DNA from: an uncultured bacterium
GTDB taxonomy: Bacteria > Muiribacteriota > Ozemobacteria > Ozemobacterales > Ozemobacteraceae
DNA length: 64,000 bases
Assembly (NCBI GenBank): GCA_900317935.1
Contig: ONIU01000001.1
Coordinates: forward strand, 1-64,000
Direction of reading: 5' to 3'
A program made the translations under genes and the position numbers. This document shows, piece after piece, positions 1 through 64,000 of the stretch. The number at the start of each line of letters is the position of its first letter. Positions within the stretch are counted from its first letter, which is position 1. Below the pieces are notes generated by a model. That model ran no database searches and had not been told where the DNA came from. It worked only from the letters and a program-made list of their open reading frames with translations.

Positions 1-681
1 TCCAAATACCAAGTGGCCTGTTTCTGCCATTGTACATGCTGCGGCAACTGTTTCAAGGTCACGCATTTCACCTACGAGAATAACGTCTGGGTCTTCACGA
101 AGAACACGTCTAAGAGCTTCATCGAAAGATTTGGTATCGATATGTAGTTCACGCTGATTTACAATAGAACGTTTGTGATAATGCAAATATTCTATAGGAT
201 CTTCAATGGTCATTATGTGGCATCTTCTTGTTTCATTGATAATATTAATAAGACAAGCTAATGATGTAGATTTGCCAGACCCAGTAGGACCTGTGAAAAG
301 AATTAGACCTTTACGCATTCTTGTGAAATCACGTAATTTTTCAGGTAATCTCAATTCTTCCAAAGTAGGAATCTTTGTTGGAATAATACGGAAAGCAGCA
401 CCAATACAGCCTCTTTGCTTATAAACATTAACACGGAATCGCCCAAAACCATGAACAGAATAGGAAAGGTCTAATTCCATATTTTCTTCAAATTCCTTCT
501 GTTGTTCGGCTGTAAGCATATTATAAATCAAAGATCTTGTATCCATTGGAGTCAAAACATCAAGGTCTGTTTGAATTAATTCACCGTCAACACGAATAAC
601 AGGTGGAGTTCCTACTGTGATGTGTAAATCTGATGCACCGTTTTCTATAACAAGGTTCAAAAGGTCATTAAGAACAAACAT
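1..681 (-). CDS. pilT: Type IV pilus retraction ATPase PilT (3' end outside the window)
   Basis: Hexameric cytoplasmic ATPase that depolymerises type IV pili for twitching. Only the first 227 codons are inside the window. Translating the minus strand from the ATG at 681 gives the PilT N-terminal PAS-like domain (DLHITVG...PPVIRVDGEL), a Walker A loop GPTGSGKS near residue 135, an Asp box EDPIEYLH and a Walker B region LREDPDVILVGEMRD; the reading frame is still open at base 1. A clear ribosome site (AAGGAG) lies about 8 bases before the ATG. The next gene upstream on the same strand is the frameshifted pilB (ends at 803), so the two motor genes probably form one pilus cluster. Family assignment is secure. 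PilT versus PilU cannot be settled without the C-terminus. Confidence 0.93.
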   Translation of the reverse strand, partial: MFVLNDLLNLVIENGASDLHITVGTPPVIRVDGELIQTDLDVLTPMDTRSLIYNMLTAEQQKEFEENMELDLSYSVHGFGRFRVNVYKQRGCIGAAFRIIPTKIPTLEELRLPEKLRDFTRMRKGLILFTGPTGSGKSTSLACLINIINETRRCHIMTIEDPIEYLHYHKRSIVNQRELHIDTKSFDEALRRVLREDPDVILVGEMRDLETVAAACTMAETGHLVFG

Positions 682-802
682 TTATTGCTCTCCTTAAAAA
701 GAGGATGTGTTATTTAAACCATTCTATATTAAAAAATTAGGAATTAAAAGCAAATTTTTGCTTTTAATTCCTAATTTATAATTATTAATTACTAGTTGAT
801 TT

Positions 803-1130
803 TTAGTGGTCGCCCATAGTAACACGGACAACTTCTTCTAGTGTGGTAATACCTGTTAGAGCTTTACGTAAAGCAGATTCACGCAAAGACAACATGCCTT
901 CTTCAATAGCCTGACGTCTGATATCGTCTGTAGAACCACCATTAAGAATAATGTCTCTTAAACGTTCGGACATCATCATAACTTCATAGATACCGATACG
1001 TCCCTTAGTCCCATTATTGTTACAAGATTCACAGCCTTTACCTTTATAGAACATCATATTTCTTTCATTGATATGAGGTAAGTCTAGACGTCTAAGCAGT
1101 TCTGGCGTAATACCAAATTGGCTTCTTACG
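803..1130 (-). pseudogene. pilB: PilB C-terminal fragment in a shifted frame
   Basis: This segment continues PilB out of frame from the upstream part. From about ITPELLRRLDLPH onward it matches the PilB/GspE C-terminal domain, including the second zinc pair CESCNNNG and GRIGIYEVM, and it ends with a TAA-type stop at 803. The switch of frame lies at about 1113-1130. One extra T in an ATTTGG run would join the two frames as LVR-KKP-I-GITPELL. Even after that repair the first zinc pair (RICPxC in relatives) is absent, so about six codons appear to be missing too. An open frame extends to 1153, but its first residues are not PilB-like. It should be merged with 1092-2663 if reads show the shift to be an error. 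Confidence 0.75.
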
Positions 1131-2663
1131 AACAAGACGTTGTGCCTGAACAAGAATAACTGAGGTTGTTACCATGAACGGTTCAATACCCATATTAACG
1201 ATACGACCGATAGTACCTGGAGCATCGTTTGTATGCAGTGTCGAAAGAACCATATGACCTGTCATCGAAGCCTTGATTGCGATTTCTGCTGTTTCAAAGT
1301 CACGAATTTCGCCAACCATGATAACGTCAGGGTCTTGTCTCAAGAAAGAACGCAGAGCCGCAGCAAATGTTAAACCGATTTCAGGTTTACACTGAACCTG
1401 GTTAACGCCGTGAAGCATGTATTCAACAGGGTCTTCTGCGGTCATAACGTTTGTATCTATTGAGTTAACTGATGTTAACGCAGAATACAACGTTGTTGTT
1501 TTCCCTGAACCTGTAGGACCAGTAACCAGAATGATTCCGTAAGGAGCAGCCAAACCTGTTTTAAATCTTTCAAGAGTTTTCGGTTCAAACCCTAGATCTT
1601 CAAGGTTAACCTTCAAAGAAGTCTGGTCCAAGATACGCATAACTATCTTTTCGCCCCAAATAACAGGAAGAATAGAAACACGTAAGTCGATCATACGGTT
1701 TAGAACTTTAATCTTAATACGTCCGTCTTGAGGCAAACGCTTTTCTGCGATGTTCAAGGAAGACATAATTTTAATACGTGAAGTAATGGCTGCTGTAGCT
1801 TTCTTTGGCGGTGACATGGCAACATGCAAACCACCGTCTTGACGATATCTTATACGCAATTCTTTTTCGAATGGTTCAATGTGAATATCTGAAACACCGT
1901 TTTGAACTGCCTGCGATATAACAAGGTTACAGAGACGAATAATAGGAGCGTCGTTTTCACCCAATTCGCCAAGTTGATCAAGATCTCCGCCTTCATCGTC
2001 TGCATTACCGATATCCTGCAAGTCATCCATAAGTTTGTCTTGCTGAGCACCGGCACCGTAAGCATCTTGAAGAGCCTTATTTATGTCTGTATTTGTTGCA
2101 ACAACTGGTTTTACCATCAAACCAGTCATTAATTGAATATCATCAATGGCGATGATGTTCAATGGGTCAACCATTGCAACGGTAAGTTTGTTGCTTACTT
2201 TGTTGATAGGAATAAGCATATGGCGTCTAGCAATATGCTCAGGTATAAGTTTAGCGATAACGGGGTCAATCAAATAGTTAGAAAGATCGATAAATGGTAT
2301 TCTAAGCTGTTTTGAAAGAATCTGAACAATATCTTGTTCTGTAACAAGGTGCATTTCAACAAGAACCGCACCAAGACGTTTACCGCTTTTCTTTTGTAAC
2401 GCCAAAGCTTGTTGTAACTGTTCTTCGTTAATCAAACCCTCTGCTATAAGAGAGTCACCAAGACGCATTTTCTTGGAAAGAATTGAAGAAGATGCTTGAG
2501 ATTTTGGTGCTGGCGCACCAGGTCTAACGGCTGTAGCTGGTGCAGGAACACCAGGTCTAACGGCTGTAGATGGCGCAGGGACACCGGGCCTAACTGCAGT
2601 TGTCGCCGGAGGCATTCCCGCAGCCGGTTTAACAGGAGGCCCTGGCGGTAAAGGTTGATTCAT
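1092..2663 (-). CDS. pilB: PilB/GspE-type assembly ATPase, 5' portion up to a frameshift
   Basis: Extension motor of type IV pili or a type II secretion system. Residues 1-60 are a Pro/Ala-rich leader with three tandem 11-residue units; residues 65-200 are the MshEN/T2SSE N-domain (RLGDSLIAEGLI, LSKQLRIPFIDL); the ATPase core carries Walker A GPTGSGKTTT, EDPVEY, and Walker B RQDPDVIMVGEIRD. The frame runs into an unrelated tail (KKPIWYYARTA) and stops at 1092, right where the family continues with a zinc-binding CxxC and the rest of the C-terminal domain. That remainder is found in another frame at 803-1153. The core is well conserved, so either this is a recent frameshift or a sequencing/assembly error. 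Adjacent pilT supports a pilus role rather than type II secretion. Confidence 0.85.
   Translation of the reverse strand: MNQPLPPGPPVKPAAGMPPATTAVRPGVPAPSTAVRPGVPAPATAVRPGAPAPKSQASSSILSKKMRLGDSLIAEGLINEEQLQQALALQKKSGKRLGAVLVEMHLVTEQDIVQILSKQLRIPFIDLSNYLIDPVIAKLIPEHIARRHMLIPINKVSNKLTVAMVDPLNIIAIDDIQLMTGLMVKPVVATNTDINKALQDAYGAGAQQDKLMDDLQDIGNADDEGGDLDQLGELGENDAPIIRLCNLVISQAVQNGVSDIHIEPFEKELRIRYRQDGGLHVAMSPPKKATAAITSRIKIMSSLNIAEKRLPQDGRIKIKVLNRMIDLRVSILPVIWGEKIVMRILDQTSLKVNLEDLGFEPKTLERFKTGLAAPYGIILVTGPTGSGKTTTLYSALTSVNSIDTNVMTAEDPVEYMLHGVNQVQCKPEIGLTFAAALRSFLRQDPDVIMVGEIRDFETAEIAIKASMTGHMVLSTLHTNDAPGTIGRIVNMGIEPFMVTTSVILVQAQRLVRKKPIWYYARTA
2506..2604 (-). repeat. Three tandem 33-bp units inside pilB
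   Basis: Three consecutive 33-base units (2506-2538, 2539-2571, 2572-2604) encode 11-residue repeats of the form VRPGVPAPxTA in the N-terminal leader of PilB. They keep the reading frame. They probably form a flexible Pro-rich linker and could vary in copy number by slippage. Confidence 0.8.
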
Positions 2664-2718
2664 ATCTGCAATTCCTTCCTTATTTCTTTAAGAAATAATT
2701 CTACAATTCATAGCATAG

Positions 2719-3537
2719 TTAGTCAAATATTCTATTCATTATTACTTCGGCAGGCGGAGCAAAATTTGTGAGAATTTTAAAAGCTTCTATTCCTTGTTCA
2801 TATAGTAATTCACGTCCATCTAATGCTAATTTACAGCTATTTCGAGCAGCTGAAAGAAGTTTAGATTTGTCTGAATAATTTAAATCAACAAATACTTTAG
2901 ACGAATTCAACGAATTAGAGAATCCAGGAATATCATCTTCTTCCCTCCAACCTAATGGAGTAGTATTTATGATTATATCAGATTCTTCTATACTATTGGT
3001 AAAATTTTTAAGATTCCAGGATAATTTTCTTGTTTTTTTTTCTTCAATGTTACTTTTTTCATCTTCGATAGTAAATTTTCTGGCTATTTGAAGGATGTTT
3101 TTTATTCCATATTTTTTTAGTGCCCATATTACCGATTTGGAAGAAGCTCCGTTTCCTATTACTAATGCTTTGGATACTTTGAGTGAGCGCTTATTTAAAA
3201 TATTAAAAAAACCTGCTGCATCAGTATTCCAGCCTTCACTACTTGATTCAGAAAACTTGATCGTATTAACTATGCCTGTATCTTGTGCTGCTTCATGTAA
3301 AATATCGCAAAAGTTGGCTGCAGATTCTTTATGTGGCCTTGTAATGTTTATTCCTTTTATCCCGGAAACTTTTAAACCACTCAAAGCAGTATTTATATCT
3401 TTGGGAAGTATTGGTAAGGCTACATAAACTGCATTTATTTCAGATTTCAAAAAAGCAGCATTCCAAAATGCAGGACTTAAAGAATGTTCTACTGGATATC
3501 CGATTAAAGCATATACTGAAGTTGCTGCGTTTATCAT
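2719..3537 (-). CDS. aroE: Shikimate dehydrogenase
   Basis: NADP-dependent reduction of 3-dehydroshikimate to shikimate in the chorismate pathway, cytoplasmic. At 272 residues it has the usual length. The N-terminal substrate domain shows SLSPAFWN and NITRPHKE (the catalytic Lys is in this motif), then NTDAAGF (catalytic Asp). The nucleotide-binding domain begins with GNGASSKS in place of the more common GAGGA. The C-terminal EQGIEAFKILT corresponds to the substrate-contacting Gln helix. Substitutions within the motifs (NIT for NVT, Asn in the glycine loop) are mild. It lies between pilB and a STAS gene on the same strand with separate spacing; another aromatic-pathway gene, aroF, is far away at 47.8 kb. 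Confidence 0.92.
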   Translation of the reverse strand: MINAATSVYALIGYPVEHSLSPAFWNAAFLKSEINAVYVALPILPKDINTALSGLKVSGIKGINITRPHKESAANFCDILHEAAQDTGIVNTIKFSESSSEGWNTDAAGFFNILNKRSLKVSKALVIGNGASSKSVIWALKKYGIKNILQIARKFTIEDEKSNIEEKKTRKLSWNLKNFTNSIEESDIIINTTPLGWREEDDIPGFSNSLNSSKVFVDLNYSDKSKLLSAARNSCKLALDGRELLYEQGIEAFKILTNFAPPAEVIMNRIFD

Positions 3538-3640
3538 TTTTTTGAATCTTCATTGCTAGTTTCTGAAAGAGACTTGGCAGTTTGTTATTCTATATATTTT
3601 TAAGACTTTGTGGTTGAAATTAATTTAGGATTTAAATAAA

Positions 3641-3667
3641 AACGCCAAGCTTTAGCTTGGCTAATTT
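3641..3667 (-). terminator. Rho-independent terminator of the STAS gene
   Basis: A perfect 7-bp stem GCCAAGC/GCTTGGC (3644-3650 and 3655-3661) with a TAAA loop is followed on the minus strand by a T-rich tract (GTTTTTATTT). It sits immediately after the STAS stop codon. Confidence 0.8.
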
Positions 3668-4018
3668 TTATTTGGCTTCATAACTTTTTATTGCGTCTTC
3701 TTCGTTATCAAATATTTCAAAAACCTTTGTAAGTCTAGTCATTTCAAAAAGTTCCTGAACAGCGGGTGAAACATTGATAAGTTTTATATTGCCTTGAAAT
3801 TTTTTTACTTTCTTTAAGGTGGCAGCAATAGCTCCAACTCCAATGGAATTTAAATAGGTAATATCCTGAAAATCCATTATATAGTTTTTAACAGAACTAC
3901 TAATAATTCCATCCATTTTTATTTTAAAATCATTAACTGTTTCTGCACCAATATCGCCTCTTAGCGTTATGACACAAACCCCATTTGCTTTATTTTTAGC
4001 TGTTAAGTTGATATCCAT
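3668..4018 (-). CDS. STAS-domain protein, anti-sigma factor antagonist type
   Basis: Single STAS domain of 116 residues, the size of SpoIIAA/RsbV-like proteins that bind and neutralise anti-sigma kinases in a phosphorylation-controlled way. The region DFQDITYLNSIGVGAIAA matches the core around the phosphorylatable Ser (usually DSSGLG; here NSIGVG, so the Ser is kept but the preceding Asp is Asn). An open frame allows a start eight codons upstream, but the ATG at 4018 has GAGG about 8 bases before it and begins MDINLT like its relatives, so I place the start there. No anti-sigma partner or phosphatase is next to it in this window. The gene is flanked by terminators on both sides, so it looks monocistronic. 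Confidence 0.85.
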   Translation of the reverse strand: MDINLTAKNKANGVCVITLRGDIGAETVNDFKIKMDGIISSSVKNYIMDFQDITYLNSIGVGAIAATLKKVKKFQGNIKLINVSPAVQELFEMTRLTKVFEIFDNEEDAIKSYEAK

Positions 4019-4060
4019 ATACGGAACCTCGATTCTGTACACAAAAAAAACATTTTATAA

Positions 4061-4103
4061 AAAAATACCTCATCTTTTTCTTCTTTGCAAGAAAAAGATG
4101 AGG
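4061..4103 (-). terminator. Rho-independent terminator after the outer-membrane protein gene
   Basis: A perfect 13-bp stem (4068-4080 with 4091-4103) and 10-base loop is followed on the minus strand by a T-run (complement of 4061-4067). It lies about 30 bases past the stop of the gene at 4135. Confidence 0.9.
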
Positions 4104-4134
4104 ATTCTTGTAATGGGGTTAAACTATTTTTTTA

Positions 4135-5067
4135 TCAGAATGATTTTGAAGCTGATATTCTGTGTGCATCACCTAAGGTTTCATCTGCATAAGAGTAATC
4201 AAATCTCCAAGTATCAAGTTTGAAGCTGGCACCAAGAGTCAAATCGCTATCATGTGAGCCAACTCTCAAAGATACATTATCGTGAATCTGATATTCTGCG
4301 CCACAGAAAAATTTAACATCCATATCTTTAACTTTATTCAAGTCGGCAGCTACTAGAAGCTTATCATTGCATTGATGTGCAACGCCAAAGGTTGTTGTGA
4401 CTGGAACATCATCTTTATGACCAGTATTCCAATCCATGCTTTCACCCAAATCTCTTATAGATAAACCTAGGGTTGTTTTGTCACTATAATCATACATAAA
4501 ACCGAAATCAAGTCCCATAGTGTCGGCTTTTTTATTGAATAACGAATGTTTCAAATATTTGAGATTTAAACCTGCATAAAATTTATCTGTTACTGCTCTG
4601 CCATAAGAAATAAATGTATTGGTTTCTTTATCTTCAAAGTAGCTGTAAATTTTTACATTCCCATTAGGATCAAGTTCAGGATTCCCGTTGTTGTCTTCTC
4701 TTGTTTCCGGTATTCCATCTATACCAAAATTAATATGTGACAAAGCAAGAGTTCCATTACTCTTACCATCTTTCCCATTTAAAACATGAGCATAGTTAAA
4801 GAAATTGTAGTCACGGTCATCAGTAAGATTAGCATGCATGAAAGAAGCTTCGTGCTTTTTAAGCTTAGCTAAGCCTGCCGGGTTCCAGAAAGCTGCTGTT
4901 GAATCATTTGCAACAGCGGTAAATGCACTACCCATACCAAGTGCTCTAGCGCCAACACCCATTTTGAGGTAGGCACCAGCTTGTCCTGCTGATTCTGCAG
5001 CGTATATAGGAGCGACAGCTCCAATTCCGAGAGCTGCTATTAATAGGGCTTTTACAACCTTTTTCAT
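4135..5067 (-). CDS. PorV/PorQ-type outer-membrane beta-barrel protein
   Basis: 310-residue exported protein. Residues 1-23 form a signal peptide ending APIYA/A. The mature start has the family signature AGAYLKMGVGARALGMGSAFTA followed by ATAAFWNPAGL-like sequence (here STAAFWNPAGL), typical of PorV/PorQ and FadL-like barrels. The rest alternates polar and aromatic residues as beta-strands and ends in a C-terminal Phe (ISASKSF), the usual signal for barrel insertion by BamA. In Bacteroidetes such proteins serve type IX secretion, but no other type IX gene is visible here, so the function is open. It has a good ribosome site (AAGGGG), its own terminator, and a candidate FliA-dependent promoter (5104-5130), which would tie it to motility. 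Confidence 0.8.
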   Translation of the reverse strand: MKKVVKALLIAALGIGAVAPIYAAESAGQAGAYLKMGVGARALGMGSAFTAVANDSTAAFWNPAGLAKLKKHEASFMHANLTDDRDYNFFNYAHVLNGKDGKSNGTLALSHINFGIDGIPETREDNNGNPELDPNGNVKIYSYFEDKETNTFISYGRAVTDKFYAGLNLKYLKHSLFNKKADTMGLDFGFMYDYSDKTTLGLSIRDLGESMDWNTGHKDDVPVTTTFGVAHQCNDKLLVAADLNKVKDMDVKFFCGAEYQIHDNVSLRVGSHDSDLTLGASFKLDTWRFDYSYADETLGDAHRISASKSF

Positions 5068-5103
5068 ATTATTCCCCTTACAAGTAAATAGAACTTGAAC
5101 CTA

Positions 5104-5130
5104 TATTCGGCAGGAGTTGTATTTTGTTTA
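5104..5130 (-). promoter_or_regulatory. Candidate sigma-28 (FliA) promoter before the PorV-like gene
   Basis: On the minus strand TAAA (5127-5130) is followed after exactly 15 bases by GCCGAATA (5104-5111). The FliA consensus is TAAA-N15-GCCGATAA, so the spacing is exact and 6 of 8 bases of the -10 match. It is 37 bases from the start codon. Confidence 0.45.
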
Positions 5131-5201
5131 ACAATAATTTGAAAATTTTTATTTTTGATGTTTTGTTATGTGAAGCGATATTTATAGTTTATACTCTTTG
5201 T

Positions 5202-5228
5202 TAAATAGGACTGATAGGTAGCCGCCGA
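5202..5228 (+). promoter_or_regulatory. Weak FliA-like motif facing the glycosyltransferase gene
   Basis: TAAA (5202-5205), 15 bases, then GCCGCCGA (5221-5228). Only 5 of 8 positions of the -10 fit. It overlaps a small hairpin (GCCG/CGGC). The gap 5068-5362 holds this motif, the minus-strand one above and no gene. Confidence 0.2.
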
Positions 5229-5362
5229 ACGGCAGATATTACTAGAAATAATCGTTTTTGCGAAAGAGTTTTTATCGCTAAAATAGTTTGCGTTTGATCT
5301 GATAGTAAATTATCATAATGTTTAGCTTTGATTGCTGTTATGATGGTAAATAGGAAATTTAT

Positions 5363-6325
5363 TTGGAAATGGAAAGTTTAACTATTATTGTTCCTTGTTT
5401 CAATGAAGAGCAAAATATTGAGAATTACTATACAAATATTATAAAAGTATTAGATAATCTTTTTGCTCATTACCAAGTTATTTCTAATATATTATTTATC
5501 GATGATGGTTCAACTGATAATACTTCAGAAGTTGTTAAAAAGCTTGCATTGGATTTCCCAGAGAAGGTTTCGTATATTATATTATCTAGAAATTTTGGTA
5601 AAGAAGCAGCTTTATATGCTGGATTTTGTCATTCAAAAGCTGATTATATCTCTATAATGGATGTAGATTTGCAGGATCCACCAGAATTATTGATAGATAT
5701 GTATCTAGGAATTAAGAATGAAGGTTTTGATTGTGTGGCTGCAAGAAGAAAAAACAGAGCAGGTGAACCTTTGATTCGCTCTATTTTTGCTAAAGTGTTT
5801 TATTATTTGATTAGAAGACTATCGGGATTGCAAATCGTTGATGGGGCTAGAGACTATAGAATGATAACAAGACAAATGCTTGATGCTATTCTTTCTCTAA
5901 AAGAATCAAATCGCTTTTCAAAGGGGCTTTTCCCTTGGATAGGATTCAAAACAAAGTGGTTAGAATATGAGAATATGGAACGTACTTTAGGAAGCACCAA
6001 ATGGTCTTTTTCTAAATTAGTTTTCTATGCTTTAGATGGAATAGTTGCATTTTCTTCAGTTCCTTTAATCGCTGTATCTATATTTGGCATAATATCAATG
6101 TTGCTTTCATTGTTATTAATGGCGTTTGTTATTATTAGGAAAATAATATACGATGATCCTGTTGCTGGATGGCCATCGTTAGTTTGTTTAATATTGTTTA
6201 CATCTAGTATACAGTATTTCTTTATTGGAATAATTGGTTTTTACATTGGTAAAATATATAATGAATCAAAACATAGACCTCAGTTTATAATAAAGGATAA
6301 TTCTTTAACTCTACAAAAAGTATAA
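5363..6325 (+). CDS. GtrB/DPM1-type family 2 glycosyltransferase (polyprenyl-phosphate sugar synthase)
   Basis: Likely transfers a sugar from a nucleotide donor to undecaprenyl phosphate at the inner face of the membrane. Residues 1-230 are a GT-A domain with IVPCFNEEQNI, FIDDGSTDNT, SRNFGKEAAL and the metal-binding MDVDLQDPP. Residues 235-300 hold two hydrophobic helices, as in GtrB and ArnC relatives. The next gene, 30 bases on, is a PMT/ArnT-like transferase, the usual partner that uses such lipid-linked sugars in the periplasm. The first possible start is TTG at 5363 with AGGA 7 bases upstream; ATG at 5369 is the alternative and changes only two residues. Which sugar it uses cannot be read. 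Confidence 0.9.
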   Translation: MEMESLTIIVPCFNEEQNIENYYTNIIKVLDNLFAHYQVISNILFIDDGSTDNTSEVVKKLALDFPEKVSYIILSRNFGKEAALYAGFCHSKADYISIMDVDLQDPPELLIDMYLGIKNEGFDCVAARRKNRAGEPLIRSIFAKVFYYLIRRLSGLQIVDGARDYRMITRQMLDAILSLKESNRFSKGLFPWIGFKTKWLEYENMERTLGSTKWSFSKLVFYALDGIVAFSSVPLIAVSIFGIISMLLSLLLMAFVIIRKIIYDDPVAGWPSLVCLILFTSSIQYFFIGIIGFYIGKIYNESKHRPQFIIKDNSLTLQKV

Positions 6326-6355
6326 TTATTAAGTGATAATGAGGGTAATAGCAGA

Positions 6356-8056
6356 ATGAAAAACATAGTTTTATTGCTTATATTTACTGTAATTTCAATT
6401 TATATAGGTTTTTTTGCTTTTGATAAAAATGAAATGTTTTTTATATATGGCAATTATGTTTTTTATTTTATTAGTATCACTTTTTTTATATGGGCTTATT
6501 TATTAATTGATTTTTTAATCTGCAATAAAAGTAAACTATTGAAATTTATTGATTCACACAAATCAGCCATATTTACTTCAGGTATTTTTGTTGCTTTATT
6601 CTTTTTCATTAGTCCTCCAGAATATAGAATACTGGCTGATGAAGCAAATTTATTGTCTACTTCGAAATCTTTGTATGAAAAGAATAATGTTTTTGTTAGT
6701 ATTGAAGAGATTGAACTGCTTGGGGAAAAGCAGTATTTTTCTTTCAGTATGGACAAAAGATTGGTTTTTTTCCCTTATGTATTGCATTTAATCCATTGTA
6801 TAAAAGGGTATTCTCCGAACAATGTGTATATTGTTAATGCTTTTGCTTCATTTGGATGCTTATTTTTTATATATTTTTTAATTCAACGATTATGGGGAAA
6901 ATACTACGGATATATCGCTTTGCTTTTATTGGCTTCTTATCCGCTTTTTATTAGATACTCAATGTCGGCTGGTTATGATGTGTTTAATTTGTTTTGTGCT
7001 TTATTTTCATTTTATATATTTTGCCTATTTTGCAAGAATAATTCATTACAATATGCAAATTTGCTGATATATTCGGTTGCTTTATTGTCATATACTCGCT
7101 ATGAATGCTCTATTATGGCAATTATTGTCTTGTTTGTTGCTCTAATAATATTAAAAAAAGAAGAATTAGGTAAAAAATGTTATGTTTTTTGTGTTTATCC
7201 GCTCTTATTTATTCCTAATGCTTGGATTATGTTTTTTGCTAATACAAACACATATCTGCAGGTTGAAAAAGGTGAAAGTGTTTTTTCTTTAGACTATTTA
7301 ATCAATAATTTATCTAATGCTTTCTACTTTTTTCTAGAATTAGATTCACGCCAAGAAACTGTATTTATTATAGCATTAATGGCTATTTTGTCTGTTTTCT
7401 TGTTATTGGTGAAAATCTCAAAGAATAAGCTTAATTTTGTAACAAAGATAAAAGAATACAAATTTCATCTTTTTATAATAGGCGTTTTCTTATTTATTCA
7501 AATTATAATAAAGTTTTCGTATAAATTTGGAGATTTAACCATTGACGAAAATGCTAGATTTGGAATGACTATATTGCCATATATTATTTTTATGGCGATA
7601 TTTTTTATCTATAATATTGTTAGAATACGAATAAACTATAAAAAAATTATAATAATGCTACTAATTTTTAATATGCTGCAATATTGGGCAAAAACTCAGA
7701 ATAATTTTACTACTAAGGGAAATGGTATTGGTTATTTGGTGTTTAAACATTTAAGATCGTTTATTGGAGAAAATTTTAAAAACAAGAATGATTTCATAGT
7801 TGTTTCTGATTATTCAAATTATCTTACACCATTAAAATATAATTCTATCAGCATTGAAACACTGAATAAAAATTTTGCTTTGTTAAAAGGATATATAAAA
7901 GAAAACAAATATTGGAATAAACTAATTGTTGTTCAAATACTAGAGAATGGGATATATGAAAAAGAATGTGTGGTAAACAAAGAGAATAATTTTGAAGTGA
8001 TATACGAAAAAGCTCTCAAAGACAATCGTAGTATTAGATATTCTGTATATAAGTGA
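6356..8056 (+). CDS. PMT/ArnT-like polytopic glycosyltransferase, paralog 1
   Basis: 566-residue integral membrane protein with about twelve hydrophobic helices. The first periplasmic loop has the acidic pair D95-E96 in RILADEANLLSTSKSLYE, the hallmark position of the catalytic Asp in PMT/ArnT-type (GT-C) transferases, which move sugars from polyprenyl phosphate to lipid or protein. A soluble C-terminal tail follows the last helices. It is preceded by GAGGG and is probably co-transcribed with the GT2 gene. Two paralogs at 24933-26639 and 28712-30469 share the motif, the SFLI..IRYSxSxGYD-type third loop and the overall length. It ends 6 bases from the stop of the convergent YidC chimera, with no terminator between. 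Family level is fairly sure; acceptor and sugar are unknown. Confidence 0.75.
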   Translation: MKNIVLLLIFTVISIYIGFFAFDKNEMFFIYGNYVFYFISITFFIWAYLLIDFLICNKSKLLKFIDSHKSAIFTSGIFVALFFFISPPEYRILADEANLLSTSKSLYEKNNVFVSIEEIELLGEKQYFSFSMDKRLVFFPYVLHLIHCIKGYSPNNVYIVNAFASFGCLFFIYFLIQRLWGKYYGYIALLLLASYPLFIRYSMSAGYDVFNLFCALFSFYIFCLFCKNNSLQYANLLIYSVALLSYTRYECSIMAIIVLFVALIILKKEELGKKCYVFCVYPLLFIPNAWIMFFANTNTYLQVEKGESVFSLDYLINNLSNAFYFFLELDSRQETVFIIALMAILSVFLLLVKISKNKLNFVTKIKEYKFHLFIIGVFLFIQIIIKFSYKFGDLTIDENARFGMTILPYIIFMAIFFIYNIVRIRINYKKIIIMLLIFNMLQYWAKTQNNFTTKGNGIGYLVFKHLRSFIGENFKNKNDFIVVSDYSNYLTPLKYNSISIETLNKNFALLKGYIKENKYWNKLIVVQILENGIYEKECVVNKENNFEVIYEKALKDNRSIRYSVYK

Positions 8057-8062
8057 CCAAAG

Positions 8063-10798
8063 TTAATATTTTAAATCTTTCCAATTTTCTTCATAAAAAA
8101 TATTATCTTTAACAGCCATTATATTTGGATTTTTTTCAAGAATTACTCTATTTGTAGTAAAATGAGACGTATTCCAAAAATTAAGATTTTTATATACTTT
8201 TATTTCACTAGCTTTCTCGTTGTTATATAATTCTTTCCCTGTAAATGGATTTTTAGCGTTATTTATCAAATCTTTTGTAGCAATCCATGGGGTGTCTGCG
8301 TTTGTCATAAATGTATTATCTATTTTTAAATCAGAGTGTTGATTAAAGTCTTTAACCATTAAAAGCGGATTGAAAGGTAAAAGTTTTTCTTTCTCAAATT
8401 TTGATTTTGAAGAGAAATTAAATTCTTTATTGCCATGATCAGATACTATTATGATTCTACTATTATTATAAACATCGGATTGTTTAAGGTAATCTAAGTA
8501 TTCTCCAACTAATATTATTGAGGCCATTGCTGTATGATAAGCCATAAAGCTTAACTCATCGCTAAATATGTTTTTCCCGATGTTGGTTATTGTTTTACTA
8601 TATTTATAAGATGGATATTGGAAAAAATGAATACAATGAGTTAAGTCATTGTGAATAAGAGTAAAAGTATTATTTTCAGAATCAAATTTAGTTATATTTT
8701 TTAAATATAATAAAGAGGTATATGCGCTTATAACAGCATTTTCAGAAAAGTAACATGAATAAATAAGATTTTGGGTTTGTTCAGGTAAAAGATATATACC
8801 ATTATTATATATAAAGCTTTTCAAGTTTCTCGGTGATATCCTTAAAAAGGTATACAAATATAATCGTTTTTGTATTTTTTTATTTGTTTCTTTTTCCATA
8901 AGTATGTCATTTCGAAATTTGCTGTTATATTTGCCAGCCATCTTTATATAGTTCATATCTCTAGAAGAATATATATTGGTAAAATTACTATTATCATAGA
9001 AACGCATGAAAGGATCATTATCCCCTATAGGATCAACTACTGTTGCTAAATAGTTGTTGTTTTTAAATAAACTCATTAACATCAATGAGGATTCCAACCA
9101 TTTTTCTTGAAAATTTCTTTTGTCTTTATCCATATTAAGTGGACTATATTCATAACCGCCAATACATGGTGGATATCCCAACATTGTATTTACTGCAAAA
9201 GAAACTGTGTTTGGATAGAAAACAAAACCAGAATATGTTTTCTTTAATTCAGGTTTTTCCTCTAATATTTTAGGTAGCAAAACTCCCAAAAAGCGGTCTA
9301 AAAAAATAACAATTACGTTTTTTTTATTTTTTGAAAATCTTATATAATTTGATTGTGATAAAAGATTTGTAGTCTTATTTGTATTATCTATATATACAAT
9401 TCCATCTATATATTTTACCAATAGAATACTGGAAACGATTGTTTCTGAAAGCAATAATACGGACCCTAAAATAATAATATATTTTATATAGGATTTTTTT
9501 ATAGCATACCAAGTTAAAGTTAAAATTAATAATAAAACACTAAAGTTAGCTAGTTGAGAATATATATTACCAGAAAGTTTTTCAAGTGTTTCTAAACTTT
9601 CGAAACATAAGTTTGTGTCAACAGTTCCTAGATTATTGCCAAAATTAAGATGATTAAATAAAGAAAACAAATAAAAGGTTAAAAGTATAAATATAAAATA
9701 GACACGTGTTTCTTTTTTCAAAATATAAAAAACAACAGATCCCCAAAATAAATATAGCCCGATGAGAGTGTGTATATTGCCAATAAAAAATTTAGTTATA
9801 TTGCTGGTATTGCCTAATTCTATTTCAAACATATTTAAATCACTAGTAAGCAAACCTAATGGTACTAATAACCCTTGAATAAGAATTAAGCCAAGACTAC
9901 ATAGCAGAAAAATAATTAGTAAATACTTAGTAGAATTTCCCAATGCATTATTAAAATCTTTATAATGATCTTTTCTATATTTTAGCACTCCCAAAACAAT
10001 TATATATGGAAATAACAGTTGTATTATTTGAGAAATTGCAAGCAGTAAACTTCCTAAATCATTTATATAGCAAACAATGAAGAAAAACAGCATGAAAGCA
10101 GATAGTTTATAAACGAATTTTAGAGGTTCATTGTCATCCATATATTTATTCTTCAGCAAGTAAAAAAGATTATTGAATGACCAATATAAAACCAAGGCAG
10201 CTGGAGAGTCATATAGCACAATCAAGAAAAACAACGCCAACCCATATGATTGTATTCTGGTTTTTATTTCTTTTGATTTTATGTATAATTCGATTGATAC
10301 AATATTTATAATAGTCATTACAAAAGGTAAAATATTCAGCTTAAATCCAAAAATGTTAAGCAAACAATCAGGCTTTGATAAATCATCAATAATAAGCCAT
10401 GAATATCCATTCACCAGTTCTAAGTTAGAAAAAAAATGATAAGCTGCTATAAAAAAAGGAATTTGTAGTAAAAGACTAAAAGTGTTCCTAAGAGACATTA
10501 TAGGATTGTAATTGTTTTGGCGATACAAGGTTTGTAGCATAAAAAATTGTTCATCGCCATTAAAATTACGCTTTATCTTTGTTATATATGGCTCAAGATG
10601 TAATAGTATATTCTCTTCTTCCTTTTTAATTTTATCTGCCCTGTAATAGAAAGGCAAACACATTAAGGTAACTGAAAAGCTTATAAAAAAAATAGAACTG
10701 ACTAAATCTAATTCAAAAACGATGAAAAAAATAGAAAATAGAATTTCTATAATAAATTCTAAAGGAGAGATTATTGTATTGAATAGTATCGTTGACAT
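8063..10798 (-). CDS. YidC/Oxa1 domain fused to a sulfatase/LtaS-like phosphotransferase, copy 1
   Basis: 911 residues. Residues 1-220 align with bacterial YidC: ISPLEFIIEILFSIFF, the cytoplasmic hairpin, LYRQNNYNPIMSLRN, LLLQIPFFIAAYHFF, WLIIDDLSKPD, and SPAALVLYWSFNNLFYLLK. The groove Arg of insertases (five residues before the conserved Pro49) is Thr44. Residues 230-465 add about six to seven more helices. Residues 490-890 are an alkaline-phosphatase-superfamily domain: NVIVIFLDRF with Asp501, a candidate Thr nucleophile T538 in TMLGYPP, NDLTHCIH (His721/His724) and VSDHGN (Asp787-His788). Relatives of that domain transfer phosphoglycerol or phosphoethanolamine outside the membrane. Copies 2 and 3 lie in the phosphonate operon. 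Probably an envelope phospho- or phosphono-transferase; the fusion's real role is unknown to me. Confidence 0.8.
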   Translation of the reverse strand: MSTILFNTIISPLEFIIEILFSIFFIVFELDLVSSIFFISFSVTLMCLPFYYRADKIKKEEENILLHLEPYITKIKRNFNGDEQFFMLQTLYRQNNYNPIMSLRNTFSLLLQIPFFIAAYHFFSNLELVNGYSWLIIDDLSKPDCLLNIFGFKLNILPFVMTIINIVSIELYIKSKEIKTRIQSYGLALFFLIVLYDSPAALVLYWSFNNLFYLLKNKYMDDNEPLKFVYKLSAFMLFFFIVCYINDLGSLLLAISQIIQLLFPYIIVLGVLKYRKDHYKDFNNALGNSTKYLLIIFLLCSLGLILIQGLLVPLGLLTSDLNMFEIELGNTSNITKFFIGNIHTLIGLYLFWGSVVFYILKKETRVYFIFILLTFYLFSLFNHLNFGNNLGTVDTNLCFESLETLEKLSGNIYSQLANFSVLLLILTLTWYAIKKSYIKYIIILGSVLLLSETIVSSILLVKYIDGIVYIDNTNKTTNLLSQSNYIRFSKNKKNVIVIFLDRFLGVLLPKILEEKPELKKTYSGFVFYPNTVSFAVNTMLGYPPCIGGYEYSPLNMDKDKRNFQEKWLESSLMLMSLFKNNNYLATVVDPIGDNDPFMRFYDNSNFTNIYSSRDMNYIKMAGKYNSKFRNDILMEKETNKKIQKRLYLYTFLRISPRNLKSFIYNNGIYLLPEQTQNLIYSCYFSENAVISAYTSLLYLKNITKFDSENNTFTLIHNDLTHCIHFFQYPSYKYSKTITNIGKNIFSDELSFMAYHTAMASIILVGEYLDYLKQSDVYNNSRIIIVSDHGNKEFNFSSKSKFEKEKLLPFNPLLMVKDFNQHSDLKIDNTFMTNADTPWIATKDLINNAKNPFTGKELYNNEKASEIKVYKNLNFWNTSHFTTNRVILEKNPNIMAVKDNIFYEENWKDLKY

Positions 10799-10950
10799 AT
10801 CAATAACTCTTCATTTATTCGCTAAAAAACTAATATAAATATCGAGAGACGTTTTTCAATTTAGGAAATACTGGAGTAACAAAAGGAATGTTATTATATT
10901 AAAAGATTTATTTCAACTTTAATATGAAAAATTTTATATATTCATCAAAT

Positions 10951-10987
10951 AAAAAAGAGACTATCTTTGAAAAAGATAGTCTCTTTT
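10951..10987 (-). terminator. Rho-independent terminator after the FecR-domain gene
   Basis: Perfect 15-bp stem (10954-10968 with 10972-10986) and GAA loop, A-rich on the left and T-rich on the right, so it can work in both directions. It sits 14 bases past the stop at 11001. Confidence 0.88.
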
Positions 10988-11000
10988 CTAGTCTAATATA

Positions 11001-11780
11001 TTAATGTTTTCTAGCAGATTTCCTTACTGCCTTTTTGGGAGTTTCAGAGGCTTTGTTTTCTTTCTTTTCTGCTTTTTTGAATCTTTCCATTGCTTCAACG
11101 GCTCTCGGATCGTCTTCGCCGTATTCGTTCTTCAGATTAATATAATCCATATAGAGTTTATATACGTCATTTCCTGAATTATTGGCTTCCCAATCCTTGT
11201 CACTCCATTCAGCTTTTTTGATTTCGGTATTGAATTCAACTGGCTTAGAAAGATCACCTTCAGCGTCTGCAAAAGCTGCTAAACCTTCAGTAAGAAGAGC
11301 ATCACCTGCATTGTTACCTCTTACTGCAACAGCGCCTTCAACTACAGAAACAGAAGTTTTCTTGCGAGAAGTAACAGCAACTTCAAATTCAGTACCTCTG
11401 ATACCAGCTACGAGAGATGGGGTTTCAATTCTGAATTCAGTGCCTCTTTTGGTAAATTTATACCAGGTTTTACCTTTGAAAACTCTGATGCTCATTGGCT
11501 GAACTTCGATTAAAGTTCTTTCTTTAATGCGCATGTTAGTGCCATCAGCATAAGCTAAGGTAGCTTTTGAATCTATTAGAGTTTCGAGAAGATCGCCTGC
11601 ATAAAGATCACAGGATTCACTTATAACATCGGTTTTATTACTACCTACACGTGTAAGCTTAACCTGACCGCTAATTATTTCTAATTTAGCATCAAGTGGA
11701 ACAAGTTCTTCTGCAAAAGATGCAGTAGAAAATAACAAAGCAAATACAGCTAGAAGGAAGCACAATGCGGTGCGTTTCAT
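11001..11780 (-). CDS. Secreted FecR-domain protein
   Basis: 259 residues counted from the ATG at 11780. Residues 1-23 are a signal peptide (MKRTALCFLLA...SFAEE). Residues 30-170 show the FecR fold with GTEFRIETPSLVAGIRGTEFEV and VVEGAVAVRG, the conserved GxRGTxF and EGxVxV motifs. The C-terminus is a Lys/Glu-rich helix and a basic tail (KKAVRKSARKH). Lacking a membrane anchor, it is not the classical FecR anti-sigma regulator; free periplasmic FecR-domain proteins are common and of unknown role. I choose 11780 rather than an upstream in-frame codon because AGGAGG lies 10 bases before it. A consensus sigma-70 promoter is about 60 bases upstream and a terminator follows, so it is monocistronic and probably well expressed. 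Confidence 0.85.
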   Translation of the reverse strand: MKRTALCFLLAVFALLFSTASFAEELVPLDAKLEIISGQVKLTRVGSNKTDVISESCDLYAGDLLETLIDSKATLAYADGTNMRIKERTLIEVQPMSIRVFKGKTWYKFTKRGTEFRIETPSLVAGIRGTEFEVAVTSRKKTSVSVVEGAVAVRGNNAGDALLTEGLAAFADAEGDLSKPVEFNTEIKKAEWSDKDWEANNSGNDVYKLYMDYINLKNEYGEDDPRAVEAMERFKKAEKKENKASETPKKAVRKSARKH

Positions 11781-11840
11781 GGTTATAAAGCCTCCTGATA
11801 AACTTCTGTCCTTATAGAGACGTGACATTAAACTATTATG

Positions 11841-11869
11841 ATTATAAGAATCAATAGCAAAAGTGTCAA
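11841..11869 (-). promoter_or_regulatory. Consensus sigma-70 promoter of the FecR-domain gene
   Basis: Minus strand TTGACA (11864-11869), 17-base spacer, TATAAT (11841-11846): a perfect match to consensus in sequence and spacing. Confidence 0.85.
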
Positions 11870-11901
11870 GTGTACATAAGAATAAAAATTGTTTAAATTT
11901 A

Positions 11902-12486
11902 TTAACCGTTATTAATATAGGTTAGGAATATTTTTTCCAAATCTGATTTAGCCTTTTCTAAATCATCATTTATTAGACAATATTTGTACTGCTTAGAATA
12001 ATCTATTTCTTTTCTTGCATTTATCATGCGCTTTTTCAAAGATTCTTCGCTGTCCATATTTCTTCCGCGAATTCGATGTTCTAATTCTTCAAAGCTTGGT
12101 GGAAGAATAAAAATCATTATTGCTTCAGGGTATTCCTGATGGATTTTCATTCCGCCCTGAACATCAATGTTAAGAACAACATGTTTGCCTGCATTAACGT
12201 TATCCATCAGAAATTTTCGTGGTGTTCCGTAATAATTGCCGTGAACACAAGCCCATTCTGCAAAAGCATTATTCTTTATTGCTTCTTCAAATTCTGCAGC
12301 TGAACAGAAATTATATTCCTGTCCGTCTTTTTCGCCGCCTCGCGGAGCTCTTGAAGTTGTCGAAATAGAATAAACAACCTGGGGCTTGAATTTTTCTATC
12401 ATGTGGTTGCACAAAACGGTTTTCCCGACGCCAGAAGGTCCGGAAACAATAAAGATATAACCTTTTTTATTTTGTGTAGTATTCAT
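11902..12486 (-). CDS. gmk: Guanylate kinase
   Basis: Phosphorylates GMP to GDP in the cytoplasm. 194 residues, the family size. P-loop GPSGVGKTVLCNHM near the N-terminus, the GMP-binding region STTSRAPRGGEKDGQEYNF, and the lid IRGRNMDSEESLKKRM. It begins 10 bases after gpmI on the same strand and probably shares its promoter at 14070. Assignment is firm. Confidence 0.96.
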   Translation of the reverse strand: MNTTQNKKGYIFIVSGPSGVGKTVLCNHMIEKFKPQVVYSISTTSRAPRGGEKDGQEYNFCSAAEFEEAIKNNAFAEWACVHGNYYGTPRKFLMDNVNAGKHVVLNIDVQGGMKIHQEYPEAIMIFILPPSFEELEHRIRGRNMDSEESLKKRMINARKEIDYSKQYKYCLINDDLEKAKSDLEKIFLTYINNG

Positions 12487-12496
12487 TTCTTAATGA

Positions 12497-14032
12497 TTAC
12501 TTCTTTGATATAAGAGAACAACCAGTCATTTCGGCAGGTTTTTCAATGCCCATCAAGTCAAGAATAGTAGGAGCAATATCACAAAGCTTTCCAGATGATT
12601 TTAATTCAAGGTTTTTCTTGGAAACAACACAGAAAGGAACAACATTTGTTGTGTGTTCTGTGAATGGTTCTCCGGTTTTCAAATTAACCATTTGTTCTGC
12701 ATTGCCGTGGTCAGCTGTAATAAAACAGTCATAACCAAGTTCATAAGCAACAGGTATGACTTTTGAAAGAACGTTGTTAACAGTGCTGACAGCTTTTATA
12801 GCTGCTTCCATTATGCCTGTATGACCAACCATATCACAGTTTGCAAAATTAACCATGATAAAAGAATATTTTTCGCTTCTGAGTTTTTCGATAAGTGTAT
12901 CGCCTACTTCAAAAGCAGACATTTCAGGTTTTAAATCATAGGTTTTAACCTTTGGAGATGGAATAACCTGACGTTCTTCTAATGGGAAGGGAGTTTCAAC
13001 TCCGCCGTTTGTAAAATAAGTTACATGAGCATATTTTTCTGTTTCAGCAAGTCTGAACTGAGCTAATCCTTTTTTGGAGATTACTTCGCCTATTACGTTA
13101 GTTGGGTGCTGAGGAGGGAATACCATCGGCAGTTTAAACTCATCAGCATAATTGGTGAACATTACGTAATCTACTTTCATTTCTTTGCGCTTGAATTCAT
13201 TGAAATCAGGTTTAGTAAATACCTTTGCTATTTCTCTCATTCTATCTGCTCTGAAATTGAAAGCAAGGATAGCATCGCCGTCATCTATTGTTGCAACAGG
13301 TGAGCCGTTTTCTTCAATTACAACAGGAACGATGAATTCATCTGTAACATTATCTTTATAAGAAGCTTCTATGGCTTCAACTGGATCAGAAAAACGGTTT
13401 CCAACACCATGAACAAGAGCCTGATAGGCTTTTTCTATTCTTTCCCATCTATTGTCTCTATCCATTGCATAAAAACGACCGCAGACTGTTGCTATACGAC
13501 CTACGCCAAGTTCTTTTGTTTTATCCTGGACGGCTTTAACATAATGAACACCACTGGTTGGTGAAGTATCTCTACCGTCTGTAAAACAGTGAATGAATAA
13601 CTTCTTTAAACCTTTTTTCTTGGCAAGTTCCAATATGGCATAAATGTGTTCAATATGACTGTGAACACCACCGTCGGAAACAAGACCATATATATGTAAT
13701 GAATGATTAGTTGCAATCATTTTATCCATTACTTCGTTCATAGCTTTATTATTAAAGAAATCACCATCTTCAATAGATTTGTTTATTCTTGTAATATCCT
13801 GATAAACAATACGGCCTGCACCAATATTTAAGTGTCCTACTTCAGAGTTGCCCATTTGTCCAGCAGGTAACCCTACTTCCAGACCAGAAGCGGCAAGAGT
13901 TGTGTAAGGACGTTCTGCAAAAAGTTTGTTTATGAATTCAGGTTTGGCAGAGTATATCGCATTGCCTTCCTGGGAATCTGAAACTCCATAACCATCAAGA
14001 ATAATTAATAAAGCCTTTGATTTTGTTTCCAT
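12497..14032 (-). CDS. gpmI: 2,3-bisphosphoglycerate-independent phosphoglycerate mutase
   Basis: Interconverts 3- and 2-phosphoglycerate in glycolysis using two Mn ions and a phosphoserine intermediate. 511 residues. LLIILDGYGVSD supplies the first metal Asp, GNSEVGHLNIGAGRIV contains the catalytic Ser, CFTDGRDTSPTSG and FNFRADRMREI bind substrate, and the second metal set is seen in NFANCDMVGHTG and ITADHGNAE. Start ATG at 14032 has AAGG about 8 bases upstream. First gene of a gpmI-gmk pair driven by a consensus promoter; divergent from pth. Confidence 0.96.
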   Translation of the reverse strand: METKSKALLIILDGYGVSDSQEGNAIYSAKPEFINKLFAERPYTTLAASGLEVGLPAGQMGNSEVGHLNIGAGRIVYQDITRINKSIEDGDFFNNKAMNEVMDKMIATNHSLHIYGLVSDGGVHSHIEHIYAILELAKKKGLKKLFIHCFTDGRDTSPTSGVHYVKAVQDKTKELGVGRIATVCGRFYAMDRDNRWERIEKAYQALVHGVGNRFSDPVEAIEASYKDNVTDEFIVPVVIEENGSPVATIDDGDAILAFNFRADRMREIAKVFTKPDFNEFKRKEMKVDYVMFTNYADEFKLPMVFPPQHPTNVIGEVISKKGLAQFRLAETEKYAHVTYFTNGGVETPFPLEERQVIPSPKVKTYDLKPEMSAFEVGDTLIEKLRSEKYSFIMVNFANCDMVGHTGIMEAAIKAVSTVNNVLSKVIPVAYELGYDCFITADHGNAEQMVNLKTGEPFTEHTTNVVPFCVVSKKNLELKSSGKLCDIAPTILDLMGIEKPAEMTGCSLISKK

Positions 14033-14069
14033 ATAAACCTTCTATAATCTAGCATCATTTGAAATCGGG

Positions 14070-14098
14070 ATTATACCTATGAATAGCTTTAATGTCAA
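14070..14098 (-). promoter_or_regulatory. Consensus sigma-70 promoter of gpmI-gmk
   Basis: Minus strand TTGACA (14093-14098), 17 bases, TATAAT (14070-14075), about 38 bases before the gpmI start. Confidence 0.85.
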
Positions 14099-14155
14099 AT
14101 AGCTTTTAAAAAGGCTGTTGTTGCTTATTTTGAAGAATATGCTTGTCTTAAAGTC

Positions 14156-14184
14156 TTGAATATAAAAGATTAAAGGAGTATAAT
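14156..14184 (+). promoter_or_regulatory. Sigma-70 promoter placed against the pth start codon
   Basis: TTGAAT (14156-14161), 17 bases, TATAAT (14179-14184). Transcription would begin about seven bases after the -10, at 14191, which is the A of the pth ATG. An AAAGGAG sequence lies inside the spacer, so it would be absent from that transcript. Confidence 0.65.
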
Positions 14185-14190
14185 ATTTTT

Positions 14191-14787
14191 ATGATAATTG
14201 TAGGTTTAGGTAATCCGGGAAAAGAATACGAAAACACCAGGCATAATGTAGGTTTTTGGTGTGCGGATAAACTTGCATCGTTTTTTGCTGTTGCTTTTTC
14301 TCCCATACGAAAATATAAAGCAGAGATTGCTTCTTTTAGATTCAATTCGGAAAATCACTATTTGCTTAAACCTCTAACTTATATGAATAATTCTGGAGAA
14401 GCGATTTGGGCTTTTCTTCAGGATAAGCAAACAGAGAGTTCAAATATACTGGTAATAGAGGACGATATCAATCTGCCTATTGGCAGGATTCGACTTAGAG
14501 CTAATGGAAGTGCCGGCGGACATAACGGATTAAAATCTATTATTTCCTTTATAGGAGAAAATTTTTGGCGATTAAGAGTAGGGGTTGGGTTGCCAAAATC
14601 TGAAGAAAATGATGGGGCAAGTGAACATGAAAAGCTTATTTCACATGTGCTTGGTGAAATTTCTTCTAATGAAGCTAGAATTTTAAAGCAGGTGATTGAT
14701 CAGATTCCGGAAATCGCTCAATATTGGCTGTCTAATGATGGAAATAAGGCAATGAACATATATAATCCTAAGATTTTTGGAAATTAA
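14191..14787 (+). CDS. pth: Peptidyl-tRNA hydrolase
   Basis: Recycles tRNA from peptidyl-tRNAs that drop off the ribosome. 198 residues: MIIVGLGNPGKEYENTRHNVGF carries the catalytic His, then YMNNSGEA, EDDINLPIGRIRLR and SAGGHNGLKSI, all Pth signatures. The start cannot be later, because the first strand is already the canonical one. A good promoter ends so close that the mRNA may be leaderless; a Shine-Dalgarno-like AAAGGAG 12 bases upstream would serve only a longer transcript. Divergent from gpmI, followed by cheC after about 100 bases. Confidence 0.95.
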   Translation: MIIVGLGNPGKEYENTRHNVGFWCADKLASFFAVAFSPIRKYKAEIASFRFNSENHYLLKPLTYMNNSGEAIWAFLQDKQTESSNILVIEDDINLPIGRIRLRANGSAGGHNGLKSIISFIGENFWRLRVGVGLPKSEENDGASEHEKLISHVLGEISSNEARILKQVIDQIPEIAQYWLSNDGNKAMNIYNPKIFGN

Positions 14788-14823
14788 TTTTTATTTTTAT
14801 TAAAAATTTTTTCCTCTGAGCTA

Positions 14824-14852
14824 TTGAAAAGTTTAAAAGGGTACTTTATAAT
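14824..14852 (+). promoter_or_regulatory. Sigma-70 promoter of the cheC-cheD-fliA operon
   Basis: TTGAAA (14824-14829), 17 bases, TATAAT (14847-14852), 34 bases upstream of the cheC ATG. It implies that fliA is made by the housekeeping polymerase as part of this operon. Confidence 0.75.
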
Positions 14853-14885
14853 AACTCTGATTAGTAGTTTACAGAGGTCTATTTA

Positions 14886-15506
14886 ATGGATAATGTTTTA
14901 AACATAACTAGAGAACAGCTTGATGCTCTTAGAGAAATCGGCAATATTGGCTCTGGCAATGCAGCTAGTGCGTTGGCCCAGTTTCTCAATAGAAAAATTG
15001 ACATGTCTGTTCCTAATGCCTCGATTATGGATTTAAATGATATTCCCATGATTGTTGGAGGTCCAAATACTCCTTTATTAGGAATATTCCTTAAAATAAT
15101 GGGTGAAATATCAGGTCGTTTTCTGCTACTCATTCCAGAATCAACTTCTATTAAAATACTTAAAACATTGATGCCTGGTTTCGAAATAAATTCACTTACT
15201 AAAATGGGTGAGATGGAAAGTTCTTGTATGAGAGAAATAGGTAATATTTTGGCAGGAGCTTTCTTGAATGCTTTGTCTGTTTTAACTCAGACTCCGATGC
15301 TTAATTCTCTTCCATCGCTTAATTTTGATTATGCAGGCGCAATGATAGATAATGTAGTGGCAGATATGACTGCTGTCAGCGATAAAGTTTTAATGATGGA
15401 AACATCTTTTATTGAAGAACAAGAAGATATGAGAATTCATATTTTCATATTACCAGCACCAGATTCTTTAAAGTTACTTCTTCAGAAAATAGGAGTAGCA
15501 GAATAA
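14886..15506 (+). CDS. cheC: CheC, CheY-P phosphatase
   Basis: Removes phosphate from CheY-P and binds CheD in the adaptation system of chemotaxis. 206 residues with the two-fold CheC repeat. Both active-site motifs fit D/S-x3-E-x2-N-x22-P exactly: D13-A-L-R-E-I-G-N followed 23 residues later by Pro, and S-C-M-R-E-I-G-N followed 23 residues later by Pro. Both phosphatase sites therefore look intact. The stop overlaps the cheD start (TAATG), indicating translational coupling. First gene of an apparent operon with cheD, a small membrane protein and fliA. Confidence 0.93.
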   Translation: MDNVLNITREQLDALREIGNIGSGNAASALAQFLNRKIDMSVPNASIMDLNDIPMIVGGPNTPLLGIFLKIMGEISGRFLLLIPESTSIKILKTLMPGFEINSLTKMGEMESSCMREIGNILAGAFLNALSVLTQTPMLNSLPSLNFDYAGAMIDNVVADMTAVSDKVLMMETSFIEEQEDMRIHIFILPAPDSLKLLLQKIGVAE

Positions 15507-15991
15507 TGTCTTCAGTTATACCAGTAGGAATGAGCCAGCTAAAGACTGCTAAATCACCATCGCAGTTAGCAGTATATGGAATAGGTTCATGCATTATATT
15601 ATCAATGTATGATGCTGCCAGACATGTTGGTGGTCTTGCTCATATTATGCTGCCTGATTCATCTGGAATGGATAAATCTAATATAAATACTATTAAATTT
15701 GCAGATACTGCTGTTCCTGCATTGATAGAAGCTGTATTAGATGAAGGTGCTCTTAGAGTCGGCTTAGAAGCTAAAATATTCGGTGGTTCAGAAATGTTTC
15801 CACCAACAGAAGATTTTACTAATACGATAGGCAGAGATAATACTATTGCTGTCAAAGCTGCTTTAAAGAAGCATAATATTCCATTAAAATGTGAAGACAC
15901 TGGTGGAACACATGGACGATCTATAGAGTTTGATTTATCAAACGGTGTTGTGAAAGTTTATATTGTTGGTGAAGAGGTGAGGGAACTCTAA
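15506..15991 (+). CDS. cheD: CheD, receptor glutamine deamidase
   Basis: Deamidates Gln in chemoreceptors and stimulates CheC. 161 residues. The catalytic Cys is in YGIGSCIIL, the His in GGLAHIMLPD, and the C-terminal GGTHGRSIEFDLSNG is typical. The Thr six residues before the Cys in well-studied CheD proteins (TxGLGSC) is Val here, which may weaken catalysis while keeping CheC binding. Overlaps cheC by one base and is followed directly by the next gene. Confidence 0.93.
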   Translation: MSSVIPVGMSQLKTAKSPSQLAVYGIGSCIILSMYDAARHVGGLAHIMLPDSSGMDKSNINTIKFADTAVPALIEAVLDEGALRVGLEAKIFGGSEMFPPTEDFTNTIGRDNTIAVKAALKKHNIPLKCEDTGGTHGRSIEFDLSNGVVKVYIVGEEVREL

Positions 15992-16369
15992 ATGTCGAGA
16001 CTTTCTTTGCTTATAGGAGTTTTCCTTGCCACAACAGTAACAAGTATAATAATACTTATGGCAGTTACGCAAAATGTTGCTAGCAATACCATAATTTATA
16101 GAGGAACAGTGATTTTCTTTATTTTTGGTTTTCTAGGAACTTTTTTTGGAAGTGTTCTTGAAGTGATTTTCATGCCTGTTGTACAAGAACAGGAAAGTGT
16201 AAAATTGCAAAAAGAAATAAAGGGTGAAGATCAAGAACTTCAAGCAGAATTAGGAGATCTTCTCGAAGATTGTAAAGTAAATTCTAATCATACTGAAAAT
16301 GGCACCCCTACCGATGAGTCAAAGTCGGGAACTGTTGTGTTGGACAATAGCTCGGCGGTGGTCTCATAA
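15992..16369 (+). CDS. Small two-helix membrane protein of unknown function between cheD and fliA
   Basis: 125 residues. Two hydrophobic helices (about 5-25 and 35-60) precede a soluble, acidic, Ser/Thr-rich tail of about 65 residues. The ATG abuts the cheD stop codon with no spacer, and fliA follows 24 bases later, so it is translated with the chemotaxis genes. I do not recognise a family. Position suggests a link to motility control, perhaps holding a partner at the membrane, but nothing in the sequence shows this. Confidence 0.75.
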   Translation: MSRLSLLIGVFLATTVTSIIILMAVTQNVASNTIIYRGTVIFFIFGFLGTFFGSVLEVIFMPVVQEQESVKLQKEIKGEDQELQAELGDLLEDCKVNSNHTENGTPTDESKSGTVVLDNSSAVVS

Positions 16370-16393
16370 GGCAGCCAGACACGGAGGGATGAT

Positions 16394-17233
16394 GTGAACA
16401 AAGAACTTCTTATAGAAACCGACTCAGAAGGCTTTATTGACCCATTGGTTAAAACAAGGCTTCAAGACGAAGACGATCAAAAACTTTGGGAACAATACAA
16501 GAATAATCATGATCAGCGAATTAAAGACGCACTGATTATGAAGTATGCTTCTTTTGTCAAATATGTTGCAGGCAGAATAGCTGTAAATCTTCCAAGCAAT
16601 GTAGAATTTGACGATTTAGTCAGCTACGGTATTCTTGGCCTTATTGATGCTATTGACAAATACGATATAGATAAGAATGTCAAGTTTAAGACCTACGCAA
16701 AAACTCGTATTAGAGGTGCAATATTTGATGAATTGCGTATTTTGGACTGGACTCCGCGTTCTATCAGACAAAAAGCTCGTAAGCTTGAAAAGGCTTATGC
16801 AAAACTTGAAGGTAAACTTGGGCGTGATGCTAAAGACGATGAAGTAGCTGAATATCTTGGCGTAGATATTTCTGAACTGCACAAACTTTTTGATGAAACT
16901 AAAAAGTCTTTGTTGCTTTCATTAGATGAAATGTTTTATGACGATGATGAAGGTTCATCTCGTTTTGATTACATTGAAGACGAAAAAAGTGAAAATCCGC
17001 AAACTAAAATCGAAGAAGCAGAAGCTAAAAAGATTCTTGCAGATGCTATCTCAAAATTGTCAGACCGAGAACGAATGGTTATAACCTTATACTATTATGA
17101 AGAATTAACCTCTAAAGAAATAGGTAAGATTCTTGGGGTATCTGATTCTAGAGTATCTCAATTGCATACAAAAGCTATTTTGAGATTGCGCGGACGATTG
17201 AGCAGAATTAAGGAAGCTCTTGTTCAGAATTAA
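16394..17233 (+). CDS. fliA: FliA/WhiG-family RNA polymerase sigma factor
   Basis: Directs transcription of late flagellar and chemotaxis genes. 279 residues. Region 2 (about 35-105): LIMKYASFVKYVAGRIA, FDDLVSYGILGLIDAIDKYD, FKTYAKTRIRGAIFDELR, followed by the FliA-typical DWTPRSIRQKARKLE. Region 3 (115-180) and region 4 (220-275): LSDRERMVITLYYYEELTSKEIGKILGVS with a helix-turn-helix. An acidic insert DDDEGS lies between 3 and 4. Start is GTG at 16394 after GGAGGG; the overlapping ATG leads straight to a stop. No anti-sigma FlgM is in view. Ends at a strong terminator. Confidence 0.93.
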   Translation: MNKELLIETDSEGFIDPLVKTRLQDEDDQKLWEQYKNNHDQRIKDALIMKYASFVKYVAGRIAVNLPSNVEFDDLVSYGILGLIDAIDKYDIDKNVKFKTYAKTRIRGAIFDELRILDWTPRSIRQKARKLEKAYAKLEGKLGRDAKDDEVAEYLGVDISELHKLFDETKKSLLLSLDEMFYDDDEGSSRFDYIEDEKSENPQTKIEEAEAKKILADAISKLSDRERMVITLYYYEELTSKEIGKILGVSDSRVSQLHTKAILRLRGRLSRIKEALVQN

Positions 17234-17239
17234 ATAAGC

Positions 17240-17289
17240 AGCTATATAAAAAACCGCCTGTTTATTAACAGGCGGTTTTTTATATAGCT
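17240..17289. terminator. Bidirectional terminator between fliA and the HAMP gene
   Basis: Perfect 23-bp inverted repeat (17240-17262 with 17267-17289, loop TATT) with a GC-rich core and A/T runs on both outer sides. It separates two convergent genes and can stop both. Confidence 0.93.
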
Positions 17290-17305
17290 TATTTTTATTG
17301 GTTTA

Positions 17306-17932
17306 TTAATTGGTTTTTTCTTCTTGCTTTTCTTCTTCTTCTTCTTTTTCTGAATCAGAAGCTTTGTCAGGTTCTAATTTAAACTGATCAATAAGCTGTC
17401 TTAATTCTGATGAATCAGCAACAATCTGAGCATATTTTTCATCGCCTTTTAAAGAACCAAGTTTATTGCTGATATCTTCGGTCAAGCTCTTGGTTTTGCT
17501 TAAAGTTGTTCTAAATTTGTCAAGAAGTTCATTTAAAGCAGCTGCTAATTCTTTAAGGTTGTCATTTCTGCGAAGGCTAACTTGAAAGGTTAAATCACCT
17601 TCGGTAATTCGTTTAATGCTTTTTTCCAATTTATAAGCTGGTCCAGCTGTTTGATGAGAATAAATAACACTGACCATAAAAACTATAATGACATTAACAC
17701 AAACCAAAACTACTAATCTAGGCCAATAATTGCCAACAAAATCATGAATTAATACAGAAACGTCATTTTGCTGAGCTAAGGTAGCGTTTTTTTCAACAAA
17801 AAAACAACCTAGAACATAAATATTACATGCAGTAATAACTGCAACAAGCAAAGCTAACAAAAGAATAGTTCCAGCAAATTTGCTTTGCATGTCTTTTGCT
17901 ATAAAATAATTTTTACGTTGACTTGCACTCAC
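17306..17932 (-). CDS. HAMP-domain membrane protein without an output domain
   Basis: 208 residues. Two membrane helices (about 20-42 and 70-92) enclose a short periplasmic loop of about 25 residues; a HAMP domain follows (YKLEKSIKRITEGDLTFQVSLRRNDNLKELAAALNE split over 103-140). Then comes a coiled-coil and an acidic Glu/Lys tail (SEKEEEEEKQEEKTN). There is no methyl-accepting, kinase or cyclase domain, so it is shorter than chemoreceptors and may act through its coiled coil. Start is GTG at 17932 with AGGAGGG 8 bases upstream. A TTGACA box lies farther up with a poor -10. It is next to the cheC-fliA operon. Confidence 0.8.
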   Translation of the reverse strand: MSASQRKNYFIAKDMQSKFAGTILLLALLVAVITACNIYVLGCFFVEKNATLAQQNDVSVLIHDFVGNYWPRLVVLVCVNVIIVFMVSVIYSHQTAGPAYKLEKSIKRITEGDLTFQVSLRRNDNLKELAAALNELLDKFRTTLSKTKSLTEDISNKLGSLKGDEKYAQIVADSSELRQLIDQFKLEPDKASDSEKEEEEEKQEEKTN

Positions 17933-18117
17933 AGTATAAACCCTCCTAGGGTACTTTGTCTTTTTAGACTACCTCAACATTAGTTTCTTTGTCAATTATT
18001 ACATGATTTCAAAGTCAAAAAGTTTAAAACTATTATTTTATAATCTAAACTATATTTTACTTTAGATTCCAATTCTAACGTTATAGTATATATGATGAAA
18101 AAATTTGGAGTTTTTTA

Positions 18118-20745
18118 ATGACAATAAGTTTAGTTTTGTGTTTAACAGTAATATTATTCTTTATTAGATTATTGTCTTTTATTTTTTCTTTTCCAAATAA
18201 TTTTGACAATTTGTGGCGGCCAGGTGCTTTTGTTTCTTTGCCGTCGATTGTTTCTTGGTTATTAATAATTGTATCTATTGTAGTATTAGTTGTTTTTATC
18301 AGAAAATTAAAACAAACAGATAGTAAAACAGGAAATATATTTTTCTTTTATTTGGCAGTGTCTTTTGTTTCTTTATCTCTATTTTATAGAACAATTGAAA
18401 ATACAAACATAACTTACTTGATGTTGCTGATAGCTGCTGACAATCCGTTGTCGGCTATATTGCCAAATCTTACAATAGATTGTTTATATGAATCTCCTTA
18501 TATTCTTTGGTCGTTGGGGTTGATGTTAATAATCTATTATATCTGTTGGAAAAATAATCATATAGAGTATTCTATTCCCTTTTGGATAATTCCTTTTAGT
18601 TTGCTTGGCTTCCATAATAATGATTTTACAATAATAACCATGTTATCTTATTGTTTTCTGGCAATACTAGGAATAACTTTTTCAAAAAATAGAAGTCCGA
18701 TTTATATTCTTTTGCTTCAGTTTTTAATAAATTTGTTTGCCGTTGTATATGTATATATGACTATAAAATTGCATCCAACATATATAACAGCAGCAATTTT
18801 AACTTTACTTGTTTTTTATATTCCATCTTTTATGGTGTTATGGCTGATTTGTAAGAGAAAAAATACGCAATCAATAGCACTTACATGGATTCTACCTCTA
18901 ACCACAGCTTATTTCTTGTTTATACCTCTACTCAGATTAAGGACAACAGATAATCTGATTTATTTAATGTCTTTTTTGAATCTGTTTATTTATTTGGGTA
19001 ATATTTTTCTGATAACAGCCATAATTTCATTGATTTCATTTGTTTCAGAAAGAATAATAAACAAATCGGGCAAATACATTTTCGTATTCTGTTCAATAAT
19101 AACAATTATATTTTATATATTGGATGCCACATTGTTTTATTACAGTCATTTCAGGATAAATTATCAAACCTTAGCCTGGACAATGACTATGAATGATATT
19201 ATAAAAACAACTTTGGTTACTTGTATAAATTATTTATCTCCATTAACTATAATTCTTATATTTACGGTTTTGCTTTCTTCAGTATTCGTTTTATTTAAAA
19301 GTAGAAAAATATTTTCAAACCAAAGTTTTAAAGAATTATTTATATATATATTATTGACATCTCAATTTTCTGTAACTTTATTGCAATTAAGTTCGACAAT
19401 TCCACAGATATTGCGTGACCCCTTCTTTGAACTTATCAGTAGTTTGCCTGTTCCAAAATACTTTAGCAAAGGATTAACAAAAGAAGAAATATTTAAGGGG
19501 TTTGAAGAGTGCAATATTGATTTAAAGAAATATTCGGAAAAAAGTGTTAATACTTATAACAAGAAAGAGAATCTTATTTTTATTACGCTAGAGTCTGTTC
19601 ATTGGCGGTATCTAAACTTATTCGGCAAAGATTCTAAAACTTGGCCTTTAATGAGTAGATTTATAGATAGAATGGAGATTTTCCCTTTTATTTTTTCTCC
19701 TTTCCCAGAGTCTACCTGTGGAGATTATGCGGTTATAACTTCGCTGATTCCTTATAATCACTTATTTATAAATCAAAATCAAAATATGATTCATAAAGGA
19801 ATTGTGAATGAATTAAAGAAGATAAACTACAACACTTATTTATTTTCGTCAGAAAGTCTTTATGATGGTGGTTTAATTAATCTAACAAGAGTATTACCTT
19901 TTGACTATACATTCTCGTTTAATTCTTCTAATAAAGCAGATTCAAAGAATATATGGTCGTGGGGTTATAAGGAAGAATATACTACAAGTGAAATCATAAA
20001 GTTATTGAAACAAAGAAATCCGAATCAACCATATTTTCTATGGTATAGAACCGTATATCCACACGCTCCTTTTGAATTATTTGATGATAAAGATAAATTA
20101 GTTTTTCAGGAAAAGGATAAATTTGGCAGAATAAAGCTATTGTCGAAATACAAGAATGCTCTTTTGTATCTTGACAAGGTTCTATATGACTTTGTTAATA
20201 AAATTACTGAATTAGACAAAATAAACAATCAAAAAACATTGATTGTAATGGTGGGAGATCATGGCGAAATGCTTGAAGAAGAAGAAAATGAAGGTCTTGC
20301 AGGGCATGGGTTATATACTACTGCAAAACTACAGAATGTTGCCTGTATCTTTATAAAGCCAGAAGCAGATGGATTGAAAATAAACGGCAATATAGGTTCA
20401 CAAATAGATATTGTTCCAACAGTTATGGATTATTTAGGAATAGAACCCTCAGTAGAACGCTATGAGCAGGGAATATCTCTATATTCTGAAGAATTGGCAT
20501 CTCGCCCGTTGTATTTGTCTTCAATAGAGTCATATGCTCTAATTGAAAATGGTTACTTTTTTGAATTTCGCGACAAAAGCAGTCCTAATGTTAGAATTTC
20601 AAAGCTTTCTTTTTCTAACGATGATTTAAAAGCGAGTTATGAGAATATTAAGAGTTGGAGTAATAATAAAGAAATATATGAAAAATATAGTAGAGTAAAA
20701 AAGTTTTTTAAATTGCAAGAAGAATTTTTGAATCAATTGAAATGA
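18118..20745 (+). CDS. LtaS-like membrane phosphotransferase (sulfatase fold), paralog A
   Basis: 875 residues. About eleven to twelve hydrophobic helices fill 1-430; 485-800 is an extracytoplasmic alkaline-phosphatase-superfamily domain. Ligands match lipoteichoic acid synthase: Glu492 in FITLESVHWRY, nucleophile Thr533 in PESTCGDYAV, His649 in TVYPHAPF, Asp714-His715 in VGDHGEML, and a further GHG at 730. Such enzymes move phosphoglycerol or related head groups from a lipid to a glycan. The membrane part is far longer than the five helices of LtaS and has a motif RINxQTLAWTMxMxD shared with the paralog at 22226. As the organism looks diderm, classical lipoteichoic acid is not expected; a periplasmic polymer or lipid is the likelier acceptor. 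Confidence 0.82.
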   Translation: MTISLVLCLTVILFFIRLLSFIFSFPNNFDNLWRPGAFVSLPSIVSWLLIIVSIVVLVVFIRKLKQTDSKTGNIFFFYLAVSFVSLSLFYRTIENTNITYLMLLIAADNPLSAILPNLTIDCLYESPYILWSLGLMLIIYYICWKNNHIEYSIPFWIIPFSLLGFHNNDFTIITMLSYCFLAILGITFSKNRSPIYILLLQFLINLFAVVYVYMTIKLHPTYITAAILTLLVFYIPSFMVLWLICKRKNTQSIALTWILPLTTAYFLFIPLLRLRTTDNLIYLMSFLNLFIYLGNIFLITAIISLISFVSERIINKSGKYIFVFCSIITIIFYILDATLFYYSHFRINYQTLAWTMTMNDIIKTTLVTCINYLSPLTIILIFTVLLSSVFVLFKSRKIFSNQSFKELFIYILLTSQFSVTLLQLSSTIPQILRDPFFELISSLPVPKYFSKGLTKEEIFKGFEECNIDLKKYSEKSVNTYNKKENLIFITLESVHWRYLNLFGKDSKTWPLMSRFIDRMEIFPFIFSPFPESTCGDYAVITSLIPYNHLFINQNQNMIHKGIVNELKKINYNTYLFSSESLYDGGLINLTRVLPFDYTFSFNSSNKADSKNIWSWGYKEEYTTSEIIKLLKQRNPNQPYFLWYRTVYPHAPFELFDDKDKLVFQEKDKFGRIKLLSKYKNALLYLDKVLYDFVNKITELDKINNQKTLIVMVGDHGEMLEEEENEGLAGHGLYTTAKLQNVACIFIKPEADGLKINGNIGSQIDIVPTVMDYLGIEPSVERYEQGISLYSEELASRPLYLSSIESYALIENGYFFEFRDKSSPNVRISKLSFSNDDLKASYENIKSWSNNKEIYEKYSRVKKFFKLQEEFLNQLK

Positions 20746-20820
20746 AGTATAAAAACTTTTTACTTTAAGAAAAATACGTTATAATGAAAGAAACAACTTT
20801 TCGGAGTATTTAAAGAATAT

Positions 20821-22173
20821 ATGTCTAAGCTAAAAACTATAATATTAATCTGTTTTGTAATAATAAATACATCTGCTTATGCATTAATGCCACCGACAGT
20901 GTCTAAAAGTGGACGTTGGGTATCTTTAAGTTCTTCTTTGGTTGTTGATGCTATTATAGATGATAAAGCAGAAAAAGTCTGTCTTCCTAAGCTTATTTGG
21001 AAAGAAGAAGTAGATAAAGCACAGCTAGAAAAATTAATAAGAGAAGGTTTAGTCTCTCAAGATGCAGTATTTAATCTTTATCATGATGGATTAGGACGTC
21101 CTAAAAAAGAAAACGGTTATTATTATGCTTCAGATGTTTTGTTAAAAGACTTAGATATGACTTATACTGGATATTTGAGAAAGAATGGTTTTAAATTCTC
21201 TGTTTCATCAACCCCATCTTATGAAGATCCAGAGTTCTTAGATGTTGTTATGGAAGGAGAAGATTCAAAATCTTTAGGGAAGAAACTAAAAAAGATAGAA
21301 AAAGAAAAAGAAAAAAAGAGAGAAAACGAAGCTAAGCCTGGAAGTAAATCTACTTTGCGAGTTGCTACTGTTTATGATGTTCTTCCAAAAGAAGTTCTTC
21401 CCCATCCAATTAGAAGTGAGCAGGCAAAAGTTGCTGCAATAGTTGCTAATTTAAAAGCCAGACCTTATAAAACTGAAATCATACAGATGGATCCGTTAAG
21501 ATGGGCATCTGGTCGCATGGGTATGCTGAATGCCAAAGGTGAGATAGATATGGCTAAATGTGAGGGGCAAATAATAGATTTTATTATTCGTGTTCCTGAC
21601 AAAGAAGGCTGGTTAACTGCTGATATGCTTAAAGAAATAAAGGATACTCCTTGTGAATATGTGCTTACCCGATATAAAAACGGACTTGAAGTAGTGGAAG
21701 GAACAAGATACCTGCTTCATGATATCTATTTTGGAAAGCTTAAATTATCTTGGGAAGAATGGTTAGAAAAGCATGGATTAAAATGCCCTGAATTTATAGA
21801 AAAACCAGAATATGCTTCTGGAGTAATTCCTATAGAAATACATAGGGTTAATGGTATTTTTAAATCATTAGATGCGTTAAGTGTATGTCAGATAAATTTT
21901 GTTGAAAAGAGCAATTTGGTATATCCGCAGGAAATCATGAGGGTTTTCCCACCGAAACCAAAGCCAGAAAGAAAACAGACTATTAAGTTTATTAAAGAGT
22001 ATACCAAAGCTTATCAGGGCAAAAGCGTTAATGTTCATCTTATGGTTTGCCCTGATGGCAAGTCTTATACAGAATTAGGGCAAAAACGCATAAAAAGGAT
22101 GATGTTTAATGATACTTCCAAATATTTTGATGAAACAGAGCAGATGATTATTAATGGGTTGAATAAAGAATAG
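20821..22173 (+). CDS. Secreted protein of unknown function with an internal duplication
   Basis: 450 residues, signal peptide at 1-21. Not recognised. Residues about 66-127 and 265-325 look like two copies of one module: both run from a helix (LEKLIREGL; MLKEIKDTP) through a Tyr-rich strand to D-x4-xLxxTYxxYLRKNGFK in the first and D-x4-xLxLSWEEWLEKHGLK in the second. A Lys/Glu-rich stretch (150-175) separates them. It lies between two LtaS-like paralogs on the same strand, which suggests a periplasmic partner of them. TATAAT at 20780-20785 with no clear -35 may be its promoter; GGAG lies about 15 bases before the start, which is long. The pair of modules resembles a binding or substrate-presenting repeat but has no named match. 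Confidence 0.75.
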   Translation: MSKLKTIILICFVIINTSAYALMPPTVSKSGRWVSLSSSLVVDAIIDDKAEKVCLPKLIWKEEVDKAQLEKLIREGLVSQDAVFNLYHDGLGRPKKENGYYYASDVLLKDLDMTYTGYLRKNGFKFSVSSTPSYEDPEFLDVVMEGEDSKSLGKKLKKIEKEKEKKRENEAKPGSKSTLRVATVYDVLPKEVLPHPIRSEQAKVAAIVANLKARPYKTEIIQMDPLRWASGRMGMLNAKGEIDMAKCEGQIIDFIIRVPDKEGWLTADMLKEIKDTPCEYVLTRYKNGLEVVEGTRYLLHDIYFGKLKLSWEEWLEKHGLKCPEFIEKPEYASGVIPIEIHRVNGIFKSLDALSVCQINFVEKSNLVYPQEIMRVFPPKPKPERKQTIKFIKEYTKAYQGKSVNVHLMVCPDGKSYTELGQKRIKRMMFNDTSKYFDETEQMIINGLNKE

Positions 22174-22225
22174 AGAAGATAATTTGGCTTTATTTATATA
22201 TAAAAACAAGCACTATTAAATTTAA

Positions 22226-24856
22226 ATGATTAGTATTTCCAGCTTCATTACTGTTGTTATTATTATATTTGCAATTAGATTTTTATCTGTATTTTATACT
22301 TTAAAAACAAATATAGAGGTGATTTTTCGGCCTGGAAATAGTGTGGTTTCTGTTTATGGTTGGTCTAAGATCTTATTTGCATTTGTTGCAATTGCGGCTT
22401 TGTTATACTTTATAAAAACTTTAAGAAAAACGGATTCAAACGTAAAAAGCAGTTACTTTTTTTTATTTCTGTTTTATTATTTAATTTCAGCTTTTTCAAA
22501 CAGATTTGTTTATAAAAATTTTTCTTATTTGTATGTTCTACAAGCTTTTAATATTAAGTTTACAGATATAATTCCTTTAATAGAGCAGGATTTATTTTAT
22601 GAAGAACCTTATATTTTTTGGTTTATTCTGATTATGTTAGGTGTCTTTGGATTTTTTAAAATAAAAAATAAACACGAATATGCAATTCTATTTTGGATTA
22701 TCCCTTTTTGTTTCCTTCAGTTTCCTACAAATAGTGTTTTTGTGCTTTATGGAATAAGCATTCTTGTTATTGCGATTTTTGGGATGAAATATGCCGACAA
22801 ATTTTCTTCATTATACTACCATTTGTTTCAATTCATAATACTCTTCATAATTATATTATATTCGTTTTTCTGCTCTATTTGTAATGATAGAGTAACTATA
22901 AAATATTCTTTAGAGATATTGTCTCTATATTTTATTCCTAGTTTGATTTTGATTATTTATAATGTCAAAAAAGGTAAAAAAGAAGCTGTTTCCTCAACCT
23001 GGATATTGCCTGCAGTCTCTTATCTGTTGGTTGCTATGCCCTTGCATAAATGTTTTTTCAACAACGTTTTGTCTATTGCTTCTTCTATTGTGAATAGTTT
23101 CCTTTGGCTAGGTAATGTTCCTATTGTTGTTAGTTTTATTTTTTTATTTTCTTATATAGCGGGAAAAATAAACATTAAGTTAAAAAATATATCGTTTTAT
23201 TTATTGTCAGGAATAGCAATAACATATTATATCGTTGATTCTCTTTTGTTTCATTACAGTCATTTCAGAATAAACCAGCAGACATTAGCTTGGACAATGG
23301 CTATGGACGATATTGTAGGAACTACCTTGAAAACTTGTTTGGATTATGTCAATTATAAAACATGGTTAATGATCGTTTTAGCTATTGTTTTAATTGTATT
23401 GTTATTGAAAAACTCAAATAGTATTTTTAAAAAACATACTGGTTATAGGTTTTTTTGTTTAACTATTATTTTAACAGCTCAGATCAGTATAGTTTTGTTA
23501 CCTATTATTAGTAAGGCTCAGTTAAATGAACTTCAAGATCCTTTTTTTGCTATGGTTAGAGGAATAGAATGGTTAGATGATACTCAATCATTATCTGAAG
23601 CAGAGTTAAAAGCTGGTTTTGCAGAATGTAAAGTTCCTTTAAAGGAATATGTGAATAAAGAACAAATTCAAGGAAATGGTTATAATATTATATTAGTAAC
23701 CTTAGAATCTGTTCATTGGCGTTATCTTGATATTTTTTGCGATGAAGAGAAAAAGACATGGCCTGAAATGAGCAAATACAAAGACAGAATGGAAATCTTT
23801 CCATTTTTCTTTTCTTGTTATCCAGAATCTACTACGGGTGATGTTTCTGTTGTTTCTGGATTGCAGCCATATTCTCCAAACTATATTTTGAAAAAAGATG
23901 TTTTATCTTGCCCAACAATTGCAAATGATTTGAAAAAAGCAAATTATGATTGTTATCTTTTTTCTTCTGAAAGCTTAATAGATGGAAAGCTTATTTCTAT
24001 GGTAAAAACAATGCCTTTTAACAGCGTTTTGTCTTATAGCTCTTCTATGATTAAAAATCCGGATGACTATTGGTATTGGGGTATAAAGGAAGAAAAAAAT
24101 GTCGATAACATTATAGAAACTTTATCGAAGAGAGATAATAAGAATCCCTATTTCGTTTGGTATAGAACAGTTTATCCGCATGCTCCATTCACTGTTTTTG
24201 AAAAACCGCAGGACCGAGTTTTTAAATCAGATAATATTCTAATTCAAAATGTCGTCTTAGATTACAAAAACTGCTTAATCTATTTAGATAAGCAATTAGC
24301 AAAACTTATTGATAATGTAGACAAATTAGACAAACAAAATAATAAACAAACAATTGTTTTTTTTATTGCAGATCATGGGGAAATGTTGGGTGAAAAAGAT
24401 AACTTTAATTTATTTGGTCATGGGTTGTATGCTCAATCAAATTTGACAAATTGCCCTTGTATAATTGTTTATCCAAAGGCGAAGGGTCTAAAGATTAACA
24501 GAAAGGTTGGTTCTCAAATAGATGCATATCCGACATTTTTGGATTGCTTAGGTTTAGAATCTTCTGTAAAGCGCTTTGAATTTGGGGAATCTCTTATAAG
24601 AAATGAAGACAATAATCGTCCTGTATATCTTTCTAGTGCTAAGTCTTATGCTTTGGTAGAAGATGGTTATTATTACTACTTCAAAGATAAGAATTTATCA
24701 GAATGTATAGTTGAAAAAATAAGTATAGATGAGAATAATAAAGCGACTTTTGAAAGAATTGAATATAACAATGAAGAAATGATATTAGAAAAATATAATA
24801 GAATAAAAAAATACTTTAAATTACAAACGGTTTTTATTAATAGTTTAAATTATTAA
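22226..24856 (+). CDS. LtaS-like membrane phosphotransferase (sulfatase fold), paralog B
   Basis: 876 residues, collinear with the protein at 18118: same polytopic N-terminal half (1-440), same motif RINQQTLAWTMAMDD, and the same catalytic set with Glu494 in VTLESVHWRY, Thr536 in PESTTGDVSV, His in TVYPHAPF, and Asp-His in IADHGEML. The two are clear paralogs, differing enough for a different substrate. There is no obvious ribosome site before the ATG at 22226 (TTAAATTTAA), unlike most genes here. It ends 76 bases before the stop of a convergent PMT-type gene. The gap holds a TATAAT-like site but no gene. Confidence 0.82.
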   Translation: MISISSFITVVIIIFAIRFLSVFYTLKTNIEVIFRPGNSVVSVYGWSKILFAFVAIAALLYFIKTLRKTDSNVKSSYFFLFLFYYLISAFSNRFVYKNFSYLYVLQAFNIKFTDIIPLIEQDLFYEEPYIFWFILIMLGVFGFFKIKNKHEYAILFWIIPFCFLQFPTNSVFVLYGISILVIAIFGMKYADKFSSLYYHLFQFIILFIIILYSFFCSICNDRVTIKYSLEILSLYFIPSLILIIYNVKKGKKEAVSSTWILPAVSYLLVAMPLHKCFFNNVLSIASSIVNSFLWLGNVPIVVSFIFLFSYIAGKINIKLKNISFYLLSGIAITYYIVDSLLFHYSHFRINQQTLAWTMAMDDIVGTTLKTCLDYVNYKTWLMIVLAIVLIVLLLKNSNSIFKKHTGYRFFCLTIILTAQISIVLLPIISKAQLNELQDPFFAMVRGIEWLDDTQSLSEAELKAGFAECKVPLKEYVNKEQIQGNGYNIILVTLESVHWRYLDIFCDEEKKTWPEMSKYKDRMEIFPFFFSCYPESTTGDVSVVSGLQPYSPNYILKKDVLSCPTIANDLKKANYDCYLFSSESLIDGKLISMVKTMPFNSVLSYSSSMIKNPDDYWYWGIKEEKNVDNIIETLSKRDNKNPYFVWYRTVYPHAPFTVFEKPQDRVFKSDNILIQNVVLDYKNCLIYLDKQLAKLIDNVDKLDKQNNKQTIVFFIADHGEMLGEKDNFNLFGHGLYAQSNLTNCPCIIVYPKAKGLKINRKVGSQIDAYPTFLDCLGLESSVKRFEFGESLIRNEDNNRPVYLSSAKSYALVEDGYYYYFKDKNLSECIVEKISIDENNKATFERIEYNNEEMILEKYNRIKKYFKLQTVFINSLNY

Positions 24857-24932
24857 TAGAGTATTGTGTTATAATAATTCGAAATAAACTTTAAAGGGAA
24901 ACATATTCTGCTGAATAATCTATTGAATAATA

Positions 24933-26639
24933 CTATTTTGGATAGCATTTTGATATTTTTAGATAAAATCCGTCTTCTAACTTTTGTTCCAATATATTTT
25001 CTGTTATAAAACCATCAGGCATTTCTTCCCCAATACATGGTTTATTGGTTTCTTCAGCCATATATTGAATAGCCAAAAAATATTGACAGTTTCTTTGCTT
25101 ACAATAATCAATTAAGTTATCTTTAAATTTGTTTAAAACTTTAAAGTTTATAGAATTATATCCTAAGGGAGTAAAAAGAACAGATTTTTTATATACCAAT
25201 ATATAATTACTTTTATTTTTTTGATTATTTTCCAAATAATCATTTATGAATCGAAACTCTCGACAAATAGGCATTTGTTTTATGTCATAATTATTCCCAA
25301 AATCTTGAGCATAAATTAAAAAAAGGAAAGCGATTCCTAAAATATAGTATCTTTTGTGAATTTTGTATTTAATATTTAAACAGATTAAAGACTCTATTGC
25401 CAGATAAACTATAATAGGTAAAAATATTAAAGCATGTCTATTTGCCAAGACTTTAGTAATATCACCTAAACAAAATGAAAATTTAACTAAAATATGAATT
25501 AAATAAAAACTAGCAACAAATAAAGGGAAAGCTTTAATATTTTTGAATCTGTATTTTTTTATTTTCAAAATATTAAAAGTAAAGCCTATTAATGCCATAA
25601 TACTTATAATAGGAATTACTCCGTATTCATTTATACCTGAAGTAAAAAAGACTATTGCTTGTTTACTGTTTTCTATTAGATATTTAATAGAGAATGGATT
25701 GGTTAAATCCATCCCTTCAGATTTATCTACGAAATTTGTTATGGCTTTTAACCAGGCTATGGGTAATAATAATAGAGGGAAAAGCCATAATTTATAAGTA
25801 AATTCAGAGTATTTTGTTTTGGGTAAATAATAAAAAATAAAAGGTAATGCTATAAATACAATTAAAGATGATTCGTATCGGCTTTGTCCTAATATTGGTA
25901 GAAATAGAAGTATAGCTTCAGTATTGACAATATTTGGATTTTTAAGAAATTTCCAACAAAGTAAAAATAAAACTAAAGAACATAATAAATTAAGTATGTC
26001 AAAGCCAGCAGAATTAACATACCAGACAAATAAGGGATGTAAATAAAGGCAAATCAAGCCTAATATTCCATAAAATCTGCCATATTTTAAGCTAACTAAT
26101 AGATAAAAGAGAAACAGAGTTAGTATTCCGCATAAATAGTTTAATATAAAAGGGTTTCTATAGCTATAGCCAATTAAACAATGTATTATACTAGTTAAAA
26201 AAGGGAACAATACTGGTCTTTTATCAATTATTTTATTAAGAACTTCTTTGTTACCATCTAAATGATTTATAGATGACATATTTGTATAACATTCTTTGTT
26301 TTCGTATAATGATTGAGAAGTAGATAATAAAAGCATTTCATCTGAGAATATCTTAAAATTTGGTTTAGAGTTATAAAAAGACAAAAGAATTAAAATAGAA
26401 GATATAACAAAAGCAACTTTATGTTTCTTTAAAAAGGTAATAAAAGAAAATTTTTCTGTGATGGCAACTTCAAGAATAGTTAATGCAAATAATAGAATAT
26501 TAATACTAAGGCAATAATAAATAGTGTTTACATATAAGTAATGTTTGTCAATAAAACTAATTTGAAAAAAACCAAGATATATAGCGGTGATTCCTGTTAT
26601 TATAAATAGTATTATATTTCTAAATTTCAGAAGATTCAT
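24933..26639 (-). CDS. PMT/ArnT-like polytopic glycosyltransferase, paralog 2
   Basis: 568 residues, about twelve helices and a soluble C-terminal tail. The acidic pair of the first periplasmic loop is D100-E101 in FKIFSDEMLLLSTSQSLYE. SAGFDILNLLCSL and LGQSRYESS match paralog 3 closely, so these two are more alike than either is to paralog 1. Expected to use a polyprenyl-phosphate sugar in the periplasm. It stands on the opposite strand from the LtaS-like pair and about 100 bases past the stop of mgtE, with which it might be co-transcribed. Acceptor unknown. Confidence 0.75.
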   Translation of the reverse strand: MNLLKFRNIILFIITGITAIYLGFFQISFIDKHYLYVNTIYYCLSINILLFALTILEVAITEKFSFITFLKKHKVAFVISSILILLSFYNSKPNFKIFSDEMLLLSTSQSLYENKECYTNMSSINHLDGNKEVLNKIIDKRPVLFPFLTSIIHCLIGYSYRNPFILNYLCGILTLFLFYLLVSLKYGRFYGILGLICLYLHPLFVWYVNSAGFDILNLLCSLVLFLLCWKFLKNPNIVNTEAILLFLPILGQSRYESSLIVFIALPFIFYYLPKTKYSEFTYKLWLFPLLLLPIAWLKAITNFVDKSEGMDLTNPFSIKYLIENSKQAIVFFTSGINEYGVIPIISIMALIGFTFNILKIKKYRFKNIKAFPLFVASFYLIHILVKFSFCLGDITKVLANRHALIFLPIIVYLAIESLICLNIKYKIHKRYYILGIAFLFLIYAQDFGNNYDIKQMPICREFRFINDYLENNQKNKSNYILVYKKSVLFTPLGYNSINFKVLNKFKDNLIDYCKQRNCQYFLAIQYMAEETNKPCIGEEMPDGFITENILEQKLEDGFYLKISKCYPK

Positions 26640-26739
26640 TACAATTAGTCCTGATTTTGGGCTATAATTTAGGAATAAAGAATTAATTCAATTTGGAATG
26701 AGAGAAATTAATACACCGACTTATATTCTAATTGAATTA

Positions 26740-28602
26740 TTACTTTAATACAACAAATATAAGCAAACTAGACACTGCATAATATATTAACAAGGCAAAA
26801 ATATCATTACATGACGTAACAAATGGGCCAGAGGCTACAGCTGGGTCTATCTTAAATTTGTTGAATACTATGGGAACAAGAGCTCCATAAGTTGTTGAGA
26901 AGCTCATTGTGCAAAGCATTGCTATTCCAACAGTCATTGAGAGATAAATAGCCTTCATTGCTGGTGGATTTGGTGAAGTAACAATCAGATATTGTGCCCA
27001 AAGGCCAATAACCAAACCGCAGACGGCACCCATAAGAGCACCAGCAGCTATTTCTTTCCAAACCTTTTTAAACACATCTTTAAAAGTAATCTCATTATTT
27101 AGAGACAATGCTCGTATAGCAAGAGTAGAAGCTTGAACACCAGCATTTCCACCCATTCCACAAACTACGGGAACGAAGAAAACCAACACGGCTATGCTTT
27201 CAAAGGAGGCCATAAAGTATTTTAATATTGCACTAGTTACAAAACCAGTACAAAGAGTTATCAATAACCAGGGTAATCTTGATTTACAGGTCTTAAATGG
27301 CGAATCTGTTTCTAATTCTTCATCAGAAGTACCAGCCATCTTCATGATATCTTCGTTGGCTTCTTCTTCCATAACGTCCATGATATCGTCAATGGTGATA
27401 ACCCCTAGAATCTGCTGTTTATCATTAACAACAGGCATAGCTATGTAGTCGTATTTTGAAATCAATGCGGCAACTTCTTCCTGTGGTGTTGCTGCATTAA
27501 CTGATACGATATCTTTTTCCATAACATCAGAAACTAAGGCATTCGGATTAGATGAAATTAAATCTCTGATGGAAATGATACCTTTTAAGCGGTCTTCATT
27601 ATCAAGAACATACATGTAGTAGATGTTTTCTACGTCTGCTGCTACAAGTCTAATATGAGCTATTGCATTAGCAATAGTAAAATCATCATAAATAGAGATA
27701 TATTCGGTGGTCATAATACCACCGGCAGTGAATTCGTCGTGTTCCAAAAGTTTTCTTACATCGCTGGCCTCGTCAAGGTCCATATGATCTAAGATTTCTT
27801 TTGCACGGTCCTGGTCGATATCCTGAAGCAAGTCTGCTGCTTCGTCTGGATCCATTTCTTCAATGATGTCAGAAGCTGTTTCTGTATCCAAATCTTCAAT
27901 AATTTGAATCTGGGTTTCAGAATCAGCTTCTGCGATTGTTTCTGCTGCAACCTCTTCATCAAGATTTTCAATAACAGAAACTCTGTCTTCATCATCTAAG
28001 TCTTCAAGGATATCTGCCAAGTCGGCAGGGTGTAAATTCTGTAAATTATCGGATGTTTCATCTGTTGTAATGGTTTCAAATTCGTCATCAAAACCGATGA
28101 TTTTATCCCATTCTACAATTTCAGGTTGTAAATCCCCTGCAAACCAGGATGCGACTGTTTTTGAAACGTTATATAAACCAGATCTTTTTAATAACGATTT
28201 AAAGCTGATATCAACACCACTAACCTGTATTATTTTATTCTTTTCACAAATAAGGGCTAAATCATTGATTGTTATGTTTTTTACATTTACAGTATCAATA
28301 ACTGTTTTATCCCATAATTCAGTAGCTGTAGGTTTTTTATCATCTTTAACGTATGCAGGTAAATCACTTAAAGCATCTTTTAATTCAAAATCCTTTGGAG
28401 TGAATGTTTTAAAATTATGTAAAGAAGCCAGTTTATTTGTTGAAGAGTCAAAATCATAAACTATAGCTTGTTCAAAGTAAAGTTTGTGATCTCTTAGGGT
28501 TAAAACAAAGTCCGTTATTTTCCCTGATTGTCTGCCTGCTTCACTGTAAACTGGGGCGCCAATTAAATCTGTTAAAAAATAAATGGTCTGTGTCATAATC
28601 AT
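26740..28602 (-). CDS. mgtE: MgtE magnesium transporter with PRC-barrel-like N-domain
   Basis: Mg2+-gated Mg2+ channel of the inner membrane. About 620 residues. Residues 1-170 resemble a PRC-barrel (TIYFLTDLIGAPVYSEAGRQ), 185-290 are the Asp/Glu-rich MgtE N-domain superhelix, 295-425 two CBS domains (TTEYISIYDDF; MEKDIVSVN), and 440-620 five helices with PVVCGMGGNAGVQASTLAIRAL, the pore signature. The acidic N-domain and CBS pair sense cytoplasmic Mg2+. The start is uncertain: GTG 28605, ATG 28602 and ATG 28596 are in frame; AGGA fits 28602 best. An out-of-frame ORF with a much stronger ribosome site overlaps the start (see the 28541-28618 entry). Confidence 0.92.
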   Translation of the reverse strand: MIMTQTIYFLTDLIGAPVYSEAGRQSGKITDFVLTLRDHKLYFEQAIVYDFDSSTNKLASLHNFKTFTPKDFELKDALSDLPAYVKDDKKPTATELWDKTVIDTVNVKNITINDLALICEKNKIIQVSGVDISFKSLLKRSGLYNVSKTVASWFAGDLQPEIVEWDKIIGFDDEFETITTDETSDNLQNLHPADLADILEDLDDEDRVSVIENLDEEVAAETIAEADSETQIQIIEDLDTETASDIIEEMDPDEAADLLQDIDQDRAKEILDHMDLDEASDVRKLLEHDEFTAGGIMTTEYISIYDDFTIANAIAHIRLVAADVENIYYMYVLDNEDRLKGIISIRDLISSNPNALVSDVMEKDIVSVNAATPQEEVAALISKYDYIAMPVVNDKQQILGVITIDDIMDVMEEEANEDIMKMAGTSDEELETDSPFKTCKSRLPWLLITLCTGFVTSAILKYFMASFESIAVLVFFVPVVCGMGGNAGVQASTLAIRALSLNNEITFKDVFKKVWKEIAAGALMGAVCGLVIGLWAQYLIVTSPNPPAMKAIYLSMTVGIAMLCTMSFSTTYGALVPIVFNKFKIDPAVASGPFVTSCNDIFALLIYYAVSSLLIFVVLK

Positions 28603-28618
28603 CACTATCCTGATTCAT
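28541..28618 (-). CDS. Possible Asp-rich leader ORF overlapping mgtE
   Basis: 25 codons from ATG 28618 to TGA 28541, overlapping the beginning of mgtE in another frame. The peptide starts MNQDSDDYDTDHLFF, with five Asp between residues 4 and 11. AAGGAGG (28630-28636) lies 11 bases upstream; it is the best ribosome site in the leader and too far from mgtE to serve it. Known leader peptides of Mg2+ transporters (MgtL type) use acidic or Pro-rich nascent chains that destabilise ribosomes at low Mg2+. By analogy, finishing this ORF would block mgtE initiation and aborting it would free it. It may also be chance; it is short and I cannot test conservation. Confidence 0.35.
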   Translation of the reverse strand: MNQDSDDYDTDHLFFNRFNWRPSLQ

Positions 28619-28711
28619 TTAATTTACGCCCTCCTTTACTTTTTTTAGGATAGCTATTCTACTATTTTGAAAGAAAAATTGCACTAAATTTTACTTAAAT
28701 TTTATTCTGTT

Positions 28712-30469
28712 TTATTCTGTTTGTTTGGGAACGCATTTAGAAACTCTCAAAATATAAGCGTTATTGATAGTTGTTTCAAATATATTATCAGAAGCCAATT
28801 CATCCGGTATTACCGAATTTTGGTAAGGAGCTTTTGTTTTTATATCAAGCATCTGAAATGCTAGATAAAATTTACTTTGGTTTTGGGAAAAGTATTCTTT
28901 AACAACATTGTTTATTTCGGGTTTATTGTAATAGTTATATCCAACTGAACTATAGCCAAAGGGAGTATATAGATTAGGTTTATAGTGAATTAATATGTAT
29001 TGGCTTTTTTCTAGAAAATTTTTTTCTAAAAAACTCTTACAAGTATTGAAGTCTAAATAGGGTAGGGAGTCTTTTATATTTATATAAGACCAACAACCTG
29101 AAAAATATGGAATAATCAGAATAATAAAAAATACATATTTGCAGTAATAAAACTTTTTGCTTATTTCAAAAAGAATGTATACAGCCATTAGGACTAAGAA
29201 AGGTAAAAAGATAATTCCAAGTCTGTTGATAACAGGATTAGTTAAGTCTATCCAACTGTAAATGAATCTAATAAGAGCATGGAGCAGATAGAAGGTAAAA
29301 ACAGAGAACCAAAAGATTTTATGCGAAAAATGTTCTTTATTGTCTATTTGTTGTTTTTCGTCATATATTGGCTTATTAAAAAAAAGTTTATATATAAACA
29401 TAATAAAACCAATTACAGCTAAATAGCTTAGAATATAATTAATACCGTAATTACTGTTTCCTGAAAAATAGAAGGATAATGCTTTCTGGGTATTTATTAA
29501 AATCCAATTGATTCCAAAGCCTCCTTCTAAGCTGTCTACTTGCCAGGATTCAGCATTGTTGGTTATTAGTCTTAACCATGCAGGAGCTACTAATAATAGA
29601 GGGAAGATTATAAAATTATAACTAAGTTTTGAATATTCTTTTCTAGGTAGGACCAAGAACACTAGTGGTAAGGCTATAAATAGAGCCAGAACGGATTCGT
29701 AACGGCTTTGAGCCAAGAGAGGAACAAAGAGTAATAAAGTTTCAGACCTTGTTGCGTCAGGATTTTTTATAAAATTATATAAACAAATAAAGAATATAAG
29801 AGAACAAAGCATATTAAATATTTCGAACCCGCCAGAATTTGTGTATCTGATAAATAATGGATATGATGCTAAAAATATTATTCCGCTGATTCCCCAGTAT
29901 TTACCCCAGAATAGTTGAATAAGATAATAAAGCAGGATTAGCGATAAAAAACCAGATAAAAAGTTTAATATGAATGCATTTTCGGGCCGGTATCCTGTTA
30001 AAAAGTGAATTATAGATATTAAATATGGGAAAAGGGCTGGTCTTTTATCTAAAACAGCAGCAAGAATTATTTTGCTTCCATTTGAGTATTCAAGCACAGA
30101 GTGAGTAGTGTAGCATTCCTGGGCTTCATATAGATTTTGGGAATCTGAAAGCAAATTAATCTCATCGGCAAAAATGCGAAATTCTGGTTTGCAAAAGTAT
30201 GTTGAAACTGTCATTAAGAGGAATGCTACTATTATAGCAATTCGATGATTATAAAGAAAGGTTTTTGCTTTGTTGATAGACTCTTTTGGGCTGTTAGAAT
30301 CAGAGGAATAAACTCTTAATACTGAGATAATCCATAAAATAATATTTATAGTCAGAAACCAAAAAACATAATCTTTGTAGAATTCCAGCATTTTTAAATT
30401 ATCAAAAGCAAAGAATCCAAACCAAAGAGCAAAGATTCCTGATATGGCAAAAAGAATCATTATGTTCAA
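28712..30469 (-). CDS. PMT/ArnT-like polytopic glycosyltransferase, paralog 3
   Basis: 585 residues, about twelve helices. Acidic pair D102-E103 in FRIFADEINLLSDSQNLYE, third-loop SGGFEIFNMLCSLIF, and LAQSRYESVLALF shared with paralog 2. C-terminal soluble tail ends RVSKCVPKQ, like KISKCYPK of paralog 2. Start is probably TTG at 30469, with AGGA 9 bases before it; ATG 30460 is an alternative. An extended -10 (TGATATAAT) lies upstream. It reads toward mgtE (110 bases apart). Putative lipid-linked-sugar transferase; substrate unknown. Confidence 0.75.
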   Translation of the reverse strand: MNIMILFAISGIFALWFGFFAFDNLKMLEFYKDYVFWFLTINIILWIISVLRVYSSDSNSPKESINKAKTFLYNHRIAIIVAFLLMTVSTYFCKPEFRIFADEINLLSDSQNLYEAQECYTTHSVLEYSNGSKIILAAVLDKRPALFPYLISIIHFLTGYRPENAFILNFLSGFLSLILLYYLIQLFWGKYWGISGIIFLASYPLFIRYTNSGGFEIFNMLCSLIFFICLYNFIKNPDATRSETLLLFVPLLAQSRYESVLALFIALPLVFLVLPRKEYSKLSYNFIIFPLLLVAPAWLRLITNNAESWQVDSLEGGFGINWILINTQKALSFYFSGNSNYGINYILSYLAVIGFIMFIYKLFFNKPIYDEKQQIDNKEHFSHKIFWFSVFTFYLLHALIRFIYSWIDLTNPVINRLGIIFLPFLVLMAVYILFEISKKFYYCKYVFFIILIIPYFSGCWSYINIKDSLPYLDFNTCKSFLEKNFLEKSQYILIHYKPNLYTPFGYSSVGYNYYNKPEINNVVKEYFSQNQSKFYLAFQMLDIKTKAPYQNSVIPDELASDNIFETTINNAYILRVSKCVPKQTE

Positions 30470-30617
30470 AATATAGCATCCTATAAATGACTTAATACAG
30501 CAAAAATAATTATATCACAAATACATCCTTGCTACTGTCAATTCATACCAATTGGGTTGACTTCTATAAATATCTTTATATTTTTATGATTAAACCATTT
30601 GGAATCAGAGAAGTAAA

Positions 30618-31601
30618 ATGACTAATTATCGAAAATTACATATAATAGCTATATTGTTATCATTTTGTTTTACCTTGATTATGCCAGCTTATTTGTGTGC
30701 TGAAGAAACCGAAGAAATGGAAGAAAAGGCTATAATTAGTCAAAGCACAGGCAATAATGTTTCTTCTCCTATATCTAAAGATTCAAGCACATATAAAATT
30801 TTGGTTGGATTAAGTGTTGTCTCAGGTATAATAATCTTAATTGCATTAAGAAATATGATTTTAAGCATATTTGCTTATTTGTTTGTAATCTCTTCTTTTA
30901 TTTGGACTGGTTATTCGGCCATACTGCTTTTTGGCAGAAAAGATTTGGAATTATTGGATTTTGCTTCCTTGGGCTCTGGGATTTTATTGATAATTATATC
31001 TTGTGTTGTTCTGCATCTTGTAAATGGTAATCCTACAGGCAGTAGCATGAAAAGCAGTAGTTCAGATTCGGTATCCTCTTCGAAAAGCGAATATGATTTA
31101 TTGTTGAAGCGGGCAAAAGTCGCTTTCATAACAATGAAAAATGAGGTCAGCCGCGGCAAATTAGATAAAACTTCAGTTTTTACTAGTGATGAATTATATG
31201 AACAGTTATCTATATCTTTGGATGCAATGAAAGCAGAAAAGTATCAGATTTGTTTTGATGACTTAAGAGTAAAAAAGATTACTGTGAAGAAGAAGGCTGT
31301 AGAAAACCATATGAATAATCTTTATATAGAGGTTGTCGCTTCTGCTACACGTTATAAAACAGATTTAGAGAATAAAAATATTATTGAAGGCAGCCAGGCT
31401 AATGGAGATTTTACAGAGATTTTATGTTTTTCAAGAAAAGCAGGCTGCAATGTTGCTAAAAAAGGTCTTATAGAAGGAGTCTGCCCTAGATGTGGCAATC
31501 CTATAAATGGAAAACGAACAAATACATGTAGCAAATGTAAAAACGAACTTCGTTCAGGAGAATTTGATGTAATTCTTACAGGTATTTCTTATCCTGATTA
31601 A
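30618..31601 (+). CDS. Membrane protein with Tim44-like domain and zinc ribbon
   Basis: 327 residues. A signal peptide (1-28) is followed by a short Glu/Ser-rich loop and two or three helices (about 60-135), a Ser-rich linker, then a Tim44/TtcA-like soluble domain (155-300) and a zinc ribbon whose ligands are in VCPRCGNP and TCSKCKNEL, ending LRSGEFDVILTGI. The pattern of a Tim44-like fold closing with CPxCG...CxxCxxxLxSGxFD is common in bacterial envelope proteins, often found near surface-polymer genes; no function is established. TTGACT lies at the start of the leader with a poor -10. It converges on the phosphonate operon. Confidence 0.7.
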   Translation: MTNYRKLHIIAILLSFCFTLIMPAYLCAEETEEMEEKAIISQSTGNNVSSPISKDSSTYKILVGLSVVSGIIILIALRNMILSIFAYLFVISSFIWTGYSAILLFGRKDLELLDFASLGSGILLIIISCVVLHLVNGNPTGSSMKSSSSDSVSSSKSEYDLLLKRAKVAFITMKNEVSRGKLDKTSVFTSDELYEQLSISLDAMKAEKYQICFDDLRVKKITVKKKAVENHMNNLYIEVVASATRYKTDLENKNIIEGSQANGDFTEILCFSRKAGCNVAKKGLIEGVCPRCGNPINGKRTNTCSKCKNELRSGEFDVILTGISYPD

Positions 31602-31637
31602 AAAGAGTTTATTTTCTAGCCAAAATATTAAATAATA

Positions 31638-33437
31638 TTAATTTGAGTTATTAATAAGATAAAAACCATCTTCGATATTGCTGTTTAAAAGAGCAAGATT
31701 ATCTTTGGGTTCGATAGTTGAAAGTACTGGTGAATCCCAACATTGTGCTACTCCCTTTGGAGGAATTAGTATATTTAAGCCGGAATGAGTAATAAATGTT
31801 CTCATCGGTATTGGAACTAATGGCTTGATTCCATCAATAATAAACTCTTTTGCAGAATATGCCAGATTGAAATTCCATAAAAATAAAAATAAAGAAAAGA
31901 ATAATAAAACGGATTTTAGTCTTTTATTTAAAGTTAAATCTGGATAGGCTGTTTTTAATATTAATATACTCGTAGTGAAAAGTATAACAAATAATCCGTT
32001 GGCAAATCTCGGACATGGAGCTAAGCAAAACCAGAAAACTATAGAGCATATTTCAATAAGAAGCAGATAAAAAAGCATATCAGGTTTCTTTAATGACTCT
32101 TTATTTTTGATTGCTGATATAAACCATATTATCAATAACGCTAATGATAGAGTTGAAAGTGTTATGGAACCAATTCCCCAGTTGTTTACTGTAGAAGGGA
32201 ATAAAAGCAGAGTAATGATTATCTCAAAATTATCAAACCAGTTTTCGCCAGCATAGATTTCTTTGTCGTAAAAGTTTCTTTTTAGCCACAATGATATCCA
32301 GGCATAGTTTTTTAAAATTGGGGAATTAATATCAAAAGTAGTTTCGCAGCTTCTTGAACCCGCATAAACATTGTTTTCCATTTTATTCGCTAAATCTTTT
32401 GGAACAGTCCATTGAAAGTTAATTTTGCCAATAGAAGAAGGAAAAAGAGGATAGCCTGTTTGTATGTAACCTCTTATAAACCAAATGAGGAAAAAGCTAC
32501 CGATAAAAATGAAAGTCCTAGATAATTGTTTCTTTTCAAAGGATTCAAATTTATATTTGTAATTAAATGCTGCAGTAACTATTCCAAGACCTGCAGCATA
32601 AAAGATATTGCTTAATTTAATTGTAATCAGTATGGCACATAAAATAGCTGCAAAAGAGATAAAACCAAGTCTGTCTTTGCTTTGCGGGTAATAATGGAAT
32701 GCTTCTAAGATGTATCTGAAACTGACAATCTGAATTAAAGTAGAGGCCATATCTGGAGTTGGGCTTGATATCCAATGGTAAGGCATAGGAATAAAGAAAA
32801 ATAGAGCAACAAGAAGCAAATCAATTATTGTTCCGTTTAATATCATACCAACAAAGAATAGTGCATATAAAAAGCTGTTGCTGACATGAAAAGCGTAACC
32901 ATTAAGAAATGGATGAAAGTTTAATGAAGCGCAGTATAGGAAGAAAGTCTGATTGAAACCTAATCTGGAATGAAGATTTCCTATTCCTTTAATGATATGA
33001 AACTCATTGTTCCATCTAATTGAATTCAAGTGATACAAACCAGTATCAAAATTGGTTGGAACTTGTATTGCTATAGCAGAAGCTGCGAATAGGGTTAAAA
33101 GTATTACAATAATATTTTTTCTGCCTATTGATTTAATAAATTCAGGCAATTTCTTTGTATATTTTAGAAAGAAATAAATTATCCCCGGAAAATAGAATAG
33201 GCAGCTTGCAAAAGCATTTATAGGTAAAAATAGATGATATATTGAAAAAAAGAAAATACAGAAAGCAAAACCAAGCCAGATTTTTGCTGTAATTCCTTTA
33301 ATACCTGTTATTCTTAATTTTAAAAGTTTAGAAAAGAATCTGCCCCAAACAAAGGAAGATATAGCAAGCAAAAGCCAACAAAGCATAATCAAAGCAACGC
33401 TGAACATAAAACTGCTAATGTTTATAGAAAGGTTCAT
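31638..33437 (-). CDS. LIC_10190-like polytopic membrane protein, paralog 1
   Basis: 599 residues, about thirteen helices. Conserved loops: FDTGLYHLNSIRWNNEFHI, GIGNLHSRLGFNQTFFLY and, near the C-terminus, a CWDSPVLSTIEP motif. I recall this pattern from uncharacterised membrane proteins of the LIC_10190 type, which sit in surface-glycan clusters and look like GT-C transferases or polymerases. The D-T-G-x-Y-H loop could play the role of the acidic first loop in GT-C enzymes. Last gene of the operon, 57 bases after YidC chimera 2. A paralog is at 44621. No experimental function known to me. Confidence 0.65.
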   Translation of the reverse strand: MNLSINISSFMFSVALIMLCWLLLAISSFVWGRFFSKLLKLRITGIKGITAKIWLGFAFCIFFFSIYHLFLPINAFASCLFYFPGIIYFFLKYTKKLPEFIKSIGRKNIIVILLTLFAASAIAIQVPTNFDTGLYHLNSIRWNNEFHIIKGIGNLHSRLGFNQTFFLYCASLNFHPFLNGYAFHVSNSFLYALFFVGMILNGTIIDLLLVALFFFIPMPYHWISSPTPDMASTLIQIVSFRYILEAFHYYPQSKDRLGFISFAAILCAILITIKLSNIFYAAGLGIVTAAFNYKYKFESFEKKQLSRTFIFIGSFFLIWFIRGYIQTGYPLFPSSIGKINFQWTVPKDLANKMENNVYAGSRSCETTFDINSPILKNYAWISLWLKRNFYDKEIYAGENWFDNFEIIITLLLFPSTVNNWGIGSITLSTLSLALLIIWFISAIKNKESLKKPDMLFYLLLIEICSIVFWFCLAPCPRFANGLFVILFTTSILILKTAYPDLTLNKRLKSVLLFFSLFLFLWNFNLAYSAKEFIIDGIKPLVPIPMRTFITHSGLNILIPPKGVAQCWDSPVLSTIEPKDNLALLNSNIEDGFYLINNSN

Positions 33438-33494
33438 AAAAAATTATTGTGAATTAGTAATTCCAGGAATGAAAAGTAGTTTATTGTTTTCATT

Positions 33495-36287
33495 CTAATC
33501 TTCTCTTTTATAAAAGACATCCTTCCAATTTGATTTGTTGAATATATCTCCTTTAACGTTTTTTATTATTGGATTTTTATCTAATATTACTCGATTTGAA
33601 GTAAAATGAGAAGCATTCCAAAAACGTGTGTTTTGATATATATCAGCGCCATTAGATTTTCCATCTATTGATAAAGTTTTTCCTGTAAAAGGATTTTTTG
33701 CTTCGGCAATTATGTCTCTTGTCGCAATATAAGGGACATCAGCGTTGGTCATAAAGGTATCATTTATTTTTATAGCATGATTTTGATTAAAGTCTTTTAC
33801 CATTAATAATGGATTAAAAGGTATTGCATTCCAATTTTGAAAATCTGTTAAATCCGGTAGTCTTATAAAGATATTACCGTGGTCAGAAACCATAATAATC
33901 CTGCTATTATCATAAACACCGGATTCTTTAAGATATTCTAAGTATTTGCCTATTATTAGAATAGAAGCCATTGCAGTATGATAAGCCTGAAATGTTTTTT
34001 CATCGCCAAACTTATCCAAACCTATATTTGTTATATTTTTAGTATATTCATAATTTGGATATTGCAGATAGTGCATATTATGAGGCAAATCATTGTTTAT
34101 AAGAGTAAATGTATTGCCTGATGGAATTATCTTTGTAATATTCTTTATATATAATAAAGCAGAATATGCGCTGATAAAAGAATATTCAGAAGCATAAAAT
34201 TCTGAAGAAGTTTTTGTTTCATAATTGGTATTGTGTTTTAATGATAATAAATAGTATCCATCGTTGTATATATATTCCTTAATAGGTTTTGCTGCTATAT
34301 TAAAGAAAGAATATACATATAATTTTCTTTTAACCAGATTAATGTATTTTTCTCTATTTTCGTCATCTGTTATCATTTGGAATTCTTTATTGTACTTTCC
34401 TGCCATTTTTATATAATTTAGCCCTCTAGAATTATATATATTTTGGAAATTATCATCTTTATAAAAACGCATTTTAAGATCAAAATCTCCAACAGGATCT
34501 ACTACGGTAGAGCTATAATTATTTTTTTTAAATAGTGTTGGGAGCATTAAAGATGCTTCAAGCCATTTCTCAGAGAAATTCCTATCATCTTTATCTAAGG
34601 CATAAGGTGTGTATTCATAACCACCAACAAGAGGCGGATAACCTAACACTGTGCCATGATAGTAGGATACTGTATTAGGATATGATACAAATCCGGTATA
34701 TATTTTTCTTAATTCAGGTTTTTCTTCTAGGATTATAGGAATAAAAGCACCTACAAAACGGTCAAGAAATATTATTATTACATTTTTCCCTGTTTTAGAT
34801 AATTCTATTTTATCAAAAATTTTTCCCATAACATTTTCTTGGGTAAGATTTTTGATTCTTTTGATTCCATCATAAAATTCAAAAATATAAATGGTTGAAA
34901 TAATTGATTCTGTTATTAAAAGCGTCAATATTATAAAAGTAAAAGGTTTTATATAATTCTTTTTAAAAATAAATACAACAGATGTGATTATTGCTATAAA
35001 TGCGCATAGATTTAGTATCTGAGACATTGAATCCTCAAAATACTCTTTAATAATAACATCGTTATCAAATATTAAATTAGTGTTTATTGTTCCAATATTA
35101 TTTCCAAAACTAATAAAATTAAAAACAGAAAAGATATAGATAGAAGCAAGAATAATAATGTAGTATATACGATAATTCTTTTTTATTAAGAAATAGATAG
35201 CTGCTCCCCAAAACAAATATAATCCAGAAAGGCATAATAGGTTTTCTGAAATTGATTTAATAAAGTCTTTTGAAATATCGTAATAAATTATAAAAGAAGA
35301 TATATCACTGTTTAATAAACCGATTGGTATTATTAAACCTTGCAAAATAACAAAACCTAAGGAGCTAAATATGAATATTCTTGGTATATACTCGTTTGAT
35401 ATATTCATAAATATATCATTTTTATTCAAGATTTCTTTTCTTATATAATTAAATAACAGGTATATTATTGCAACTATAATTGCTAAAAACGCAGCTGTAT
35501 AAAGTATGAGACTTATAAAAGGCCAATAATCATTAGAAGCAGGATAGTAATTAACAATTAAATTAAGGCAATAAACGATTAACGCGAAGGAAAACATTAT
35601 CCAACCAAATTTTTTAGGGTTAGAATCCATATATTTATTCTTTAATAAATATAAAAAGTTGTTGTTTGTCCAATACAGAACGAGAGCTGATGGAGAATCA
35701 TATAATAGTATTAGGAAAATGAAAGCAAAAGTATACGGCTGGATACGTTCTTTGAATCCATTTGTTTTTAAATATATTTCGCAAGAGAATATATTTATTA
35801 ATGTCATTAAAATAGGTAATCCATTGATATTTAAGCCGCATATATTTAAAAGCATATCTGGTTCTGACAAATCTTTCAAAATAAAACAACTATAACCCTT
35901 AAGCAACTCTAAATTTGAAAAGAAATGGAAAGCAGCAATAAAAAATGGTATTTGAAGCAATAGACTGAAGGAATTTCTCAAAGCCATAATTGGGTTATAA
36001 TTGTGTTGGCGATAGAGAGTTTGAAGTAAAAAGAATTGTTCATCGCCTTTAAAATTTTTCTTTATCTTTTCTACATAAGGTTTTATTTTAGAGTATTTTT
36101 CATCTTCTTCTTTACGAATTTTATCTGCTCTACAGTAAAAAGGTAAACATAGCAAAGATACAATAAAACTGATAGCAATTATCGCAAATCCTATATTAAA
36201 TTCAAAGACATAGAAAAGTAATGAAAATAAATTTTCGATTATATATTCTAGTGGAGAAATGATGAAGTTGTATAATACTGTCGTCAC
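33495..36287 (-). CDS. YidC/Oxa1 domain fused to a sulfatase/LtaS-like phosphotransferase, copy 2
   Basis: 930 residues, same architecture as the copy at 8063. YidC-like part 1-220 (ISPLEYIIENLF, LYRQHNYNPIMALRN, LLLQIPFFIAAFHFF, SPSALVLYWTNNNFLYLLK) with Ser44 at the place of the insertase groove Arg. A middle membrane block runs from about 225 to 475. The catalytic domain has NVIIIFLDRFVGAF, candidate nucleophile Thr in GTVLGYPPLVGG, NDLPHNMHYLQYP and VSDHGN. Start is GTG at 36287. It lies 36 bases after copy 3 and shares long stretches of DNA similarity with it, so the pair arose by tandem duplication. Placed in the AEP operon; likely an envelope head-group transferase. Confidence 0.8.
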   Translation of the reverse strand: MTTVLYNFIISPLEYIIENLFSLLFYVFEFNIGFAIIAISFIVSLLCLPFYCRADKIRKEEDEKYSKIKPYVEKIKKNFKGDEQFFLLQTLYRQHNYNPIMALRNSFSLLLQIPFFIAAFHFFSNLELLKGYSCFILKDLSEPDMLLNICGLNINGLPILMTLINIFSCEIYLKTNGFKERIQPYTFAFIFLILLYDSPSALVLYWTNNNFLYLLKNKYMDSNPKKFGWIMFSFALIVYCLNLIVNYYPASNDYWPFISLILYTAAFLAIIVAIIYLLFNYIRKEILNKNDIFMNISNEYIPRIFIFSSLGFVILQGLIIPIGLLNSDISSFIIYYDISKDFIKSISENLLCLSGLYLFWGAAIYFLIKKNYRIYYIIILASIYIFSVFNFISFGNNIGTINTNLIFDNDVIIKEYFEDSMSQILNLCAFIAIITSVVFIFKKNYIKPFTFIILTLLITESIISTIYIFEFYDGIKRIKNLTQENVMGKIFDKIELSKTGKNVIIIFLDRFVGAFIPIILEEKPELRKIYTGFVSYPNTVSYYHGTVLGYPPLVGGYEYTPYALDKDDRNFSEKWLEASLMLPTLFKKNNYSSTVVDPVGDFDLKMRFYKDDNFQNIYNSRGLNYIKMAGKYNKEFQMITDDENREKYINLVKRKLYVYSFFNIAAKPIKEYIYNDGYYLLSLKHNTNYETKTSSEFYASEYSFISAYSALLYIKNITKIIPSGNTFTLINNDLPHNMHYLQYPNYEYTKNITNIGLDKFGDEKTFQAYHTAMASILIIGKYLEYLKESGVYDNSRIIMVSDHGNIFIRLPDLTDFQNWNAIPFNPLLMVKDFNQNHAIKINDTFMTNADVPYIATRDIIAEAKNPFTGKTLSIDGKSNGADIYQNTRFWNASHFTSNRVILDKNPIIKNVKGDIFNKSNWKDVFYKRED

Positions 36288-36323
36288 TGTTAATTACCTT
36301 TTGATATCCTATAAAACTTAGCT

Positions 36324-39065
36324 TTATCTTGTTTTGGGAAGAATCACTTTTTTCCAGTTAGATTCATTGAATATATCGCCACTGACATGCTTTATTATTG
36401 GATGTTTATCTATAATTACTCTATTTGATGTATAATCTGATGGATTCCAATAGAATAAATTCATATAAATATCTACACCATTTGATTTTCCGTCAGAAGT
36501 TAATATTTTACCCGTAAATGGATTTGCTGCATTTTCTATTAAATCTTTTGTTGCTATGCAAGGAGTATCTGCATTTGTCATAAAAGAATTATCTATACTA
36601 AGTTCAGATTTTTGATTGAAATCTTTCACCAAAAGCAGGGGATTATATGGGGTAATATTTTTATTTTGAAATTCACTATAATGAGGTAAGGTTAAATACC
36701 TATTTCCATGGTCTGAAACAATTATGATTCTGCTATTATCATATACATTATTCTGTCTAAGATAGTCTAAGTATTTTCCTGTCAGAATAACAGCTGCCAT
36801 TGCTGTGTGGTAAGCTTTAAAGCTATTCTCATCTTTAAATTTATTAATACCTGTATTTGTCACTTTATTTACGTATTCATAATTTGGATACTGAAGGTAA
36901 AACATATTATGAGGCAAATCATTGTTGATAAGTGTAAAAGTATTTTTTTCTGAAGTAATTTTGGTGATATCTTTCATATAGGATAAAGAAGCATAAGCTT
37001 CAATAAAGGTTTTTTCTGCAAAAAAGCTGTCTTTATTCCCGTTAGATCTTGCTAGTAAATAGAATCCATTATTATATACAAGATTTTTTAAAATGTTGGG
37101 AACAGTACAAAAATATGAGTATAAATAAATCTTCTTTTGAATCTGTCTTATAGCTTTATAATCATTGGAAGAATCCTGCTGGAATTTAGTGTTATATCTT
37201 CCAGACAATTTAATATACTTTAATCCCCTGGAAGTATAACTGCTGCCAAAAGATTCTTCTTTTTTGGAATTCAAAGAATTATCAAAATAAATGATTGGCT
37301 CAACAACAGTAGAAGAAAAATTATTATTTTTAAATAGAGTAGGGAGCATTAAATTAGCTTCTAACCATTTATCTGTAAAACTTCTTTTGTCTTTATCTAA
37401 AACGAAGGGAGTATATTCATAGCCGCCCACAAGAGGTGGATAACCAAGACAAGTGGCCCCATAGAAAGATACTGTATTTGGAAAATAAACAAAGCCTGGA
37501 AACTTTTCCTTTAATTCGGGTTTTTCATCAAATATCATTGGTAAAAAGCCAGCGGCAAATCTATCTAGAAAAATAACTAAAACATTTTTACCTGAATTAG
37601 ACAATTCTAATTTTTTAGAAAAAGTATCTATTAAGCTGTTATTAAATTTAGTTTTATTGATATAGTTGATACCATTTACGTATTTATATATGTTTATTCC
37701 AGAAACAACTAGTTCAGATGCGAAAATGGCTAAAAGAATAGTTATTGTTTGTTTTGTCTTTTTTTTTCTAAATATGTAAAAAAGAATAGTTATTACAAAG
37801 AGTAAAAATAGTAAATTTGGAATCTGAACGGATAAGCTTCCAAAACATCTTTGAACAGAATCACTGATATCAAATATCAAATCTGGGCTTATTGAACCTA
37901 ATTCCTTTCCTAGGTTCAGGTAATTAATTATTGAACATACATATACTGAAAAATATGTAATCACATAATAAATACGATATTCTTCCGGGGTAAAATAAAA
38001 CAGAATAATCCCCCAGAAAAGATACAAGCCAATATAAGAATAGATATTTTCTGTAATAATTTTTGTAATATAATTCAAGTTATCAAATTGTATTGCAAAA
38101 GATGGCAAATCGCTTGTTAATAATCCTACTGGAATAATGATACCTTGCAGAAGAATTAATCCTATTGCACTAAGAGACATTACAAAAATTAACAATTTAT
38201 TTGAGTAATTATTAAAAAAGTTTAAATGCTTTTTTATATGATTACGAAATATAAAAATTATAAAACCAAATAAAAAAGGGCTGACTATTTTTAACAGATT
38301 TAAATAATTATTTCCTATATCAGCATACCAAGTATAATTCCCCATACATGTCACAATTACACACAATCCAAGAAGGATATAAGCAAACATTTTAGGGTTG
38401 CTATCCATATATTTATTTTTCAGTAAATAAAAGAAGTTATTAAAAGACCAATATATAACTAAAGCCGAGGGTGAGTTATATAAAAGAATCAAAAATAACA
38501 TTGCAAATAAATAAGGTTGTATTCTAGAACTTAGGGGTTTGCCATTTAAATATATTTCACAAGATACAATATTTATTATCGTCATAATAATAGGCATAAT
38601 ATTTATATGTATTCCATTGAAACATAGAAGCATATCTGGCTGAGAAAAATCTTTAAAAATGCCCCATGAATAGTTGTTAAGAAGTTCTAAATTTGAAAAA
38701 AAATGATAAGCAGCAATAAAAAAAGGAATTTGCAGTAATAGGCTGAAAGTATTTCTCAAAGCCATAATTGGATTATAACCATGCTGACGATATAAGGTTT
38801 GCAATAAAAAGAACTGTTCATCGCCTTTGAAATTTTTCTTTATCTTATCTACATTTGGCTTAATTTTAAAAAAAATATCTTCTTCTTCTTTCCGAATTTT
38901 ATCTGCTCTACAATAGAAAGGTAAGCACATTAAAGATATAAAAAAACTAATAAAAAAGATTGAACTAATTATGTCAAATTCTATAATTTGAAAAAAAATA
39001 GTAAATAATATTTCTATTAAATATTCTAAAGGAGAAATAATAATATTATATAATATTATTGACAA
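36324..39065 (-). CDS. YidC/Oxa1 domain fused to a sulfatase/LtaS-like phosphotransferase, copy 3
   Basis: 913 residues. YidC-like part (ISPLEYLIEILF, LYRQHGYNPIMALRN, LLLQIPFFIAAYHFF, SPSALVIYWSFNNFFYLLK) with Ser44 replacing the groove Arg; a middle block of helices; then the catalytic domain with NVLVIFLDRFAAGF, Thr in ATCLGYPPLVGG, NDLPHNMFYLQYP and VSDHGN. The second His of the NDLxHxMH motif is Phe here, the one clear difference from copies 1 and 2. Start is TTG at 39065; its first bases overlap the end of the CDP-glycerol-transferase-like gene by 10, showing translational coupling to the phosphonate genes. Confidence 0.8.
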   Translation of the reverse strand: MSIILYNIIISPLEYLIEILFTIFFQIIEFDIISSIFFISFFISLMCLPFYCRADKIRKEEEDIFFKIKPNVDKIKKNFKGDEQFFLLQTLYRQHGYNPIMALRNTFSLLLQIPFFIAAYHFFSNLELLNNYSWGIFKDFSQPDMLLCFNGIHINIMPIIMTIINIVSCEIYLNGKPLSSRIQPYLFAMLFLILLYNSPSALVIYWSFNNFFYLLKNKYMDSNPKMFAYILLGLCVIVTCMGNYTWYADIGNNYLNLLKIVSPFLFGFIIFIFRNHIKKHLNFFNNYSNKLLIFVMSLSAIGLILLQGIIIPVGLLTSDLPSFAIQFDNLNYITKIITENIYSYIGLYLFWGIILFYFTPEEYRIYYVITYFSVYVCSIINYLNLGKELGSISPDLIFDISDSVQRCFGSLSVQIPNLLFLLFVITILFYIFRKKKTKQTITILLAIFASELVVSGINIYKYVNGINYINKTKFNNSLIDTFSKKLELSNSGKNVLVIFLDRFAAGFLPMIFDEKPELKEKFPGFVYFPNTVSFYGATCLGYPPLVGGYEYTPFVLDKDKRSFTDKWLEANLMLPTLFKNNNFSSTVVEPIIYFDNSLNSKKEESFGSSYTSRGLKYIKLSGRYNTKFQQDSSNDYKAIRQIQKKIYLYSYFCTVPNILKNLVYNNGFYLLARSNGNKDSFFAEKTFIEAYASLSYMKDITKITSEKNTFTLINNDLPHNMFYLQYPNYEYVNKVTNTGINKFKDENSFKAYHTAMAAVILTGKYLDYLRQNNVYDNSRIIIVSDHGNRYLTLPHYSEFQNKNITPYNPLLLVKDFNQKSELSIDNSFMTNADTPCIATKDLIENAANPFTGKILTSDGKSNGVDIYMNLFYWNPSDYTSNRVIIDKHPIIKHVSGDIFNESNWKKVILPKTR

Positions 39066-40327
39066 TTAGAAATCTCCCTCTGTTTCTTTATTAAGAAATC
39101 CACAACATTCTTTGCTCCATTATTCTGTTCTTGCCAAATTTCATTTTTTATCTTAATAATATCGCTAGAAAAATCCTTGGATACAGCTAAAGAATTAATC
39201 ATTTCTTCTATGTTGTCTATATTATCAAGAGTTAATTCTTTACCCAGCTTATCTAAAATACTGTCTCTATAGGTTTTACCAGAATCTAAATCACTTAAAT
39301 CATATATTTCTCTATTATAAGAGCTAAGAGAATAAATACATGGCTTATTGAAAAGAAATAGAAATTCATAAATAATACTTGAAAAATCAGTTATCAAAAT
39401 GTCAGCAGAAGCCATAGCTAGCAGATTGTTGTTTGATAAATCCCATTGAATATTGTCATATTTTGCGAATTGATTTTGTAATTTTTCTATAAGCTTTTTT
39501 TCAGATATTAAACTCTGAGGGTGTGGTCTAACTATAGTTATAAAATTTGTCTTAGCAAGTTTTTCAATAAGTTTATCTCCATAATTAGCTAATATAGCAC
39601 TGTTTCCCCATGAAGGAGCTAGCAAAACTGTAGTTTTTTCTGATTTTTTTACTGCCTTGGGTAAAGATTTAGCCATGGAATCCATAAAAGGAGAACCAAT
39701 TACAACTAGTTCTTTTGGGGGAAGGTTTCTTTTCTTTTCCAATTCTCTTATATAATCTTTTGATTTATCAAAATTTAAAAGTACTGAGTCATAGTAATCC
39801 AATCCAAATAATCTATAAGTTGTTCCTTCGTCAAGACAATGAAAAATATGAGAATAATGCTTAACTAGTTTTGATCTTTTTAAATGAAAAACATCTAATC
39901 CAGGAGTTGTCATTAGGCAAACATCGGCAGACATAAATGCCAGTTTTGAATAGGCTTTATAACCTTGGCCTATATTTTCTACTTTAACGAATTTATAATC
40001 TCTTTGTAAGAAAGGGTCATCTTCTGTAGATACATATACCATAACAGGGCATTGCCTGTTCTCGAATTCATTTATAATATCATTAAAAACATGGTAATAT
40101 CTTTTGTCTTCTGTATAGATTACAATCGGATTGACGTTCTTTGCTGAAGCCTTATCTTTAAAAAAGTATAATTTAAATTTTTCCCATAAAGAAAATACAA
40201 TAAAGAAGAAAACACTGCATATTCCCAATACAATTGAAAAAAGCATTGTTCCTGTTCCTGGATCAACATAAGCATATACTGGTTTTGCCAAGAAAAACAA
40301 AAATATAATTAATACTATAATTTTCAT
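39056..40327 (-). CDS. CDP-glycerol glycerophosphotransferase-like enzyme with N-terminal membrane anchor
   Basis: 423 residues. An N-terminal helix pair with YVDPGTGTMLFSIVLG anchors it; residues 65-410 are the GT-B-like fold of teichoic-acid polymerases (TagF/TarF type): VLLAPSWGNSAI, IVRPHPQSLI (catalytic-type His), and ILITDFSSIIYEFLFLFNKPC. Family members transfer an alcohol phosphate from a CDP-activated donor to a lipid-linked acceptor on the cytoplasmic side. No CDP-glycerol synthase stands alone here, but CMP-AEP enzymes are directly upstream, so this enzyme may transfer AEP from CMP-AEP instead of glycerol phosphate. That is inference from position. 12 bases separate it from the decarboxylase gene. 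Confidence 0.8.
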   Translation of the reverse strand: MKIIVLIIFLFFLAKPVYAYVDPGTGTMLFSIVLGICSVFFFIVFSLWEKFKLYFFKDKASAKNVNPIVIYTEDKRYYHVFNDIINEFENRQCPVMVYVSTEDDPFLQRDYKFVKVENIGQGYKAYSKLAFMSADVCLMTTPGLDVFHLKRSKLVKHYSHIFHCLDEGTTYRLFGLDYYDSVLLNFDKSKDYIRELEKKRNLPPKELVVIGSPFMDSMAKSLPKAVKKSEKTTVLLAPSWGNSAILANYGDKLIEKLAKTNFITIVRPHPQSLISEKKLIEKLQNQFAKYDNIQWDLSNNNLLAMASADILITDFSSIIYEFLFLFNKPCIYSLSSYNREIYDLSDLDSGKTYRDSILDKLGKELTLDNIDNIEEMINSLAVSKDFSSDIIKIKNEIWQEQNNGAKNVVDFLIKKQREISNCQ

Positions 40328-40339
40328 AATATTTTTCTC

Positions 40340-41455
40340 TCAAATAAATAACTTCATAAACTGATTCTTATTTTCTAACGGACTTTTAGTTGGTCTGCCT
40401 AAATCTATTCTAGAACCTAACTGGCATTTAATTTCTATAAAAGATAACTCTCTATTGTTTTTTGCGTAATTTAATTCTTTGTTTAGTTCTTCATAATTGT
40501 TAACTATAGTAGCATATTTGTATCCACAAGCTAACGCGATATTTTTAAAATCAATATGTTCTGCAACAGTAGGCATCCCACCGACGGTTTCATGAGCATA
40601 GTTATTGATCATAATATGAATGAAGTTATCTGGTTTATTTTGTCCAATAACAGCCATTGCTCCCATATGCATTAAAATAGAACCATCACCATCAATACAC
40701 CAAACTCTAGTATCGGGTTTATTTATAGCTATTCCAAGAGCTATGGATGAGCAATGCCCCATAGAGCCAACTGTTAAAAAGTCATATTTATGGCTTTGTT
40801 TTTTTTGTTCCCTGATTTCGAAAAGTTCTCGACTGGCTTTACCTGTGGTTGAAACAATTAAATCATTTTTTGCAGAATCAACAATCTGTCTAATGGCTTC
40901 TTCTCTAGTTATAGTGTTATTGTTTTTATAAACGATATTTTTACTATAAGTTAAAGCCCCTTTTTTTACAACAAAAGCGACGGATTTACCTTGTTCTAAG
41001 TTTGTTTTGAATTTTATCATCTGATTTAAAAGATCTTCTTCAGTCGTTTCCGGGGTTAACACATAATAGTCTATATCTATATCATCAAGAAGTTTTAAAG
41101 TTATTTTGCCTTGAAAAAAATGTTGAGGCTCATCATGAACATTAGGTTCACCACGCCAACCTATAATAAATATTTCAGGAATAGCATATACATCTTTGTT
41201 TAATAAAGATGCTACCGGATTAACTACATTACCTTCTCCACTATTCTGCATATAAACAACAGGAATTTTACCTGTAGCAAGATGGTAGCCTGCTGCTATT
41301 CCTACAGAATTCCCCTCATTAGCAGCAATAATATGATGATTCTTGTCAATGCCGTATTTATCAATTAAACAATTGCATAGTGCTTTAAGTTGAGAATCTG
41401 GAACTCCAGTAAAAAAGTCCGATTCCAATATCTTTATGAATTTATCTGCTTCCAT
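40340..41455 (-). CDS. aepY: Phosphonopyruvate decarboxylase
   Basis: Thiamine-diphosphate enzyme that converts phosphonopyruvate to phosphonoacetaldehyde, pulling the unfavourable PEP mutase reaction. 371 residues. The N-terminus FFTGVPDSQLKALC is diagnostic; AANEGNSVGIAAGYHLATG holds the cofactor-activating Glu; VYMQNSGEGNVVNP follows; the C-terminal half has WCIDGDGSILMHMGA and MINNYAHETVGGMPT for Mg-ThDP. Overlaps the PntC-like gene by 14 bases. Together with the neighbours it gives a complete route to AEP. Confidence 0.95.
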   Translation of the reverse strand: MEADKFIKILESDFFTGVPDSQLKALCNCLIDKYGIDKNHHIIAANEGNSVGIAAGYHLATGKIPVVYMQNSGEGNVVNPVASLLNKDVYAIPEIFIIGWRGEPNVHDEPQHFFQGKITLKLLDDIDIDYYVLTPETTEEDLLNQMIKFKTNLEQGKSVAFVVKKGALTYSKNIVYKNNNTITREEAIRQIVDSAKNDLIVSTTGKASRELFEIREQKKQSHKYDFLTVGSMGHCSSIALGIAINKPDTRVWCIDGDGSILMHMGAMAVIGQNKPDNFIHIMINNYAHETVGGMPTVAEHIDFKNIALACGYKYATIVNNYEELNKELNYAKNNRELSFIEIKCQLGSRIDLGRPTKSPLENKNQFMKLFI

Positions 41456-42149
41456 TGTTAACTTCTTGATTAACCTTATTTAGTTCTTCTACTGTATCTA
41501 TTTCAATAATCTGTTTATCATAAACAGGAAAAATCTTCAACTTCAACTTGTCTAGATTCATATTAACAACATCATCCCAGAACATAGATTCATATCCTGG
41601 TTGTCCATAAGCTTTATCTATAGCCTTAGCTAGAATAGTTGCATCTTTTTGGGTAAAATAAGATATACCGACCATATTATATTTGTCACTCCCTATTTTA
41701 CCAACTCTTTTAATATAGCCAGAATCATTTAACTCAAACAACCAATCATCAGAATAGCCTTTTACCATTTTCCCATAATAACAAGAGTCGTTTAATTCCT
41801 GTTTTAAAATTCTTGAATCTGAAAGATATAAATCTGATTCACAAATATAACAATCATCCTTTTCTAAATATTCTTTTGCATAATAAATAGAAGAAATGTT
41901 GTTAACTGATTTGAAATCAGGATTATAAACCAAGTAAAGATTCTTATATTTGTTAGTTAAATAATTAAACTGTTCAGCCAAATATCCAACAACAACATAT
42001 ATGTTATCAATCCTACGTTCTTCCAAAGCATCTATAATGCTTTCTATCATAGGTTTATTGCCAACTTTTATTAAAGGCTTAGGTGTTTTTTCTGTTAATG
42101 GGTGCATTCTAACACCTAAACCTGAAGCCATTAAAATTGCAATTGTCAT
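41442..42149 (-). CDS. pntC: CTP:2-aminoethylphosphonate cytidylyltransferase (PntC/LicC-like)
   Basis: 235 residues, a single nucleotidyltransferase domain: ILMASGLGVRMHPLTEKTPKPLIKVGNKPMI (key residues of the signature spread over 5-35), a substrate Asp in CYICESDLYLS, and a C-terminal WDDVVNMNLDKLKLKIFP. Closest in pattern to LicC choline-phosphate and PntC AEP cytidylyltransferases. It lies between PEP mutase and the decarboxylase, so CMP-AEP is the expected product; choline phosphate is less likely because no licA/licB/licD is present. Activation with CMP implies the phosphonate is transferred to a macromolecule or lipid. Confidence 0.8.
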   Translation of the reverse strand: MTIAILMASGLGVRMHPLTEKTPKPLIKVGNKPMIESIIDALEERRIDNIYVVVGYLAEQFNYLTNKYKNLYLVYNPDFKSVNNISSIYYAKEYLEKDDCYICESDLYLSDSRILKQELNDSCYYGKMVKGYSDDWLFELNDSGYIKRVGKIGSDKYNMVGISYFTQKDATILAKAIDKAYGQPGYESMFWDDVVNMNLDKLKLKIFPVYDKQIIEIDTVEELNKVNQEVNNGSR

Positions 42150-42166
42150 TTTTTTACTCTCTGTTT

Positions 42167-43462
42167 TTATATTTTGTCTATTAAAGTAATTATATCTTTT
42201 ATTGGCATTAGTCTATTGTCAACTTCTTTGGCTCTGTGATATTTCAGAATATCTTTTGCCACACTTTCCATTGCAGGAAATGCTGCTCTTGTCAGTTGAT
42301 TAGCATATATAACTATATTTACCCCATGTTCATGCAATTCTTTTTCTGTAATGGTATTAAACGAAGTTGGAACAACCACAATAGGTGTCTTTTTATTATC
42401 TTTTCTAAATAAGTCACAAAAATTCAATATTTCAGAAGGGTCTTTTTTTCTACTATGAATCATTATTCCATCCGCACCAGCTTTTACAAAAGCATGGGCT
42501 CTTTTAAGAGCATCTTCCATACCTTGCTCAAGAATTAGTGATTCTATTCGTGCAATAATCATAAAATCATCTGATAATTGAACTTTCTTACCTCCTTTAA
42601 TCTTTTCGCAAAAATGTTCAATTGTGTCTTGAGTTTGTTCAACATCTGTTCCAAATAAAGAATTTTTTTTCAAACCTACTTTATCTTCAATTATAACAGC
42701 AGAAACCCCTATTCTTTCTAGGGTTCTAACAGTATAAACAAAATGTTCGACTAATCCACCAGTATCACAATCAAAAATAATTGGTTTTGTCGTAACTTCC
42801 ATCACTTCGGATATTGTATTTATTCTAGAAGTTAAATCAACCAATTCAATATCGGGTTTCCCTTTTGCTGTAGAATCACATAGAGAAGAAATCCACATAG
42901 CATCAAATTGATCGAATTCTCCATTATTTTCTATTACAGTTTTTTCTGCTATAAGACCAGTTAAACCACTATGAACTTCAATAGCTTTTACCAAACCACG
43001 AATTTTTAATAACTGTCTTAATGCCTTTCTTCTATATTCAGGCATTGCACGTTTTTCTCTAATTTTATTATCTATTAGTTTTGTTTTTTCACTATAGGTA
43101 TAAGGAACTTCAATAAGTTCCCCACCAAATTGCTTCAATAAACCTATAACATTATTCCTTATAGCTTGTTCAGCACCAGTTTTCCAGTTATCTCCATGAA
43201 TTATATAATCAGGCTTTATATTTTGAAAAACTTCATCATACATTATGTTATTTTGAACAACAACTTCATCAACATCTTCTAAATTTTGAACAAGTTTTAT
43301 TCTTTCCTCAAAAGTTATTGTGGGAAATTTATTATAACGAATCATTGCTCTGTCAGATAAAACGCCAACTATAACTTTCCCATATTTTTTTGCATGATTA
43401 ATAATGTTTAAATGACCGTCATGTATAACATCAGTACAAAAACAAGCATAAACTGTTTTCAT
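42167..43462 (-). CDS. aepX: PEP mutase with N-terminal cytidylyltransferase-like domain
   Basis: 431 residues. Residues 1-140 form a TagD-like nucleotidyltransferase fold with HDGH at 14-17 and a GDNW; the usual C-terminal RTxGISST loop is only loosely kept (YTYSEKTKL), so activity is doubtful. Residues 145-431 are phosphoenolpyruvate mutase: IFDCDTGG (229-236) and the defining EDKVGLKKNS (259-268), where EDK-x5-NS separates mutases from isocitrate-lyase relatives. It makes the C-P bond by converting PEP to phosphonopyruvate. The four-base overlap with the transaminase gene indicates coupling. Similar fusions exist in other phosphonate clusters; the role of the front domain is unclear. Confidence 0.93.
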   Translation of the reverse strand: MKTVYACFCTDVIHDGHLNIINHAKKYGKVIVGVLSDRAMIRYNKFPTITFEERIKLVQNLEDVDEVVVQNNIMYDEVFQNIKPDYIIHGDNWKTGAEQAIRNNVIGLLKQFGGELIEVPYTYSEKTKLIDNKIREKRAMPEYRRKALRQLLKIRGLVKAIEVHSGLTGLIAEKTVIENNGEFDQFDAMWISSLCDSTAKGKPDIELVDLTSRINTISEVMEVTTKPIIFDCDTGGLVEHFVYTVRTLERIGVSAVIIEDKVGLKKNSLFGTDVEQTQDTIEHFCEKIKGGKKVQLSDDFMIIARIESLILEQGMEDALKRAHAFVKAGADGIMIHSRKKDPSEILNFCDLFRKDNKKTPIVVVPTSFNTITEKELHEHGVNIVIYANQLTRAAFPAMESVAKDILKYHRAKEVDNRLMPIKDIITLIDKI

Positions 43463-44604
43463 TTAGAGTTCTCCTTGTTATAACACACAGGGATAGTAAT
43501 GTTATAAGTATTCAAAGCCTCTTTCAACACAATAAAGAAATTTTTAATATCATCTTCATCTATGGCTCCTAATGCGCAAAGCCTAAATGTATTAGTTGAA
43601 GATATTTTCCCTGGATATATTGTATATCCTCTTTCATAACAATAATCGTGTATTTTTTCAAAATTCCAGTTTTTATCATCAGGATACAGAACAGAAACGA
43701 CTAACCCTGTCTGTAATTCTCTTTTTATATAGTCTTTAAATCCTAATTCTTCCAAACCTTTATGAATAGCATTAAATACTCTTGTATGTCTCTGCCATTT
43801 AGCTACTTCACCTTCTTTAAAATATTCTTTCAATCCTTGTATAGCAGCATAAACAGTTTGAACTGGTGGCGTAAAATGCATTTGACCAGTCTTTTCAAAA
43901 TAATCATATTGTAAATATAGGTTACAATAATATGAACGTTTAGGATAGTTTCTAGATTGCTTAATAATTTCTTCTTTACCAATAATAAAAGATAAACCAG
44001 CCATAGCTTGTATGCCTTTTTGGGCAGATGCCATGCAAAAATCTATATTATCTTTTTCAACATCTATTGGTCTCATTGCAAGAGTAGAAGTAGTATCTAC
44101 TATAAAAGTACATCTATATTGGTGTGCTAAAGCCCCAATTTCTCTAATGGGATTCAAAATACCAGTTCCTGTTTCATTATGAGTAGTATAAACCAATTCA
44201 ATATCTGGATTATTTTTTAAAGTATCTTCAACCAATTTCAAATCAGGAATCTCGTTGAGTGGAAATTGCAAATTAATATGTGGCAATCCATAATATTCAC
44301 ATATTTCAACTGCACGAGAACTATATGCTCCATTATTAATTACCAATACTTTCTTGTTTTCGGGTAATAGAGAATTTAAACAGACATCAATGTTTAATGT
44401 TCCAGAACCACAAAAGAGTACAGACGTATATTTTTTATGATCTGCATGAACAATTTTTAACAAACCCAGCCTTAATTCCTTCATTAGATCAACAAATTCT
44501 TTTTCTCTAGGGCAAATATCTGGTATAAGCTGAGCAAATTTTACGCTATCAGTAGTGGTAGCAGGGCCGGGATTTAATAAGATATTACGTTTAATATTTA
44601 TCAT
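43459..44604 (-). CDS. aepZ: 2-aminoethylphosphonate transaminase (AEP synthesis direction)
   Basis: PLP-dependent class V aminotransferase, 381 residues from ATG 44604. ILLNPGPATTTDSVKFAQ and DICPREKEF are typical of PhnW-type enzymes; FCGSGTLNIDV binds the cofactor phosphate; DTTSTLAMRPID holds the ring Asp; the Schiff-base Lys is in SAQKGIQAMAG. The context (pepM, aepY, pntC) shows it makes AEP from phosphonoacetaldehyde rather than degrading it. An in-frame start exists 14 codons upstream at 44646, but GAGGAAAG lies 7 bases before 44604 and the family starts at this point; 44604 also removes an overlap with the upstream gene. Confidence 0.9.
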   Translation of the reverse strand: MINIKRNILLNPGPATTTDSVKFAQLIPDICPREKEFVDLMKELRLGLLKIVHADHKKYTSVLFCGSGTLNIDVCLNSLLPENKKVLVINNGAYSSRAVEICEYYGLPHINLQFPLNEIPDLKLVEDTLKNNPDIELVYTTHNETGTGILNPIREIGALAHQYRCTFIVDTTSTLAMRPIDVEKDNIDFCMASAQKGIQAMAGLSFIIGKEEIIKQSRNYPKRSYYCNLYLQYDYFEKTGQMHFTPPVQTVYAAIQGLKEYFKEGEVAKWQRHTRVFNAIHKGLEELGFKDYIKRELQTGLVVSVLYPDDKNWNFEKIHDYCYERGYTIYPGKISSTNTFRLCALGAIDEDDIKNFFIVLKEALNTYNITIPVCYNKENSK

Positions 44605-44620
44605 ATTTCTTTCCTCAAAA

Positions 44621-46411
44621 CTACTCATTGATATAAAAGCCATCATTGATTGTGGAACTAAATAAAACTAAGTTTTTTTCGGGCTCAGGTGTTGCTGGTA
44701 AATCTGAATCCCAAGGTTGCTTTCCTTGAGCAGGAACCAGAAGTTTTAAGCCAGAATTTGTTACAAATGTTTTCATCGGAAGTTTTTTCAATGTTATCAT
44801 TCCGCAAAAACCAAATTCACCCATGGAATAGCTTATGCTGAAACACCAAATAAAAATCAATACAGAATAAAACATCATGAATGTTTTTATTTTTTTGTTT
44901 ATTTGTAATTTAGGGTAAGCTGCTTTTGTCATAAGAATACTTGTAACGAACAGCAATATAAACATTCCATTTGCAAATCTGAAATCTGGAACAGTAATAA
45001 ACCAAATAACGATAGAAAGAAATTCTATTATAAGTAAACTTAGCAGAATATAACTTTGGTTTAGCAATTCTTTATTTTTAAAATAAGTAGCAAGCCAAAC
45101 AATAAAAAGGATAATTGAAGTAATAAACATGGTTAAAGATCCTGTTCCCCACATAAATTCTGTCATGGGGAAAACTATGAGTAAAACAGCATCTTTAATA
45201 TAATTTAATAAGTCTTTTTCAATAAAAAAACGATTAGTATCAATAAAATTCCATTTAAACCAAAATTCAAACCATTCGTTGTTTTTTACCATTGGTTCGT
45301 TTATATCAAAGCTTTGTCCGCAAGTTCTTGCAGAAGCATAAATAGAGTTTCTTTGATTAAGAGCTATTCTATCAGGAACTGTCCAGGCAAAATTAATTTT
45401 TCCAATAGAGGATGGATAAGCAAGATATCCCGTTTGGATATATCCTCTAATTATCCATATTGTGAAAAGGATTACTATAAAAACAAAAGATCGTTGAATA
45501 ATCTTTTTTTCAAATTGTTCAAAAGTAAATTTTTTAGTAAACAAGAAGGTAGTAATTCCAAAGCCTAATGCGAGAATAGCATTGCTTAATTTTATACATA
45601 CCATAAAAGCAGATAAAACAGCAGCAAAGGCAATGTAACTGCTTCTTTCTTTTGAATTGCTATTATAAAAAAATACTTCAAGCAAATATTTGAAAACAAC
45701 GATTTGAATTAACGTTGACGCTATATCAGGAGTGGGGTTATTTATCCAGTAGTAAGGCATCGGAATAAAGAAAAATAAGCAAAGCAAAAGTAAATCAATA
45801 AATGTTCCGCCTAGAATCATTCCTACAGCATATATTGCGTATAAAAATCCATTTGCTGCATGAAAAGCATAATCATTAAGAAAAGGATGAAAATTTAAAG
45901 AAGCTGCATACAAGAAATATAATTGATTAAAACCAAGTCTATCATGTAAATTTCCTATTCCTTTGACAATGTGACATTCATTTGCCCATCTGATAGAATT
46001 TAAATGATAATAACCAGTGTCAAAATTAAGTGGAAGCTGGATAGATACTGCAGATGCAGCAAATATTGTAAAAATAATAGCGGTTAGTTTTAACCAGCCA
46101 ATAGACTTTAAAAAATATGGCAGTTTTATACTGTATTTAATAAGAAAGAATATTATTGCTGGAATGAAAAAAACTATGCTTGCTGTTAAATTTATGGGTA
46201 AAAATAAATGGTAAATAGAGAAAAAGAATATTGAAAAAGTCCAGCCTAACCAAATATTTTTGATTAAACCTTTATTCCCAGAAATATTTATATTTAGTAT
46301 TTTAGAAAAGAAACGTCCCCATGAAAAATAAGAGATTGCTAGTAAAAACCAAGCAAGTATCATTAGTAAAGAATCTCTACAAAAGGTAAATACATCAAAA
46401 GGCAAGTTCAT
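44621..46411 (-). CDS. LIC_10190-like polytopic membrane protein, paralog 2
   Basis: 596 residues, about thirteen helices, collinear with the protein at 31638: FDTGYYHLNSIRWANECHI, GIGNLHDRLGFNQLYFLY, IPMPYYWINNPTPDIAS, and a C-terminal PWDSDLPATPEPEKNL. The two paralogs bracket the phosphonate operon, one as second gene and one as last. Probably a glycan polymerase or GT-C transferase for the same polymer; function unproven. Overlaps pseF by 4 bases and precedes aepZ by 16. Confidence 0.65.
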   Translation of the reverse strand: MNLPFDVFTFCRDSLLMILAWFLLAISYFSWGRFFSKILNINISGNKGLIKNIWLGWTFSIFFFSIYHLFLPINLTASIVFFIPAIIFFLIKYSIKLPYFLKSIGWLKLTAIIFTIFAASAVSIQLPLNFDTGYYHLNSIRWANECHIVKGIGNLHDRLGFNQLYFLYAASLNFHPFLNDYAFHAANGFLYAIYAVGMILGGTFIDLLLLCLFFFIPMPYYWINNPTPDIASTLIQIVVFKYLLEVFFYNSNSKERSSYIAFAAVLSAFMVCIKLSNAILALGFGITTFLFTKKFTFEQFEKKIIQRSFVFIVILFTIWIIRGYIQTGYLAYPSSIGKINFAWTVPDRIALNQRNSIYASARTCGQSFDINEPMVKNNEWFEFWFKWNFIDTNRFFIEKDLLNYIKDAVLLIVFPMTEFMWGTGSLTMFITSIILFIVWLATYFKNKELLNQSYILLSLLIIEFLSIVIWFITVPDFRFANGMFILLFVTSILMTKAAYPKLQINKKIKTFMMFYSVLIFIWCFSISYSMGEFGFCGMITLKKLPMKTFVTNSGLKLLVPAQGKQPWDSDLPATPEPEKNLVLFSSTINDGFYINE

Positions 46412-47127
46412 ATTTTATCCTTATTTCTATTTTTTTGCTCTTTAACCGTCATTTTATACTTCATTTCTGCTATAGACCAGTCTTCTTCTGTGTCTATATC
46501 TTGGACTTGGGTTTCTGGAATGACAATAGGACTTGCTTTCATTTTAAGAAGTTCCATATCTGGCTTGATGGCAGAAACTTTGAACCAGTAAAACTGACCT
46601 GCATCGTGGAAGCAAGAGCGCAAATCCTGAGAGCGGCTTCTGGAATGTTCTGGATAAAGCATGGAGAGTTTACCTTCAGAATCAATTTCTAGAGCTCTTT
46701 GAATAGGGTAAGAGTATTTTACTACAGGAATTGCGGCTTCTGTTGAGGTTTCTAGCATTTTATCAAGGCCAGATTTCAGGCTTTCTACAGTAATAAATGG
46801 AGCCGTAGGGTATATGCAACAAGCATAATCAAATATAATTCCACGTTTTTTATATTCATTTAAAACTTCTATAATCACATCTGTTGTTGTTGCTGTATCG
46901 TTTGAGGTTTCAACACTTCTTTTAAAAGGAACTTTTGCTCCATATTTCCTGGCAATTTCAGCTATTTCATCATCGTCAGTAGATACCATCACTTCATCAA
47001 ATACATTGCTTTTGATGGCTGATTCAATGGAATAAGCTATTATAGGTTTCCCTAGAAAATTACGAATATTCTTTCTAGGGATACGTTTAGAACCACCGCG
47101 AGCGGTTATTATAGCCAAACATTTCAT
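46408..47127 (-). CDS. pseF: Pseudaminic acid cytidylyltransferase
   Basis: Activates a nonulosonic acid with CTP. 239 residues with the CMP-sialate synthetase fold: ITARGGSKRIPRKNIRNFLGKP, STDDDEIAEIA, RSVETSNDTATT, and the PseF-type SRSQDLRSCFHDAGQFYWFK, which separates pseudaminate enzymes from NeuA. First gene of the leftward operon; its donor is presumably made by PseI encoded at 58008. Whether CMP-pseudaminate goes to flagellin (through Maf at 53457) or also to the polymer made by this operon cannot be told. Confidence 0.88.
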   Translation of the reverse strand: MKCLAIITARGGSKRIPRKNIRNFLGKPIIAYSIESAIKSNVFDEVMVSTDDDEIAEIARKYGAKVPFKRSVETSNDTATTTDVIIEVLNEYKKRGIIFDYACCIYPTAPFITVESLKSGLDKMLETSTEAAIPVVKYSYPIQRALEIDSEGKLSMLYPEHSRSRSQDLRSCFHDAGQFYWFKVSAIKPDMELLKMKASPIVIPETQVQDIDTEEDWSIAEMKYKMTVKEQKNRNKDKI

Positions 47128-47170
47128 AATGAATCCATAACCTTGAAAATATTTTTATAAGTATTAAAAT

Positions 47171-47197
47171 ATTATATCACAGTTATATAATTAACAA
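47171..47197 (-). promoter_or_regulatory. Candidate promoter of the pseF/AEP/YidC-chimera operon
   Basis: Minus strand TTGTTA (47192-47197), 15 bases, TATAAT (47171-47176), about 44 bases before pseF. The -10 is perfect, the spacer short. A second TATAAT (47206-47211) on the plus strand serves the divergent gene. Confidence 0.4.
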
Positions 47198-47250
47198 AGA
47201 GATGTTATAATAGTTTATCTTATTAAAAGATATTAGAAGGAGTTTTTTAT

Positions 47251-47769
47251 ATGGGAAAAAAATTATTCCATCTATTTATTTTGGCTTTTCTATTTGGTTT
47301 TATAATATTTACTGATAACACCCTGTTAGCTGGTGACGATGACGAAGATAATGGACAAATAGACATAGATGATGTTAGTTTATCTGGTGATGAAGCTGAA
47401 ATGCTTGCGGACAAAGGGCAAATACGTGATTTAAAAGGCAGAATAAACGGATTAAAAACATTACGAATAACTATAGAAAATAATCAGAAAACAATGGGTG
47501 ACGATATAATTGATAACACTAGTTTACTTAGCGATATTGATCGTTTGATATCTGACTTAGAAAATGCAGAAGAAGGAGAATTAACCCAAGGAGAATATTT
47601 TGCATTAGTAAGAGATCATGTAGATTTTCTTAAAAAGGTTGAAAATTGTGATACTGAAATGAAATTGGCAGAAGAAAGAGGAGAATTGAAAATAGTAAAC
47701 GATGAAGAAGGAATAGATAATCAAACAATGTCAGTTCCTTTGAATTTTGATAATAATGATGAGGAATAA
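47251..47769 (+). CDS. Small secreted acidic protein of unknown function
   Basis: 172 residues. Signal peptide 1-28 (ending LLAG), then an Asp/Glu-rich stretch (GDDDEDNGQIDIDD) and a predicted helical or coiled-coil region from 50 to 145. No recognised domain. Good ribosome site AGAAGGAG 8 bases before ATG. Divergent from pseF and convergent with aroF, 9 bases apart at the ends and with no clear hairpin between them. Acidic Asp clusters could bind calcium, but no EF-hand pattern is present. Confidence 0.7.
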   Translation: MGKKLFHLFILAFLFGFIIFTDNTLLAGDDDEDNGQIDIDDVSLSGDEAEMLADKGQIRDLKGRINGLKTLRITIENNQKTMGDDIIDNTSLLSDIDRLISDLENAEEGELTQGEYFALVRDHVDFLKKVENCDTEMKLAEERGELKIVNDEEGIDNQTMSVPLNFDNNDEE

Positions 47770-47778
47770 ATAAAATAT

Positions 47779-48804
47779 TTATATCCTTCTATCTACTGCA
47801 GAAGCGACTTTTTTGCCCAATTTAATAAGTTCTTTTAGTTGCGATGGGGTTATAGATTCTGTTCCATCAGAAAAAGCCTTTTCTGGATTGTCGTGAACTT
47901 CCATTATGACCCCATCTGCACCAGCAGCAATACCAGCCATAGTTAAAGCAGAAACCAGACTGCTTTTTCCTGATGAATGACTTGGGTCTATTATAATAGG
48001 CAGATGAGAAAGTTCTTTGACAGAAGGAATAGCGGCTATATCAAGTCCAAAACGTGTATATTGCTCAAAAGTTCTAATGCCACGTTCACAAAGAATTACA
48101 TTAGGGTTGCCGTAAGAAAGAATGTATTCTGCTGCACAAAGTAATTCTACTATGTTTGAACCCATGCCTCTTTTAAGAATAACAGGTTTATTTGTTTGGC
48201 CAACATGCTTTAGTAACTGAAAATTGCTCATATTGCGTGTTCCTATTTGGAAAACATCAACGTGATCAGAAACCAAATCTGCTTCGCTAGATTCTCTGAC
48301 TTCTGTAACAATCAAGAGACCTGTTCTTCTTTTTATTTCATCTAATATTTCAAGACCATTTTTGCCTATTCCTTGAAAAGAATATGGAGATGAACGGGGT
48401 TTAAACAGCATTCCTCTGAAAACTTTAATGCCGGCTTCTTTAACTTTTTCAGCAATAGCCAAAGCTGTTTCAGCTGTTTCTATTGCACAGGGACCAGCAA
48501 TTAAGGGGATTTCTTTTCCGCCAAAAGCAACCTGATTATCGCCTTTTCCAATTTTAATAACGGAGTTGGTTTTGATACATTTTCTAGAAGCTAGATAATA
48601 TGGAAAATGACCATCTATGACTTCTTCAACATCTTGCCATTTTGTTACTTCTTTAGCTATTTTTTCTGTATTAGGGCCATCAACAGAAAGCAATAATTTA
48701 CTGTATTGAGAAACAGGCCTTGTATAAAAGCCATTTGACTCAATTCTTTCGGCAAGGCGATGAAGTTTTTCTTCTGATAAATCTGATTTAAGAACAATAA
48801 TCAT
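47779..48804 (-). CDS. aroF: 3-deoxy-7-phosphoheptulonate synthase (type I-beta DAHP synthase)
   Basis: First step of the shikimate pathway, condensing PEP and erythrose 4-phosphate. 341 residues. Residues 1-70 are the ferredoxin-like regulatory domain of the I-beta class (MIIVLKSDLSEEKLHRLAER); the barrel has IAGPCAIET, FRGMLFKPRSSPYSFQG, VFQIGTRNMSNFQLL, VILKRGMGSN, CERGIRTFE and DPSHSSGKSS. The 190-base leader contains a REP-like repeat (48811-48850) but I see no attenuator. It uses PEP, as does the PEP mutase of the neighbouring operon. Confidence 0.95.
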   Translation of the reverse strand: MIIVLKSDLSEEKLHRLAERIESNGFYTRPVSQYSKLLLSVDGPNTEKIAKEVTKWQDVEEVIDGHFPYYLASRKCIKTNSVIKIGKGDNQVAFGGKEIPLIAGPCAIETAETALAIAEKVKEAGIKVFRGMLFKPRSSPYSFQGIGKNGLEILDEIKRRTGLLIVTEVRESSEADLVSDHVDVFQIGTRNMSNFQLLKHVGQTNKPVILKRGMGSNIVELLCAAEYILSYGNPNVILCERGIRTFEQYTRFGLDIAAIPSVKELSHLPIIIDPSHSSGKSSLVSALTMAGIAAGADGVIMEVHDNPEKAFSDGTESITPSQLKELIKLGKKVASAVDRRI

Positions 48805-48810
48805 TTAACT

Positions 48811-48850
48811 GTCGTCATTGCGAGGTTTCGTAGAAACTGTGGCAATCCAT
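48811..48850. repeat. REP-like intergenic palindrome (GTCATTGCGAG...GGCAATCC family)
   Basis: An imperfect hairpin: CATTGCGAGGTTTC on the left, GAAACTGTGGCAATCC on the right, GTA loop. The end motifs CGTCATTGCGAG and GGCAATCC match a dispersed palindrome I know from many unrelated bacteria, often mobilised by REP-associated transposases. No transposase gene is in the window; only one copy is seen. Confidence 0.6.
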
Positions 48851-48993
48851 TTTTAGAGCTTAAATTAAAGAAGCTAGAGATTAAAGAATTGTTCTAGCTG
48901 TTGAATATTTTACTATATTATCATTCTACTGTCGAATTATCTTTTTTAACTAGCTTTAAAGCTGCTATAAAAAATCAATAACAACTATCTGTC

Positions 48994-49791
48994 TCAGCCT
49001 AAAATTGCTTTTCGGGCTCTATCTATTTCAGTTATTAACTCAACACCTTTTTTAAGCATTTCTAATCTTTTTTTTAAACCATATTGTAAAAAGTTTAAAT
49101 GAGCTATTGTAATGGTATCATCACAAGCATCATAACGACAGCCTTTGATATAATTCTTCAAAAAAGCTTCTATTACACCAGATTTAAAATATTCTCTTAC
49201 TGCTTTTGCATCTGCGCTTACCAAAGAAAACTTGTTCTCAAAAGTACTATCTCCAAGGCTTTTGACAATATTCTTTCCGCTTTGTGCCATTAAAGCTTGA
49301 TCTAGTGTTCCTGCCAAAAAAGGCACTTTTTCATCAAGTATCATATCCGGAAATTGCATATCAGCTTTTGATAAAATGCAAAGTGATACATTGAAAACCC
49401 CATCATTATTTCCGCAGGACGCAACATAGCTGTAATCTAATAACGTAAAGTAAACATCTTCTCTTTGCCCTCGCATTATTGCATGATATTCATTTTTGCC
49501 TTCATACCCCTTATGAAGTATGTTGAAATCAGCAATTTCAGGCAAAGAATCTACAGAATCCAGATACTCTAATCCGTTCTTTTCGCAGTATTCTTTGATT
49601 TCTTTTTTGCGGAAAGTGTCTCTTGTTTCTAAATAAAGAATTAGAAAAGCAAAAAGGAAAAGAAAGCAAATTCCAACGATAGTTGGCAAATTATCCAAAT
49701 CTTTCATATATTCCTGGCATATTGCCATAGCAAAAACAAAGATAATAAAGAATATGCCTAATATTAGAAAATATATTTGTAATTTTTTCAT
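48994..49791 (-). CDS. Two-helix membrane protein, conserved hypothetical
   Basis: 265 residues. Helices at about 6-28 and 36-56, then a soluble cytoplasmic domain. Its order of motifs (LLDYSYVAS..., FPDMILDEK, IVKSLGDSTFENKFSLVSADAKAVREYF, VIEAFLKN) follows a widespread but unnamed family in which a Phe/Tyr-rich strand is followed by a PxFxLxPE segment and FSxxYxLxGxDExAVRxLF. Function unknown. No operon partner; a repeat-rich gap lies upstream. Confidence 0.7.
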   Translation of the reverse strand: MKKLQIYFLILGIFFIIFVFAMAICQEYMKDLDNLPTIVGICFLFLFAFLILYLETRDTFRKKEIKEYCEKNGLEYLDSVDSLPEIADFNILHKGYEGKNEYHAIMRGQREDVYFTLLDYSYVASCGNNDGVFNVSLCILSKADMQFPDMILDEKVPFLAGTLDQALMAQSGKNIVKSLGDSTFENKFSLVSADAKAVREYFKSGVIEAFLKNYIKGCRYDACDDTITIAHLNFLQYGLKKRLEMLKKGVELITEIDRARKAILG

Positions 49792-49819
49792 GATTTTGGA
49801 GATGTATTAAGAAGATCTG

Positions 49820-50195
49820 CCCCCACGTAGGTGGGGGAAGTGGCACGAAGTGCCGAAAGGGGTCTTTAAACTCTCTACTTTTTATGACAAATGTGTAGAC
49901 CTCTTTTGTCTCTCCTTTTTTATCTCCTTACCTCTCTAAAAAGGTTAGTCGTTAAAACATAATTAGCCTAAAAAGCTAGTTAGGACAAAAGACAACCGAC
50001 TAAGGACAAACCCCTCCGCTCTACGCTCTATCGCTCTAAGCTCTCATTTCTCTTTTCTCCCTATACCCTTAAACTGAGTTTCACTCTGGTTAGGTCACCA
50101 CTCCGGCTGCTTTCAGCAGCCACCTCTCCTCAAGGAGAGGCTTTAGGGCAATTTCTCCTCTCAGTTTTCAGTTTTCAACTTTCCGTTTTCAGTTT
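49820..50195. repeat. Cluster of perfect hairpins and degenerate tandem repeats
   Basis: The 406-base gap holds no gene. It has four perfect palindromes: CCCCCAC/GTGGGGG (about 49820-49837), GGCAC/GTGCC (49842-49854), GGCTGC/GCAGCC (50104-50120) and CCTCTCC/GGAGAGG (50123-50140). A longer inverted pair TTAGTCG/CGACTAA spans the middle. There is a run of GCTCTA-type units (50018-50043) and a tandem of TTTTCAG-type units (50160-50193). The reverse complement of the GCTCTA run recurs at about 60121-60150. The composition is pyrimidine-rich on the plus strand and unlike the flanking genes. Confidence 0.65.
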
Positions 50196-50197
50196 CC

Positions 50198-51475
50198 TTA
50201 GTCTTTATAAATTGACTCCCCACCAATAATAAGGTCGTATAGAAAATTCTGTCCAATGTGATAGCCAATCTGCTTGAATGAATCGAGCTCGAAAAGGGCA
50301 ATATCCATGTTTCTGCCTACTTCTATAGCACCTATTTCATTCCCAAGATCAAGAGCATGGGCTGCGTGCAAGGTTCCTGCAATCAGACTTTCAGAAGCAC
50401 TCATTCTAAGCTGAAGCATTGCCATAGACTGAATTATGTTTGCTCCTAAGAATTGGCAGCTTCCAGGGTTATGGTCTGATGCTATTGCAACAGGAAGCCC
50501 TGCTTCAATCATTTTTCTAGCAGGTGCATGATGGCTTTCCATCAAATAAGTTGAAGTGCCAGGAAGAACAGTAGGGATAACACCGCTGCCGATAAGCTTT
50601 TTAATGCCTTCATCGCCTGTCATAAGTAAGTGATCTGCGCTAACAGCACCTACTTCAACCGCTAGATCAACTCCACCAAGCACATTTACTTCATCAGCGT
50701 GAATTTTTGGCTTTAAGCCGTATTTCAAACCAGCGTTCAAAATTTTCCTAGACTGTTCAACAGAAAAAGCCTTTTTTTCTGTGAAAACATCGTTGAATAC
50801 TGCAGATTTAGTTTCGGCAACTGCTGGTATCCATTCTTGACAGATTTCGTCTACAAAGGAATCAGAATCATTTACTCTGTCGGTTGGAATAGCATGGGCA
50901 CCCATAAAGGTTGTAATTATTCTTAATGGGTATTCTTCTTTGAGCATATCAATGACTCTAAGCATTTTAAGCTCATTCTTCAAATCCAAGCCGTAACCGG
51001 TTTTTATTTCTATGGTGGTTACACCTGAATCCATAGCCATATCAAGACGATGAGAGGTTTCTGCAAAAAGTTCTTCTTCAGAAAGGTTTCTGACTGCGTT
51101 AGTAGTGTTAAGAATACCACCGCCAGCTCCCATTATTTCTAAGTAAGTTTTCCCTTGAACACGCATTTCAAACTCATCTGCACGATTTCCGGCATATAAT
51201 AAATGAGTATGAGAATCGACAAAGCCAGGAACTGCCAATAAGCCTTCACCATTATAAAAACAAGTGTCAGATTCAATGTTTACATTTTCATTCAAGTCAG
51301 CAGAATTGCCTATCCAGACTATTTTACCATTTTTAGAAGCTATGGAAACATGCTTTAATTCTTTTGTTTCCCAACCGACTTTTGTGCCTTTGCCACGATA
51401 TGGATTGGGGTAAATTACAGCGGAATCAAGGTTATGAAGAATAAAATCTGCAGATTTTTTGTTTTCTTTAGTCAT
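50198..51475 (-). CDS. hutI: Imidazolonepropionase
   Basis: Third step of histidine degradation: hydrolyses imidazolone-5-propionate to formiminoglutamate. 425 residues, amidohydrolase fold. FVDSHTHLLYAGNR gives the metal His-x-His, KTGYGLD a substrate loop, KIHADEVN and SADHLL further His ligands, and IASDHNPGSC the metal Asp. Lies 38 bases after hutH on the same strand. hutU is not in the window. Confidence 0.95.
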   Translation of the reverse strand: MTKENKKSADFILHNLDSAVIYPNPYRGKGTKVGWETKELKHVSIASKNGKIVWIGNSADLNENVNIESDTCFYNGEGLLAVPGFVDSHTHLLYAGNRADEFEMRVQGKTYLEIMGAGGGILNTTNAVRNLSEEELFAETSHRLDMAMDSGVTTIEIKTGYGLDLKNELKMLRVIDMLKEEYPLRIITTFMGAHAIPTDRVNDSDSFVDEICQEWIPAVAETKSAVFNDVFTEKKAFSVEQSRKILNAGLKYGLKPKIHADEVNVLGGVDLAVEVGAVSADHLLMTGDEGIKKLIGSGVIPTVLPGTSTYLMESHHAPARKMIEAGLPVAIASDHNPGSCQFLGANIIQSMAMLQLRMSASESLIAGTLHAAHALDLGNEIGAIEVGRNMDIALFELDSFKQIGYHIGQNFLYDLIIGGESIYKD

Positions 51476-51513
51476 TGGGTGAGCCTCGTAAGTTCGTAGT
51501 TTTAGCCAGATAG

Positions 51514-53037
51514 TTATACTAACTTAACAAACTGGCCTACATAGTCGAAGAGTTTGTCGTTCCAGAGCAAGTCTCTGGCAATACGCAAATCAGGTGCTAA
51601 TATACGGTCTTCCTGAAGAGCTGGAACTTTTTCTCTAAGTAGGTTGTAGGCGGCATTGGTGCCTTTGCCCATTTTCAGAGGTCTCAAGAATTCGTATGCC
51701 TGAGAAGCACTTAACCATTCTATTGCTAGAACTTGAGCTGTGTGTTCAATGATTTTGCCAGCTTTGCGAGAAGCAATACTGCCCATGCTGACGTGGTCTT
51801 CTTGATAGGCTGAAGTCGGGATAGAGTCTACTGAAGCTGGGTGAGCAAGAACTTTGTTTTCACTTACCAGAGCAGCTGCGGTATATTGAATAATCATTAA
51901 GCCAGAGTTAACGCCAGGGTCAACTGTTAAGAAGGGCTTCATTTCATTGATTAATGGATTCAGAAGTCTGTCTATGCGTCTTTCGCTGATATCAGCAAGT
52001 TCTGACATGATTATTCCCAAAAAGTCTGCAATATAAGCAATTGGCTGACCGTGGAAATGACCGCCTGAAATAACTTTGTCTTTGCTCAAGATTATTGGAT
52101 TATCTGTAACAGAGTTGATTTCTATTGTTAGCTGGTCTACAAGGTGATTGAGGTTTTCTCTTGTTGCGCCGTGAACCTGTGGAATGCAGCGCAGAGAGTA
52201 AGCATCTTGAACTTTTGAGCAGCCTGCGTGGCTTTTTCTTATTTCAGAGTCTTCGATGCAGGCTAGAACATTCTGAGCAACCTGCGCCATACCTGGATAA
52301 GGTCTTAAAGCTATAAATTCCGGGTCGAATGGCTTTGTTGAACCTTTCGACATTTCAAGAGTCATGGTTGCTATAATATCAGCAGATTTTGAAATGTGCA
52401 TTGCACGATACAGGGCTAGAGAAGTAACACCGGCCATTACTGCTGTGCCATTAATGAGAGCTAGTCCTTCTTTGGCCTGAAGTGTTATTGGCTTTAAGCC
52501 AGCCTTTTCTATTTCAGCCAAAGCTGGAAGTCTAGTATGACCGTCTTCCGCTAAAACTTCGCCTTCACCCATTAAAACCAGCATTATATGAGAGAGAGGG
52601 GCTAAATCGCCTGAACAGCCTACAGAGCCTTGTTGTGGAACATACGGAGTAACGCCGCTATTTAAAAGAGCAACCAAAGCGTCAACTAATTCAGGTCTGA
52701 CACCGCTGACACCGTGTAATAAAGAATTAATACGAACAGTAATAGCAGCACGAACAGCTTCTTTTGAATAAGGTTCACCGACACCTGTAGCATGGCTTCT
52801 AATGAGATTGGTTTGAAGTCTTTCAAGGTCTTTGCGTTCTATACGAGTGTTGCATAAGTGACCAAAACCTGTGGTAATACCATAAACAACACGATTTTCG
52901 TTGATTATTTCTTCAACAATTTCTCTAGAAGCTTTAACGCGCTTCATAGCTTCTGGAGAAACAGATACCTTTTCATTTTCTGCTGCAATACGGAATACTT
53001 TTTCTATAGTTAAATTACTGCCGTTAAGTTCAATCAT
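51514..53037 (-). CDS. hutH: Histidine ammonia-lyase
   Basis: Converts histidine to urocanate, first step of the Hut pathway. 507 residues. YGITTGFGHL supplies the catalytic Tyr, and QQGSVGCSGDLAPLSH the tripeptide that cyclises to the MIO electrophile. In most family members this is Ala-Ser-Gly; here it is Cys141-Ser142-Gly143. The Ser and Gly that form the ring are kept, so activity is expected. TDNPIIL, GGHFHGQPIA and SADEDHVSMG-like QEDHVSMGS are also present. A strong promoter lies 38 bases upstream, and hutI follows. Confidence 0.95.
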   Translation of the reverse strand: MIELNGSNLTIEKVFRIAAENEKVSVSPEAMKRVKASREIVEEIINENRVVYGITTGFGHLCNTRIERKDLERLQTNLIRSHATGVGEPYSKEAVRAAITVRINSLLHGVSGVRPELVDALVALLNSGVTPYVPQQGSVGCSGDLAPLSHIMLVLMGEGEVLAEDGHTRLPALAEIEKAGLKPITLQAKEGLALINGTAVMAGVTSLALYRAMHISKSADIIATMTLEMSKGSTKPFDPEFIALRPYPGMAQVAQNVLACIEDSEIRKSHAGCSKVQDAYSLRCIPQVHGATRENLNHLVDQLTIEINSVTDNPIILSKDKVISGGHFHGQPIAYIADFLGIIMSELADISERRIDRLLNPLINEMKPFLTVDPGVNSGLMIIQYTAAALVSENKVLAHPASVDSIPTSAYQEDHVSMGSIASRKAGKIIEHTAQVLAIEWLSASQAYEFLRPLKMGKGTNAAYNLLREKVPALQEDRILAPDLRIARDLLWNDKLFDYVGQFVKLV

Positions 53038-53074
53038 TGCTCGTTACTTCCTCTATTATTAATTAATAGGCTAT

Positions 53075-53103
53075 ATTTTAGTAATATGAGTATTATATGT
53101 CAA
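53075..53103 (-). promoter_or_regulatory. Sigma-70 promoter of hutH-hutI
   Basis: Minus strand TTGACA (53098-53103), 17 bases, TAAAAT (53075-53080); AGAGGAAG serves as ribosome site farther down. No hut operator could be identified. Confidence 0.8.
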
Positions 53104-53160
53104 TGTTACACAACAAAAACAATAAATAAAAACTTACGTGTAACTTCAAAGCTTTTACCA

Positions 53161-53455
53161 TGTCGGACAGCTACTTGTTCAACCTTATTCTCCTCCGCGG
53201 TCTCTGATAATTACTGCCTTTGAATAAACTCAGAGGGAACGAGCCTTGTGCGGAGAATAGAGGTCTCTCGTTAGCTGTCCGATGAAACAAATATTATTGG
53301 CATCTATTATTTCATAAAGCTTTAACAGTGTCGGACAGCTACTTGTTCAACCTTATTAAAGTGAAACGCTGCGCTGTGAGACACTTATTTGTGGGACGTT
53401 TCACTGTGGGAATTGGCAAACAACTAACACGGACAGCGTCAGCTGTCGTCTCACT
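53161..53455. repeat. Repeat-built intergenic element with 29-bp direct repeats
   Basis: A 29-base sequence beginning TGTCGGACAGCTACTTG occurs at 53161-53189 and 53329-53357. Between them GTTAGCTGTCCGAT (53270-53283) is the inverted form of its first part, and an internal pair TTCTCCTCCGC/GCGGAGAA closes a larger fold. After the second copy AGTGAAACG (about 53359) pairs with CGTTTCACT (about 53397), and GACAGC-GTCA-GCTGTC (about 53432) forms a tight hairpin. No protein is encoded. It looks like one or two decayed copies of a small structured element. The gap 53038-53456 contains this and the hut promoter. Confidence 0.65.
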
Positions 53456-53456
53456 A

Positions 53457-55382
53457 TTATTGCTCAGTGGTGCCAAATTCTGCATCAAGCTGGGCCAAAG
53501 CGTCAACAAGCATTTTCAGTGAAAGCTGGCAGACGCCTCCAACTTCCTGGAACCACTTTTTCATAATCTTTATGTGCTGCAAATTACAGCGTTTGGGGTC
53601 TTCGCAAAGAGAGGGAAGTTGATTTATATCCAGCTCGAATTTTACAATAACCATTTGAACAATATGCATTAAATATAGATTGAAGTATTTTCCACTGGTA
53701 ATAATTTGCGCTTTTGTTTTTATTAGCCAGTTCATGAATTCTTTTAACTCATCGTCAGGAAATCTTTCTAAGAAGTCTTCTATTTCTTCAAAATGATCAC
53801 GACCTAAGCGAACTTCAAATTCTGCAATACGTCTTTCACCCTCTAAACAACTATTTACAACCTTTTGAACTTCTTCGCGGGTTGAAGTCATTATTTTTCT
53901 TAATGATTTCCATTGGCTGGCTATCTCGTTTTCGCTAGGGTATTTGCATTCTTTTTGGAATATTCCTAAAGTATCGATTGGCTTAGTGCAATATTTTTCA
54001 ACAGCTTCTTTTAAAGTGGAAATCTTAGTTCCTTCAATATATGCTCCGCCTTCTGTAGCATTTATACAAGTGCCCTGATAGGTTAGCATGTCTGTTTCAA
54101 AAGCTTTTCTGAACATATCATAAATCTTGTTGGTATAGACAAATTCAGAATAGTTGCCCTTGACTTGATATAGGTTTTCCTGCTTCAGGTGAAGGTTTGT
54201 GACTTCAGGAGCCCCGTCTGCATGTGTCTTTTCAACGCTTGCAAAAGAGCAGTCCTGTCCTACAAGTATGATTGGGTCACAACCCATGGCTTCTAGAATC
54301 TTAAAACCAAGATTTGAGCAGGAAGGTCCTGTGGTCAAAGTGCCTTTTGGAACCTGTATCCATTCAAAATGAGCAAAATTGCGGTAGCTGATAACCTTTG
54401 GTCCGTTCCATGCATCATAAGAATGTTTTAAAATTACTGGGCAGGCTGCAAGCCATATTTTGGCTTTGTAGTCTTCAGGAAGTTCCTTGAACATTGTGGC
54501 TACATGTTCTATTCTTTCTACACTAACGGCGGCATGAGGGACGATTCCATGCTTATTCAGTGTTCTTAAAGCAGAATCAGCGGCAATCATAACACAATTA
54601 TTCAAAGCGGGTTTTAGTTCTTCAATGTTTTTGTCTAATGACGGACCAGTAGAAACAAGGATTCCTGGAACCTTTTTGAATTTGCCGAATAGGTCTTTGA
54701 TTCCAGGACTTCTCAATATAAGAGACATATTGTCCATGATGCTCTGCAGACCAATCATAGAGTCTTTGGGGCAGTTGCCGTAATTGAATATTATATTGAA
54801 AGCAGCATCTTTAAAGCATTTAAGAATATGCTGATGATAATTTTCGTGAATTCTTGTGATAACAGGGTGGTCGAAAACAACCAGAGTCTTTAAGAATAAT
54901 TGAATTGTAATACCGACTTTTTTAAGAAGTTCATTTAAGACTACAAAAGCTTCGTCAGGTCTAATTCCCACAACCCAAACAAATTTTGGATTTTCCAGCA
55001 AATCTGTTATATCAACATTTTCTAAGGCGGTTTTAAAAGCCTTGATATCCTTTTCCACAACAATGGTATAAAGGTTGTTGCTGCCATAAATCTTACTAGC
55101 CGCGCGAACGTGGTATCCCAAGCCAAATCCCATCAGCATCATGACTTTCGGATTAATTAATTTTGCGTTTTCAAGCTGTTTTTCGGCTTCTTTGACAGGG
55201 TCATACTTGCTGTGAACCTGATAAACTTTGCCATCTTTTTTTATAGCAAGAGTTTTTACGCCGCTTTTTGCATCTGAAACAATGTATTCACAGTCTGATT
55301 CTGGACAGCTGTTTATTGCCTGATAAATAATTGGCATTCTTTTCTTTAAAACTTTTAGGTTGTTTTGGTAAATATTAGACAT
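53457..55382 (-). CDS. Maf/DUF115 motility-associated glycosyltransferase
   Basis: 641 residues. The central DUF115 (MptE-like) domain shows GILVSTGPSLDKNIEELK, MIAADSALRTLNKHGIVPH, and TTGPSCSNLGFKILEAMGCDPIILVGQDCSF (key stretch of G, P, S, GCDP, GQD), the pattern of Maf proteins that attach pseudaminic or legionaminic acid to flagellin in the cytoplasm. Flanking domains of about 200 residues each are as expected for Maf. PseI (58008) and PseF (46408) provide the donor. Own extended -10 promoter upstream; no flagellin gene is in the window. Confidence 0.82.
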   Translation of the reverse strand: MSNIYQNNLKVLKKRMPIIYQAINSCPESDCEYIVSDAKSGVKTLAIKKDGKVYQVHSKYDPVKEAEKQLENAKLINPKVMMLMGFGLGYHVRAASKIYGSNNLYTIVVEKDIKAFKTALENVDITDLLENPKFVWVVGIRPDEAFVVLNELLKKVGITIQLFLKTLVVFDHPVITRIHENYHQHILKCFKDAAFNIIFNYGNCPKDSMIGLQSIMDNMSLILRSPGIKDLFGKFKKVPGILVSTGPSLDKNIEELKPALNNCVMIAADSALRTLNKHGIVPHAAVSVERIEHVATMFKELPEDYKAKIWLAACPVILKHSYDAWNGPKVISYRNFAHFEWIQVPKGTLTTGPSCSNLGFKILEAMGCDPIILVGQDCSFASVEKTHADGAPEVTNLHLKQENLYQVKGNYSEFVYTNKIYDMFRKAFETDMLTYQGTCINATEGGAYIEGTKISTLKEAVEKYCTKPIDTLGIFQKECKYPSENEIASQWKSLRKIMTSTREEVQKVVNSCLEGERRIAEFEVRLGRDHFEEIEDFLERFPDDELKEFMNWLIKTKAQIITSGKYFNLYLMHIVQMVIVKFELDINQLPSLCEDPKRCNLQHIKIMKKWFQEVGGVCQLSLKMLVDALAQLDAEFGTTEQ

Positions 55383-55409
55383 GTTTAGCTCTCCAGTTAT
55401 TTTTTTTGC

Positions 55410-55418
55410 ATTATACCA
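55410..55418 (-). promoter_or_regulatory. Extended -10 promoter of the maf gene
   Basis: TGGTATAAT on the minus strand (55410-55418), an extended -10 without a clear -35, about 28 bases before the start codon and just beyond the preceding terminator. Confidence 0.5.
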
Positions 55419-55431
55419 TAAATAAAAGAGT

Positions 55432-55465
55432 AAAAAAAAAGCCTAAGTAAAAATACTTAGGCTTT
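55432..55465 (-). terminator. Rho-independent terminator after the secreted pair
   Basis: Perfect 12-bp stem (55438-55449 with 55454-55465), four-base loop, then nine T on the minus strand. Stops transcription of 57811-55482 before maf. Confidence 0.92.
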
Positions 55466-55481
55466 CGTTTATAATACTAAC

Positions 55482-56492
55482 TTATTTGACAGCTAGAGGA
55501 ATAAAAAGAACTTCACGGTTACCTGCCATGTCTATTGCATCTAAATAGATATAGGGTTTTTCTGGAATTTTGATTTTAGAAAAATCATATTCAGTCTGAT
55601 TTTCTTCACAGACAGGGGTTGGTTCGCCACCAGATCCGTTGCATATTCCGTATTTTAATTTATCTGTATTTAGCTTGTAGTTATCTTGGCCGATTACTGT
55701 TAATTTGAGAATCGAGTCTTGGCTTATTGAGATAGTTGCTTTTTCTTCTGAAGCAATCATATCTGTTCCCAGGACTAATCCAGATTCTACGTCTTGGTAA
55801 TCTGGGTCACCATTAAATATGCTTCCAGTCATGATCAAATCAGCAGTTTTGGGAAGCGGAAAATGATTGGGAGGATTTTCTACCGGGTAAATTGAGCCAG
55901 AAGGACCATCTACAACGGTAATTTCTAAACCACAGGTTGGTGGAGTAATATCTTTGATTTTAACATCTTTTGCTATGCTTGAGTTAGCAAAAGTATTTGT
56001 TCTTCTACCTGTTTGAATATTATCATAACCCATTCTGCGGCCTGCAAAACAGGTTATAGCTCCACGGGAAGTTGGTGTTTCAGGAATGACAACCATAACA
56101 TTTGGAGCAAAGCCAGGAGTAGCAGAACAAGTAGTGTTTTTGTTGGTTTCCCAATCTATGACTTGCCAGTTGACAGATGGATTTGCTTCCCATAAAGGAT
56201 TGGGAATATCCATATCTCTGTCTTTACTTGGTGCTTCATCAAAGAAGATATCGCTATCTGCCTGAACAGTAATTGGCTCGTCTTCTGTAAGCTCTTTAGG
56301 AATCTGTTCTCCATTTTCCAAATAAAGCTTCATTGGTATAACAGGTGTAATATGAGATGGAACCATTTCAATTTCAACACCTTTAAGCCAGGGAGCTTTT
56401 TCTAAATCTACGTCTTTATTGGTTTCAGCAGCCTGTATCGGCATAGAGAATGCCGATACGGCAATAATCAGTGACAAATAAATTCGCTTCAT
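55482..56492 (-). CDS. Secreted protein, Ig-like or bacterial-surface type, unknown
   Basis: 336 residues, signal peptide 1-21 (MPIQA/AE). No family recognised. Beta-rich, with a segment IKDITPPTCGLEITVVDG, LIMTGSIFNGDPDY and a final YLDAIDMAGNREVLFIPLAVK. The last pattern (D-x-x-GN-x4-IPL) is like the closing strands of Ig/Cadherin-like repeats in surface proteins. The upstream neighbour shows the same order of segments (HDCTSPDLWVAFQEG, TIAGPMFSENG, AEDKSGNVTTVKIPLYV), so the two are probably distant paralogs. 17 bases separate them; one operon ending in a strong terminator. Confidence 0.7.
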   Translation of the reverse strand: MKRIYLSLIIAVSAFSMPIQAAETNKDVDLEKAPWLKGVEIEMVPSHITPVIPMKLYLENGEQIPKELTEDEPITVQADSDIFFDEAPSKDRDMDIPNPLWEANPSVNWQVIDWETNKNTTCSATPGFAPNVMVVIPETPTSRGAITCFAGRRMGYDNIQTGRRTNTFANSSIAKDVKIKDITPPTCGLEITVVDGPSGSIYPVENPPNHFPLPKTADLIMTGSIFNGDPDYQDVESGLVLGTDMIASEEKATISISQDSILKLTVIGQDNYKLNTDKLKYGICNGSGGEPTPVCEENQTEYDFSKIKIPEKPYIYLDAIDMAGNREVLFIPLAVK

Positions 56493-56509
56493 TATTGACT
56501 CTCTAGAAC

Positions 56510-57811
56510 TTACTTAGATGAAGTTTCAAATGAAGCATTTGAATTTACTACATATAACGGAATCTTTACTGTAGTAACATTACCAGATTTGTCTTCGGCT
56601 TTGGCAACAAAGAAATAATTTGGTTGATCTTCATATTCATGGCGTGGGTAGTTTGGAACACGGAACAGATAAGCACTGTCGTTCTTTTCTACAACAGAAG
56701 CATCACTTCTTTCGATTCTTGCTTCAACATCTGTTGGAGCAACACGATCATCACCATTATCTACAGATACTGCTGCAAAAATGAAAGGAACATTTCTACG
56801 AACATAGATACCTTTTAAAACGCTCTTTTCATCAGTTGCAGATACGTGAACCTGTCTTGTCTGATTATCTTTGTCTAAAAGTCCGGAAGGAACAACACCG
56901 GAATTGTAATTAACTGCACCGTTTTCACTGAACATTGGACCAGCTATTGTTACTCTGGCTGTTTTGTTCCAAGGTTCTTTATTGCGTTCACTGCCTTCTC
57001 CTTCATCAACAAAGAGATAACTTTCTTCTTCATAGTCTTTTTCATTGCTGGAGAAAGGTCTGCCCATAGTTGTAAGAACTTTTGTATATATATTTTGTTT
57101 CAGTTCATGTTCAGAAGCAGCCATATCTACACTGCCAGCACCTTCCTGGAAAGCTACCCAAAGGTCTGGTGAAGTGCAGTCATGAACTAAGACGCCCATA
57201 GTCTGGTTAGAAGTTACAGTCTTAGAATCTTGGGCAGTAGTTGTGCCTGTAGCAGTTCCAGTTCCAGTGCTAGTGCCGGTGCTTGTTGAAGTATCTGTTA
57301 AAGTTGTAACTTGTTCTGTTGGTTCATCAACCTGTCTTGCACCACTGTTACCAATTTGATATTCACCTGGTTCGTAAAGAGTTCCGCCATCATGTGCCAT
57401 ATTAGTATTTTGGGAACTCAAGGTGTTATAGTTGCCGTCAGCATCTTTTTTTGAGGTTGTCCATGTTATATTCGGGTCGCTTTTAAAATTTGAACCACTT
57501 GCTACATCATTAGCATTTTCGGAATAAATAAGAGAATGTTCATGTTTTTCATAATAAACATCTTCTAAGCAATGAACTAAAGAACTATCGGGGTCACCGC
57601 CGCGGAAAGTATTAGGCATAACATTAGCGTTATCCTTAAAATCTAATGACATAGGAACACTGTCTGGAACAAGGCTTTCACCGTTGCTTGTGTTGCTTTC
57701 TGTTGAAGTGTCAGTTGATGTATTGGTATCGGTATTGGTATTAGCTGCAGAAAAAATAGGAGCAGCTATTAGCAATGAAATAACCAAAAAGACAAATAAA
57801 TTTTTTTTCAT
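56510..57811 (-). CDS. Secreted Thr/Ser-rich protein, paralog of its downstream neighbour
   Basis: 433 residues, signal peptide 1-22. Two low-complexity stretches: TNTDTNTSTDTSTESN (about 24-40) and a Thr/Gly/Ser run (about 192-215). The rest is beta-rich, with TWTTSKKDADGNYNTLS, TIAGPMFSENGAVNY and a final AEDKSGNVTTVKIPLYV. No named domain. The Thr-rich spacers resemble linkers of glycosylated surface proteins. A good promoter (57849-57877) precedes it. Confidence 0.7.
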   Translation of the reverse strand: MKKNLFVFLVISLLIAAPIFSAANTNTDTNTSTDTSTESNTSNGESLVPDSVPMSLDFKDNANVMPNTFRGGDPDSSLVHCLEDVYYEKHEHSLIYSENANDVASGSNFKSDPNITWTTSKKDADGNYNTLSSQNTNMAHDGGTLYEPGEYQIGNSGARQVDEPTEQVTTLTDTSTSTGTSTGTGTATGTTTAQDSKTVTSNQTMGVLVHDCTSPDLWVAFQEGAGSVDMAASEHELKQNIYTKVLTTMGRPFSSNEKDYEEESYLFVDEGEGSERNKEPWNKTARVTIAGPMFSENGAVNYNSGVVPSGLLDKDNQTRQVHVSATDEKSVLKGIYVRRNVPFIFAAVSVDNGDDRVAPTDVEARIERSDASVVEKNDSAYLFRVPNYPRHEYEDQPNYFFVAKAEDKSGNVTTVKIPLYVVNSNASFETSSK

Positions 57812-57848
57812 GATAACCTCGCAAAAAATATTTTCGGACTCAAAATAT

Positions 57849-57877
57849 ATTATAACAGAAAAATAGAATAATAGTAA
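57849..57877 (-). promoter_or_regulatory. Sigma-70 promoter of the secreted pair
   Basis: Minus strand TTACTA (57872-57877), 17 bases, TATAAT (57849-57854), 38 bases before the start at 57811. Confidence 0.7.
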
Positions 57878-58007
57878 TGCCTATACGAAAAATATTTAAA
57901 AGTAGTATAAAGTCGTGTTGTACCTGCTGTTTTTCTGCCAGTATTAATAGAAATTTTTTTCTAATAATGTTATGCTTATTATTAAATTTTGATGCGATTG
58001 GTACAAA

Positions 58008-59060
58008 ATGAAAACAATTTGTATAAAAAACAGAAAAATAGCTAGTGGTTTACCAGCTTATATAATTGCTGAAATGTCGGCTAACCACGCTGGTAGTATT
58101 GTTTATGCAAAAGAGATTATTCATGCAGCGAAAGAAGCAAAAGCAGATTGTATAAAGATTCAAACCTATACGGCTGATACCATAACAATAGACTGCAAAA
58201 ATAAGTATTTCAATATAGAAAAGGGTACATGGAAAGGCGAAAACCTTTATTCCCTTTATAAAAAAGCTTACACACCCTGGGAATGGCAGGCAGAACTGAA
58301 AGAAGAGGCTGACAAAATCGGCATAGATTTTTTTTCTACTCCTTTTGATAACACTTCAGTTGATTTCCTGGAAAGCATAGGAATTGAATTTTATAAAATA
58401 GCTTCTTTTGAACTCATAGATTTGCCTTTGATAAAATATGTTGCATCTAAGGGCAAACCCATGATTATTTCTACAGGTATGGCTTCATTAGAAGAAATAA
58501 AAGAAGCTATGGATTGTGTAAACTCTCAAAATAATAATCAAATAGCTTTGCTAAGATGTTCTAGTGCTTATCCTGCTATAACTGACGATATGAACTTGGC
58601 TTCAATGAAAGTTTTAGCAGAAAAATTTAATGTCCCAACCGGATTGTCTGACCATTCAAAAGGTTCTATTGCTGCAGTTACCAGTGTAGTTCTTGGAGGT
58701 TGCATCATAGAAAAGCATTTTTGCTTAGATAGGAAAATAAATACTCCTGATAGCGGTTTTTCTATGGAACCAGAGGAATTTGCTGCTATGGTTAGGGATG
58801 TTAGAGATGCAGAGAAAGCTATTGGTAAGGTTTCTTTTGGCCCAACACGGTCTGAAATGAGCAATTATGGATTCAGACGTTCTATTTTTATAGTCAAAGA
58901 TGTAAGAGCAGGAGACAAAGTGACTGGGGAAAATATTGGAATTATAAGACCTGGTGATGGTTTAAAGCCTAAATACTATGAAGAAGTATTAGGGAAAACT
59001 TTTGCAAAAGATTATCAGGCTGGCACTCCCTTGTCTTTTGATTGTCTTGTAAACGCCTAG
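58008..59060 (+). CDS. pseI: Pseudaminic acid synthase
   Basis: Condenses a 6-deoxy-diacetamido-altrose with PEP to make pseudaminic acid. 350 residues: NeuB-type barrel (YIIAEMSANHAGS, CIKIQTYTADTITID, FFSTPFDNTSVDFLES, YKIASFELIDLPLI, MIISTGMAS, GLSDHSKGSIAAV, IEKHFCLDR) plus a C-terminal SAF/antifreeze-like domain (about 285-345). ADTIT and CKNKYF-type features favour PseI over NeuB. No ribosome site is visible before the ATG, although the N-terminus is the conserved one. Other pse genes (B, C, H, G) are not in the window. Confidence 0.9.
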   Translation: MKTICIKNRKIASGLPAYIIAEMSANHAGSIVYAKEIIHAAKEAKADCIKIQTYTADTITIDCKNKYFNIEKGTWKGENLYSLYKKAYTPWEWQAELKEEADKIGIDFFSTPFDNTSVDFLESIGIEFYKIASFELIDLPLIKYVASKGKPMIISTGMASLEEIKEAMDCVNSQNNNQIALLRCSSAYPAITDDMNLASMKVLAEKFNVPTGLSDHSKGSIAAVTSVVLGGCIIEKHFCLDRKINTPDSGFSMEPEEFAAMVRDVRDAEKAIGKVSFGPTRSEMSNYGFRRSIFIVKDVRAGDKVTGENIGIIRPGDGLKPKYYEEVLGKTFAKDYQAGTPLSFDCLVNA

Positions 59061-59135
59061 TTTTTCTTGACTTTGTTTATTATTAGTAATTAAATGAATT
59101 TAAAGAGATAAAAGTCAGGAAGGAATGATAATTTT

Positions 59136-60116
59136 ATGGCAATGAATTTAATTGGTCGCAGTTTTTTAACCTTAAAAGATTTTACCCCAGAAGAAATTCG
59201 CTATATGCTTGATTTGGCAAAAGAACTCAAACGTTTGAAACAAGCCGGAATCAAACCTAGAAATCTTGAAGGCAAAAATATTGCATTGATTTTTGAAAAG
59301 GCTTCTACCCGCACTCGCTGTGCATTTGTTGTTGCTGCTTCAGATGAAGGCGCTCATGCAGAATATTTAGGGAAAGATGATATTCAGCTTGGGAAAAAAG
59401 AAACTGTTGCAGATACAGCCAGAGTTTTGGGCAGAATGTTTGATGGTATTCAATTCAGAGGTTTCAAACACGAAACAGTAGAAGATTTGGCTAAATATGC
59501 TGGAGTTCCTGTATGGAACGGACTAACCGATAAGTTCCACCCAACTCAGGTTTTAGCTGACCTTATGACTATTGAAGAACATTATGGCTATCTTAAAGGC
59601 ATAACCTTTGCTTTTGTTGGTGACGGTCGCAATAATATGGCTAACTCTTTGATGATAGGTTGCGCCAAGATGGGCTTGGATTGTCGAATTGTAGCTCCAA
59701 AAGGCTTACACCCGGAAAAAGAACTTGTTGATGAAGTTAAGAAAATCTGCAAAGAAACTGGCGGAAAGATTACAATAACAGATGATGTAGACAAAGGTGT
59801 TAATGGCGCAGATGTTCTTTACACTGATGTTTGGGCAAGTATGGGTGAAGAAGCTCAGATGCAGGCTAGAATCAAACTTTTGAAACCTTATCAGGTTAAT
59901 ATGGCAATGATTAAGAAAACTGGCAAAGAAAATCCAATATTCTTGCATTGTTTGCCAGCTTTCCATAACAGTGACACCACTATGTCAAAAGATATAGGTG
60001 AAATGGAAGTAACAGACGAAGTATTTGAAAGTAAGCATTCAAAAGTCTTTGATGAAGCAGAAAACCGCTTACATACAATCAAGGCTGTTATGGTTGCTAC
60101 TTTGGGAGCTAAGTGA
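59136..60116 (+). CDS. argF: Ornithine carbamoyltransferase
   Basis: Makes citrulline from ornithine and carbamoyl phosphate, or runs in reverse in arginine fermentation (arcB). 326 residues. [11 protein letters not shown] binds carbamoyl phosphate, [10 protein letters not shown] follows, [12 protein letters not shown] is the ornithine-domain loop, DVWASMGEE and the catalytic Cys in FLHCLPAFH. No other arg or arc gene adjoins, so the direction is open. AGGAAGG lies about 12 bases before the ATG. Confidence 0.95.
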
Positions 60117-60354
60117 GATTTAGAGCGTAGAGCAACAGAGCATAGAGCGAAGGCCCCCTCAGTCACTTGATGGCTAAAGCCAGCGTAGTTATTGTAGTTG
60201 GTAGTTGTTGTAGTTATTGTTATTAGATAGCTTTCAATGTAGCGATTATTACAAATATTCGTTAGCATACTAGCTTTCGATTAAACAATAAAAACAAGAG
60301 AGGCGACAGCCTCAAAATACCAAAAACAATAAAAACAACAACTACTACAAAAAC
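60117..60354. repeat. Repeat-rich spacer after argF
   Basis: No gene. It begins with tandem TAGAGCG-type units (about 60121-60150) that are the reverse of the run at 50018-50043. Then follow a TGGCT/AGCCA hairpin, TTGTAGTTATTG-type units (about 60186-60224) matched in inverted, imperfect form by AACAATAAAAACAACAACTAC (about 60325-60350), and GAGGC-GACA-GCCTC (60299-60312). Confidence 0.55.
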
Positions 60355-60389
60355 AAAAAGGCCTTGGTTGCATAAACCAAGGCCTTTTT
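60355..60389. terminator. Terminator between argF and tyrS
   Basis: Perfect 15-bp stem (60355-60369 with 60375-60389, loop GCATA) with A-run and T-run at the two ends; works for tyrS and probably for argF read-through. Confidence 0.92.
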
Positions 60390-60397
60390 ATTACCCA

Positions 60398-61621
60398 TTA
60401 ACCTAAGATTATCTTGTGGAAAATCTTTTTGCCTTTTTTGATTTTTGCGCCGTTTTTCAGCATTTCTTCAGTAAATTTGAAATCCTGAGTTTCAACTTTA
60501 TTGCCATCAACAGTGATTCCACCTTGTTTTACCAAAGTTCTTGCATCGCTTTTACTCTTGGCAATACCGGTTTTTACTAAGGCATCAAGAATTCCTATTC
60601 CGTTAGCGGCTTCTTCTGCTGTAACTGTTGTTGTAGGCATATTTGCATCATCGCCGCCATTTCCTGCAAATAATGCAGCAGCAGCTTCAGCAGCTTTATC
60701 GGCTTCTTCTTTACCATGAACCAAAGTAGTTAATTCATAGGCTAAGATTTTCTTTTTATCATTGATTCTGCTGTCGTCCCATTTTTCCATTTCATCAATC
60801 TGTTCTAATGGCAGGAAAGTAAGCATTCTGATGCATTTCATAACATCTGCATCACCGACATTGCGCCAATATTGATAGAAATCGTATGGAGAAGTCTTAT
60901 TTGGGTCTAGCCATACTGCATTTCCAGCTGTTTTACCCATTTTATGACCTTGAGAATCAGTAAGAAGTGTAATTGTCATTGCATGGGCATCTTTGCCTAA
61001 TTTTCTGCGTATGAGTTCTGTGCCGCCGAGCATGTTGCTCCATTGGTCATCACCACCGAATTGGAGATTGCAGCCTAAATTCTGATACAGATAATAGAAG
61101 TCATAGCTTTGCATGATCATGTAGTTAAATTCCAAAAAGCTGAGGCCCTGGGCCATTCTTTGCTTGTAACATTCAGCACGAAGCATGTTATTAACAGAAA
61201 AACAATGTCCGACTTCACGCAGCAGGTTTATATAATTAAGATTTAGCAACCAATCAGCATTATTAACCATTATTGCTTTGTCTTCGCCAAATTCGATGAA
61301 TTTTTCCATCTGACGTTTAAAACATTCTGCATTGTGGTTAATGTCTTCACGAGTCAGCATTTTGCGCATGTCTGTACGGCCTGATGGGTCACCAATCATC
61401 GTGGTGCCGCCGCCAATCAATGCTACTGGTGTGTTGCCAGCCATTTGAAGTCTTTTCATAAGTGTTAACGCCATAAAATGACCAGCAGTAAGACTGTCTG
61501 CTGTGCAGTCAAAGCCTATATAAAACTTAGCTTTACCAGAGTTTATCAAATTTCTGATTTGTTCTTCATCAGTTACCTGAGCTATCAAGCCTCTGGCTTT
61601 AAGTTCTTCGTAAATACCCAT
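60398..61621 (-). CDS. tyrS: Tyrosyl-tRNA synthetase
   Basis: Charges tRNA-Tyr. 407 residues, bacterial TyrS. DCTADSLTAGHFMALTLMKRLQ is the HIGH region (AGHF variant), GGDDQWSNMLGG the substrate loop, HKMGKTAGNAVWLD the KMSKS-equivalent. The C-terminus has an S4-like RNA-binding domain (KSKSDARTLVKQGGITVDGNKV). Its promoter is strong and there is no T-box leader. Confidence 0.97.
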   Translation of the reverse strand: MGIYEELKARGLIAQVTDEEQIRNLINSGKAKFYIGFDCTADSLTAGHFMALTLMKRLQMAGNTPVALIGGGTTMIGDPSGRTDMRKMLTREDINHNAECFKRQMEKFIEFGEDKAIMVNNADWLLNLNYINLLREVGHCFSVNNMLRAECYKQRMAQGLSFLEFNYMIMQSYDFYYLYQNLGCNLQFGGDDQWSNMLGGTELIRRKLGKDAHAMTITLLTDSQGHKMGKTAGNAVWLDPNKTSPYDFYQYWRNVGDADVMKCIRMLTFLPLEQIDEMEKWDDSRINDKKKILAYELTTLVHGKEEADKAAEAAAALFAGNGGDDANMPTTTVTAEEAANGIGILDALVKTGIAKSKSDARTLVKQGGITVDGNKVETQDFKFTEEMLKNGAKIKKGKKIFHKIILG

Positions 61622-61662
61622 CGTTAATATATCTCCGTTTACTAAGTTTGTTGTAGTTGCCG

Positions 61663-61691
61663 ATTATAACAATGTTTTGCTAAAATATCAA
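61663..61691 (-). promoter_or_regulatory. Sigma-70 promoter of tyrS, overlapping the preceding terminator stem
   Basis: Minus strand TTGATA (61686-61691), 17 bases, TATAAT (61663-61668). The -35 is also the distal end of the hairpin 61686-61725. Confidence 0.8.
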
Positions 61692-61725
61692 TACCCAAAA
61701 AGTCTAAGCTTTCTGGGTATTGATA
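61686..61725 (-). terminator. Hairpin terminator after the lipoprotein gene
   Basis: 12-bp perfect stem (61686-61697 with 61714-61725) with a further small stem in the loop; the following T-tract on the minus strand is short (ATTTTA), so termination may be partial. Confidence 0.6.
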
Positions 61726-61750
61726 ACAAATAATTAATATTACTTTTATA

Positions 61751-62575
61751 TTACTTCTGGTAATAAATAGTATTGTTAGAAGTTAATACTAATGGGTTTT
61801 CACCTGACTTATCTGTGTGAACAACTACAGACACTAATGATCCAATATAAGTTGTATTTGCATCAAGATTAGATTTCCCTGCTTCTGTTATAGTGAAAAA
61901 GAAATTGTTCCCTTCAGATGTGATTTTATACATGTCGGGATACTGACCAGAATAGAGTATTCTGGAGTTTCTGCTCTTGTTTGAAGTAAGTCTGAGTTCC
62001 CAACTGTAGTATTTGGTAACATTGCCTAATTCACTTGGAACAACGGCAGTAACGGTATCACCATTTATTGAAAGTTGAACGAATCCATCAACAGGTTTGG
62101 GTTCATCTTTTGAAATAACTGGTTTTTCAACTTCAACTCCGTTGCTTTCAGCTTTTAATAATCTATATTCCTGGTCAAAAGAAAGGGAAGCATTTGGCTG
62201 ACTGCCACTTCCAACAGTACTTAATGCTACCTTAAAGAAGTTGGTTTCCACATAGAAAATTTGTGAATCAAACTGGAATCTTAAAGCATTAACTGCTTGA
62301 TAAATAACTGATCTGGGAATATAACCAGAGAAATAATCAACTCCACTGACACTTTCTATGTATTTGAATGGCACGCCTGCTATTATTACATTTCTGTTGC
62401 TTGCAGCTCTTGCTGCCATTGGGGCATTTACAGGAATCCCAACTTTTAAAAGAACGGAATTTGATTCATTGGTATGTTTCCAGTTGTTATAATCATCATT
62501 GTTGTTACAACCAGTTAAAAAGAAAGAAGTTACTGCAAATGTAAATAGTAAAAACAACTTAAAGAGCTTTTTCAT
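61751..62575 (-). CDS. Lipoprotein of unknown function
   Basis: 274 residues. Signal peptide with lipobox FLTGC (Cys at 23), then an Asn/Asp linker NNNDDYNN. The mature part is beta-rich with no recognised domain (YIESVSGVDYFSGYI, YSWELRLTSNKSRN, TEAGKSNLDANTTYIGS), possibly Ig-like. A GCCGATGA sequence (minus strand, 62625-62632) resembles a FliA -10 but no -35 stands at the right distance. Divergent from the helicase gene. Confidence 0.75.
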   Translation of the reverse strand: MKKLFKLFLLFTFAVTSFFLTGCNNNDDYNNWKHTNESNSVLLKVGIPVNAPMAARAASNRNVIIAGVPFKYIESVSGVDYFSGYIPRSVIYQAVNALRFQFDSQIFYVETNFFKVALSTVGSGSQPNASLSFDQEYRLLKAESNGVEVEKPVISKDEPKPVDGFVQLSINGDTVTAVVPSELGNVTKYYSWELRLTSNKSRNSRILYSGQYPDMYKITSEGNNFFFTITEAGKSNLDANTTYIGSLVSVVVHTDKSGENPLVLTSNNTIYYQK

Positions 62576-62632
62576 GCTGCCATTATCCTTAATCTTTTTT
62601 ATTTTGACTAAATCATCTACCTATTCATCGGC

Positions 62633-62661
62633 TTGTATGTAAATTTTGCTAATGTTATACT
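62633..62661 (+). promoter_or_regulatory. Sigma-70 promoter of the helicase gene
   Basis: TTGTAT (62633-62638), 17 bases, TATACT (62656-62661), 23 bases before the ATG. Confidence 0.65.
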
Positions 62662-62684
62662 AAAAAAAATTTGAGGTAATAATT

Positions 62685-64000
62685 ATGAGTATTGGAATAT
62701 CTGAATTATTAAAAAATGATTTTGACAGATTAAATGATCAGCAGAAAGAAATAATTAAAAAATTTCACAGGAATTCACTTGTTGTTGCTGGGCCAGGAAC
62801 AGGCAAGACAAGAACTATCTCTGTTTTGATTGCTAAGCAGTTGGAAAAAGGCGTCAGGTTAAAAGAAATACTTGCTCTGACTTTTTCTGATAAAGCTGCA
62901 TCTGAATTGAGAGAAAGAGTGTTAGAGTATTTCCCCCAAAGCTTTGACCAATGCTGGATATCAACCTTTCATTCTTTTTGTGCAAGAATTTTAAGGGAAC
63001 AATATTACGAAGTCGGAGTTGCTCCAGATTTTAAGCTTCTCAATGCTTTTAAAGAGTCTTTGTTAATGAGTTTTATTTGCAGAAAATTAGACCCGTCGGC
63101 TTTCCCTGAATATGGAAAAGTCTTGTCAAAGAGAGGATTTCAGCAGGAGGCTTCTACATTAATAGGAATATTAAAATCTAATCTTGTTACTCCAGAAGAG
63201 TTTGAAGATGCTATAAAAAACACTCCTGATCTGAATAAGAAAACTCAGAACAGGTGCTATGAACTGTTGAATATTTATCAGCAATATGAAAAAGAAAGAA
63301 TTAAAGACAATTACCTGGATTACAGAGATTTAATAGCGCTTTCTATACAGGTTTTGAAAAATCCTAGAATTGCAGAAATCTATAGGAAAAGATACAAAGT
63401 TATTCTGGTAGATGAGTTTCAGGATACAGATCCAGCCCAGTTTTTGCTGCTCACTCTATTAAAAGGTGAGAATTCAGACATAAAAACTGCAGTAATAGGA
63501 GACCCGCGTCAGAGTATTTACAGATTCAGAGGGGCTGACCCGTCAATGATGACCCCAAAAGGTCGATTTAAGCAGAAATACAAGGCTAGCATTTTCCCTT
63601 TAAGCCAAAATTATCGTTCTGCAAAAAGTATAGTAAAATCTGCAACTATGCTTAATTGGACAGAAAAATTGCCTACGGACGGACTTCTTAATCCAAACAG
63701 CCAGGAAGAAGGTTTTATAAAATATTATAAGGTTAAAAACGAAATTGAAGAGGCTAGGGTAGTGGGGCGTCAGATTGCTAATTATCTGATTTATGGCAAT
63801 AACGGGAAAAAATACAAACCTTCAGATGTTGCGATTTTAGTTAGAAATAACTATCAGATTGATTTGCTTGCTGAAAGTTTGCAGACTTTGCATATTCCTT
63901 ATCAAATTGCAGAGGATATGAAGTTTTTCAAGGCTGAGGAAATAATTACCCTTGTTTCACTACTGAAAATTGCTGGGGCAACAGACGAAGATATGAAAGA
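62685..64000 (+). CDS. UvrD/PcrA-family DNA helicase (3' end outside the window)
   Basis: Superfamily 1A 3'-5' helicase. The open frame runs from ATG 62685 (GAGGT 7 bases upstream) to the edge, 438 codons. Motifs in order: LNDQQKEII (Q motif), Walker A AGPGTGKTRT, Ia LALTFSDKAASELRER, STFHSFCARIL, Walker B VILVDEFQDTD, III GDPRQSIYRFRGAD, IV PLSQNYRSAKSI. An insertion domain lies between Ia and II. Subtype (UvrD, PcrA, Rep, or a family with an extra nuclease such as AddA) cannot be decided without the C-terminus. Confidence 0.93.
   Translation, partial: MSIGISELLKNDFDRLNDQQKEIIKKFHRNSLVVAGPGTGKTRTISVLIAKQLEKGVRLKEILALTFSDKAASELRERVLEYFPQSFDQCWISTFHSFCARILREQYYEVGVAPDFKLLNAFKESLLMSFICRKLDPSAFPEYGKVLSKRGFQQEASTLIGILKSNLVTPEEFEDAIKNTPDLNKKTQNRCYELLNIYQQYEKERIKDNYLDYRDLIALSIQVLKNPRIAEIYRKRYKVILVDEFQDTDPAQFLLLTLLKGENSDIKTAVIGDPRQSIYRFRGADPSMMTPKGRFKQKYKASIFPLSQNYRSAKSIVKSATMLNWTEKLPTDGLLNPNSQEEGFIKYYKVKNEIEEARVVGRQIANYLIYGNNGKKYKPSDVAILVRNNYQIDLLAESLQTLHIPYQIAEDMKFFKAEEIITLVSLLKIAGATDEDMK

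Follow-up and report, generated by a model that had tools for sequence, protein, structure and literature searches.

YidC normally acts as a machine for protein insertion into membranes, and to our knowledge no member of the insertase family has a dedicated lipid task. YidC-family insertases do scramble lipids robustly in vitro, and they also do so in simulation (PMC10491306). For phosphonate tailoring of bacterial surfaces, the T. denticola PntC-AEPT enzyme has been solved in complex with CMP-AEP, and the same study calls the later tailoring steps enigmatic and leaves YidC, sulfatase and TagF unmentioned (Rice et al. 2019, PMC6697681). Here we describe a membrane protein, carried by some gut and rumen bacteria, in which a YidC/Oxa1 module is joined through a second membrane block to a predicted extracytoplasmic domain of the alkaline-phosphatase (AP) superfamily. 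The kind of enzyme is already known; its combination with an insertase fold is new as far as we can tell, and a literature search turned up no paper describing a fusion of YidC with a sulfatase or with LtaS and, apart from a single chance co-mention, no paper that connects YidC with phosphonates.

The window, that is the whole stretch of 64,000 nucleotides analysed, belongs to a contig of 93 kb in a genome of 4.5 Mb (G000) from an uncultured bacterium, a Candidatus Riflebacteria of rumen type. A preliminary description of this DNA had placed at 8063-10798 a YidC fold, with the motifs LLLQIPFF, DLSKPD and SPAALVLYW, ahead of a second membrane block and an LtaS-like catalytic domain. The minus-strand open reading frame at these positions encodes 911 residues and contains all three motifs, and the three-part order is real in this copy as well as in the two paralogs described at 33495 and 36324, which share the domain order and are 51-53% identical to fusion 1 (Table 1). 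An assembly chimera, already rejected in that description, is ruled out because independent genomes hold the same chain, in addition to the three intact paralogs. The genome has one ordinary YidC, located elsewhere (contig C178, 558 aa), and the three window fusions are therefore extra to the housekeeping protein. Dedicated ordinary YidC proteins are likewise present in G003 and G382, and replacement of the housekeeping YidC by a fusion was ruled out in all three genomes.

Table 1. Positions of the fusion proteins, their predicted domains and putative catalytic residues, and the genes of the adjoining operon in the window
Feature	Position	Strand	Basis or remark
YidC-AP fusion protein 1	8063..10798	-	911 aa
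Fusion 1 YidC/Oxa1 domain, residues 1-222	10133..10798 (Pfam match 10139-10696)	-	PF02096 E 6.4e-20; Foldseek YidC 3wo7/3wo6
Fusion 1 second membrane block, residues 223-485, ~7 TM helices, fast evolving	9344..10132	-	Hydropathy and positive-inside count, by eye
Fusion 1 predicted extracytoplasmic AP domain, residues 486-911	8066..9343	-	AF2 pTM 0.75; Foldseek LtaP/LtaS/YejM/MCR-1
D501, putative first metal ligand	9296..9298	-	Conserved in both subfamilies
T538, putative nucleophile	9185..9187	-	Conserved in both subfamilies; spacing as in other AP proteins
D787-H788, putative SDHG metal motif	8435..8440	-	Conserved in both subfamilies
YidC-AP fusion protein 2, 930 aa	33495..36287; Pfam YidC match 35628-36191	-	PF02096
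YidC-AP fusion protein 3, 913 aa	36324..39065; Pfam YidC match 38406-38963	-	10-base overlap with TagF-like gene
TagF-like transferase; N-terminal Y-x-D-P-G-T-G, membrane hairpin, RPHP motif kept	39056..40327	-	PF04464 E 4.7e-11
Phosphonopyruvate decarboxylase (PPD)	40340..41455	-	TIGR03297 465 bits
LicC/PntC-like cytidylyltransferase	41442..42149	-	Nearest solved structure LicC 1jyk E 1e-34; T. denticola PntC 6pd1 also matches
Phosphoenolpyruvate (PEP) mutase, N-terminal cytidylyltransferase-like domain	42167..43462	-	TIGR02320 416 bits
2-Aminoethylphosphonate (AEP) aminotransferase (PhnW)	43459..44646	-	TIGR03301 460 bits

Residues 35-220 of fusion 1 match PF02096 with E 6.4e-20 (72 bits, cut-off 35) and the paralogs match it with E 5.2e-23 (fusion 2) and E 4.7e-19 (fusion 3), so that all three window copies stand above the curated cut-off in the profile search proposed in the preliminary description. 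The NCBIfam model of the YidC C-terminal domain gave E 1e-20 to 8.5e-22, with scores somewhat short of the 84.3 bits that this model requires. A profile built from the fusion family matches solved YidC structures (E 1.6e-12). The full-length fusion model is poor (mean pLDDT 48), and its only strong Foldseek matches are YidC structures (B. halodurans YidC 3wo7, E 8e-4, TM-score 0.65 by target length). With its significant 60KD_IMP match and five-helix core the module belongs to the YidC/Oxa1 fold; neither a missing YidC match nor a fold unlike Oxa1, the outcomes set against this assignment beforehand, was encountered with PF02096 or Foldseek.

A survey of genomes for the same architecture, likewise proposed beforehand, recovered it in a sister species; of 248 Elusimicrobiota genomes, at least 12 also carry it. 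The sister genome (G003) is of the same genus as the window genome and is recorded as Candidatus Riflebacteria from reindeer. In the window's own phylum 2 of 40 genomes have the fusion. The Elusimicrobiota count (G382, G407, G432, G456, G457, G476, G478, G498, G510, G524, G528 and G571) includes broken or contig-split copies and is a lower bound because the search scores few candidates per genome; these fusions fall into two subfamilies. When genome contigs were scanned, G003 and an Elusimicrobiaceae MAG were the only ones to show the AP domain. Profile searches of ~345 genomes of other phyla yielded no fusion-length open reading frame, a search of viral contigs and phages no fusion, and one of plasmids ordinary YidC only. 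In a tree of 15 fusion YidC domains and 60 canonical YidC rows, rooted at the midpoint only, the fusions form one group (support 100/100) within which the Riflebacteria copies group with those of Elusimicrobiota subfamily 1 (100/97), suggesting that the fusion may have been transferred between phyla. Both tandem fusions of G003 (L038, G003:C40, 4483-7207 and 7307-10025) are interrupted by a change of frame, in each case at the same place close to residue 140, which may reflect pseudogenes, a shared assembly error or something else.

The catalytic part is harder to place by sequence, and here the profile search bore out the preliminary description only in part: the Sulfatase profile stayed below its cut-off in the window copies (PF00884, E 0.0012 at best) and passed it in the G407 homolog, where PF00884 (35.5 bits) and PF02096 (71 bits) lie in one chain. 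A model of residues 480-911 built from five sequences (AF2, pTM 0.75, pLDDT 64) retrieved LtaP and LtaS first when compared with the PDB by Foldseek (E 6e-8, probability 1.00), followed closely by S1 sulfatases, YejM/PbgA and MCR-1 (hits E 6e-8 to 4e-6). The model, these matches and the G407 profile match assign subfamily 1 to the AP fold; subfamily 2 has sub-threshold PF00884 matches and the motifs only, and the AP domains of the two subfamilies match each other weakly when their profiles are compared. Asp501, Thr538, Asp787 and His788 are conserved in full-length sequences of both subfamilies, the model having low pLDDT around Thr538, and by analogy with LtaS and EptA they plausibly constitute the complete metal and nucleophile set that had been claimed for this domain. 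We prefer Thr538 to Thr531, which was dropped as nucleophile, because the former recurs in the second subfamily and is spaced as in other AP proteins. The YidC domain is predicted to end in the cytoplasm and is followed by about seven helices with positive inner loops. The helices called vary from row to row; their number and the positive-inside pattern would agree with an external AP domain. The window also encodes two AP-superfamily membrane proteins of 875-876 aa without YidC, at 18118-20745 and 22226-24856 (PF00884 92 and 107 bits).

Fusions 3 and 2 are encoded at the end of an operon with the order PhnW, PEP mutase, LicC/PntC-like cytidylyltransferase, PPD, TagF-like gene, fusion 3, fusion 2, whereas the copy at 8063 stands apart from the AEP genes. 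Having PEP mutase, PPD, AEP aminotransferase and a PntC/LicC-type cytidylyltransferase side by side, it qualifies as an AEP (Ppm/Pnt) biosynthetic operon. PF04464 and the RPHP motif assign the TagF-like protein to the TagF-type glycerophosphotransferases, and a sequence search matched it to no solved structure. Surface glycan genes lie around the operon (6356-8056, 24933-26639, 28712-30469, 31638-33437, 44621-46411, 46408-47127, 53457-55382 and 58008-59060) and comprise PMT_2-like membrane proteins, two families without a Pfam match, a CTP_transf_3 cytidylyltransferase, a Maf/MptE-like flagellin glycosyltransferase and, by eye, a NeuB-like synthase. Beyond the window end, a single open frame of 4031 codons (L041, G000:C171, 5436-17528) probably encodes a giant surface protein.

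The same association recurs in other genomes. G478 has the gene order of the window operon as far as the first fusion, at which point the contig runs out, and fusion, TagF-like and AEP genes are also linked in G003, G407, G571 and G432; next to the G571 fusions lies a cytidylyltransferase-aminotransferase that matches T. denticola PntC-AEPT along its full length (E 1e-244). A TagF-like gene, sought with a profile built from fusion neighbours, is present in 12/12 fusion-bearing and 2/236 other Elusimicrobiota (Fisher p 1e-18, relatedness ignored), and in one of the two exceptions (G581) the contig breaks inside TagF, beside AEP genes. PEP mutase occurs in 6/12 fusion-bearing genomes against 5/236 others; none was seen in the remaining 6/12, in which draft assemblies may hide genes. 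At least five of these six have other aminotransferase and cytidylyltransferase genes, namely an aminotransferase with a glycerol-3-phosphate-cytidylyltransferase-like gene instead in G510, G456, G498 and G457, and a cytidylyltransferase fused to a CobD-like enzyme in G382. These gene sets may represent alternative routes to a CDP-amino-alcohol, for example CDP-ethanolamine, an isostere of CMP-AEP. In G528 a 1009-residue open frame cut by the contig end (L122, G528:C34, 11062-14088) combines PntC-like, aminotransferase and PEP mutase domains and, on this predicted domain content, is a one-chain CMP-AEP synthesis enzyme.

The AP fold and the AEP operon context, including the AP protein without YidC in the corresponding slot of a phosphonate operon in G423, together argue that the fusions are probably AP-type head-group transferases of surface AEP/ethanolamine tailoring, in line with the function favoured in the preliminary description. 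From gene context the head group is probably AEP, and perhaps ethanolamine phosphate in operons without PEP mutase. To the fuller reading, in which the fusion decorates an extracytoplasmic acceptor with AEP by a stepwise course that includes donor handling by the YidC module, we assign a probability of roughly 0.5. In this course, PEP mutase, decarboxylase and aminotransferase would make AEP and the LicC/PntC-type enzyme CMP-AEP, as expected from homology to characterised enzymes, and the TagF-like protein, working at the cytoplasmic face of the membrane, would transfer the group of CMP-AEP onto a lipid. Next, the YidC part of the fusion, whose groove has small polar residues, would pass or present the lipid-linked donor across the membrane to the external AP domain, which, by analogy with LtaS and EptA, would take the head group on Thr538, with metal at Asp501/Asp787/His788, and transfer it to a surface glycan, lipid or glycoprotein.

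That the YidC module serves or handles a lipid-linked donor is a tentative proposal, which we put ahead of TagF docking and of protein-acceptor insertion because YidC-family proteins scramble lipids, because the cytosolic CMP-form must reach an external active site and because the altered polar groove fits a changed cargo. The slow evolution of the module and its new invariants T162, N165 and S198 count in favour as well. In its boldest form, that an Oxa1-superfamily domain has left insertion for a part in a lipid-handling enzyme, so that a phosphono-head-group lipid coming from the TagF-like protein is moved by its groove, or presented there, to the AP transferase, the proposal is speculative, and the TagF-like protein might already act on the final acceptor, with another task left to the AP domain. 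The appearance of YidC in an MCR-1 pull-down list was set aside as too unspecific.

The YidC module could instead be only a membrane anchor and a docking platform for the TagF-like partner, with all catalysis by the AP domain, which we consider unlikely. Wherever the flank is complete, the TagF-like gene does lie within ~25 bases of at least one fusion, as docking might predict, and in G423 the same slot is filled by an AP-superfamily membrane protein without YidC: there PEP mutase, PPD, Fe-ADH and TagF-like genes (L152, G423:C8, 3273-9466; the Fe-ADH makes hydroxyethylphosphonate the likely product) are followed directly by this protein (PF00884 72 bits). The arrangement in G423, the most telling of these cases, assigns the AP domain to the phosphonate pathway and identifies YidC as an extra module. 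A plain anchor, however, need be neither the most conserved part of the chain nor a keeper of buried polar invariants, and the middle block already supplies about seven helices. In all pairs examined the YidC part is the most conserved; among the window paralogs identity is 65-71% in YidC, 31-34% in the middle block and 54-59% in the AP domain, and dN is 0.21-0.25, 0.60-0.69 and 0.30-0.35, respectively. Since synonymous sites are near saturation, this conservation implies that the YidC module is under selection and is not a relic. Fusion-specific invariants include E61, Y97, S108, A119, T162, N165 and S198. In the tandem fusions of G571 (L114, G571:C9, 4646-7153 and 8458-10929), the YidC segment has 94% DNA identity and a dS of 0.27, against ~60% and 1.3-1.7 in the rest; near-identity at synonymous sites indicates that the segment was homogenised by recombination (gene conversion) while the rest diverged.

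Somewhat less likely still is that the YidC module has remained an insertase or chaperone, handing a nascent membrane protein or lipoprotein to the AP domain for modification on emergence. The module, slowest evolving of the three parts, keeps the fold-defining residues P49, Y92, P99, Q112, P114, L140, D144, P199, Y205 and W206, and genes of the protein-glycosylation type (PMT_2-like, Maf) are present in the window. The groove, on the other hand, has changed: the basic or amide residue typical of insertases in the first core helix is R, K or Q in 58/60 canonical rows (R 15, K 22, Q 21, N 1, one gap), and Q in the canonical YidC of G382, but in 0/15 fusions (T 5, S 5, N 4, H 1, of which N is also an amide). 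Position 108 is S in 15/15 fusions and P in 60/60 canonical rows, and the C1 hairpin of the fusions carries insertions. The ordinary YidC of G000, G003 and G382 is available for insertion, and the phosphonate operon suggests a small head group rather than a protein client. Three canonical-length YidC proteins of one family (L006, L125 and L126, from G051, G338 and G199) have both C1-hairpin insertions of the fusions and keep the groove Arg.

A hydrolase of phosphonate or sulfate esters for recycling or scavenging, with no transferase activity, is very improbable: sequence matches of the AP domain do include S1 sulfatases and a phosphonate monoester hydrolase, but the best structural matches are membrane transferases or their relatives, the operon is a biosynthetic one that includes cytidylyl activation, and the fusion has more than ten membrane helices.

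If donor handling by the YidC module is true, the fusion would be the first insertase fold to have a lipid as its dedicated substrate, and it would supply the missing last step of phosphonate surface tailoring. A dedicated lipid task is testable in this family because a possible donor pathway, partner and enzyme lie in one operon, and for the transfer steps in phosphonate tailoring by bacteria, termed enigmatic (PMC6697681), the fusion provides a concrete candidate.

Among known systems, the YidC/Oxa1/Alb3 insertases (PF02096) have the fold and conserved core in common with residues 35-220 of fusion 1, whereas the fusions form a separate clade with T/S/N/H for R/K/Q in the groove and an altered C1 hairpin, lack the P1 domain, and are joined to a membrane block and an enzyme. 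With LtaS and LtaP the fusion has in common the AP fold (as predicted), the type of a putative Thr nucleophile and, by prediction, an external catalytic domain on a membrane anchor; it differs in its 11-15% identity, in having ~12 helices rather than 5, and in an operon that makes AEP and no glycerol phosphate polymer. The EptA/MCR phosphoethanolamine transferases likewise have the AP fold, with a small amino head group likely and a ping-pong transfer expected in common; identity to them is low, and the fusion has a YidC module and is coupled to CMP-AEP synthesis and a TagF-like gene. Finally, the PntC/LicC phosphonyl tailoring pathway (Rice et al. 2019, PMC6697681) has PEP mutase, decarboxylase, aminotransferase and cytidylyltransferase in common with the fusion operons, and the G571 enzyme is a full-length relative of its Tde1415.

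Follow-up and report, generated by a model that had tools for sequence, protein, structure and literature searches.

The start of mgtE at this locus raises the question of whether a Mg2+ importer could be switched on by the ribosome itself, through a short acidic reading frame lying across the start of the transporter gene. Acidic peptides are known to destabilise ribosomes when Mg2+ is scarce, and for this reason a leader of this kind may allow ribosome-based switching.

The mgtE locus and its leader frame

The window, the whole stretch of 64,000 nucleotides that was analysed, is part of a 4.5 Mb metagenome-assembled genome whose relatives bear the GTDB name Candidatus Riflebacteria, a group of little-studied uncultured bacteria. 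Its mgtE gene (26740..28596, minus strand) encodes a protein of 618 aa with a PRC barrel (PF05239), an MgtE_N domain (PF03448), two CBS domains (PF00571) and the MgtE membrane domain (PF01769). The mechanical ORF opens at GTG 28605, but comparison of the sequences points to ATG 28596 as the conserved start, the only one kept in 13 of 13 orthologs; the first residues of MgtE that follow it differ among them. On either side of mgtE, also on the minus strand, are two similar PMT_2-like membrane proteins (24933-26639, for which the match is under the Pfam cut-off, and 28712-30469). None of the four genomes in the window's genus (G000-G003) yielded a CorA, which is present in most of the family, so MgtE may bear a larger share of Mg2+ uptake in this genus.

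Upstream, the Shine-Dalgarno sequence AAGGAGG (28630..28636, minus strand) precedes an ATG at 28618 that opens an ORF of 25 codons (28541..28618, minus strand; product MNQDSDDYDTDHLFFNRFNWRPSLQ). The ORF runs over the mgtE start, out of frame with the gene, and stops approximately 18 codons inside it. All of this had been put forward in the original prediction, together with a run of five Asp in eight residues, and is borne out by direct reading (the Asp-rich run is residues 4-11). Among the window's 46 ORFs of at least 150 aa, mgtE alone has such an out-of-frame ATG ORF, led by a Shine-Dalgarno sequence, at its own start. A GGAG-type Shine-Dalgarno is kept in 13 of 13 orthologs at differing distances from the leader ATG, with the spacing long in the window (11 nt from GGAGG) and shorter in relatives of other genera.

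A second motif, AGGA (28608..28611, minus strand), in leader codons 3-4, precedes the mgtE ATG by 11 nt and probably serves as the Shine-Dalgarno of mgtE itself. Its first three nucleotides (A8, G9 and G10) are kept in all 13 orthologs and A11 in 12, and the leader Gln codon is CAG in each of the 12 genomes with Gln, whereas CAA makes up 32% of the Gln codons in these mgtE genes. The mgtE ATG in turn takes its AT from leader codon 8 and its G from leader codon 9, whose second base opens mgtE codon 2. Owing to this overlap with the mgtE Shine-Dalgarno and ATG, the letters at codons 3-4 and 8-9 are partly fixed for reasons other than the peptide, and the acids at positions 4 and 9 are partly forced, a point that the original prediction did not consider.

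Conservation and distribution of the leader

The leader is present in 13 of 13 Riflebacteria genomes having a PRC-domain MgtE (60-100% MgtE protein identity), in one copy per genome, and its ATG is in every case exactly 22 nt from the mgtE ATG and in a different frame. Conservation in relatives had been named beforehand as the test on which the prediction would stand or fall, and the ORF, its frame offset and Asp4, Asp6 and Asp7 are kept at ~60% MgtE identity, with Gly4 instead of Asp4 in one ortholog (G002). Conservation is limited to codons 1-9 (28592..28618, minus strand), which follow the pattern M-x-(Q/K)-(D/G)-x-D-D-(H/Y)-(D/E) in all 13 orthologs; Asp11 and the tail are not kept, the leader varies from 25 to 44 codons in length and the position of its stop is not conserved. 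In the window the core is MNQDSDDYD; elsewhere it is MNQDTDDHE, MNQDSDDHE, MKQDSDDHD, MHQDVDDHD, MNQDIDDHE, MTQDTDDHE, MNKDSDDYD and, once, MNQGSDDYD. Asp6, Asp7 and an acid at position 9 (Asp or Glu) occur in 13 of 13 orthologs and Asp4 in 12, and Pro is absent from codons 1-9 in every one. What the orthologs hold in common is the leader together with its Shine-Dalgarno, frame, spacing and peptide, with no riboswitch evident, and we consider it very probable that this ORF is genuine and under selection.

It should be noted that mgtE itself has an in-frame TGA or a frame break at L009 (G019) and at L013/L035 (G021), with the leader intact; either sequencing error or decay may be the cause. Several other Riflebacteria of the family (L014-L019) have PRC-MgtE_N-CBS-like proteins that match only approximately the first two thirds of MgtE, with no PF01769 match in several of the genomes. 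These may be soluble relatives of MgtE that do not have the membrane domain, and they occur without the leader.

The leader is specific to Riflebacteria and its conservation is confined to one family. Across 84,980 species the pattern was found at 16 sites, of which 12 are Riflebacteria mgtE leaders and four are chance matches outside the Riflebacteria with a downstream frame that is not mgtE. Use of the same leader ahead of other genes was rejected on the single copy per genome and on the position of these four sites away from mgtE starts. Among the 39 Riflebacteria genomes searched, the other 26 gave no match to the pattern and none of the 39 matched the reversed-control pattern; a search of plasmids for the leader was likewise without a match. 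At 52 other mgtE starts, drawn mostly from other phyla and including one paralog each from G000 and G003, some short ORF led by a Shine-Dalgarno was nearby in 12, and an acidic leader of this type, scored as at least three acids in residues 2-10, in none. Further mgtE paralogs and other loci and phyla were surveyed by eye, a set that took in some loci that are not clean mgtE starts, and a motif-like leader was not seen; one weak case (L039, MPIFCGKEAEN, with a Shine-Dalgarno of 4 nt) is unlike the motif. For CorA, no comparable acidic leader was found in the eight loci, out of 18, that passed the GMN filter. Titles and abstracts of the open-licence literature on mgtE leaders, intrinsic ribosome destabilization, and Riflebacteria and magnesium contain no description of such an mgtE leader.

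Proposed control of mgtE and alternative readings

A hexamer with a 5-of-6 match to TATAAT occurs 39-51 nt before the leader ATG in 13 of 13 orthologs (mostly TATCAT, TATTAT or TAGAAT), and in the window this is TAGAAT at 28656..28661 (minus strand), a probable -10 element of the mgtE promoter from which a 5′ UTR of roughly 30 nt is predicted. This evidence is taken as suggestive, because such hexamers are common in AT-rich DNA and the consensus scan of the window did not flag this one. No Rfam model matched in the window at gathering score, no intrinsic terminator was found, and a conserved hairpin of the MgtQ type was rejected, with RNAalifold returning zero pairs for 12 aligned leaders and single-sequence folds disagreeing between species. 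The original prediction had control acting by overlap with the mgtE start and not by Rho or a riboswitch; that neither riboswitch, terminator nor conserved RNA fold was found is in agreement with control by overlap.

The link to Mg2+ draws on what has been learned of acidic nascent chains. Acidic residues adjacent or one apart at the N-terminus lead to pausing or dissociation of bacterial ribosomes, and low Mg2+ favours dissociation on MgtL, the leader that controls the Mg2+ transporter gene mgtA (PMC11282234, PMC11552253). The destabilising context, shown for MgtL and relieved by EttA, comprises such acids within the first 10 aa (PMC11282234). Translation of mgtB requires, and is promoted by, the acids of MgtQ (PMC8092293), and a similar abortion occurs on yeast Spt8, whose N-terminus is MDEVDD (PMC9718836). 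Translation of the Riflebacteria leader, its abortion, and the Mg2+ dependence and its sign are all plausible by analogy with the work on MgtL and MgtQ.

Our preferred reading, to which we give a probability of roughly 60%, is that the leader acts in cis to place mgtE translation under Mg2+ control through overlap and ribosome destabilization. The leader would be translated from its strong Shine-Dalgarno and, when Mg2+ is ample, its ribosomes would read across the mgtE AUG and continue through at least 17 codons of mgtE, occluding the weak internal AGGA and the mgtE start. When Mg2+ is scarce, the chain carrying Asp4, Asp6, Asp7 and Asp/Glu9 would destabilise the ribosome (IRD) at approximately codons 6-8; this abortion would clear the mgtE start, the level of MgtE would rise and Mg2+ would be restored. 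Two versions fit, relief of occlusion alone or abortion followed by reinitiation, and under these two the loss of the leader ATG should shift mgtE output in opposite directions. In the second version, loss of the peptidyl-tRNA while codon 7 or 8 occupies the P site would leave the ribosome 4 or 1 nt away from the mgtE AUG, on which it could then reinitiate; with other sequences, reinitiation after drop-off has been observed (PMC8934632). That the same ribosome drops its peptidyl-tRNA at codons 6-8, is held by AGGA and reinitiates on the mgtE AUG is a tentative proposal that we lean against; if true, the failing ribosome would be both the Mg2+ sensor and the maker of the transporter, and no RNA switch, Rho or protein regulator would be needed. 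Reinitiation after normal termination was judged unlikely because the leader stops at least 50 nt downstream of the mgtE ATG.

The core's lack of proline and its small complement of acids (four in the motif) are real reasons to doubt destabilization as the mechanism. Neither EE nor DE had an effect by itself in one E. coli YFP context, where a clear EttA effect required at least DPEE (PMC11282234). The window's genome contains bL31 and EttA-like fragments, the latter as sub-cut-off pieces on separate contigs only.

The evidence for the peptide itself comes from codons 6-7 (GAY GAY), where the four first and second positions have undergone no change and the two third positions have undergone five, all between T and C, next to nine changes in the adjoining codon 5. 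Neutral simulation on the MgtE tree, at a rate of ~2.5 changes per site taken as the mean of the codon 6-7 third positions and with the L013 branch shortened by hand for its broken MgtE frame, gives four unchanged sites with a probability of about 1e-6, a value that is an order of magnitude only, as the tree is small and the rate matching rough. Change at codons 6-7 is therefore confined to wobble positions in a manner that argues for selection on the leader peptide. A real leader could nonetheless respond to something other than Mg2+, either as a constitutive occluding uORF that keeps mgtE low or as a sensor of amino-acid charging or of EttA activity and ATP. EttA is linked to ATP/ADP. It acts on early acidic residues (PMC11282234), and the overlap with a strong upstream Shine-Dalgarno would be enough for occlusion; however, a constitutive occluder needs no set peptide, yet Asp-Asp is held at codons 6-7 beside a free codon 5, and the gene under control encodes a Mg2+ transporter. 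Of the alternatives this one survives best, and we regard it as unlikely.

The same codons weigh on the suggestion that the leader is a by-product of non-coding constraint, such as the mgtE Shine-Dalgarno, spacer and ATG or a DNA or RNA site, with a peptide that does nothing. Part of the motif is indeed forced where AGGA and the ATG overlap codons 3-4 and 8-9, but codons 6-7, which change only at wobble positions, are outside both, the upstream ATG with its strong Shine-Dalgarno is kept at constant spacing to the mgtE ATG, and ordinary mgtE starts have nothing similar; we therefore hold this to be improbable. Least probable of all is a programmed +1 frameshift from the leader ATG into an N-terminally extended MgtE. 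The overlapping frames are not separated by a stop and would be joined by a shift at any point in codons 2-8, but a frameshift would not require the mgtE ATG, which all 13 orthologs keep unchanged. That ATG is also preceded by AGGA, the initial residues of MgtE vary, and inspection of GAY GAY YAT GA revealed no known +1 slippery sequence.

Comparison with known Mg2+ leaders

The preferred reading, Mg2+ control through overlap and ribosome destabilization, can be placed beside four known systems. The M-box (ykoK) riboswitch also confers Mg2+ control on MgtE-type transporter genes (PMC12810186), but it is an aptamer RNA, and here no Rfam covariance model matches upstream of mgtE and the predicted 5′ UTR leaves little room for one. 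CorL of corA is also a leader ORF, and its translation varies inversely with expression of the Mg2+ transporter (PMC11552253); unlike the Riflebacteria leader, it is based on Rho and RNA structure, has few acidic or proline residues, and is described as being in the 5′ upstream region and not over the start.

The other two systems are MgtL and MgtQ. MgtL of mgtA in E. coli and Salmonella is likewise a short leader ORF with early acidic residues before a Mg2+ importer gene, and translation of its EPDP aborts at low Mg2+, raising transporter expression (PMC11282234, PMC11552253). The Riflebacteria leader has in common with it a short, Shine-Dalgarno-led ORF ahead of the transporter gene and conserved early acids. 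MgtL, however, is upstream of mgtA in a structured 5′ region with Rho-dependent transcription termination and has prolines interleaved with its acids, whereas the Riflebacteria leader has no Pro in its core, no consensus fold and a short predicted 5′ UTR (~30 nt), and overlaps the start codon. MgtQ, the mgtB leader of the Salmonella mgtCBRU operon, is an ORF of 8 aa with a strong AGGAGG Shine-Dalgarno that acts at the level of translation, and its acidic residues are required for translation of the downstream Mg2+ transporter (PMC8092293). It is located in the operon's intergenic region, where alternative stem-loops hide the mgtB RBS, while for the Riflebacteria leader no conserved fold is predicted, nor an RBS-hiding stem-loop exclusive with a leader-freed one, and the two starts are nested 22 nt apart. 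The leader offers a compact and easily cloned test of whether a downstream start can be under the direct control of abortion on an acidic chain, and of the fate of the ribosome after abortion. Should the preferred reading be true, sensing by ribosome destabilization would reach from enterobacterial mgtA and mgtB to MgtE in a distant phylum, and would there be reduced to a minimum of nine codons and two nested starts.
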